Below are positions 1-30,299 of a stretch of 30,299 nucleotides of DNA, in pieces. The stretch covers positions 1 to 30,299 of the IMG/VR virus record IMGVR_UViG_3300020034_000055; one strand, written 5' to 3'. Each line of letters starts with the position of its first letter. The stretch's first letter is position 1. The notes under the pieces were generated by a model that had not been told where the DNA came from, made no database searches, and worked only from the letters and a program-made list of their open reading frames with translations. This DNA is from a virus. The position numbers were made by a program, and so were the translations under genes.

Positions 1-2
1 AT

Positions 3-245
3 CTAGATGTCAAGTACATGAATACGATCCTGTCATCCCGTGTACCTCGTAACATTGGGTTTGATAACCCTTGGATCGATAGCATGACCCCTGAGAGGTT
101 CAAGGGTAAGGCTAGGGGTACAGCATGGATGTATGTTGCTGATGAACGATCGGTTAGTTATGATCTTCATGGAGATATATGTCCTACTGAGATTGATCTG
201 ACATTGGTTCAATCTGAAGTCGAGAGGTATTATTACATATGGTAA
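3..245 (+). CDS. Hypothetical early protein, probably cut by the window's left edge
   Basis: The frame is open to the window edge. The first ATG is at 18 (75 residues), but no Shine-Dalgarno precedes it, so the gene may begin outside the window. The product is soluble, with an aromatic C-terminus (ERYYYIW) and a Gly/Arg/Lys patch (RFKGKARGTAW). I do not recognise a family. It overlaps the next gene by 7 nt, which fits a tightly packed early operon. Confidence 0.55.
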   Translation, partial: LDVKYMNTILSSRVPRNIGFDNPWIDSMTPERFKGKARGTAWMYVADERSVSYDLHGDICPTEIDLTLVQSEVERYYYIW

Positions 246-454
246 TGATTCTTGGGAATAAGAAGGTCGAAGAGAATGGAGACATTAAGGATGCTAAACC
301 TTGTGGCTCCATGAAGGATCGGAACCCGAAGAGAGATTTTGAATCTCTTATGAAAGAACTTGAGATTGCTAAGCAATTCTCTGTGTCGAAGAAGAGTAAG
401 AAGTGGGAAGACGAATATGGTGGCTGGTCTGATCAGGAATGGGGATATTACTAA
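239..454 (+). CDS. Hypothetical small charged protein
   Basis: A 71-residue product rich in Lys and Glu with a Trp/Tyr-rich tail (GGWSDQEWGYY). No signal peptide, membrane segment or known motif is visible. It overlaps both neighbours, the downstream one through TAATG, which suggests translational coupling. The role is unknown; small charged proteins in phage early regions often bind host factors, but nothing here shows that. Confidence 0.6.
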   Translation: MVMILGNKKVEENGDIKDAKPCGSMKDRNPKRDFESLMKELEIAKQFSVSKKSKKWEDEYGGWSDQEWGYY

Positions 455-627
455 TGGAAGACTTTAATGTCATATATTGTATATATTCTTTCAACATCTC
501 TTCGGGTAAAATGAAAGTCTATTGCACTGTTAAGGACGAAGAAAAAGCCAAAGAAGCTATGATGCATTTAGCAGAAACGTTTGAAGAAGAGCAATTTTTC
601 TGTGAATCAGTGCTATTTTACCCTTGA
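454..627 (+). CDS. Hypothetical small protein
   Basis: I chose the ATG at 454 because it overlaps the previous stop (TAATG) and has GGGGA upstream; an in-frame ATG at 439 would lie inside the previous gene. The 57-residue product starts MEDFNVIYCIYSF and has a strand-then-helix pattern with an EEKAKEAMMHLAETFEEE helix. That layout is common in small phage proteins that report a value plus a helix. The -35 box of the downstream promoter overlaps its stop codon. Confidence 0.65.
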   Translation: MEDFNVIYCIYSFNISSGKMKVYCTVKDEEKAKEAMMHLAETFEEEQFFCESVLFYP

Positions 628-652
628 CAACTCTTTTTTCGTATGTTATAGT
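624..652 (+). promoter_or_regulatory. Strong sigma70-type early promoter (extended -10)
   Basis: TTGACA (624-629), a 17-nt spacer, then TATAGT (647-652) preceded by TG at 644-645 (extended -10). This is close to the host consensus. The 14-mer TATAGTAGTATATA (647-660) recurs exactly at the second promoter (4765-4778). Transcription would start near 659 and read through the small-gene operon beginning at 779. Confidence 0.85.
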
Positions 653-778
653 AGTATATACCTTAAGAGACTAAAAGAGTATCTATAAGATAAAAGCTTA
701 TAGAATTTAAAGGTTATGTACTTATGTTAGTCCTATAGGTTGTACCTTAAGAATGGTACCTTAAGTAAGGAGACTAAA
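653..778 (+). promoter_or_regulatory. Untranslated leader with direct repeats and a small hairpin
   Basis: About 120 nt lie between the promoter and the next start codon. ACCTTAAG occurs three times (660-667, 744-751, 758-765), and GAGACTAAAA twice (667-676, 770-779). A perfect 7-bp inverted repeat CTATAAG/CTTATAG (683-689, 697-703) forms a 7-nt-loop hairpin. The repeats could be operator-like sites or RNA elements affecting stability or translation. No ORF in it has a ribosome-binding site. Confidence 0.5.
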
Positions 779-991
779 ATGGATATTACTGGTAGACTAG
801 AGAATTGGGTACTAGATGCATCCTTCAATATGATGTGGGGTGAAATCTATGATGATGTTCACAATAGGTGGTGGAATGGAGCACATATCCATACGTCCAC
901 CCTTAAGCATCCAGTGAAGACTGAGCATAAAGAGGGAGATATCATCCAGACTCGTAACTCTACATATTTGCTAGGTAAAGCTCTACGATGA
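779..991 (+). CDS. Hypothetical small phage protein
   Basis: The start at 779 follows TAAGGAG at 766-772. An upstream in-frame ATG at 740 lacks such a site and lies in the repeat-containing leader. The 70-residue product begins MDITGRLENW, has a Trp-rich middle (NRWWNGAHIHTSTL) and ends with TRNSTYLLGKALR, which suggests a small beta fold. Similar short proteins are common in podovirus early regions; no function can be assigned. It is the first gene after the strong promoter and overlaps the next by ATGA. Confidence 0.75.
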   Translation: MDITGRLENWVLDASFNMMWGEIYDDVHNRWWNGAHIHTSTLKHPVKTEHKEGDIIQTRNSTYLLGKALR

Positions 992-1191
992 GATCATCAC
1001 AATGTTCAATTTGCAATGCTGTAAGCTCTCCTGAACTAGCTTTGGTTCCTTCGGAGAGCAAGAGGCAGAGATTCCACACAGATCCTCATAATGATATTGG
1101 TATGCTATGCCATGATTGTTTTGCTGGGGTTCTAGATATCAACGAAGAGTGGGCATCTGAAGATGTCTTTAGGGATGAAGATAATGGCTAA
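988..1191 (+). CDS. Small putative zinc-ribbon protein
   Basis: A 67-residue protein with two CxxC knuckles, CSIC (C6, C9) and CHDC (C41, C44), typical of a treble-clef or zinc-ribbon fold. His30 and His34 lie between them. Such small phage proteins may bind nucleic acid or host polymerase, but that is inference. It starts by ATGA overlap with the previous gene and ends in an acidic tail (DVFRDEDNG). Confidence 0.7.
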   Translation: MRSSQCSICNAVSSPELALVPSESKRQRFHTDPHNDIGMLCHDCFAGVLDINEEWASEDVFRDEDNG

Positions 1192-1357
1192 ACTATTTTA
1201 TACACTATTGACGATAGCGACTGGTTGGATTCCTTTAGGGATGACATTTATAAGTCCTGCTACTAATCCACATGCTGTGGTAATTGTCTTTTCTCCTTTC
1301 ATTGTAGCAATAGTCATTGCAGTAATTGCTGGTATCTGGGGTTATCTTGGTGACTGA
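1184..1357 (+). CDS. Small two-helix membrane protein
   Basis: The start at 1184 follows AGGGA; in-frame ATGs at 1163 and 1175 lie deeper in the preceding gene. The 57-residue product has two hydrophobic stretches, about residues 5-25 and 35-55 (VVIVFSPFIVAIVIAVIAG). It is probably an inner-membrane protein. Its early position suggests host-membrane modification rather than lysis, since a separate holin lies in the late region. Confidence 0.65.
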   Translation: MAKLFYTLLTIATGWIPLGMTFISPATNPHAVVIVFSPFIVAIVIAVIAGIWGYLGD

Positions 1358-1463
1358 TCTCCTAGCACTCCGTAAGTTTCAGATCACTGAACGTAAGAGA
1401 CTGATCAAGATGTATAAGAAAGAGATCAGAGAGCTCAAGAAATTGGTGAAGGAATCAAAATGA
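1350..1463 (+). CDS. Very short basic helical protein (GTG start)
   Basis: A 37-codon frame beginning GTG at 1350 (a TTG at 1347 is also in frame) fills the gap between two membrane genes and overlaps both. The product is almost entirely a predicted basic amphipathic helix (RKRLIKMYKKEIRELKKLVK). The ribosome-binding site is weak (GGGG at 1338-1341). Support comes mainly from gap-filling and the 4-nt overlap with the next start. Confidence 0.45.
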   Translation: MTDLLALRKFQITERKRLIKMYKKEIRELKKLVKESK

Positions 1464-1633
1464 AACACTATATCGAATTCTGTTGGGGTGCTCTCTTAGC
1501 TGTATTGGCTATAACCGCAGTGGTAGTTGTCCTGTCATCATGTGCTACTCGATATGAACGTACTGGTGAGTGCTCAGTGAATGAGTTCTACTCAGGACAG
1601 TGTCCGGGTAAAAAAGATCCTTTTCAATTATGA
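1460..1633 (+). CDS. Small early lipoprotein
   Basis: A 57-residue protein with a short N-terminus, a hydrophobic stretch (residues 10-25, ALLAVLAITAVVVVL) and a lipobox LSSC with Cys28 as predicted lipidation site. The mature part is about 30 residues and contains two more cysteines (C38, C48) that could form a disulfide in the periplasm. The +2 residue is Ala, not Asp, which favours outer-membrane sorting. Small phage lipoproteins of this type can block receptors (T5 Llp) or act as o-spanins (Rz1). Its place far from the lysis cassette favours an early surface-modifying role, which is inference. Confidence 0.75.
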   Translation: MKHYIEFCWGALLAVLAITAVVVVLSSCATRYERTGECSVNEFYSGQCPGKKDPFQL

Positions 1634-1692
1634 TGTATGCAGTTTGGATACAGTTAGCTAATCGGAAGAGGCCAAAGAAATGTCGATATTGA
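1630..1692 (+). CDS. Possible 20-codon mini-gene
   Basis: ATG at 1630 overlaps the lipoprotein stop (ATGA) and gives a 20-residue basic peptide ending RKRPKKCRY. It bridges the gap to the gene at 1680. There is no independent evidence of expression; it may only couple translation to the downstream gene. Confidence 0.25.
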   Translation: MMYAVWIQLANRKRPKKCRY

Positions 1693-1865
1693 AAACGACT
1701 AGGTATGAATTAGAATTTCATGCAGGTAATAAATGGTTCGCTTCCGGAGAAGAAGTACCACCCTATGTTGATAAGGCCAAAGCACTCCTCTTTGAATTAA
1801 GGAAGAATGTGTTCCCAGAGTATCGTCTTGTTCGTGTAACAGAATCACGAGAGGTAATAGGATGA
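1680..1865 (+). CDS. Hypothetical small protein
   Basis: A 61-residue product following AAGAGG. The pattern is strand (TRYELEFHAGNKWFASGE), helix (YVDKAKALLFELRKN), strand (YRLVRVTESREVIG). This repeats the small alpha/beta layout of several other genes in the early region (3612, 4948), perhaps reflecting duplication of a single fold. Function unknown. It overlaps the next gene by ATGA. Confidence 0.65.
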   Translation: MSILKTTRYELEFHAGNKWFASGEEVPPYVDKAKALLFELRKNVFPEYRLVRVTESREVIG

Positions 1866-2014
1866 CTATTTTTCTTCTTATGGAGTCTCATTGTTACGAT
1901 TCTCCACAGGTTGTTGGTGGATATCGTCGTGAAGAAGATGCTAAAGCTGCTGCAAAACACAGAACATCTGAGCACTATATGTACTGGGTAGAAGAGGTAG
2001 AAGTAGATGACTGA
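1862..2014 (+). CDS. Hypothetical 50-residue protein
   Basis: The gene starts by ATGA overlap and ends 8 nt inside the next gene. The product has a strand (MTIFLLMES), an Arg/Glu/Ala helix (YRREEDAKAAAKH) and an acidic strand (YMYWVEEVEVDD). The form matches small phage proteins with a strand-helix-strand fold. No known motif is seen. Confidence 0.6.
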   Translation: MTIFLLMESHCYDSPQVVGGYRREEDAKAAAKHRTSEHYMYWVEEVEVDD

Positions 2015-2324
2015 AGAACTCCTCGCAATGATCAAAGACGTGAAGCCAGCCAGCGATGAAGAGATAGAGCGTTGGTTAGATGAGTTGCCGGAAGTCAGCG
2101 GCCTTTGCTATCCCGAACGGATACGATCTCTCATCGCCCGCATCATGGCTGAGAGGAAGGTGGTTATCACTGAGTGCAAGGCCGCTGTTGAATTGTACGC
2201 GAGTAGCTACAGCATCATGGCGAAAATAGGAGATGGCATGGTTAGTGCGTCAGATGTTGCCTACGATATGCGGGCAAACATCATCCGCAAGAACCTCTCA
2301 GCATTGGAGGAACGGGGATCATGA
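2007..2324 (+). CDS. Hypothetical protein of atypical base composition
   Basis: A 105-residue protein, mostly alpha-helical and acidic at its N-terminus. I do not recognise it. Its codons (GCC, CGC, GCG, CAG-type) and visibly higher G+C differ from neighbours on both sides; the next two genes share this bias. The three may have arrived together. It overlaps its neighbours, so the insertion, if any, has been adapted to the operon. Confidence 0.65.
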   Translation: MTEELLAMIKDVKPASDEEIERWLDELPEVSGLCYPERIRSLIARIMAERKVVITECKAAVELYASSYSIMAKIGDGMVSASDVAYDMRANIIRKNLSALEERGS

Positions 2325-2482
2325 GCGAAGAAGAGAAAGTTGCTTGCTGGGAACTAGGCAAGCTCGTCTTTGATAAAACTGGCAAGAAATTCTCGCTGCC
2401 AGTTGTCAAGTTTCAAGTCTACCTACAAGCGGGCGTTGATATGGAATATTTTTCAATCGCAGAGTTGGAACCCAAGCCATGA
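2321..2482 (+). CDS. Hypothetical small protein in the G+C-richer patch
   Basis: A 53-residue product begun by ATGA overlap after GGAGG (2307-2311). It starts MSEEEKVACWELGKLVFDK and ends ELEPKP. No membrane segment or motif is seen. It is the middle of three genes with base composition unlike the surrounding AT-rich early genes. Confidence 0.6.
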   Translation: MSEEEKVACWELGKLVFDKTGKKFSLPVVKFQVYLQAGVDMEYFSIAELEPKP

Positions 2483-2769
2483 CTAGCACCATTGCGTTGA
2501 TCGATCGGTTGAACAAGGCAGACGAGACGTGGCAAACCTATTGCGATGGCTGCGTTGAAACCTTGAAGAGCCAAGGCAATCACACGCCAAAGATTGAGGC
2601 GATACTGCGTCATTCCATCAACCGTGAAGCCGCCACCGAACTCACTACCCTTCTAGAGCGAGAAACCCTTCTCATTGATCTCTTAAAGGACGCTGAAATA
2701 AGTCGAGACGAGGCACTGAGGGAAGTCGAAACACTAAAGGTAATAGTTCTAGAAGAAGGAACTTGGTAA
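2479..2769 (+). CDS. Hypothetical coiled-coil protein
   Basis: A 96-residue helical protein. Residues 50-92 (NREAATELTTLLERETLLID and on) show heptad-like Leu/Ile spacing consistent with a coiled coil, so it may form dimers. Two cysteines (YCDGC, CxxC) lie near residues 21-24. It starts by ATGA overlap and stops by TAATG with the next gene. Function unknown. Confidence 0.65.
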   Translation: MTSTIALIDRLNKADETWQTYCDGCVETLKSQGNHTPKIEAILRHSINREAATELTTLLERETLLIDLLKDAEISRDEALREVETLKVIVLEEGTW

Positions 2770-2924
2770 TGACTCACTCAGTCTTCACTGAAGTCATTCT
2801 ACCCAATCTAATTATCGTTGGAAGCCTTAATTTTATGATGTTTGGCACAATGATCTTCGCTGATCGAGGTAAAGGTTTTCACTTTCTCAATATGGCTAAA
2901 GGAGGCCCTGATGATGACGACTGA
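2769..2924 (+). CDS. Small single-pass membrane protein
   Basis: A 51-residue product with one hydrophobic segment (about residues 8-31, VILPNLIIVGSLNFMMFGTMIFA) and an acidic tail (GGPDDDD). Its last 14 nt overlap the next gene, whose AAAGGAGG ribosome-binding site (2898-2905) lies inside it. It is probably an inner-membrane peptide of unknown role. Confidence 0.6.
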   Translation: MTHSVFTEVILPNLIIVGSLNFMMFGTMIFADRGKGFHFLNMAKGGPDDDD

Positions 2925-3186
2925 ACTCAAAGAGGACGAACAATTCGTCTATCGATATAATCCTGTTATTGTCGATGTCAATATGATGTATGAAGATCCT
3001 GAGGGTGAGTACATCAAGTACGAATACCATAAGGATGTAGTAGTCGCTGGCATGTGGGAGAGTATCGACAAGCTCAAGGAAGTAAATAACTTTCAGGCTC
3101 AGATCATTGGTGATCAAGAAGCACGGATCAAAGAGCTTGAAAAAGAGGTCAAGGCTTGGGCCAAAGAGTGGCAGGGTTTGTTATGA
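2911..3186 (+). CDS. Hypothetical protein with C-terminal coiled coil
   Basis: The start is ATG at 2911 or 2914; both follow AAAGGAGG at 2898-2905. The product (91 or 90 residues) has an acidic, Tyr-rich N-terminal half and a charged coiled-coil C-terminal half (residues 50-88, DKLKEVNNFQAQIIGDQEAR). No recognised domain. It overlaps the next gene by ATGA. Confidence 0.7.
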   Translation: MMTTELKEDEQFVYRYNPVIVDVNMMYEDPEGEYIKYEYHKDVVVAGMWESIDKLKEVNNFQAQIIGDQEARIKELEKEVKAWAKEWQGLL

Positions 3187-3320
3187 AGTATGGTATCCTA
3201 GTTCGTGGAGGATCAGCTTGGATTGGTGTACACTATTCGCCTTACAACAAACGAGCATGTATCAATCTGATACCATTCGTAACATTCTGGATCGTATGGC
3301 CCGGAGGTAATGTACCTTGA
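3183..3320 (+). CDS. Small hydrophobic phage protein
   Basis: A 45-residue protein with sequence KYGILVRGGSAWIGVHYSPY followed by a hydrophobic stretch (residues 28-40, NLIPFVTFWIVWP) and GGNVP. Short proteins of this SAWIGxHYSPYNxR-type layout recur in podoviruses in my recollection. Function unknown. It starts by ATGA overlap, and its stop shares TTGA with the next gene's TTG start. Confidence 0.7.
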   Translation: MKYGILVRGGSAWIGVHYSPYNKRACINLIPFVTFWIVWPGGNVP

Positions 3321-3622
3321 ACAAACTTAAGCTTCTTGAATTGATTCATTGGGTGAGTCAAATATGTCCTCATTATGAGAAGCCTGAACATACTCCTGTC
3401 ATCATGGTTACACAGAATATACAGACTCGTGGACAATTCTCCCAAGGAGAGTATTTTGATATTATCCACATAAAAGATCCTGATGATCTGGGTGTTCTTG
3501 TGCACGAACTAGTCCATTTCTTTCAAGCTAATAATGGAATCAAGATGGAAAACAAAGAAGATCTTGCTGAACTAGAGGCTAGATCTATAGAGAAAAGATG
3601 GAGACGATTAAATGAGATATGA
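3317..3622 (+). CDS. Putative small zinc metallopeptidase (HExxH)
   Basis: A 101-residue protein with the gluzincin-type motif HELVH (H63, E64, H67) inside a helix (DDLGVLVHELVHFFQANNG). A helix with Glu85/Glu87 (EDLAELEARSIEKRW) about 20 residues later supplies a candidate third zinc ligand. It is far shorter than classic peptidases, so only a minimal catalytic core could be present. The start is TTG at 3317 with GGAGG at 3303-3307. It may cut a host or phage protein early in infection; substrate unknown. Confidence 0.7.
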   Translation: MNKLKLLELIHWVSQICPHYEKPEHTPVIMVTQNIQTRGQFSQGEYFDIIHIKDPDDLGVLVHELVHFFQANNGIKMENKEDLAELEARSIEKRWRRLNEI

Positions 3623-3806
3623 AATTCATAAATTCTTTCCGAACAAAGATCACCAAGAGAAGAGTGCTTGGGCTACCCAAGAGTTCTTTCAGAATACTCA
3701 TTCTGGGTATGTAAGTGCTAAAGAGCGGATTGCTGAACTTAGAACTTTAGATAAAGCCCATAAGTTTCGTTTGGTCTTCGTAGACTTCACGGTACTAGAT
3801 GTCTGA
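3612..3806 (+). CDS. Hypothetical small protein
   Basis: A 64-residue product with strand (MRYEIHKFFPN), helix (VSAKERIAELRTLDKAH) and strand (KFRLVFVDFTVLDV). It resembles the layout of the products at 1680 and 4948. It overlaps the metallopeptidase and phosphoesterase genes by 8-11 nt. Function not recognised. Confidence 0.65.
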   Translation: MRYEIHKFFPNKDHQEKSAWATQEFFQNTHSGYVSAKERIAELRTLDKAHKFRLVFVDFTVLDV

Positions 3807-4362
3807 GATCTGGGTAACATCTGATTCTCACTTCAATCATGAGAATATCATCAAGTATTGTGGTAGGCCATTTGACAATGCCCTTCAGATGAATGAATGT
3901 ATGGTGGAGAAGTGGAATGCTACAGTTAAGCCACAGGATAAAGTATATCATCTCGGTGATGTTTATATGGGTGGGGGCTTCGATCGTGATTATACCTCTT
4001 CTCTTCTTCGTTCGCTCACTGGTAAAAAACGGCTTATACTAGGGAATCATGACAATGGTAAAGACCAACTCCTACAGAACAATTTTCAAAAGATTTCAAT
4101 TTGGAGAATGTTTCCTGAATTTGGACTACTCCTCACGCATGTCCCAGTGCACGAAAACTCGTTGCTTCGGGGTCCAAGTGGGAATGAACAAAATCCTCCG
4201 AAACTTCGCAATATCCATGGACACATCCACGAAAAAGTTGTAGAACATATTGAGTCCCGAGATGGATTTACACACAAGTACGTCAATAAAGATTATCGTT
4301 GCGTATGTGTTGAACACTTGGATTATGGTCTGATCAATATCGAGGAGTTACGTAAGTGGTAG
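3799..4362 (+). CDS. Calcineurin-like metallophosphoesterase
   Basis: A 187-residue protein with the full set of metal-binding motifs: DSH (D9, H11), GDV (G53, D54), GNHD (N83, H84, D85), LTHVP (H114) and HGHIH (H142, H144). These coordinate two metal ions and hydrolyse phosphodiesters or phosphomonoesters. The fold and length match small cytosolic phosphoesterases often carried by phages (SDSHFNHENII start). The substrate is unknown; cyclic oligonucleotide signals or RNA ends are possible. It is followed by a GTG-started gene with 7-nt overlap. Confidence 0.9.
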   Translation: MSEIWVTSDSHFNHENIIKYCGRPFDNALQMNECMVEKWNATVKPQDKVYHLGDVYMGGGFDRDYTSSLLRSLTGKKRLILGNHDNGKDQLLQNNFQKISIWRMFPEFGLLLTHVPVHENSLLRGPSGNEQNPPKLRNIHGHIHEKVVEHIESRDGFTHKYVNKDYRCVCVEHLDYGLINIEELRKW

Positions 4363-4508
4363 TTCATAAAGAGAAACGAGGAGATGAGATCTTTATCTAT
4401 ATGAATGGCTCTCTCCTTTATAAGATTTGGGATAGAGTAATTCGCTCTTCAATTCTCTTTGAACTCTATGGTCCTCATACCACAAACAAGGATAGAGATA
4501 ATGATTGA
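4356..4508 (+). CDS. Hypothetical small protein (GTG start)
   Basis: A 50-residue frame with GTG start at 4356 and GAGGAG at 4342-4347 (8-nt spacing), overlapping the phosphoesterase stop. The product begins VVHKEKRGDEIFIYMNGSLL and is probably a small beta-rich protein. Its stop lies inside the next gene's start region. The strong ribosome-binding site supports it despite the short length. Confidence 0.6.
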   Translation: MVVHKEKRGDEIFIYMNGSLLYKIWDRVIRSSILFELYGPHTTNKDRDND

Positions 4509-4689
4509 ATATATTATTGAATCAGCTTATAATTATCTAGAACCTAATGGCTTAGACTGGGAAGAAGATTATGGGTATGATAAACTTTCTGAAGCTCTTA
4601 AAAAGTACCATGAACTTGTGTGTGTAACTGGTAAAGGGTTGAAATGGCGTATCAGGAAGGTGACTAGTGAAACGATTTGCGAATCATAA
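4501..4689 (+). CDS. Hypothetical small acidic protein
   Basis: I chose ATG 4501 (AAGGA at 4488-4492) over an in-frame ATG at 4459. The 62-residue product has a helix (MIEYIIESAYNYLEP), an acidic loop (DWEEDYGYDK), another helix and a basic tail (GLKWRIRKVTSE). It is the last gene before a hairpin and the second early promoter, so it likely ends the first early operon. Confidence 0.65.
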   Translation: MIEYIIESAYNYLEPNGLDWEEDYGYDKLSEALKKYHELVCVTGKGLKWRIRKVTSETICES

Positions 4690-4702
4690 TATTATTTATT
4701 CT

Positions 4703-4742
4703 AGCTATGTGGATTCTTGAGATTTTTATTGAATACATAGCT
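4703..4742 (+). promoter_or_regulatory. Hairpin abutting the second early promoter
   Basis: AGCTATGT (4703-4710) pairs perfectly with ACATAGCT (4735-4742); inside, ATTC/GAAT adds four pairs. The right arm overlaps the first T of the -35 box. It may be a weak terminator for the upstream operon (TTTTCTC follows) or an operator palindrome controlling the promoter. Confidence 0.45.
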
Positions 4743-4770
4743 TGACTTTTCTCAAATTACATGGTATAGT
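4742..4770 (+). promoter_or_regulatory. Second sigma70-type early promoter
   Basis: TTGACT (4742-4747), 17-nt spacer, TATAGT (4765-4770) with TG at 4762-4763. The 14-bp block from the -10 box is identical to that at 647-660. It would drive the two small genes and then the DNA polymerase operon. Confidence 0.85.
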
Positions 4771-4779
4771 AGTATATAG

Positions 4780-4947
4780 ATGATAAAGAAATTAGAGAAA
4801 TATAAACCTAAAAAGAGTCACCCTTGGCGTAAGGGATTTATGAAGAAAAGGCAAGCTTCTGTATTATGGAAAGATGGTTTTGTATCTGTCCCCATAGATA
4901 AGCAGACTAACCTTCCCGGACCCTTGGATACAGATAAGGAGACTTAG
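4780..4947 (+). CDS. Small basic protein directly after the promoter
   Basis: A 55-residue Lys-rich protein if ATG 4780 is used (MIKKLEKYKPKKSHPWRKGF). That ATG lies only about 10 nt after the -10 box, so its mRNA would be leaderless or nearly so. An in-frame ATG at 4840, after AAGGGA, would give 35 residues (MKKRQASVLWKDGFVSVPID). Which is used cannot be decided here. The basic N-terminus suggests nucleic-acid contact, unproven. GTG of the next gene follows the stop with no gap. Confidence 0.55.
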   Translation: MIKKLEKYKPKKSHPWRKGFMKKRQASVLWKDGFVSVPIDKQTNLPGPLDTDKET

Positions 4948-5139
4948 GTGTTTGTTATTCAAAGATATAACGGAAATAATTGGGATGATGGATACTCAGA
5001 TAAGTATGGATCATACTCAGAGTATTCTAAAGCCTTTGGACATTATTTAGATTGGCAATATGAACAACCAACCTCTGCATGGCGTCTTATAGTACGTCAA
5101 ACAATAGAGACAATGATTGACCAGTCCGAACCCGAATGA
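4948..5139 (+). CDS. Hypothetical small protein (GTG start)
   Basis: A 63-residue product with GTG start and ATAAGGAG (4934-4941). Strand (FVIQRYNGNNWDDGY), helix (SYSEYSKAFGHYLDWQ) and strand (AWRLIVRQTIETMID) form the same small fold pattern as products at 1680 and 3612. It is co-transcribed with and overlaps the DNA polymerase gene by ATGA. Confidence 0.7.
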   Translation: MFVIQRYNGNNWDDGYSDKYGSYSEYSKAFGHYLDWQYEQPTSAWRLIVRQTIETMIDQSEPE

Positions 5140-7040
5140 GTTCATGGGTATTTGATGTTGAAGCAAATGGATTAGATCCAAGTAAAATATATTGCTTATG
5201 TGCTAGGCATGTCGATGGTGGTGAAATCTTTGCTACTACAGATTATGACAAAATGCGCAAGATGCTCCTCAGTGCTACTGTCCTCATTGGACATAACATA
5301 CAACGTTGGGACATTGTAGTCCTTGAGCGTCTATTAGATATAAAAATTACAGCAACATTAATTGATACTCTTGCCCTGTCATGGGTATTGCGCCCTGAGC
5401 GCCTAGTTCACGGACTAGAGAGTTACGGTGAAGATTTTGGAATTCCTAAACCAGTAGTCACCGACTGGATCAATCTGACAATAGAAGAATATATACATCG
5501 TTGCACAGAAGATGTGAAAATCAACTGGCAGCTATGGAAGGAACAATTAGCATACCTCACTGAGCTCTATGGATCTCAGGAAGCTCTCTGGCCCTATCTC
5601 AAGTACATTGAATTCAAAATGGATTGTGCTAGGGAACAAGAACGATCACGTTGGAAGCTCGATGTTGACTACGTTAAAGAATCGCTTGATGCGATGCTCG
5701 TAGACAAAGAACAAAGAGTTAAAGATCTGATTGAAGTTATGCCCCGTATGCCAGTTTATGCTGTACGGTCTTACCCAAAGGTGTTTTATACTAAAGATGG
5801 AAAAATCAGTGCTAACGGACAAAAATGGCTCGACCTCTGCAATTACATGGGCCTACTTCCAGATCACACCGAAGACATTAGGGTTGTTACGAAGACAGTA
5901 CCCGGGAATCCTAATTCCTCAAGCCAAAAGAAGCAATGGCTCTTTGACCTTGGTTGGGTTCCCCAACATATAAAGCATGACAAAGATAAGCAGGGTAATC
6001 CTAAGGAGATCCCCCAAATTGCGTCGGATAAGAAAGACGGATCAATCTGTCCCTCGGTCGAGATGCTCTATGACAAAGAACCTCAACTTGAGCTTCTTGC
6101 GGGTTATACGGTACTCTCCCACCGAATCGGAGTCCTCGAAGGCTTTCTTGAGAACGTATCTCCGGACGGCTATGTCAGAGCAAGAATACAAGGCATTACG
6201 AATACCCTCAGGTTCCAACACGGTGAGGTCGTCAACCTTCCAAAAGTTGAAAGACTCTACGGAGAACAAGTAAGAGGTGCGCTAACAGTACCTTCTGGAT
6301 ACCTTTTGATTGGTGCAGATATGTCTTCCCTCGAAGACCGCTTGAAGCATCACTTCCTGTTCCCACATGACCCTGCATACGTTATACGAATGTCAGTGCC
6401 AACTTATGATCCCCATATTGCACTAGCAGAGATGGGGAGGATGATCACTCAAGCTCAAGGTGAGTTCTATGTCAAAATCGACAGACTCCTCGAAGCTAAG
6501 CAACCTGTATTACCGGTGGATATTGCAGAATATAAGCAGATTAAGTCCATTAGATCCATCGCTAAGAACGGAAACTATGCATGCCAGTACGGAGCGGGAG
6601 CATCTCGTATCGCTCTTACAGCAGGAATTAGCAAAGCTCAAGCAGAAATAGTTTGGAAAGCTTATTGGGACCTCAATTGGGCTATCCGAAAAGTAGCAGG
6701 AGAACAGATTGTCAAAGAAGTTAATAAACAGAAGTGGTTGTTTAACCCTATCTCAGGATTTTGGTATTCACTTAGGTATGAAAAGGACCGCTTCTCAACT
6801 CTTATACAAGGGTCAGCCTCTTTTGTTTTCGACAAATGGGTCTATAATTTTCGACAACACAGAAGTCAACTTACTGGACAGTTTCATGATGAAGTGGTCC
6901 TTTGTGCTTTGCTTGAAGAAGAAGAACAAGTAACTCAACTTCTGAGAGATTCAATCGACTTAACTAATAGTCAACTTAAACTTAATAGAGAGCTAGGGAT
7001 TGGTATTCAATCTGGTCTTCGCTACTCAGAAATTCACTAA
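5136..7040 (+). CDS. DNA polymerase, family A (T7-like) with 3'-5' exonuclease
   Basis: A 634-residue replicative polymerase. The N-terminal proofreading exonuclease has FDVEANGL (D7, E9), GHNIQRWD (D59) and HRCTEDV (D126). The polymerase domain has motif A GADMSSLEDR (D395), motif B RSIAKNGNYACQYGAG (R473, K477, Y481) and motif C FHDEV (H584, D585, E586). Y481 aligns with T7 Y526 and E. coli F762; Tyr there allows ddNTP acceptance and is typical of T7-like lytic phages. Length is slightly shorter than T7 gp5 (704). The thioredoxin-binding insertion of T7 is not evident. It starts by ATGA overlap, with the SSB gene 9 nt downstream. Confidence 0.96.
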   Translation: MSSWVFDVEANGLDPSKIYCLCARHVDGGEIFATTDYDKMRKMLLSATVLIGHNIQRWDIVVLERLLDIKITATLIDTLALSWVLRPERLVHGLESYGEDFGIPKPVVTDWINLTIEEYIHRCTEDVKINWQLWKEQLAYLTELYGSQEALWPYLKYIEFKMDCAREQERSRWKLDVDYVKESLDAMLVDKEQRVKDLIEVMPRMPVYAVRSYPKVFYTKDGKISANGQKWLDLCNYMGLLPDHTEDIRVVTKTVPGNPNSSSQKKQWLFDLGWVPQHIKHDKDKQGNPKEIPQIASDKKDGSICPSVEMLYDKEPQLELLAGYTVLSHRIGVLEGFLENVSPDGYVRARIQGITNTLRFQHGEVVNLPKVERLYGEQVRGALTVPSGYLLIGADMSSLEDRLKHHFLFPHDPAYVIRMSVPTYDPHIALAEMGRMITQAQGEFYVKIDRLLEAKQPVLPVDIAEYKQIKSIRSIAKNGNYACQYGAGASRIALTAGISKAQAEIVWKAYWDLNWAIRKVAGEQIVKEVNKQKWLFNPISGFWYSLRYEKDRFSTLIQGSASFVFDKWVYNFRQHRSQLTGQFHDEVVLCALLEEEEQVTQLLRDSIDLTNSQLKLNRELGIGIQSGLRYSEIH

Positions 7041-7049
7041 AGGATTTAA

Positions 7050-7610
7050 ATGTCAAATACAAAATATTTTAAGGTCCCCGGTATTGCATCGTGGAATCAT
7101 TCTTATAAGCCTGATGACTTTATGAATCAGGTAAACTATACATTCGCACTTGTAGTTAATGAATCCTCACAGGCAATCATCGAAAAGTATGGTCTGCAGG
7201 GTCAGTTCAAAGACCATGAGAGTGGTGATAAAGTCTATAACTTCAAGCGTCCTGCTGAGAAGATGATCCTTAAGAAGTGGGTTTCCTTCGCCCCTCCTAC
7301 CATTTACGGTAAAGATGGTAAGGTACTCTGTGAGTACAAGTACAAGGGTGAAGTCACTCAGTCAGTTAATGATTTGATTGATTATACTGAGTTTGAGCCT
7401 ACAGGCGAACAGCCAATCATTGGTCATGGTAGTTCAGTTATCCTTGATATCTGTGTCTATAGTACTATGAAGGGCAATGGAGCACGTCTCCAGAGCATTA
7501 AGCTTGTAGACCTTATCGAGTATGTACCTGAAGCTCGTGATGATGAACAGCAGACTCCTGCAGCACCTGAACCTAAGGTTAATGCTGAAGGTGTTAAATC
7601 ACCATGGTAG
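7050..7610 (+). CDS. Phage ssDNA-binding protein (gp2.5-like)
   Basis: A 186-residue protein next to the polymerase. The beta-rich core includes GHGSSVILDICVYSTMKGNG followed by LQSIKLVDLIEYVPE, the typical C-terminal OB-fold pattern of phage SSBs. The tail from about residue 160 is Pro/Glu/Asp-containing (EARDDEQQTPAAPEPKVNAE) and ends in Trp. In T7 gp2.5 an acidic tail with terminal Phe binds polymerase and helicase; a terminal Trp could do the same. The family is inferred from these features and position. Confidence 0.75.
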   Translation: MSNTKYFKVPGIASWNHSYKPDDFMNQVNYTFALVVNESSQAIIEKYGLQGQFKDHESGDKVYNFKRPAEKMILKKWVSFAPPTIYGKDGKVLCEYKYKGEVTQSVNDLIDYTEFEPTGEQPIIGHGSSVILDICVYSTMKGNGARLQSIKLVDLIEYVPEARDDEQQTPAAPEPKVNAEGVKSPW

Positions 7611-7717
7611 AATTTCTTTGGTATCTCCTAGGGTTTTTCGTAGGACTTGCAATACCTGTTGGTCTTTTCCTTTGGGTAATGTCTAATGGATCATGGGGGC
7701 CACGAGGTCTATGGTAA
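7604..7717 (+). CDS. Micro membrane protein (37 residues)
   Basis: ATG at 7604 overlaps the SSB stop by 7 nt. The product has one membrane segment (FLWYLLGFFVGLAIPVGLFL) and a short polar tail (SNGSWGPRGLW). It is likely a single-pass inner-membrane peptide. It overlaps by 7 nt a second frame of equal length and similar type. Confidence 0.55.
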   Translation: MVEFLWYLLGFFVGLAIPVGLFLWVMSNGSWGPRGLW

Positions 7718-7824
7718 AGAAATTCTTCACTGAAGATATTACAATTAAAGTCTGGGTATATGCAGCACTAGTTGGTTTTATACTAGTCCATGCTGTTGTG
7801 GGAATTTTCCATAATCCAGTATAA
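7711..7824 (+). CDS. Micro membrane protein (37 residues)
   Basis: A 37-residue frame starting within the previous gene. It has a charged N-terminus (MVKKFFTEDITIK) then one membrane segment (VWVYAALVGFILVHAVVGIF). Together with the upstream micro gene it forms a pair between SSB and the tRNA. Function unknown. Confidence 0.55.
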   Translation: MVKKFFTEDITIKVWVYAALVGFILVHAVVGIFHNPV

Positions 7825-7829
7825 AGAAT

Positions 7830-7906
7830 TGGAGCAAGCCGAACAAGGTGGACGGGGCGCACTGTTAATGCGTTTATGGTAGGTTCGATTCCTACTGCTT
7901 CAGCCA
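7830..7906 (+). tRNA. tRNA-Asn(GUU), CCA encoded
   Basis: A 77-nt cloverleaf. Acceptor TGGAGCA/TGCTTCA with one G-U, discriminator G and encoded CCA. The D-arm is short (CCG/CGG) with G18-G19. Anticodon stem GCGCA/TGCGT, loop CTGTTAA giving anticodon GUU. T-arm GTAGG/CCTAC with loop TTCGATT. The U1-A72 pair and G73 match bacterial tRNA-Asn identity. It likely supplements decoding of AAU/AAC codons in phage proteins. Confidence 0.93.
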
Positions 7907-7919
7907 ATTAAGGAAATAT

Positions 7920-8798
7920 ATGAAGAATATAGACACACTAGTATCTGACATTGAAACCCTCTTGCTTGAGGGTATATCTGAACCAGACACTGAGTTGTGC
8001 GACAAGTATGGTGCAATGTTCTCTCTTCTCTTTCAGGATCGCCTGAAGCGTGAGAAGAGGGAAGGCACTCTCCGTATGAGTAATGCGGGGAAGCCTTGTG
8101 AGCGCCAGTTGTACTACGATGTGAATAACCCTGATGAAGGGGAACCTCTCCGAGCAGATACCTATGCTAAATTTCTCTTCGGAGATATGATCGAGCTCTT
8201 GTTGCTGTTCCTGTCAGAGGCGAGTGGACACAAGGTTGAAGGTACTCAAGATACTCAAGAAATTGAGGGAATTCTAGGACATAGAGATGCTGTTATTGAT
8301 GGCATGGTTGTTGATGCAAAGTCTGCATCTTCCTACGCGTTTAAGAAGTTCGCATCTGGCGGTCTTGCTGCTGATGATGCTTTTGGATATATCGACCAGC
8401 TTGGTGGGTATGTATACGCTGGTAATGATGATCCTCTAGTCACTGTTAAGAACGAGGGTGCTTTCCTCGTAATGGATAAGGTGCTTGGTAAGATTTGCCT
8501 AGACAAACATCGTTATGATGGCAAAGACTACTCAGCATTTATGAACTATAAGAAAGGTGTAGTCAATGGGAATGTTATCCCTGAAAGAGGCTTTGAGCCA
8601 GTACCTGACGGAGCTTCAGGAAACAAAAAGCTTGGCGTCAACTGCTCGTATTGTAGCTACAAAGCGAAGTGCCACCCGGGACTTCGAACCTTCCTCTACA
8701 GCTACGGACCCGTCTATCTTTCAACTGTCGCAAGAGAACCTAAAGTACCTGAAGTAAAAGCTCTAGAAGGATTACCTGATGAAGTATTTACGGACTGA
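7920..8798 (+). CDS. PD-(D/E)xK exonuclease, Cas4/RecB-like with Fe-S cysteines
   Basis: A 292-residue nuclease. The catalytic core is GHRD (H121, D123), VVDAKS (D132, K134) and the RecB-family QxxxY motif DQLGGY (Q160, Y164). Four cysteines are placed as in Cas4/AddB 4Fe-4S proteins: C60 in GKPCERQLYYD, and C242, C245, C251 in NCSYCSYKAKC. Such proteins degrade DNA from ends, probably taking the place of T7 gp6 exonuclease in recombination and host DNA recycling. AAGGA precedes the ATG. It follows the tRNA and overlaps the next gene. Confidence 0.88.
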   Translation: MKNIDTLVSDIETLLLEGISEPDTELCDKYGAMFSLLFQDRLKREKREGTLRMSNAGKPCERQLYYDVNNPDEGEPLRADTYAKFLFGDMIELLLLFLSEASGHKVEGTQDTQEIEGILGHRDAVIDGMVVDAKSASSYAFKKFASGGLAADDAFGYIDQLGGYVYAGNDDPLVTVKNEGAFLVMDKVLGKICLDKHRYDGKDYSAFMNYKKGVVNGNVIPERGFEPVPDGASGNKKLGVNCSYCSYKAKCHPGLRTFLYSYGPVYLSTVAREPKVPEVKALEGLPDEVFTD

Positions 8799-9045
8799 GT
8801 ATCATATAGAACCTATTGCTTTCGCTGGGATTATTAAATTTCAAGTAATGGAAGTGATGATTGAACAGACTTTCTTCCTTAAACAAGAAAAGAAAACTAA
8901 ACATAAGTTTCTAGATTTCTTTAATACTCGTGAGGAAGCTAGGGACTTTGTTACCGATCGTAAAAAAGCAAAAGAAGAGTCTTATCAGAAAGAGTGGGAG
9001 TTACGTAATAAACTCCTTCAGGAATGGCCAGAGGTGATTCGATGA
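8779..9045 (+). CDS. Hypothetical charged protein
   Basis: An 88-residue product if ATG 8779 is used (AAGG upstream, 20-nt overlap with the nuclease). In-frame ATGs at 8848 and 8857 give shorter forms. The C-terminal half is a strongly charged helix (EEARDFVTDRKKAKEESYQK). It resembles small phage proteins with a strand followed by a helix. Function unknown. Confidence 0.6.
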   Translation: MKYLRTEYHIEPIAFAGIIKFQVMEVMIEQTFFLKQEKKTKHKFLDFFNTREEARDFVTDRKKAKEESYQKEWELRNKLLQEWPEVIR

Positions 9046-9248
9046 CACAGAATGATAAAGATCATAATGTACGGATCAGTCATGCTGAACGTAGGATCAT
9101 AGAACTAGAAGAAGAGATTAACACACTCAAAGCTGATAAGGCTCGAATGGCCTTCCAGTTAGCTCAATGTGAAGCAGCCTTGATTAGGTTGGATTCAAAC
9201 GTAGTAAGAGGACCTTATGATGTCGATTACTTCTCTTTATTCAGGTAG
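9042..9248 (+). CDS. Hypothetical coiled-coil protein
   Basis: A 68-residue product. ATG 9042 shares ATGA with the previous stop; an in-frame ATG at 9024 would lie deeper in that gene. Residues 12-50 (SHAERRIIELEEEINTLKAD and on) show a regular heptad of Ile/Leu, so a coiled coil is likely. It lies just upstream of the endonuclease I gene. Confidence 0.65.
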   Translation: MTQNDKDHNVRISHAERRIIELEEEINTLKADKARMAFQLAQCEAALIRLDSNVVRGPYDVDYFSLFR

Positions 9249-9387
9249 AACTACAAATCAGCTATATGAAGACCTAAACTTCAATATTTGGCTAGTAACT
9301 GAAGATAAAAATAACGACTACGCTAGGAGGCAGATTGGCCTATTGGAAAAAGAAATCAAAAGCAGGACCGGCTACTCCCCTACCTAA
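9220..9387 (+). CDS. Possible small gene overlapping endonuclease I
   Basis: A 55-residue frame that begins in the end of the previous gene, fills the 86-nt gap and runs 53 nt into the endonuclease I gene in another frame. The product (SITSLYSGRTTNQLYEDLNF and on) has protein-like composition and a C-terminal helix. The AGGAGG (9325-9330) for the endonuclease lies inside it. No clear ribosome-binding site (AAGAGGA at 9205-9211) beyond moderate spacing. It may be real or only a spacer-crossing frame. Confidence 0.45.
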   Translation: MSITSLYSGRTTNQLYEDLNFNIWLVTEDKNNDYARRQIGLLEKEIKSRTGYSPT

Positions 9388-9784
9388 ATTGGATGGTCGT
9401 AAAGCTAAGAATATCTTCGAAGTTCAGACTTATAACTACTGTAAGGAAAAATTCGAAGGAGAGGTAGTTTATGAGCCTCAGAAGTTCAGGTATATCCAAG
9501 AGAAAGATTATACTCCTGATATCCGACTAACCTTCCCTTCGGGCAAGGTGAGATTCATTGAGACTAAGGGTAATGGATTTGCCTTTGATGCAGGTGAACA
9601 GCGTAAGCTAATAGATATTAAAGAGCAGTGGCCTGATGTGGATATCCGAATTTGTTTCTATAAGGATGGAAAAGTGGGTAACAAACGAAAAGATGGATCA
9701 TTCAAGACTCAATCACAGTGGGCAGAAGATCACGGGTTCCTATGGTCGATCGGCGTGGTCCCGAAAGAGTGGTTCGATGAATGA
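9335..9784 (+). CDS. Endonuclease I (T7 gp3-like Holliday-junction resolvase)
   Basis: A 149-residue protein of T7 endonuclease I size. The catalytic set is E29 (NIFEV), D62 (YTPDIRL), E76 and K78 (FIETKG), matching T7 E20, D55, E65 and K67. It cleaves branched DNA and takes part in host DNA breakdown and resolving recombination intermediates. I place the start at TTG 9335, after AGGAGG (9325-9330) at 4-nt spacing; there is no ATG before the conserved core. The 3' end overlaps the next gene by 8 nt. Confidence 0.93.
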   Translation: MAYWKKKSKAGPATPLPKLDGRKAKNIFEVQTYNYCKEKFEGEVVYEPQKFRYIQEKDYTPDIRLTFPSGKVRFIETKGNGFAFDAGEQRKLIDIKEQWPDVDIRICFYKDGKVGNKRKDGSFKTQSQWAEDHGFLWSIGVVPKEWFDE

Positions 9785-9959
9785 CTCTCCTAGAGATGGA
9801 ACGATTATTCAAGTCTTAGTCGATGGTCAGTGGATTAGTGATGTATTTTGGCATTACCCCGAAGGCTGGTGGTGTTATGCCAATCAGTATCAACGTGGGT
9901 ATTTTATGCCACTATCAGCTTATCCAGGACCTACAGAATGGAAGTATAATGATCAATGA
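9777..9959 (+). CDS. Small Trp/Tyr-rich protein of unknown function
   Basis: A 60-residue product starting MNDSPRDGTIIQVLVDGQW and rich in aromatic residues (HYPEGWWCYANQYQRGYF). I take ATG 9777, inside the end of the endonuclease gene, since upstream in-frame ATGs are deep in that gene. A small beta fold is likely, perhaps SH3-like (inference). It shares ATGA with the phosphoesterase gene. Confidence 0.6.
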   Translation: MNDSPRDGTIIQVLVDGQWISDVFWHYPEGWWCYANQYQRGYFMPLSAYPGPTEWKYNDQ

Positions 9960-10717
9960 GTAAACGAATAGTAGTAGTACCTGATCCCCACTCACATTGG
10001 GAATTTTCTAACGATCGCTTCTCATGGCTCGGTGAGTTCATGGTTGATATTAAGCCTGACATTGTTGTCAATATTGGTGATCACTTTGATATGCCCTCTC
10101 TGTCTGAATTTGACAAGGGTAAGCGCTCATTCGTGAGCAAGAACTATAAGAAAGATATCGCAGCTGGACTAGACGCACATGATCGTATGTGGGGTCCAGT
10201 TCGTCGACAGAAAAAGAAACGACCCGAAGCATGGGTCTTTGAAGGTAATCATGAGCACAGAATCGAACGAGCTCTCGATAGTACTCCTCAGCTTGAAGGA
10301 ACTATCGGATTCGGTGACTACGAGTTTGAAAGATATTACGACCATGTGGTCCGATATACAGGCAGTACTCCGGGAATTAGAGAAATCCAAGGGATTCAGT
10401 TCGCTCACTACTTCGTTACAGGCGTTTCTGGACGACCCGTATCTGGGGAACGTCCCGGACACATGCTTATCAACAAGTACGGCACTAGCTGTATACAAGG
10501 ACATACACACGTCCTTGACTATGCAACTAGAAAATCTCCGTTTGGCAAAGTTATGCACGGAGCAGTACTTGGCTGCTATCAGGACTATATCAACGACTGG
10601 GCAGGCAACATAGGCAATATGTGGAGGGGCGGTATAGCTGTCCTTGATAACGCAGAAGATGGCAACTTCGATTTCCGATGGATCTCGATTGAAAGCCTCA
10701 AGAAGGAATACGCATGA
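9956..10717 (+). CDS. Calcineurin-like metallophosphoesterase (second copy)
   Basis: A 253-residue protein with DPHSH (D10, H12), NIGDHFD (D42), EGNHEH (N98, H99), AHYF (H151) and QGHTH (H183, H185), the complete dinuclear metal site. It differs strongly from the enzyme at 3799 and is longer; the start VVPDPHSHW and DMPSLSEF helix are like phage phosphatases placed among replication genes. Possible substrates are nucleotides, DNA ends or protein phosphate. Neighbours (endonuclease I, nuclease) suggest DNA processing. Confidence 0.9.
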   Translation: MSKRIVVVPDPHSHWEFSNDRFSWLGEFMVDIKPDIVVNIGDHFDMPSLSEFDKGKRSFVSKNYKKDIAAGLDAHDRMWGPVRRQKKKRPEAWVFEGNHEHRIERALDSTPQLEGTIGFGDYEFERYYDHVVRYTGSTPGIREIQGIQFAHYFVTGVSGRPVSGERPGHMLINKYGTSCIQGHTHVLDYATRKSPFGKVMHGAVLGCYQDYINDWAGNIGNMWRGGIAVLDNAEDGNFDFRWISIESLKKEYA

Positions 10718-10893
10718 CCGAAATTGAAAAACAGATCGAGGATGTACTAAATTATCACCTCGAAGACTACAGCTTTGAGGAATTCCTTGAGGAGCTCGAT
10801 TTGACTCCATATGAGGTGTTCCTTAATGCTTTTAATAATGGACTAGTAGACGAAGAATTGTTCTTCGAAGCACTGAGCAATATTGATGGTTGA
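10714..10893 (+). CDS. Small very acidic protein
   Basis: A 59-residue product begun by ATGA overlap. It is strongly acidic and helical (IEKQIEDVLNYHLEDYSFEE, then FLEELDLTPYEVFLNAF). Proteins of this LDLTPYEV pattern occur in T7-like phages near replication genes in my recollection. DNA mimicry is one possible role because of the charge; this is speculation. Confidence 0.65.
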   Translation: MTEIEKQIEDVLNYHLEDYSFEEFLEELDLTPYEVFLNAFNNGLVDEELFFEALSNIDG

Positions 10894-11086
10894 ACCCATA
10901 CATAGAGATGATGTGATTGAACTCACCGTCCCTATCTATGATTTCGAGGATTTCATTAATAGTAAGTTCAGAGATGGACAGTTCCTAGCTGAGTATCAAT
11001 CCTTGGAGATCAAGGAATTTGCATACAATGAGGCTGAAGGAACTTTCCAGTTTACTCTCCTAGTCAAAACTAAGGAGATCAATTAA
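10886..11086 (+). CDS. Hypothetical small protein
   Basis: A 66-residue protein from ATG 10886 (a TTG at 10883 is also in frame). It alternates strands with a helix (YDFEDFINSKFRDGQ), pI acidic. It overlaps its upstream neighbour by 8 nt and is followed immediately by the next start. No family recognised. Confidence 0.65.
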   Translation: MVEPIHRDDVIELTVPIYDFEDFINSKFRDGQFLAEYQSLEIKEFAYNEAEGTFQFTLLVKTKEIN

Positions 11087-11344
11087 TTGGTAAAAGATAA
11101 AAAGCGCAATTACGCTAAAGAGAATGCATGGGAGGATCAGCCTGAACAGGTTGCTCGTCGTATGGCAAGGAATCGGGCCCGAGCTGCAGCAATGCGCAAG
11201 GGACTCGTGAAGAAGGGTGACTCTAAAGAAGTTGACCATCTGGGGTTTAACCGGAAGGGCGACTTGAATAACAAGAAAGTTAAAGTAGTTACTCGTAAAG
11301 CGAACCGTTCCCGACAACCAAAGAGGGACGGAAGTAATGACTGA
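11087..11344 (+). CDS. Small basic HNH-like protein (TTG start)
   Basis: An 85-residue very basic protein. The N-terminal half is an Arg/Ala helix (RRMARNRARAAAMRKG). Then KEVDH (D50, H51), LNN (N61, N62) and TRKANRSR (N73) follow the spacing of a compact HNH nuclease fold, though the first His of HNH is absent (Asp50-His51 replace the usual pair). It may be a DNA-binding protein or nuclease of the phage HNH type. TTG 11087 has AAGGAG at 11072-11077. Confidence 0.65.
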   Translation: MVKDKKRNYAKENAWEDQPEQVARRMARNRARAAAMRKGLVKKGDSKEVDHLGFNRKGDLNNKKVKVVTRKANRSRQPKRDGSND

Positions 11345-11576
11345 AGATAATAAGCATGAAGTTAATAAAAAGCAGTGGAAGAAGTGGAACGAAACAAGTA
11401 AAGACGTTTTCAACGGTTTGTATGAGTACATGGGCGAAAACCAACACTTGTTTCTCCATCCACAGACAATTATAATTCCACATGAATACTGGAACGTAAC
11501 AGCTTGGAATGCAGCTTGGATTGCTGCAGAGATGGTACGACAGTCTGAAAAGAAACAAAAGGAAATAACTGAATGA
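11337..11576 (+). CDS. Hypothetical protein with Trp-rich helix
   Basis: A 79-residue product beginning in the end of the HNH-like gene (8-nt overlap). It is Lys/Asn-rich and includes NVTAWNAAWIAAEMVRQ, an amphipathic Ala/Trp helix, before a basic tail. No family recognised. It shares ATGA with the next gene. Confidence 0.65.
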   Translation: MTEDNKHEVNKKQWKKWNETSKDVFNGLYEYMGENQHLFLHPQTIIIPHEYWNVTAWNAAWIAAEMVRQSEKKQKEITE

Positions 11577-11737
11577 TTTATACAATTGGACTACTCGCAG
11601 TCGCAGCCGTAGGTGCTGGCCTGTACTTTAAGAAGGACGAAACTGTTGCCCTTCTCAAGAACGCAGTAGCTTGGGTTGTTGCCGTTGGCACAGCTGCTAT
11701 CGCTTACTTTGGCTTCGACGTTTCGAGCCTGTTCTAA
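11573..11737 (+). CDS. Small membrane protein before the structured leader
   Basis: A 54-residue product with two hydrophobic stretches: residues 3-19 (YTIGLLAVAAVGAGLYF) and 32-48 (AVAWVVAVGTAAIAYFG), joined by a charged loop (KKDETVALLKN). It ends with two stops (TAATAA). It is the last gene of the upstream group, directly before the noncoding region that precedes the channel cassette, so it could also serve the membrane system. Confidence 0.65.
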   Translation: MIYTIGLLAVAAVGAGLYFKKDETVALLKNAVAWVVAVGTAAIAYFGFDVSSLF

Positions 11738-11749
11738 TAACTACAAAAT

Positions 11750-11839
11750 TATAAAATGTTTCCAACTCAGTTGTTGGCGCTCCCGTGTAATGGTGTAGTT
11801 AAATGAGTATTAACTCAGCTATAAACGAAACATTTTATA
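11750..11839 (+). ncRNA. Structured intergenic RNA, closed by a 13-bp stem
   Basis: The segment 11750-11762 pairs perfectly with 11827-11839 (AT-rich 13-bp stem, 64-nt interior). Inside are CAAC/GTTG (11763-11766, 11770-11773 or shifted) and AGTTAA/TTAACT (11797-11802, 11810-11815, loop ATGAGTA). The heptamer AACTCAG is present twice (11764, 11812), and the GAGT in the second loop could pair with ACTC, allowing alternative folds. It does not fit a tRNA (no T-arm) or a hammerhead core. It could be a small RNA or the sensing part of a leader. Confidence 0.55.
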
Positions 11840-11843
11840 TTAA

Positions 11844-11877
11844 GGGGAGGCTTCTTAACCGGAGCTTCCCCATTTTT
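11844..11877 (+). terminator. Intrinsic terminator
   Basis: GGGGAGGCT (11844-11852) pairs with AGCTTCCCC (11863-11871) over 9 bp with one G-U, loop of 10 nt, followed by ATTTTTG. It ends or attenuates transcription from the upstream genes. Confidence 0.75.
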
Positions 11878-11885
11878 GTCTCCGG
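11859..11885 (+). promoter_or_regulatory. Alternative hairpin overlapping the terminator (possible antiterminator)
   Basis: CCGGAG (11859-11864) pairs perfectly with CTCCGG (11880-11885). The left arm uses the terminator loop and the first two bases of its 3' arm, so this hairpin and the top of the terminator are mutually exclusive. A GCCC/GGGC hairpin (11885-11895) and ACAGTT/AACTGT (11903-11919) follow, just before the AAGGAA of the next gene. Confidence 0.45.
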
Positions 11886-11933
11886 CCCAGAGGGCTTGGA
11901 TAACAGTTTGAAGAACTGTAAAAAGGAATCTTA

Positions 11934-12440
11934 ATGCTTAAGAATCTTCTCATTTATCGTATGACTCTTCTCAATATCATCTTCTTCACACTACTTGGAG
12001 TAGGATATACACTTGGCTACACTCAATTGGTATTTACTTCTGATCATACTTATATCACTTCCGTCATTAGTGGTTTGTTCCTTGTTGGCCTCGTGGGCTG
12101 CTATAGCCGAGCGTCCAAGGTGGCTGTGGCACTTAATAATCTCAAGTCGGGAGAAGAAGTAAATCGTGCTGACATATCTAAAATGCCAATCAAAAATGCC
12201 TACCTATCTACTATTCTTAATTCTCTTACAGGCTTGGGGATTTTGGGTACTGTTGCTGGTATGTATATTATGTCTCATGAAGTAGATCTCACTGCTTCCA
12301 ATGCAGCACAGATCCTTCTAGGTAACCTTGGTATTGCATTCATGTGTACCTTTGCTGGTATCTTCACTACAATCTGGTTGGAGTTCAACGTATGTATGTT
12401 GAATACAGCTACAGCACTCTTGGTGAAAGATAGTGAATAA
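11934..12440 (+). CDS. ExbB/TolQ/MotA-like proton-channel subunit
   Basis: A 168-residue inner-membrane protein with four hydrophobic segments (about residues 11-30, 41-58, 96-114, 127-150). The C-terminal part has the family signature: LTGLGILGTVAGMY (G105, T106, G109) and GNLGIAFMCTFAGIF (T139, G142), which match GTVWG and ATAIG of ExbB, including the polar Thr pair lining the pore (ExbB T148, T181). It is shorter than ExbB (about 244). Family members form pentamers around a dimer of the ExbD type and couple ion flow to mechanical work. RBS AAAAAGGAA. The next gene overlaps by TAATG and looks like the partner. Confidence 0.75.
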   Translation: MLKNLLIYRMTLLNIIFFTLLGVGYTLGYTQLVFTSDHTYITSVISGLFLVGLVGCYSRASKVAVALNNLKSGEEVNRADISKMPIKNAYLSTILNSLTGLGILGTVAGMYIMSHEVDLTASNAAQILLGNLGIAFMCTFAGIFTTIWLEFNVCMLNTATALLVKDSE

Positions 12441-13012
12441 TGACTCATATCTTAAAGGCATATATCGACGCCCTCCTAGTAATGGTATTGGGGCTGTTCC
12501 TTGTGATCACAACGATGAGCATCGAGGCGAAGAAAGCTCAGGAGGATCACAAACAGATAGCAATGATCGAAGCGAGCATAGCTTGGCCACAGGGAGATAT
12601 CGACGTAGACCTCTGGTTGAATGGCCCCGGGCAGGATCGGGCTACAGGGTATTCGAACAAATCTGGGATTACTTGGGACCTACTAAGGGATGATCTTGGT
12701 ACTGTAGCTGATAACTTTCCAATGAACTATGAGAATGGTTTCGTAAGAAACTTTGCTCCCGGAGAGTACACAGTGAATGTTCACTACTATCGTGATCGTG
12801 CTAATCATGGTCCTGTCATTGTGGCGATCGAAGTCCAGATTGAAGTCAATAACCGAAAGCAAGTTATCTCTCGTAAGGTGGTCTTGAACCACATAGACGA
12901 AGAGGTCACAGCAATTAACTTCACAGTAGATGAAGAAGGGAATGTCTCAAATGTCAATGAAGTCTATACGCCCCTCAGAACTGCACAAGCCCGTGAAGGA
13001 GGTCCGGAATGA
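12440..13012 (+). CDS. ExbD/TolR/MotB-like partner with a periplasmic domain
   Basis: A 190-residue protein with a short cytosolic N-terminus, one membrane helix and a large periplasmic part. AYIDALLVMVLGLFLVITT (residues 7-25) aligns with FIDVMLVLLIIFMVA of ExbD; Asp10 takes the place of the proton-carrying Asp (ExbD D25, MotB D32). Residues 54-135 have a beta-rich domain (DVDLWLNGPG, GYSNKSGITWDLLRDDLG, NFAPGEYTVNVHYY) reminiscent of the DUF2135/YfaP-type beta-sandwich rather than a peptidoglycan-binding OmpA domain. It is coupled by TAATG to the channel gene and by ATGA to the next. Confidence 0.7.
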   Translation: MTHILKAYIDALLVMVLGLFLVITTMSIEAKKAQEDHKQIAMIEASIAWPQGDIDVDLWLNGPGQDRATGYSNKSGITWDLLRDDLGTVADNFPMNYENGFVRNFAPGEYTVNVHYYRDRANHGPVIVAIEVQIEVNNRKQVISRKVVLNHIDEEVTAINFTVDEEGNVSNVNEVYTPLRTAQAREGGPE

Positions 13013-13491
13013 ATACTCTAATCTTTTCATCTGCGTTGATCACTACAATTCTCGCGGTGAGTACCTATATAGCAATCTGGAGCAGAAAGCCAACAAATGC
13101 TAGGCTCCTCGCTCTTGTTCTTCTTATTCCGTTGGGTCTGCTTGGTGCTGGGAGTGCTGGGATTAATCTCGGTCATCCTTCTATTTGCTTCGCTGGGTAC
13201 AATATTCCAACTGGTAAACTAGATATTCTAGGATTTAAGGTAATCAAAGATGACATCATATACCTTACGCTTGACACCGGAGGAAGAGAACCTTTTACTT
13301 GCTCCACTCCTTACAGCAACCAAAAAGCTGAACGACTGGAAGGGGATAAACGATCAGGTAAGAAGTCTCAGTTTAAGGGTAAAGGAACTGGAGGAAAGAG
13401 TCAAGGACTCGGAGAACCAGACGATATCATCCTCCCTGCCCCCGTTGAAGCTCTCCCCGACAAAAGTGTGGAAGAGCCAGTGCAGTTGTGA
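13009..13491 (+). CDS. Membrane protein of the channel cassette
   Basis: A 160-residue protein with two membrane helices (about residues 5-25 and 33-51, ARLLALVLLIPLGLLGAGSA), a small middle domain (NIPTGKLDILGFKVIKDDII, then YLTLDTGGREPFTCSTPYSN) and a Gly/Lys/Pro-rich low-complexity tail. The layout, TM pair then a TPYSNQKAERLEG-type segment, is that of small phage membrane proteins I recall next to the channel gene pair, without function. Part of its 3' half overlaps another long frame at 13250. Confidence 0.65.
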   Translation: MNTLIFSSALITTILAVSTYIAIWSRKPTNARLLALVLLIPLGLLGAGSAGINLGHPSICFAGYNIPTGKLDILGFKVIKDDIIYLTLDTGGREPFTCSTPYSNQKAERLEGDKRSGKKSQFKGKGTGGKSQGLGEPDDIILPAPVEALPDKSVEEPVQL

Positions 13492-13516
13492 TCTTTGTAA
13501 GAATGATTTTTATTAA
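13250..13516 (+). CDS. Possible overlapping coiled-coil gene
   Basis: An 88-residue frame lying mostly inside the previous gene in another reading frame and running 25 nt past its stop. The product is strikingly protein-like: an amphipathic start (YTLRLTPEEENLLLAPLL), a coiled coil (VRSLSLRVKELEERVKDSE), a Pro/Ser linker and a Cys-rich end (CSCDLCKNDFY). AAGG lies about 10 nt upstream of its ATG. It may be a true nested gene; expression data would decide. Confidence 0.5.
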   Translation: MTSYTLRLTPEEENLLLAPLLTATKKLNDWKGINDQVRSLSLRVKELEERVKDSENQTISSSLPPLKLSPTKVWKSQCSCDLCKNDFY

Positions 13517-13528
13517 GTAAAGGATATA

Positions 13529-15115
13529 ATGGAAACCAAATTCGCACAAACAGGATTGGAATGCCCCTGCAAACGCAGCCGTGACGCTTATTGTATTAAC
13601 GAAGATGGTTCCGGTAAATGCTTTCGTGGGGATTGTGAGGAAGGGCCTATGAAGAATGGGTTCTTCCCTAATAAACCTTTTGATGAAGATAAAGTGTTTG
13701 ACTACGATCTAGCTCCTAATGAATCGTTTGAGTACCTTCCCTATCGAGGGATCAGTGCTAAAACATATGAATTTTACAAAGTACAATCAAAGGTAGTAGA
13801 TGGAATACCAACAGAAGTCGGCTTCATCTTCCCAAATGGCGCAGTTCAGGTTCGATCTCTTATCTATCCTAAATCGGACAAGAGACACTTCAGGACTGTT
13901 GGTCCTATGGGAGCCTCAGGATGCTTCGGAACTGATCGATTCGATCGAGGGAGCAGAGAATCTATCATCATATCAGAGGGAGCATACGATGCGTTGGCTT
14001 GCCTTGACATGCTTCGAAATAAATTTGCTTCTATCTCCGTCAAAAGTGTTTCCTCTTGTCTCACAGAAGTAGAACGAGACTATGATTACATTAACTCTTT
14101 TGATAAGATATATCTATGCCTGGACAATGACGAAGTAGGACAAGCTAAGATTGCTAAGATTGCAGCTATGTTTGACTTTAACAAAGTCTATCATGTCAAA
14201 CTATCGAAGTGGAAAGATCCAAATGAGTACCTACTTAATGGGGATGGTTTTGATTTTGTTAGGGTTGTCGATAACGCCCGTCGCTTTAGTCCTAAGTCTA
14301 TTATCTCCGGATTTGGAGAGATTAAAGAAGCACTTAAGCTTAAGCAAGCTGAAGCAGTGGCTGAGTACCCATTTGAACAACTAAACACAGCACTGAAAGG
14401 ACTTCACAAAGGTGAGTTTATTTGTATCAAAGGCAAGCAGGGAATTGGCAAGACAGAAATCTGCCGAGCAATTGCTGATACTACACTCCGCAATAGAGAA
14501 ACTAAAATCGCAACCGTCTTCTTGGAGGAATCTCAGGACACGACTATTAAAGGAGTCGCAACGTATCAGCTCCGACAACCGGCTATGGACGAAGAGGCAG
14601 GACTCTCAGATGAAGACATTCTTAATGCGTATATGGAAGCCGTTAATGGGGATGATTCTCGTCTTTATATCCACTCCCACTTTAGTGGAGACTCTGAGAC
14701 AGAGATCGTTGATAACCTCCGATTCCTCGTTACTGTTGCTGGTGTTGATCTTGTTTTCCTCGATAATCTCACTATGCTCGTATCTGGACGTGAGGGAGAA
14801 GATGAACGAATGCGAATTGACCGTATCATTCGTCGTCTTCGGGGTCTTGTTAATGAGCTTAAGTTCTGCCTTGTCCTCATTGCCCATACTAACGATGATG
14901 GGACTACTCGTGGCTCTCGTCTTCCAGATATATTGTGCAATACGGTCATCTCGATGAAAAGAGAAATCCCTAGTACTACTCTCAATCTTACAGTAGAAAA
15001 GCTACGTACTCAGGGTGGTAAGGCTGGACCTGCAGGGTTTGCTGTATACGATACAAATCAATACGTATTGCTTGATCCAACTAAAACTTCTAAGGAGAAT
15101 GTGCCATCCCTATAA
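13529..15115 (+). CDS. Primase-helicase (T7 gp4-like)
   Basis: A 528-residue bifunctional protein. An N-terminal Cys-rich zinc module (C12, C14, C22, C31, C36; CPCKRS and CFRGDC) precedes the TOPRIM primase core with SEGAYDA (E150) and LCLDNDEVG (D199, D201). The C-terminal SF4/DnaB-type helicase has Walker A GKQGIGKTE (K308, T309), EES (residues 333-335), Walker B LVFLDNL (D412) and IAHTN (H453). It unwinds the replication fork and makes primers. RBS AAAGGA. The gene is compact relative to T7 gp4 (566 residues). The start of the next gene overlaps its end. Confidence 0.95.
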   Translation: METKFAQTGLECPCKRSRDAYCINEDGSGKCFRGDCEEGPMKNGFFPNKPFDEDKVFDYDLAPNESFEYLPYRGISAKTYEFYKVQSKVVDGIPTEVGFIFPNGAVQVRSLIYPKSDKRHFRTVGPMGASGCFGTDRFDRGSRESIIISEGAYDALACLDMLRNKFASISVKSVSSCLTEVERDYDYINSFDKIYLCLDNDEVGQAKIAKIAAMFDFNKVYHVKLSKWKDPNEYLLNGDGFDFVRVVDNARRFSPKSIISGFGEIKEALKLKQAEAVAEYPFEQLNTALKGLHKGEFICIKGKQGIGKTEICRAIADTTLRNRETKIATVFLEESQDTTIKGVATYQLRQPAMDEEAGLSDEDILNAYMEAVNGDDSRLYIHSHFSGDSETEIVDNLRFLVTVAGVDLVFLDNLTMLVSGREGEDERMRIDRIIRRLRGLVNELKFCLVLIAHTNDDGTTRGSRLPDILCNTVISMKREIPSTTLNLTVEKLRTQGGKAGPAGFAVYDTNQYVLLDPTKTSKENVPSL

Positions 15116-15582
15116 AAGATCCCGAGCAAGCTAAAGAAGCTAAAAGATTGTGGAGAGAAAATAATAGAGACTACTATATGAAAAATAAAGAACATCTCCG
15201 TGAACTCAACAATGCAAATTATAAAAAGAAACGAGAACAGAGAGCAGCTGTAGCTAAAGCTTGGAGAAGTGCTAATCCTGATAAGGTCAGACGAACTATT
15301 ATTAAACAAAAGTATGGCCTTACTCAAGAAATGCACGATCAGATGCTGTCTGACCAAGAAAATAGGTGTCCTATAACTCTGGAAGAATTTACCTCAACTC
15401 CTCATATTGATCATTGTCATACAACTGGTAAGGTCAGAGGACTTTTAAGTCAACGAGCAAATCAAGCACTCGGCCTTCTTCGAGATAATCCTGATGAACT
15501 CCGTAGAGCTATAGAGTATCTTGAAAAGTATGTTCTCAAAGACCCAGTGAAGTCAATATCAATAGAGGTGCCTAAACTATGA
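15106..15582 (+). CDS. HNH nuclease, recombination endonuclease VII-like, noncanonical start
   Basis: The frame opens at 15094. The best start by context is ATC at 15106, 8 nt after TAAGGAGA (15091-15098), giving 158 residues starting (M)PIKDPEQAKEAKRLW; family members often start MPYKDPEK-like. The first standard start is TTG 15148, which would lose these residues. The domain HIDHCHTTGKVRG (D102, H103, H105), then LLSQRANQALGLLRDN (N119) and a C-terminal helix match endonuclease VII. Three of the four zinc cysteines are replaced (only C88 remains; T91, S115, A118). Confidence 0.75.
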   Translation: MPIKDPEQAKEAKRLWRENNRDYYMKNKEHLRELNNANYKKKREQRAAVAKAWRSANPDKVRRTIIKQKYGLTQEMHDQMLSDQENRCPITLEEFTSTPHIDHCHTTGKVRGLLSQRANQALGLLRDNPDELRRAIEYLEKYVLKDPVKSISIEVPKL

Positions 15583-15632
15583 TGCTTTATGTATTGATAT
15601 TTATCTTGATAATGAATAAGAGGAAACGATGA
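15579..15632 (+). CDS. Possible 17-codon hydrophobic peptide
   Basis: ATG at 15579 overlaps the previous stop and gives MMLYVLIFILIMNKRKR, a hydrophobic stretch followed by basic residues. It may be a micro membrane peptide or only a translational bridge to the next gene, whose start overlaps its stop. Confidence 0.25.
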   Translation: MMLYVLIFILIMNKRKR

Positions 15633-15808
15633 TTAATCCTGTATCACTGTTAGTAGCTTCTGCATTTGAAAATGCTAAAGAAAATGGATATGATTTTGAT
15701 GATTGGACAGATGAAGAGATTGCATGCGATGTGATGACTTATGATGCTTATCTTGAAGATGCTCCATTCGACACTATCCTCTATTATGTAAAGATCCAAA
15801 GACGATGA
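15629..15808 (+). CDS. Small acidic protein
   Basis: A 59-residue product after AGAGGA (15619-15624). It is acidic and helical (ASAFENAKENGYDFDDWTDE and EIACDVMTYDAYLEDAPF). It is of the type of small acidic phage proteins whose role is unknown. It is coupled to its neighbours by ATGA on both sides. Confidence 0.6.
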   Translation: MINPVSLLVASAFENAKENGYDFDDWTDEEIACDVMTYDAYLEDAPFDTILYYVKIQRR

Positions 15809-15948
15809 ATTACAAACTGATATTAGATACTCTCGATCGACTAGCTAATAAACTTGTAGACTCAGGTTATGAATGGTCGAAGAAAGATACACAGATGTAT
15901 GAACAAGCTGTGAGGGAAATTAAACGAGAATTCTATAAGGATCTCTGA
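15805..15948 (+). CDS. Small helical protein
   Basis: A 47-residue all-helical product (LILDTLDRLANKLVDSGYEW, then TQMYEQAVREIKREFYKDL). No motif. It overlaps the previous gene by 4 nt and the glutaredoxin gene by one base (TGATG), so it belongs to the same operon. Confidence 0.55.
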   Translation: MNYKLILDTLDRLANKLVDSGYEWSKKDTQMYEQAVREIKREFYKDL

Positions 15949-16199
15949 TGATTAGAATCTATGGACGAGATAATTGTTCTTTCTGTGAGAAGGCTAAGGC
16001 CTTTGCTAAGATGAAACATCTGGAGTTCGAATATGATGACTCGTCTGAACAACTTAAATATGCTCTCTCTAATTCAGGTATGAGAACTGTTCCTGTCATC
16101 TATTTCGATTACGAAGAATGGGATCGTGGGATGAGCCTTATTGGTGGGTTCGATGATTTCGTAGAATGGTACAAAGATCGTCAGGAGAAATTTGCATGA
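15948..16199 (+). CDS. Glutaredoxin
   Basis: An 83-residue protein of the thioredoxin fold. The active site is CSFC (C10, C13), the cis-Pro loop is RTVPV (T47, P49) and GGFDD near residues 66-70 supplies the glutathione-binding loop. It may reduce the C-terminal Cys pair of the phage ribonucleotide reductase 1.2 kb downstream; phage glutaredoxins commonly pair with reductase. The active site CSFC differs from the usual CPYC. Confidence 0.9.
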   Translation: MIRIYGRDNCSFCEKAKAFAKMKHLEFEYDDSSEQLKYALSNSGMRTVPVIYFDYEEWDRGMSLIGGFDDFVEWYKDRQEKFA

Positions 16200-16540
16200 G
16201 AATTCTCGTATGTGGTGGACGTGACTATCGGGACTACGAACGAGCTTGTGCGGTCCTTTGGGGGATTCACGATAAAACTCCAATTTCAATGATTATTGAA
16301 GGAGGAGCTAGAGGTGCTGATTATCATGCGTTCATGTGGGCTATAGAGGCTGGAGTTCCTTACGAAGAATATAAAGCTGATTGGAATGTCTGGGGGAAAA
16401 AGGCTGGTCATCTTCGTAATCAACGTATGATTGATGAAGGTAGACCTGACCTAGTGATTGCTTTCCCCGGTGGTTCAGGTACAGCTGATATGGTTAAAAG
16501 AGCTAAAAATGCAATGATCGAGGTCATAGAATATGAATGA
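16196..16540 (+). CDS. SLOG-domain protein (DUF2493/YspA-like)
   Basis: A 114-residue Rossmann-like protein starting MRILVCGGRDYRD. The nucleotide-binding motifs are CGGRD (residues 6-10), EGGARGAD (residues 35-42), RNQRM and AFPGGSGTADMV (residues 89-100). These are hallmarks of the SLOG superfamily (DprA, LOG, YspA), members of which bind nucleotides or ADP-ribose derivatives. ATG 16196 overlaps the glutaredoxin stop by ATGA after AGGAG. The neighbour downstream is macro-like, suggesting a joint role. Confidence 0.85.
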   Translation: MRILVCGGRDYRDYERACAVLWGIHDKTPISMIIEGGARGADYHAFMWAIEAGVPYEEYKADWNVWGKKAGHLRNQRMIDEGRPDLVIAFPGGSGTADMVKRAKNAMIEVIEYE

Positions 16541-16919
16541 TAAAGTCTTCGTATTCGGAAGTAACCTTGCTGGACGACATGGCAAGGGTGCTGCTCTATT
16601 TGCGTTAAAAGAAAGAGGTGCTATCTATGGACAAGGAATTGGACTCCAAGGAGACTCTTACGCCATCCCAACAAAGGACAGAGGATTTAAAACACTTCCT
16701 CTTTATCACATCGATGGATTTTGGAAAGATTTCTGTAAACATGCCTTATGTTCAAACAGAGCTTTCGAGATTACGCCCTTCGGGACCGGGCTGGCGGGAC
16801 TTCCAAAAGATGATATCTGGAAAATGATCCGAGAGGATTTTAAACAGATAAACTATCTCAAAGATAATCTACATATATCTGACTCTTGGTTCGAAAATGG
16901 ATGGATACCTTATGAATGA
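16533..16919 (+). CDS. Macro-like phage protein (A1S_2505-type)
   Basis: A 128-residue protein with FVFGSNLAGRHGKGAA (residues 6-21), YGQGIGLQGDSYAIPTKD and ITPFGTGLAGLPKDDI (residues 80-95). The GSNLAGRHGxGAA loop and the terminal PFGTGLAG loop resemble the ADP-ribose-binding loops of macro domains. I recall proteins of this type annotated as A1S_2505 family phage non-structural protein. It may bind or hydrolyse ADP-ribose-linked substrates; this is inference. Overlap of 8 nt with the SLOG gene. Confidence 0.75.
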   Translation: MNDKVFVFGSNLAGRHGKGAALFALKERGAIYGQGIGLQGDSYAIPTKDRGFKTLPLYHIDGFWKDFCKHALCSNRAFEITPFGTGLAGLPKDDIWKMIREDFKQINYLKDNLHISDSWFENGWIPYE

Positions 16920-17244
16920 TGTAATACTTAAACTAATTGCTATTATCAATGAGCTCACAGGTAGTGGGTACTCACGAGATTTTCATTATCAAATTGTATT
17001 GGATTATAATGGTGGGAAACCTTGGTGGACTCTCGAGCATGATGGACATCTTTGGTCGATGGAACAGTATGTACCACCTTCACGTAATGGCTTTAAAACA
17101 TTTAAACAAGCAGAGTCAGTCCTCATCGAAACCTTGCTCAAAGTAGCTAAGGATATGATTGAGACTGAGAAGGGTTTGGAAGAACCTCATCCTAAGCTTA
17201 CAGAACTAGAAATTGAATATCTTGTATTGGAGATAGCCTCTTGA
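16912..17244 (+). CDS. Hypothetical protein
   Basis: A 110-residue product from ATG 16912, overlapping the previous stop by 8 nt (an in-frame ATG at 16897 is deeper). The beta-containing N-terminal part (FHYQIVLDYNGGKPWWTLEH) is followed by a helix (FKQAESVLIETLLKVAKDMI) and an acidic C-terminal end. No family is recognised. Fold reminiscent of the small alpha/beta early proteins. Confidence 0.65.
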   Translation: MNDVILKLIAIINELTGSGYSRDFHYQIVLDYNGGKPWWTLEHDGHLWSMEQYVPPSRNGFKTFKQAESVLIETLLKVAKDMIETEKGLEEPHPKLTELEIEYLVLEIAS

Positions 17245-17387
17245 CAGATGATGTATTTTCCCCAGCTATTGCTAAATTAAAGCTAGCAAAGAAAGATCAG
17301 CAGATTGATCTGTTACAGATGGAGATACGTATCCTCAAGGAGACAATCCAGCTGATGGCAGGTACACGAAAGGTTACAATTGATTAA
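17241..17387 (+). CDS. Small coiled-coil protein (TTG start)
   Basis: A 48-residue frame with TTG at 17241 sharing TTGA with the previous stop and GGAG at 17229-17232 (8-nt spacing). The sequence is a heptad-type coiled coil (KDQQIDLLQMEIRILKETIQ). It fills the gap before the reductase gene, whose TTG start lies in its last codons. Confidence 0.55.
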   Translation: MTDDVFSPAIAKLKLAKKDQQIDLLQMEIRILKETIQLMAGTRKVTID

Positions 17388-19302
17388 TCCATTCCCAACC
17401 GACTATGAACAATTCATTTATAAATCACGCTATGCCCGATGGGTAGAAGAAGAGAAACGACGTGAGTCATGGGACGAGACAGTTACTCGCTACCTCAGTT
17501 TCCTTCGTGACCATGTAGCTGAGAAACATGATTACATTCTAGATGACTCCACTTATAGAGAGCTATGGGATGCAATCTATAACTTTGAAATCATGGGCTC
17601 TATGAGAGCTCTAATGACTGCGGGGCCAGCACTTGCACGAGACAATACAGCAGGATACAATTGTGCCTACGTCGCTATCGATGATCCTAAGGCCTTTGAC
17701 GAGGCTATGTTTATCCTTCTATGTGGAACAGGAGTAGGGTTCAGTGTTGAAAGGCAGTTCATCTCTAAACTACCCGAAATTCCGGAAAAGATGTTTGCAA
17801 GCGAAACAACAATCGTTGTCAGAGATTCGAAGGAAGGTTGGGCTAAATCATTCCGACAACTCTTGGCTCTACTATATTCGGGGGAAATACCCAAATGGGA
17901 TGTCTCCCGGATACGTCCTGCAGGGTCAAGACTCAAGACGTTCGGAGGAAGAGCTTCAGGTCCTGCACCTTTGGAAGACCTATTTAAGTTTACGATCGCA
18001 ATCTTCAAAGCAGCGATGGGACGACGGTTATCCAGTATTGAAGCACATGACATATTGTGTAAAATTGGAGAAGTCGTTGTCGTTGGAGGTGTTCGTCGGT
18101 CTGCGATGATCAGCTTAAGTAATCTAACAGATGATAGAATGAGGAGAGCTAAAAGTGGAAACTGGTGGGAAGATTTTGGATACCGAGCACTGGCTAACAA
18201 CTCTATTGCCTTTACTGAAACTCCAGATACGGGAGCCTTTCTTAGAGAATGGACTAGTCTCTATGAGTCTAAATCTGGGGAAAGGGGTATCTTTAACCGT
18301 GTCGCGTCAGTCAAGCAAGTAAAGAAAAATGGACGAAGGAATCCTAACTATGAGTTCGGAACCAACCCCTGTAGTGAAATCATACTTAGATCAAAACAAT
18401 TCTGTAACCTATCGGAAGTTGTTGTCAGGGCAACAGACACAGTGGAATCTCTTTGCAGAAAGGTACGACTTGCTACTATCCTTGGAACTCTGCAGTCCAC
18501 ACTTACTTTCTTCCCATATCTTCGAAAAGACTGGACTAAAAATACTGAAGAAGAGAGACTCCTCGGAGTGTCCCTTACTGGGATACTTGACAATGCAGCA
18601 ATGGGAACAAATGATCTCAACCTTGTCAAAATCCTCCTAACACTGAAAGAAGAGGCTATCAATGTCAATAAGTCCTACGCTGAGGGTTTGGGCATTCCTC
18701 AATCTACTGCTATTACTTGTGTTAAGCCTTCAGGGACTGTCTCTCAGCTCGTCGATAGTGCTTCTGGTATTCATCCACGCCACAGTGATTATTACATTAG
18801 GACTGTGCGTTGTGATAACGGTGATCCACTCACACAATTCATGAAACTAGCAGGAGTCAAGAATGAACCTGATGTCACTAAACCAGACAAAACTACGGTC
18901 TTTAGTTTCCCAATACGAGCTCCTGAGGGAGCAACAACTAGGGTTCATTTGTCTGCCCTTGATCACTTGGAGTTATGGAAGACATACCAAGAGTATTGGT
19001 GTGAGCATAAGCCGAGTATCACTGTATCCGTTAAAGAACGAGAATGGCCACTGGTGGGTGGTTGGGTATATGAAAACTTTGAATCTATCTCTGGTGTCTC
19101 CTTTCTTCCATATACAGACCATTCGTATCGTCAAGCGCCATATCAAGAAATAGATCAAGATGAGTACGAGCTTCGTATGCGTGATATCCATGATCCTATT
19201 GATTGGAATCTTTTGAGTGCATTTGAAGATGAAGATAAAACAGCAGGATCACAGAGCTATGCTTGTTCTGGAGATGGCTGTGAAGTTGTAGACTTAACCT
19301 AA
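17380..19302 (+). CDS. nrdJ: Adenosylcobalamin-dependent ribonucleotide reductase (class II, monomeric)
   Basis: A 640-residue enzyme that makes deoxyribonucleotides using vitamin B12. Motifs include AGYNCAY (C95), FGTNPCSEI (thiyl Cys C331, E333), FCNLSEV (C342), KPSGTVSQL and GIHPRHSDYYIRTVR. The C-terminal tail has CSGDGC (C629, C634), the external redox pair of class II enzymes. It matches the Lactobacillus RTPR family but is about 100 residues shorter. C95 and C342 would be the local reductant pair. TTG 17380 has GAAAGG at 17368-17373. The adjacent glutaredoxin may regenerate the tail. Use of B12 makes it oxygen-independent. Confidence 0.95.
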   Translation: MINPFPTDYEQFIYKSRYARWVEEEKRRESWDETVTRYLSFLRDHVAEKHDYILDDSTYRELWDAIYNFEIMGSMRALMTAGPALARDNTAGYNCAYVAIDDPKAFDEAMFILLCGTGVGFSVERQFISKLPEIPEKMFASETTIVVRDSKEGWAKSFRQLLALLYSGEIPKWDVSRIRPAGSRLKTFGGRASGPAPLEDLFKFTIAIFKAAMGRRLSSIEAHDILCKIGEVVVVGGVRRSAMISLSNLTDDRMRRAKSGNWWEDFGYRALANNSIAFTETPDTGAFLREWTSLYESKSGERGIFNRVASVKQVKKNGRRNPNYEFGTNPCSEIILRSKQFCNLSEVVVRATDTVESLCRKVRLATILGTLQSTLTFFPYLRKDWTKNTEEERLLGVSLTGILDNAAMGTNDLNLVKILLTLKEEAINVNKSYAEGLGIPQSTAITCVKPSGTVSQLVDSASGIHPRHSDYYIRTVRCDNGDPLTQFMKLAGVKNEPDVTKPDKTTVFSFPIRAPEGATTRVHLSALDHLELWKTYQEYWCEHKPSITVSVKEREWPLVGGWVYENFESISGVSFLPYTDHSYRQAPYQEIDQDEYELRMRDIHDPIDWNLLSAFEDEDKTAGSQSYACSGDGCEVVDLT

Positions 19303-19312
19303 AGGAATAACA

Positions 19313-19498
19313 ATGGGTATTTCCCTTAATTCAGAGTATGTAGTAATCAAGACATTCTTTCATCCAGACGATGCATGGTCATGGGTTCATAAGGAACTGA
19401 CATGTGGTACTGCTCTGGATGGGGATGTACGTTATGTTAATTTCGTATGGCAAGCTAGTGTAATTTATCAAGAGGAAGAAATTTATGAAAAAGATTGA
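19313..19498 (+). CDS. Hypothetical small protein
   Basis: A 61-residue product after TAAAGGAA, 10 nt downstream of the reductase. Strand (SEYVVIKTFFHPDDAWSWVH), a Cys-containing turn and a strand (RYVNFVWQASVIYQ) lead to an acidic tail. Function unknown. It overlaps the next gene by 14 nt. Confidence 0.65.
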   Translation: MGISLNSEYVVIKTFFHPDDAWSWVHKELTCGTALDGDVRYVNFVWQASVIYQEEEIYEKD

Positions 19499-19718
19499 AG
19501 TAGTATCAGATGGTAGCTCTTATTTCTTTGAGAGTGAAGAACTTATGTCATTCCGTGTAGGAGCTGGTTATAGTCCCAATCAAATGTATGTTAGTGGTGG
19601 GATACAATCTAGCGAATTGGCTGGAGCACTCTATGTCTCTGAGCGCCTCCCAAACAGTACAGCATGGAAAACAGTAGCAGTATTTAAAACATGGGAGCAT
19701 GTGCAAGAAATTGGCTAA
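19485..19718 (+). CDS. Hypothetical small beta-rich protein
   Basis: A 77-residue product with GAGGAAG upstream. It starts MKKIEVVSDGSSYFFESEE and contains a mid-section GGIQSSELAGALYVSE. The composition suggests a compact beta fold. No family known. It overlaps the next gene by 20 nt. Confidence 0.65.
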   Translation: MKKIEVVSDGSSYFFESEELMSFRVGAGYSPNQMYVSGGIQSSELAGALYVSERLPNSTAWKTVAVFKTWEHVQEIG

Positions 19719-20055
19719 TCCAGTAGTAGGTGTTAAAAAGGATGAGGGGAAGGTTCGTATGGATCTCCTCCCTCCTGAACTCTTGTTCGCTGTAGCTCAG
19801 ATCCTAACCTTCGGTGCAGTTAAGTATGCTGATCGGAATTGGGAACTAGGTATGAAGTGGGGTCGAGTCTTTGGTGCTCTTATGCGCCATCTCTGGGCTT
19901 GGTGGGGTGGCAAAGGTCCAACCACTCAGTCCTTTCTTTTCGGTGAGCTGGATGAAGAGACTAAGTTCTCCCATCTCTGGCATGCTGGATGTTGCATTGC
20001 ATTCCTAATCGCTTATGAAGAGCGTGGAGTAGGTGAAGATGATCGGAGTAAGTAA
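19699..20055 (+). CDS. dATP/dGTP pyrophosphohydrolase-like protein (DUF5664)
   Basis: A 118-residue all-helical protein with KYADRNWELGMKW (residues 42-54), LMRHLWAWW, GELDEET (residues 82-88) and SHLWHAGCC. The KYxxRNWExG...RHxxAW...GExxDxET...H pattern is that of the MazG-like family found in many phages (MazZ in cyanophage S-2L is a member). It would remove a nucleotide from the dNTP pool or control its ratio; specificity unknown. Start ATG 19699 (GGGA upstream); a TTG at 19711 is also possible. Confidence 0.8.
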   Translation: MCKKLANPVVGVKKDEGKVRMDLLPPELLFAVAQILTFGAVKYADRNWELGMKWGRVFGALMRHLWAWWGGKGPTTQSFLFGELDEETKFSHLWHAGCCIAFLIAYEERGVGEDDRSK

Positions 20056-20420
20056 TGGTTAATTTTAATCAGGAACACCGTAAAGAAATTAAAGGAGAAG
20101 CAGCTAATCCAAGTGCTTTTTCAAAGACTCCTTTCAGTGTCAGTCTAGATGAAAAAGATGAAGATTTTATCTATCTAGATTGGGATGGTCCCGGAACGGC
20201 TGACCATGAAGGAATTAAGATTCACATTCCTGAGTATGTATTTCTGGCAATGGCTGAGGAATATCTGAATGCTCGTTGGGGTTTCTTTATGAAATACAAA
20301 GGTATTCAGAACCTATGGGAAATCACAGCAGGTGATGCTAGCTTCTATTTCAAGAAGATGAAACTCTCTAAGAACAAGACTATTCAACGCCTTAAGGATT
20401 ACCACCATGGTGTCCTATGA
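20055..20420 (+). CDS. Hypothetical protein
   Basis: A 121-residue product starting by TAATG overlap. It has an acidic strand region (SVSLDEKDEDFIYLDWDG), then HIPEYVFLAMAEEYLNARWG and a basic C-terminal helix. Nothing recognised. It could interact with the pyrophosphohydrolase by operon position only. Confidence 0.65.
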   Translation: MVNFNQEHRKEIKGEAANPSAFSKTPFSVSLDEKDEDFIYLDWDGPGTADHEGIKIHIPEYVFLAMAEEYLNARWGFFMKYKGIQNLWEITAGDASFYFKKMKLSKNKTIQRLKDYHHGVL

Positions 20421-20593
20421 TTAGTGGTGGAGAATTAACTGATGGCTACGTTGATACGATCAATCGAATAGATACTATCCTGTCACGGGAAGATCTTGGA
20501 GATGAAGAGCGTAAAGGTTATCAAAGGCTCCGAGATGATTGTACTTGGTTTATTCGACACCTAAGTGGAGAAGAAGGAGATTGTTATGACTGA
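20417..20593 (+). CDS. Small helical protein
   Basis: A 58-residue product by ATGA overlap. Helices (DGYVDTINRIDTILSREDLG and ERKGYQRLRDDCTWFIRHL) with a final acidic tail. The strong AAGGAG of the next gene lies at its end (20575-20580). No family recognised. Confidence 0.6.
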   Translation: MISGGELTDGYVDTINRIDTILSREDLGDEERKGYQRLRDDCTWFIRHLSGEEGDCYD

Positions 20594-20744
20594 ACTAGAT
20601 ATGTCACATGAAGAACTCATGGCTTGGCACGATCGAGTTTATGAGAAGTTAGCAATACACCATTCTTCCACTGGAGAAGAATTCTTTATCCTTGGTCGTT
20701 TCGTAGATGACTATATCACATTACAGGAGTTAGTAAATTCATGA
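20586..20744 (+). CDS. Small hypothetical protein
   Basis: A 52-residue product after AAGGAG. It starts MTELDMSHEELMAWHDRVYE and has a helix then a FILGRFVDDYITLQELVNS end. Good ribosome-binding site and overlaps on both sides support it. Function unknown. Confidence 0.6.
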   Translation: MTELDMSHEELMAWHDRVYEKLAIHHSSTGEEFFILGRFVDDYITLQELVNS

Positions 20745-20872
20745 TTGCACTAGAAAGTATCACTAAAAAACTTTCCTTGATGATTAAAGATCAACGAGGA
20801 TACACCCCTGAACAGTTTGAAGAGATTCTTAATGACCTTGTAAAGGAAATTCTCAATGCGTATAGCTCTTGA
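20741..20872 (+). CDS. Small hypothetical protein
   Basis: A 43-residue helical product (MIALESITKKLSLMIKDQRG, then TPEQFEEILNDLVKEILNAY) begun by ATGA overlap. The ribosome-binding site of the following HAD-like gene (AAAGGAA) lies within its 3' end. No motif. Confidence 0.55.
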   Translation: MIALESITKKLSLMIKDQRGYTPEQFEEILNDLVKEILNAYSS

Positions 20873-21188
20873 CTTTGATGCAACGTATACCTTGGACCCC
20901 CGGATGTGGGAAGAATTCATTTCACTCAGTGTCCAACACGGGCATACGATCATCCTTGCCACCTACAGGCATGAAGTACATGATGCGCACCCGCTCATCG
21001 ATGAACTCAAGAAGATCATCCCTGTTTATTTCACAGATGGCAAAGCGAAGAAACCCTTCCTTGAAGCTCTCGGTATTGTCGTTGACGTATGGATTGATGA
21101 TCGTCCGATGACTATCGTTGAGGATTCCGCGTGGGGACAAGACAGCCCAGAACTAGCGGCTTGGAGAGAAGCGAATGCAGCTGCCTAA
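20856..21188 (+). CDS. HAD-like phosphatase
   Basis: A 110-residue protein with the HAD motif I LDFDATYT (D6, D8, T10), a motif II-type Thr in ILATYR, a motif III-type Lys near AKKPFLEAL and the acidic VWIDDRP near residues 80-86. The size is minimal, without a cap domain, as in phage-encoded nucleotidase or polynucleotide phosphatase-like proteins. It may dephosphorylate nucleotides or RNA/DNA ends. It overlaps the last gene by 14 nt. Confidence 0.8.
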   Translation: MRIALDFDATYTLDPRMWEEFISLSVQHGHTIILATYRHEVHDAHPLIDELKKIIPVYFTDGKAKKPFLEALGIVVDVWIDDRPMTIVEDSAWGQDSPELAAWREANAAA

Positions 21189-21372
21189 TGTAATAGAATG
21201 TGATAAATGGCTCTTTGAGTACTCTACTGAGGATAACTCATATTATGGAGAATCTTACAGTTGGGCCCCTAAAGCCTTAACTCGTGATGAAGCTATGCAG
21301 TGGTTTAAAGATAACTTTGATCACACACCAATTAAGTGTTTATGTATTGGTAAGAGTAGAATTAGAGTATAA
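21175..21372 (+). CDS. Hypothetical small protein, last of the rightward operon
   Basis: A 65-residue product with GGAGAGAAG upstream. It carries MQLPNVIECDKWLFEYSTED, Trp and Tyr residues, then RDEAMQWFKDNFDHTPIKCL. It ends 4 nt before the terminator stem. The fold is probably the small alpha/beta type again; function unknown. Confidence 0.65.
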   Translation: MQLPNVIECDKWLFEYSTEDNSYYGESYSWAPKALTRDEAMQWFKDNFDHTPIKCLCIGKSRIRV

Positions 21373-21376
21373 ATAC

Positions 21377-21420
21377 AAAAAGCCCCCTTCAGATCCTCAC
21401 GGGTCCGTTGGGGGCTTTTT
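21377..21420. terminator. Bidirectional intrinsic terminator between convergent operons
   Basis: AAAAAGCCCCC (21377-21387) and GGGGGCTTTTT (21410-21420) form a perfect 11-bp stem with U-tracts on either strand, and GATCC/GGGTC in the loop extends it. It serves the + strand operon (last gene at 21372) and the - strand operon (last gene stop at 21423). Confidence 0.95.
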
Positions 21421-21422
21421 CT

Positions 21423-24400
21423 TTATTTACTCATAAGATTTTTCTTCTGAGTCTTTGTGTAGTCTTTATCATCACTCATAGGTGCTCTGATCCCAGCTTT
21501 AACCATAGACTTTCGGAGGAAAGCCTTCATCTCAGGAGATGCAGCACCAGCGTCCTTAGCCATATACTTCTTAGCTTCTTTAGAGAAGTTAGAAGCATCA
21601 CTGAGAATGTACTCAGAGAAGATCCTAAGCTTGTCTTCAGGATCCATAGCATCAATAGCAGCAGAAGTGATAGTCTTAGCACGAGTAGCAGCAGGGTTCA
21701 AGACACCCAACGTCCATGTGATCAGACGACCTACACCTTGGATAGAACCAGCCTTAGAAGCCTTGTTAGCAGCAGCTAATTCAGCACCTGTGTTGGTAGC
21801 CAACTTAGAAGCATCAGAAGCTTCCTTCGTGAGTCCAGCAATGAACTCTAGAGCTTGGGGCTCATCCTTGAAGATTTCTAGACCAGCCTGATAGAGATCA
21901 TCACCTTCAGCGAAGGTAGCAGTCTCATTAGATTTAAGGGCAGGACGATCAGAGGCTAGGCCTCCTTTAGTAGCACCCTTCTGACGCTTAGTCTTGTCGA
22001 AGAGACGTTCACGGAACTTACGGATGTAAGCAGCCCGAAGACCACGTTTAGCAGACTCATCACCTGAGCGATTGACTGCATTGACTACGTTCTTCAGCTT
22101 ACTGGACTGTCCCTTATCGAGAACATCATCGAATGCCTTTAGAGCATCCTCAGTATTTTTGTAAGGCTTACCAGTACCACCACCTTCAAAGAAGTCCTTG
22201 AAGTTATTCCCAAAGATTTCTAGATCAGCATCTTCTTGAGCTTTACGAGCAACCTTAGCCTCTTCACCAAACTTCTTAATGTCGATCTGGCCATCTTTGA
22301 TACGCTTGAACAGAGTAGTAAGTTCCTTACCCATCTCTGGGTTCGTAGCATTGATCTGAGCCATACGCTTCTTGAGTCCAGCAGAAAGTTTGTCTGCAGA
22401 GATCTCAGAGAGTACACCACCATTAGCAATGTGAGTAGCCACTTCATCAGTGACATCATCGACTAGGGTAGCATCAAGTAGGTGTTGAGAAGAACCAGAA
22501 CCCGTCTTAGGATTGGCTAGTACATCAGCCATCTGCTTCGTCAAATCAGGTTGTTCAGTAGCCTTGGAGATAGTCTCCTTACGTCCAGCAGCTTCCTTAG
22601 CTGGGCTCAGACGATTATCTTTTGAGATAGTCCTGAGATCACCAGTTACGTCAGACCTCTGTACAGGAGCCCAATCATTCTCATAGAAGTTATTCCAGTT
22701 ATTGATACTCTCATCTTTAGGGGTATTAACCTTTATCAACTCGTCTAGATCTTGAAGATCTCCGACAGCATTGACATTAGGATTCTGGAAGGCTTTGTCT
22801 TTCTCATACTTGAGCTGTTTGATTGCGGCAGTCAGCTTCTTGTAATCAATAGACTTAAGCCCAGCAGGGCCTTGAGATGTAGCATCTGTGACTTTCTGGA
22901 GGAACTTCTTAGAGACTATACCAGAATCAGCTAGCTCTTGAGTCTTAGCCAAAATCTCATTAGGATTATTCATCCCTAGACCTTCTGGTATAGCCTCAGT
23001 ACGTTTCTCTAGTTCTGCATCGAGAGTAGCAGCCTTAGCTTTAAACTCTTTATCAATCTTAGTAATATTAGTATCCCTAGTAGCGAACTCCTTCTGGAGA
23101 GCTTCGGGACCAGCATTCTCTAGTTCAGTAGCACGATCACCAATAACTTTGTTAGTCTTGATATCCGCTTCTAGTGCTTGTTGAGAACCAGTAGCCATTT
23201 GTTCTGCTTCATTAGCAGTCTCATGGAAAGGTGTAGATTCATTACGAGCTTCAGTCTGTACAGTGTCACGAGCTTTATTAATATTCTCGGGAACACCTTC
23301 AACAACATTTCCACCTTCATTCTTTAGCATAGTCTCAGTACCCTCATGAAGGGCATCACCGACTTGGGCATCAGCTCTATCAAGTGGTCCAAGGGACTTC
23401 TGACGAACAGAACCTTCCATATCTTGGATCTGAGTAAGAGCTTCTGGAGAAATACCTGAACGATCAGCAGCATGGACAGTACGACGATTGACATCGATAT
23501 CACCAAGGTCTACATTACCAGACTCTAGTTTAAATCGAGTTTCATCATCAAGCATCTCCAATGCTTTCTGGCGAAGAGGGGCTTTCTCAGCAGCAGTAAG
23601 TTGTTTCTCTGGATCAATACCTGCAACAGTATCAAGGAAGTCAAGAACCATATTCTTTTGACGGAGGTCAAGAGATACGAAGTTCTTAATCTTATCGATA
23701 GTTGCACCCATGACCAGCTTACCAAGCTTACCTGCACCAGATGCAGCTACACCAGCTACAGCACCAGTTCCGATGGAATCAGTAACAAGATCAAACCTCT
23801 TACGAAGTAGGTTGTCACTGTAAGTACCATCTTTGTCAGTACCCAAAGCAGGGAGTGACTTACCGATGAGTTTCTCAGAAAGAGAATTCTCTCCTGTCAT
23901 GAGCAGTGGGTTGTCTGCACTCTGGGTTAGCCCGGGACCAACGTTACCACCAATAAAGGTAGTAGCAGCACGAGCAATCTTCCCGAGATTAGCAACTTGG
24001 TTTACCTTAGAAGCAATGCCAATACCACCAATGGCACCAGCACCCATTTCACCAATGTCAACAAAGAACTGTTGTGTAGCATCTTTACCTTTGAATTCAG
24101 GAACAGCTGTACGGAAGTCTTTAGCCAAAGTAGACTGACCACGACCTTCAAGTTCATTGAGCTTATCAGCTCCAGCAAGACCTAGTTCAACTACGTTAGT
24201 ACCAGCATTAATAACACCCTTACCTACACCAGAAGCATTGCTTCCAGCTTCCGTTACGATATCAGTAGCCATTTGGCCACCTGACTTTGTAGGAGGTTCT
24301 ACCCTTTTACCATCATACACAAGACCATTCTCGGTCTGCTGTGACTTAGGATGCTTTGCATAAGCACCATAGAGCTTCTTTTGACTGTCAAAATCTAGAC

Positions 24401-24722
24401 CTTCAAAGATACCCTCTGGATCAGGTAAATCAGCAACCTCTCCTTCGGGAGGAGCAGTGCTTGTAACTGCAGGAGCTTCGTACTGATCAGAAACAGGAAC
24501 TGAAGTAAAGTTACCTGATTCATCTACAATGTCCTCAGTCCTACCTTGAGCATGTGTCTGAGGGGCCACAGGAGCCTCTGCAGGGGGTGCTACAGAGGCT
24601 TGAGGGGCTGGAGGTAGGATATCATCAAGAGGATTAGCTTCCGCTTGTGAGGGGCTTGCTACAGAGGCCTGAGGCTTAACTGTGGCTAGCAGGTCGTCTA
24701 GCGGATTCTTTTCTTCTTCCAT
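21423..24722 (-). CDS. Very large virion protein, probably internal/ejection protein
   Basis: A 1,099-residue protein, mostly Ala/Lys/Glu/Asp-rich helices. The N-terminus carries a repeated unit: NPLDD (residues 6-10, 30-34) with QASVA (18-22, 41-45). The region at residues 150-350 has hydrophobic, glycine-rich helices (VDIGEMGAGAIGGIGIASKV, DSIGTGAVAGVAASGAGK) suited to membrane insertion. Coiled-coil-like segments follow to the C-terminus (PMSDDKDYTKTQKKNLMSK). Size, place at the end of the late operon and composition resemble the ejected internal proteins of T7-like phages. RBS CAGGAGG overlaps the previous stop. No catalytic motif identified. Confidence 0.7.
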   Translation of the reverse strand: MEEEKNPLDDLLATVKPQASVASPSQAEANPLDDILPPAPQASVAPPAEAPVAPQTHAQGRTEDIVDESGNFTSVPVSDQYEAPAVTSTAPPEGEVADLPDPEGIFEGLDFDSQKKLYGAYAKHPKSQQTENGLVYDGKRVEPPTKSGGQMATDIVTEAGSNASGVGKGVINAGTNVVELGLAGADKLNELEGRGQSTLAKDFRTAVPEFKGKDATQQFFVDIGEMGAGAIGGIGIASKVNQVANLGKIARAATTFIGGNVGPGLTQSADNPLLMTGENSLSEKLIGKSLPALGTDKDGTYSDNLLRKRFDLVTDSIGTGAVAGVAASGAGKLGKLVMGATIDKIKNFVSLDLRQKNMVLDFLDTVAGIDPEKQLTAAEKAPLRQKALEMLDDETRFKLESGNVDLGDIDVNRRTVHAADRSGISPEALTQIQDMEGSVRQKSLGPLDRADAQVGDALHEGTETMLKNEGGNVVEGVPENINKARDTVQTEARNESTPFHETANEAEQMATGSQQALEADIKTNKVIGDRATELENAGPEALQKEFATRDTNITKIDKEFKAKAATLDAELEKRTEAIPEGLGMNNPNEILAKTQELADSGIVSKKFLQKVTDATSQGPAGLKSIDYKKLTAAIKQLKYEKDKAFQNPNVNAVGDLQDLDELIKVNTPKDESINNWNNFYENDWAPVQRSDVTGDLRTISKDNRLSPAKEAAGRKETISKATEQPDLTKQMADVLANPKTGSGSSQHLLDATLVDDVTDEVATHIANGGVLSEISADKLSAGLKKRMAQINATNPEMGKELTTLFKRIKDGQIDIKKFGEEAKVARKAQEDADLEIFGNNFKDFFEGGGTGKPYKNTEDALKAFDDVLDKGQSSKLKNVVNAVNRSGDESAKRGLRAAYIRKFRERLFDKTKRQKGATKGGLASDRPALKSNETATFAEGDDLYQAGLEIFKDEPQALEFIAGLTKEASDASKLATNTGAELAAANKASKAGSIQGVGRLITWTLGVLNPAATRAKTITSAAIDAMDPEDKLRIFSEYILSDASNFSKEAKKYMAKDAGAASPEMKAFLRKSMVKAGIRAPMSDDKDYTKTQKKNLMSK

Positions 24723-24723
24723 A

Positions 24724-26853
24724 TTAACCTCCTGTTAGGACTTTAACTGCGGCACCTTGACCGAACTTAGCATCAAACTGAGCTGGAGTGACAATCTTCT
24801 TACGAAGCATATCAATAGCTTTAGTCTGAACATCTGGGGGTAGAGTGGTTAGATCATGAGTACCCGGTGCTGCTTCAGGGGCTGCTGTAGGAGCAGGTGT
24901 AGCAGTTGGGGTGGGATTAGGTGCGTCTGGATCGATCGGAGAAGGATTTCCTTCAAGAACCAACTTACCATTGTACAAATCAGGATCTGTCTTTTCATCC
25001 ACATTCGCTAGACGTTCTTTAGGTGTTTCTACCTGAACTTCATAAGGAACATATCCGAACTGATTGTAGAAGCCCTTAGTCTGAGCTTTCACGGTATCAG
25101 CCTGACGAGTAATAGTATCATCGGACTGCTTGAGAAGAGAAGCAACCTTCATGCGGAACTGAGGATAGTTGGAAGCGTCAAAACCTGCACCAATCATCTT
25201 ACGTTCTGTTTCAGCCAAGTTACGACCTGTCTGACCCAAGGTAGCTGCAAGACGATATGTCAAGAGAGCCTTCTGGGTTTCAGCCAATGCACCAGCGTTA
25301 GCTTGCTTAGAGATTGGATTGTCAGCTTTGTTCACACGTTCTTGTAGTGCTTTGGCTTGTTTCTCAAGTCCATCAATAGCGAACTCAGAAGAATACTCAC
25401 TATCTGTTGAACGAGCCAATAGATCAAAACCAGCAGTAACTTCGTTTGCAACATCTTGTGCAGCTGAAGCAGCCATTGTAGAATACTTCTGAAGTGCCTC
25501 TGGGTTCTCTCTATAAGTCTTATCAAGGGCACCTACACCACTGACAAAACCAACATGGTTGTCAAGAGCAGTACGATATTCCTGTACTTCCTTACCAGCA
25601 GCTTTCTGCAGATTATCACGCTCTGTCCACTCACGCTTATCCATCTTACGGATTCTGTTAGTATCTACTGGATTACCTTCGATGTCAACAAGTTGTCCAT
25701 CAGCATTCTCAGTTACTTTAACAGTACCCTTCCAAGTAGGTTTACCATCAGGTCCCGGGTCACCGAAGACGTTGACATAAGTACCTTCAGCTGTGAGGCC
25801 TTGCGAAGCAGCAGTCTGTTCAGCTTTGATCTTGCCAGCTTGGATAATTGAGTTAGTACGACGTTCAGCAATAGCGATACGCTCAGGATCATTAGAAGCC
25901 TTGGCACTATCAAGTTCAATCTGTGCTTCTTCCAAGGTATTAATCTTGTCAGGTTCAGCTTGAGCCTTAGCGGGAGTCCAACGAATATCTGTGGACTGAC
26001 CAGCATCAGGAGATACATAAGGATTGAAAGCTTCATCAACTTCTTCTCGGGAAAGACCAAGGCCCTGACCGATTGAGTCTTTAGCTGTAGAGATAGCGTT
26101 AGCACGAGACTGAACACCACCACCATTACCAAAGGTATCACGCATGAAGTCCATAGCACCACCACTCGAAGGAGCAGCTTGTGGGGCTGCCTGAGGGGCA
26201 GCTTGGGGAGCCTGAGGTTGTTCAGTAGCTTCAGGTCCAGCGACCATAGTATCCTGAGGAGCAGCCTTAGGACGAGTACCGAACTTCTTACCAGATAGAC
26301 CAGTCAGTAGTTTATTATTTGTCTGTCCTGCTTCTGGATCTTCCTGAACCATTGTAGGATCAGGAGCCTTAGCAGTACAGACAACGATACCGAGAGCCTG
26401 TGTCTGTTCAGCTGCAGCATCGACTGGAGCAGCATTAGAACCTTGATCTGGGGCAGCAGCTGTAGGGTCAACAGGAGCAGCTGCAGATGGATTGGCCGAA
26501 GCGGAACCAGCTACAGGGGCTGTAGGGGTCTTAGCAGTCTCTACAGGCTTCTTGATTCCTGTACCAACTTCGAAGGTCCCTTGCATACGCTTTTCAATCT
26601 CAGCATCTGAGAGATCAGCTTTAACCCATTTGTATATTTCAGGCCATGCTTCTGGGTTTTTCTCAGCTGCATAGGCTTTAGCTTTACGAACAGCCAACTG
26701 ATCTTCTTTCTGATCCTTGGATCGTTGTTCACGAGCCTTGGAGAATTCAGAGAAGGTCAGCTTGAAGGCATCATCCTTACGCTGTTCACGTAGTTCATCA
26801 TTCTTTTTTACACCTTCAGCGAAGGCAGGGCCGAAGCCAGCCATGAAACCCAT
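24724..26853 (-). CDS. Large virion protein with Pro/Ala/Gln-rich linkers
   Basis: A 709-residue protein. It begins MGFMAGFGPAFAEGVKKNDE with charged coiled-coil (residues 15-60), then low-complexity segments rich in Pro, Ala and Gln around residues 105-165 and 195-225 (PQAAPQAAPQAAPSSGG), a helical core and another Pro/Thr/Ala linker (ATPAPTAAPEAAPG) before a C-terminal helix. It is probably an internal virion or DNA-ejection protein. GAAGAGG precedes the start. Stop is one base before the next gene. Confidence 0.65.
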   Translation of the reverse strand: MGFMAGFGPAFAEGVKKNDELREQRKDDAFKLTFSEFSKAREQRSKDQKEDQLAVRKAKAYAAEKNPEAWPEIYKWVKADLSDAEIEKRMQGTFEVGTGIKKPVETAKTPTAPVAGSASANPSAAAPVDPTAAAPDQGSNAAPVDAAAEQTQALGIVVCTAKAPDPTMVQEDPEAGQTNNKLLTGLSGKKFGTRPKAAPQDTMVAGPEATEQPQAPQAAPQAAPQAAPSSGGAMDFMRDTFGNGGGVQSRANAISTAKDSIGQGLGLSREEVDEAFNPYVSPDAGQSTDIRWTPAKAQAEPDKINTLEEAQIELDSAKASNDPERIAIAERRTNSIIQAGKIKAEQTAASQGLTAEGTYVNVFGDPGPDGKPTWKGTVKVTENADGQLVDIEGNPVDTNRIRKMDKREWTERDNLQKAAGKEVQEYRTALDNHVGFVSGVGALDKTYRENPEALQKYSTMAASAAQDVANEVTAGFDLLARSTDSEYSSEFAIDGLEKQAKALQERVNKADNPISKQANAGALAETQKALLTYRLAATLGQTGRNLAETERKMIGAGFDASNYPQFRMKVASLLKQSDDTITRQADTVKAQTKGFYNQFGYVPYEVQVETPKERLANVDEKTDPDLYNGKLVLEGNPSPIDPDAPNPTPTATPAPTAAPEAAPGTHDLTTLPPDVQTKAIDMLRKKIVTPAQFDAKFGQGAAVKVLTGG

Positions 26854-26854
26854 A

Positions 26855-27475
26855 TTACATTACCTCTTCTTCAGGAGCCGGAGCACCCGGTACTTCTGGT
26901 GCGGGAGCAGGTGCAGGAGCCGCTGGGGCCGGGGCTGCAGGTGCAGGGGATGCGCCCATAAGTCCAGAAGGCGCTGGTTCACTCGGAGCTTGTTCCGGAG
27001 GAGCGCTAGGAGCAGCTCCACCAAGACCCATAGCACCAGCAATATCACCACCAACTTGCCCAGCTTCATCTTCGTTCACTGCACGTTTGTCTCTATCGAG
27101 AGCATTAAAGAAAGCCTTAGTAGGCATCTTGTTCTTCTTCATAACACCTAGGTCGACATCAATATCCATCCTACGTGCCATAAGGCAAACAACGTGACTT
27201 AGAGGACCAGCCATAAGAAGGGCATAGTCCACTGTGAACTTACCACCACCAATACCAGCAGTGAGAAGCATATCAACCAGACGAGAAACAGGAACACCAA
27301 TCTCGAGCATAGTCATCATAGAGCTAGATACATCCTCTTCGGAGATCTGCTCTACAACGTACTCGAAAGCCTCGTTCATGTTAGTGAACTGTGGGGGACG
27401 GTGCCACGGGTAGTTCTTCGTATCTGAAGTAAAGTTTTCTCCCGGGATTGGGGAGTCCATAACACCAATAGCCAT
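26855..27475 (-). CDS. Virion-associated protein with Pro/Ala tail
   Basis: A 206-residue protein. The N-terminal region SPIPGENFTSDTKNYPWHRP is of a form I recall from virion proteins of podoviruses and T4-like cyanophages, with YALLMAGPLSHVVCLMARRM further on. The C-terminal 60 residues are low-complexity Ala/Pro (APAAPAPAAPAPAP). Its ATG overlaps the previous stop by TAATG. Likely structural; exact part of the particle unknown. Confidence 0.65.
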   Translation of the reverse strand: MAIGVMDSPIPGENFTSDTKNYPWHRPPQFTNMNEAFEYVVEQISEEDVSSSMMTMLEIGVPVSRLVDMLLTAGIGGGKFTVDYALLMAGPLSHVVCLMARRMDIDVDLGVMKKNKMPTKAFFNALDRDKRAVNEDEAGQVGGDIAGAMGLGGAAPSAPPEQAPSEPAPSGLMGASPAPAAPAPAAPAPAPAPEVPGAPAPEEEVM

Positions 27476-27648
27476 TAACGTGGTTCTCCCTGATTAAGCC
27501 AATCGATTTTAGATCCAAATTCACTCTCTTCGAACCTGTCGAAGTATTTCTTGTTATACTTGAACTTAGATACTTCTTGCATAGCTTTGCCAGACTTACC
27601 CTGCCAGTACTTTTTAATAACTTGATCAACAGTTTCTTCAAAGGTCAT
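27475..27648 (-). CDS. Small virion-operon protein (57 residues)
   Basis: Start at 27648 shares ATGA with the previous gene's stop and end at 27475 shares TAATG with the next start. The product begins MTFEETVDQVIKKYWQGKSG and continues EVSKFKYNKKYFDRFEESEF; it is basic and probably helical. The exact fit into the gap, with both overlaps, makes it convincing though short and easily missed. Function unknown; a small structural or assembly factor is likely. Confidence 0.7.
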   Translation of the reverse strand: MTFEETVDQVIKKYWQGKSGKAMQEVSKFKYNKKYFDRFEESEFGSKIDWLNQGEPR

Positions 27649-29297
27649 TTAAATATCGATCCTATAATTGAGGAACCTAGAGTGCCCATAAGCTCTCCAA
27701 AACCCTTTTCATCAGCAGCCTTAGAGGCGAGCTTGGCATCTAGTTTCTTGATAGAGATAGCAGCATCACGATCTAGTTGTGACTCTGCAGACTTCCATGT
27801 GTAGTCGAGAAGGGAATCAGAGCGATCCCATAAGCGATTGAGCTGTTCAGTAGAGATACCAATCATGTTCTTCACATCAGTAGCAGCAGCCTCGAAGGAC
27901 TGACTATCTTCCTGAAGTGTTACAGTCTGACGCCATTTGGCATTAGATGTATCAATCTGGAACTGCATAGACTTGTAGAACTGTTCACGGTTGTTCTCCA
28001 TATCAGCATTGTACTTGGCCATATCATTCGTCTGACCAGTATTAAACTGAGTCATACCATTGGTCTGGGTAGTGTTGTACATGTCGATCGAGGAGTTCAA
28101 CTGATCGTAGAACTTATCCATATCATTCTGAGAGTCAGCAGTGAAGAGACGCTTAGCATTCTCAGCCTTGCTATCTTCTAGGATAGACTGGACTCGGTTC
28201 TGATTGTTGATAACTGCAGCTTGCTGCTCATTACTGAGGTTAGCAAGGTCCATAGCCATAAAGTTCTTAGAGTTCTCAACTACAGCAGTCATACGAGCAT
28301 CAAGGTTATCACTCTCCATTTTGGAAAGGACATTAGCCTTGTTGATAATTGAAGACTGTTTATTGTCAAGGTTCTTAATGGTAAGAGTCTGAAAAAACTG
28401 TGCATCAGCCATTGCAACTGGAACAGTAGCTTCCATGATGGCAGACGCCATTGCAGCCGTAGCCGCAGTACCAGACTTTCCAGTGAAGGCCGTCATACGA
28501 CCTACCGAACGAGCAGTAGCCTGAGCCCAGTTAGGAATCTTAGGGTTGCCATCGGCATCCACAAAATCACTCTGGAGTTCTTCAAGCTGACCCTTAGCCG
28601 TGGCACGGGAGTCTACATCATCGAAATCCTGAACAGCATGGTCACTAAGCGCTTGACCTACACCATTTGCATCTGTACCATCGGCAATGCCTTTGATATC
28701 AATCTGCGGGACTTCGGACTCATCTATCTTTGCTTCGTCAGAGACAGTGCCCTGAGCACCAGTCATATCCTCACCAGCTACCTTATCCTGTGTCTTATCG
28801 ACATCATAGGTATTGGCAGTACGGGGATCGACCTGTTGGGCAGTCTCTGCAGTACCCTGAGCAGCAGTCTGCTTCAGAGCATCAGCATCTACGTTATATT
28901 TAGGGTCAGCACCATTGACATTGGTACCAGCCTCGTTTCCTGTCATCTGGGAGGCCTTAGCCTGATCCGTCAGATAGGTAGATTCATTAGTTCCAGCAGT
29001 GGCTGGATTATCTTTATTCATTGCTAGTGAAGGATCAGCAGCAACTTGGCCAGCATACGTAGCAACGTTCATCTGGTCAGGGGCATTAGGATTACCAGCG
29101 ACTACCTGAGTAGCAGCACCAGCAGAAGTTGCACCAGCAGTCTGGGCAGCAGGAGCTGCAGGGGTGGCAGCGAGTCCAGCTGATAGCTCACTCTCCGGCC
29201 TATTCAGATACTTCTGTATATCGGCTGCAGAAGCTGTCTTTCCCGCTTGGGAATAGAACTGCTTGATCTGAGCTTCGTTGAGTGTTTTGATAGCCAT
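27645..29297 (-). CDS. Virion protein with low-complexity N-terminus and Asn/Gln-rich helices
   Basis: A 550-residue protein. Residues 1-230 are disordered-looking, rich in Ala/Thr/Asn/Asp. Residues 260-300 have Ala/Met-rich hydrophobic segments (AATAAMASAIMEATVPVAMA). From residue 310 a long helical region contains repeats of Asn/Gln/Asp (TQTNGMTQFNTGQTNDMAKY), as in needle or internal proteins, and the C-terminus is hydrophobic (FGELMGTLGSSIIGSIFK). AAGGGA lies upstream. Probably an internal or tail-fibre-associated virion protein. Confidence 0.65.
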   Translation of the reverse strand: MAIKTLNEAQIKQFYSQAGKTASAADIQKYLNRPESELSAGLAATPAAPAAQTAGATSAGAATQVVAGNPNAPDQMNVATYAGQVAADPSLAMNKDNPATAGTNESTYLTDQAKASQMTGNEAGTNVNGADPKYNVDADALKQTAAQGTAETAQQVDPRTANTYDVDKTQDKVAGEDMTGAQGTVSDEAKIDESEVPQIDIKGIADGTDANGVGQALSDHAVQDFDDVDSRATAKGQLEELQSDFVDADGNPKIPNWAQATARSVGRMTAFTGKSGTAATAAMASAIMEATVPVAMADAQFFQTLTIKNLDNKQSSIINKANVLSKMESDNLDARMTAVVENSKNFMAMDLANLSNEQQAAVINNQNRVQSILEDSKAENAKRLFTADSQNDMDKFYDQLNSSIDMYNTTQTNGMTQFNTGQTNDMAKYNADMENNREQFYKSMQFQIDTSNAKWRQTVTLQEDSQSFEAAATDVKNMIGISTEQLNRLWDRSDSLLDYTWKSAESQLDRDAAISIKKLDAKLASKAADEKGFGELMGTLGSSIIGSIFK

Positions 29298-29300
29298 CGG

Positions 29301-29543
29301 TTATCCCTTATTAATGTATTTGAACAAGTCTGGGAGATATGTAGACAGGGCACCGAGAACAGGGAGGGAGCCCATTATGGCCCACTTAGCTCCCTTAGCT
29401 CCCATGAATGCATCATGAATCTCATTGATAGTTTTCTTAATGTCAGCCATATCAGCTTCCATTGATTCTAACTTTGTTTCGACCCGAATAACTCGATCCC
29501 GAGTATCTTGTCCTGTGGCGTAGAAGCCATCGGGATTACTCAT
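29301..29543 (-). CDS. XhlA-like membrane protein of the lysis cassette
   Basis: An 80-residue protein with an amphipathic helix containing heptads (RDRVIRVETKLESMEADMAD) and one C-terminal membrane helix (WAIMGSLPVLGALSTYLPDL). This layout is that of XhlA-type hemolysin-like proteins that help holins. It starts by ATGA overlap with the holin gene. A scaffolding or spanin-like role is also possible, but no periplasmic lipoprotein partner is seen here. Confidence 0.65.
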   Translation of the reverse strand: MSNPDGFYATGQDTRDRVIRVETKLESMEADMADIKKTINEIHDAFMGAKGAKWAIMGSLPVLGALSTYLPDLFKYINKG

Positions 29544-29908
29544 TTTGTAAGTCTCCCGATCACAGCCTTGGTACCATCAACTAGGAAGAGAGCAGAAATC
29601 ATCCATGTAGCCCATTGATCCAGAGGGTCAGGAAGTTTAGCAACTTCTAGCCATGAGAACTGGAATACACTATCCATGATAACTGCTGACCACCAGAACC
29701 CCAGAGGGATTACGAAGAGGAGTTGGAACCACCAAGTGCGTCCAACAAGTAGGTTAGCCTGAGCATTGATCCATGTCTTTGTTACATCAGCCTGAAGCTG
29801 ATCTCTAGTCTCTTGTTTATCTACATACTTCTCGATCGTATTGAGGATCGTGTTCAACGAACCCCCAGTAAAGATCTTAAGTACGAATGGTATGATCAGG
29901 CCCCACAT
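29540..29908 (-). CDS. Holin, GTA-type 3-TM family
   Basis: A 122-residue membrane protein. It starts MWGLIIPFVLKIFTGGSLNT, has a charged amphipathic helix (EKYVDKQETRDQLQADVT), then a WWFQLLFVIPLGFWWSAVIM segment and a final hydrophobic segment (DQWATWMISALFLVDG) with basic tail. This is the pattern of 3-TM holins of GTA and phages of alphaproteobacteria. It would open the inner membrane for the endolysin encoded upstream. GAGGA is found 6 nt before the start. Confidence 0.8.
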   Translation of the reverse strand: MWGLIIPFVLKIFTGGSLNTILNTIEKYVDKQETRDQLQADVTKTWINAQANLLVGRTWWFQLLFVIPLGFWWSAVIMDSVFQFSWLEVAKLPDPLDQWATWMISALFLVDGTKAVIGRLTK

Positions 29909-29909
29909 G

Positions 29910-30299
29910 TTATTTCCTCGCTAGATAGTCTGTTATGAGTTTGAGAATGAGCCGAAGGAGAACTACTGCAGTACTGTCTTTATCAACTGTATCGTTGACG
30001 ACAACCTCAGGTTCACCTTCTCCATATCCCACCTCTTTGAGTTGAGCATCGTATTGTTTAGCATAACTAGCGATCAGCACATACTGGTCGAGTTTATTAA
30101 CTACTTGCCGGGCAGAAGCGAAATTACTCTCCTTAAGGTTCACATAGCGGTCAAGGCGCCTACTAGTGAATTTACCATTGAGCATCCCGTCAAACAGAAC
30201 GTGCATGGCAACTTCAGGCTTAAGTGCATCGTCTGCATTCGTGATTCCGTATTGCTTATAGTTAGATTCCCAAGTGATCTGGACGTAACCACGACCATA
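29910..30299 (-). CDS. Endolysin, GH19-type (N-terminal part outside the window)
   Basis: The frame is open to the window edge, 129 residues visible. The sequence YGRGYVQITWESNYKQYG, then ALKPEVAMHVLFDGMLNGKF and TSRRLDRYVN match the C-terminal half of glycoside hydrolase family 19 (GRGxxQLTxxxNY; large C-terminal helix). It hydrolyses peptidoglycan, and its catalytic Glu region would lie further out of the window. The C-terminal 30 residues (hydrophobic, LLRLILKLITDYLARK) may be a membrane-associating tail. Stop is one base before the holin start. Confidence 0.8.
   Translation of the reverse strand, partial: YGRGYVQITWESNYKQYGITNADDALKPEVAMHVLFDGMLNGKFTSRRLDRYVNLKESNFASARQVVNKLDQYVLIASYAKQYDAQLKEVGYGEGEPEVVVNDTVDKDSTAVVLLRLILKLITDYLARK

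Follow-up and report, generated by a model that had tools for sequence, protein, structure and literature searches.

Does the gap ahead of an ExbB-like gene in an uncultured virus hold an RNA that decides whether RNA polymerase goes on, or an ordinary terminator standing behind a folded RNA? The question concerns positions 11738-11933 of the window, that is, of the whole stretch of 30,299 bases analysed here (record IMGVR_UViG_3300020034_000055), for which a sequence-only reading had proposed an attenuator-like leader. Our analysis somewhat favours an intrinsic terminator behind an orphan folded RNA, placed where one operon gives way to the next or at a polarity point within an operon.

Gene order and promoters around the gap

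The gap itself is as had been described: 196 nt without genes, running from the stop codon of a 54-aa ORF up to the ATG start of gp1, the ExbB-like gene, in a region that gave no DNA match in the phage collection. Upstream, the + strand carries a DNA polymerase (5136-7040), a Cas4-like exonuclease (7920-8798) and a phosphoesterase (9956-10717), and several small ORFs besides the named genes. Directly before the gap lies the hydrophobic 54-aa ORF (11573..11737, + strand), which has coding-like codon use (0.196 bits/codon) and no homologue in phages, and whose stop codon abuts a 5' hairpin described below. Downstream, again on the + strand, comes a cassette of three genes: gp1 (11934..12440), a membrane protein of the MotA/TolQ/ExbB family (PF01618, E 1.5e-7); gp2 (12440..13012), its conserved partner with the motifs WPxGDxDVDLW and LLRDDLG, for which no Pfam, PHROG, NCBIfam or PADLOC family was found; and gp3 (13009..13491), with homologues in L002, L004, L049-L053 and other loci. 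A primase/helicase (13529..15115) and a ribonucleotide reductase (17380-19302) follow 3' of the cassette on the same strand. Replication genes flank the gap on both sides, and the earlier idea that its terminator parts the replication genes from the channel cassette does not hold, since the primase-helicase and the ribonucleotide reductase also lie downstream of that terminator.

Elsewhere in the window, the strongest RNA fold of a coarse scan (8001-8120, -52.1 kcal/mol, z -7.0) is a long hairpin in coding sequence, inside the Cas4-like exonuclease gene and shortly after a tRNA-Asn gene. On the - strand, three large ORFs of 1099, 709 and 550 aa (21423-24722, 24724-26853 and 27645-29297), without PHROG or NCBIfam match, occupy the place where structural genes would be expected. 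Between the convergent gene blocks, a strong inverted repeat flanked on either side by T/A tracts (21377-21420) is likely a bidirectional terminator.

Two clear sigma-70-like promoters with an extended -10 were recognised upstream, at 624-652 and 4742-4770; the sites at 624-660 and 4742-4778 have the same extended -10 and start region, TATAGTAGTATATA, and are likely the main rightward promoters. Neither the interval from the terminator to gp1 nor that from gp3 to the primase showed a convincing sigma-70-like promoter, the best matches being ordinary for intervals of those lengths. It follows that the primase has to be supplied by read-through, by an antitermination factor or by an unrecognised promoter, and it is mainly because of this need for a supply past the terminator that a regulated role should not be dismissed. 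At the end of the 54-aa ORF, a weak promoter-like match on the + strand (TTGGCT-18-TCTAAT, 11709..11738, its -10 preceded by TG) would place an RNA start near 11745. This is the best match in 11690-11760, at about the 99th percentile for that length; its -10 lacks the conserved A at the second position, and it fails the rule of the promoter scanner.

Predicted RNA structures in the gap

The gap as a whole is unusually structured, with an MFE z of -4.56 and none of 200 shuffles as stable. Its clearest element is an intrinsic terminator on the + strand (11844..11878), made of a stem at 11844-11854/11861-11871, a 6-nt loop and the sequence ATTTTTG with its U-tract at 11873-11877. The stem has 11 pairs, seven of them G-C and two G-U, before the run of five U (dG -19.3 kcal/mol, pair probability 0.997), and so presents the two marks of an intrinsic terminator, a stable G+C-rich hairpin and a U-tract immediately after it. 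It ranks first among the 21 terminator-like sites in the window, a total that is at chance level, so that strength is what sets it apart. Between the terminator and the ribosome-binding site, two short + strand hairpins (11881-11900 and 11903-11919) together reach -15.7 kcal/mol (z -2.0). Both the terminator and these two hairpins had been noticed by the sequence-only reading and stand; as predictions the hairpins of the gap are real, and the terminator is predicted to be strong.

The antiterminator that had been drawn with it fares differently. The 6-bp GC-rich hairpin CCGGAG/CTCCGG (11859-11864/11880-11885, + strand) does exist in the sequence, and we judge it incidental and not a real competitor, at -7.1 vs -19.3 kcal/mol and a mean pair probability of about 7e-10. 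Some 12 kcal/mol weaker than the terminator, it costs the whole leader 12.8 kcal/mol when forced, and 13% of shuffles offer, by chance, a 6-bp match to some stretch of the terminator's 3' arm. Moreover, an antiterminator has to form ahead of the terminator and capture its 5' arm (PMC4538822), whereas this hairpin pairs part of the 3' arm with bases past the U-tract, which would be transcribed only after the decision to terminate and would be unable to regulate it. Order of synthesis, energy and chance frequency rule it out, and the claim of a mutually exclusive terminator and antiterminator fails with it: the wrong arm is captured, too late and far too weakly. A search of upstream partners found no nested antiterminator capturing the 5' arm above chance; the best candidate, which pairs GCGCTCCC (11777-11784) with that arm, is equalled by 19% of shuffles and crosses both upstream folds, and was rejected. 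In nascent chains, an 8-pair precursor hairpin at 11840-11858, of only about 4 kcal/mol, is displaced by the terminator.

Upstream of the terminator the predictions are of another kind, as two folds exclude each other. In conformer A (11750..11839, + strand; -24.8 kcal/mol, z about -4.1) a domain with small hairpins at 11763-11776, 11777-11788 and 11794-11823 is closed by a 13-bp stem, TATAAAATGTTTC/GAAACATTTTATA, at 11750-11762/11827-11839. This stem, already described as perfect, is indeed so: no other perfect stem in the window (loop up to 100 nt) reaches even 12 bp, which makes it the longest, with 0.067 stems of at least 13 bp expected per shuffled window and none seen in 3000 shuffled leaders. 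The interior alone, 11763-11826, is not significantly structured (z about -1.4). Conformer B is a 5' hairpin (11738..11801, + strand; -18.5 kcal/mol, z -4.06) which the sequence-only reading had overlooked, and which appeared on folding nascent chains of growing length. Its base is a perfect 8-bp helix, TAACTACA/TGTAGTTA (11738-11745/11794-11801), beginning at the first base past the stop codon of the 54-aa ORF and topped by an inner stem, and it precedes the synthesis of 11827-11839. The segment 11738-11826 reaches -23.3 kcal/mol (z -4.31; none of 2000 controls as good with the 13-nt arm fixed and the rest shuffled) and the 8-bp helix alone has a p of 0.008, values to be discounted somewhat because the hairpin was spotted while viewing a handful of chain lengths. 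A small hairpin, TGAGTATTAACTCA (11804..11817, + strand; -4.0 kcal/mol), is common to both conformers.

The 5' hairpin excludes the 13-bp stem, save for a possible pseudoknot. In the nascent chain that includes the terminator, conformer B is predicted at -44.1 vs -46.4 kcal/mol for conformer A, that is, less stable by 2.3, and the terminator stays whole in both; these values come from folding with the usual parameters for 37 °C, which take neither proteins nor pseudoknots into account. Folding thus predicts a genuine two-state system upstream, with the terminator untouched in either state. The comparable stabilities that a regulated attenuator or riboswitch requires are found only between these two upstream folds, and the other hallmark of such systems, an antiterminator that is transcribed first and shares the terminator's 5' arm, is absent here.

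The gap might also be read as coding, and this we consider very improbable indeed. A 43-codon open frame on the + strand (11803..11934), also missed earlier, runs across the terminator and ends as TAATG on the start of gp1; its 43-aa product would be translationally coupled to gp1, and its translation would keep the terminator unfolded. A frame of this length from ATG occurs in 2.4% of shuffled leaders (7% from any start), which, with the TAATG junction, speaks for a gene. Against it, the codon score falls at the 2nd percentile of the window's real genes, GC by codon position has a non-coding pattern (0.33/0.37/0.51 vs 0.54/0.37/0.38 in genes), no homologue of the frame was found, and the Shine-Dalgarno, by reading the sequence, is weak (GGTG). 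With coding statistics against it, the frame was rejected as a gene and is probably a chance ORF.

Relatives of the cassette and of the leader

The cassette is widespread: it was found at 36 IMG/VR loci, in 264 confirmed GTDB stretches (80 kept, mostly alphaproteobacterial) and in nine rhizobial phage records. The gp1/gp2 pair (11934-13491; L042-L160) is conserved among rhizobial phages and across many alphaproteobacterial genomes, and occurs twice per genome in some Azospirillum. In the phages RHph_I3_11, RHph_TM3_3_14B, 16-3 and RHph_X2_25 the cassette genes are packed straight behind other ORFs, and L002 and most viral loci likewise have the cassette directly behind other ORFs, without a leader. 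A gap of about 240 nt does precede gp1 in L046-L048, with a different, weak terminator-like hairpin and with sequences unrelated to the leader; terminators preceding the cassette may have evolved on more than one occasion. From the upstream side, L162 and L163 carry the upstream block, with a homologue of 11087-11344 (58-59% identity), and continue straight into other genes, again without the leader. The nearest relatives by primase, L003 and L004 (about 60%), begin 3' of the leader position and are silent on this point.

No relative of the leader itself was found by blastn against phages and plasmids, by blastn against 238 loci, by two structure-aware patterns run on IMG/VR, or by a covariance model that combined the 13-bp domain with the terminator and was run on 84 + 80 sources and 14 whole records, this being a single-sequence model of limited reach. 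Matches of that model in L169, L075 and L085 (E 0.07-0.7) were put down to chance, being heavily truncated or having many of their pairs broken. Neither at the gathering threshold nor at E up to 10 did this strand of the leader match Rfam, its riboswitch and leader families included, and a tRNA, a degenerate tRNA or a known RNA family was likewise discarded as its identity for want of a match.

The sequence-only reading had accepted that loss of the hairpins in homologous genomes that keep the genes would speak against it, and this is largely what was seen: most relatives of the cassette, as well as L162 and L163, lack the leader, in a comparison among distant relatives of about 30-60% protein identity. 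The leader as a conserved companion of the cassette was discarded, as it is absent from most of them. From its distribution it looks private to this lineage, or to belong to relatives beyond those compared, and it may be a recent acquisition.

Readings of the locus and known systems

We infer that termination occurs in the gap, that it is constitutive and not regulated, and that the folded RNA has a role at the 3' end. Polymerase coming from the upstream early genes would make a compact RNA of about 100 nt, folding first as the 5' hairpin 11738-11801 and able to rearrange to the form closed by the 13-bp stem. It would then meet the terminator (11844-11877), where most transcripts would end by default, the folded RNA then forming a protected 3' terminus for the upstream message or persisting as a stable small RNA some 130-140 nt long. 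Expression of the ExbB-like cassette, and probably also of the primase-helicase, would depend on the fraction that reads through or on an unrecognised promoter. This ordinary terminator is argued for by its rank as the strongest in the window with a pair probability of 0.997, by a proposed antiterminator that is too weak and too late with none on the 5' arm exceeding chance, and by two conformers that both spare it (-44.1 and -46.4 kcal/mol). It is also argued for by a leader that is no conserved companion of the cassette or of the upstream genes and has no Rfam family, and by the lack of a convincing sigma-70-like promoter from the terminator to gp1 or from gp3 to the primase. On the other side, two exclusive and near-equal folds, each with z about -4, exceed the needs of a plain 3' UTR, and the lack of an obvious promoter between the strong stop and the primase-helicase and ribonucleotide reductase beyond it points to some means of overcoming that stop.

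A compact fold joined directly to a terminator is also the typical anatomy of an sRNA, and the locus might be a discrete sRNA gene acting in trans, with a promoter where the 54-aa ORF ends and a product of about 134 nt comprising the 13-bp domain and the terminator. The promoter-like match would start such an RNA just before the 13-bp stem and leave out the competing 5' strand. We hold this to be unlikely, given the defective -10, the failed scanner rule and the lack of any homologue found, and given that the significant 5' hairpin would then go unused. Regulated attenuation, or cis antitermination by RNA, we regard as fairly unlikely. The choice between the 5' hairpin and the 13-bp stem would here alter termination at 11844-11877, and would depend on a ligand, on a phage protein or on a ribosome halted at the stop of the 54-aa ORF abutting the hairpin, the effect passing through a pseudoknot or RNA polymerase contacts and not through a classical antiterminator. 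Such a scheme draws on the two exclusive, nearly isoenergetic and individually significant folds, on the co-transcriptional order that places the 5' hairpin first, on the position of the terminator before essential replication genes without a recognisable promoter, and on the precedent of HK022 put for antitermination without proteins (PMC9378689). It is weakened by a terminator stem that neither fold touches, by the lack of a nested antiterminator above chance, and by the failure to find a conserved family for the leader or a homologue that could show covariation.

Of the attenuator-like leader first proposed, the structured domain and the strong terminator ahead of the cassette remain, and the antiterminator scheme as drawn does not. 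As that arrangement is real, polar or conditional expression downstream is possible; regulated attenuation by another route is possible but unsupported. Quite improbable, in our estimation, is a phage regulatory RNA of a new class, in which a domain of about 100 nt, bistable or pseudoknotted, would begin immediately past a stop codon, and its two exclusive folds, governed either by a factor or by translation of the small ORF, would gate polymerase into the cassette and the primase-helicase. An ordinary terminator would matter chiefly as a boundary of transcription in an uncultured phage; were read-through controlled by a two-state RNA, the locus would be a small, directly testable control point made of RNA alone and placed before phage replication genes.

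Several known systems resemble parts of this arrangement. Type III toxin-antitoxin loci share the order of folded RNA, terminator, ribosome-binding site and gene, but 11738-11933 holds no tandem repeat array and the gene behind it belongs to PF01618 (MotA/TolQ/ExbB) and encodes no endoribonuclease; without repeats and without a downstream toxin gene, this identity was rejected. The put RNA of HK022, of about 70 nt, forms two stem-loops and antiterminates without protein factors (PMC9378689). Conformer B together with the hairpin 11804-11817 would give a similar two-stem-loop outline over about 80 nt, also preceding a terminator and in an operon of the phage early type, but the 13-bp fold is predicted to be more stable; there is no demonstrated relationship of sequence or structure, and put lies near early promoters, none of which is evident here. 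The Bacillus subtilis rplJL leader also has overlapping structures and a terminator ahead of its gene, with an antiterminator that lies before the terminator and overlaps it (PMC4538822), whereas here the proposed antiterminator follows the terminator and the real competition spares it. With the intrinsic terminators at phage operon boundaries, finally, the gap shares a G+C-rich hairpin, here of 11 pairs, with the U-tract directly after it and a place between co-oriented gene blocks; unlike them, it first presents about 100 nt of significantly folded RNA in two competing conformations.
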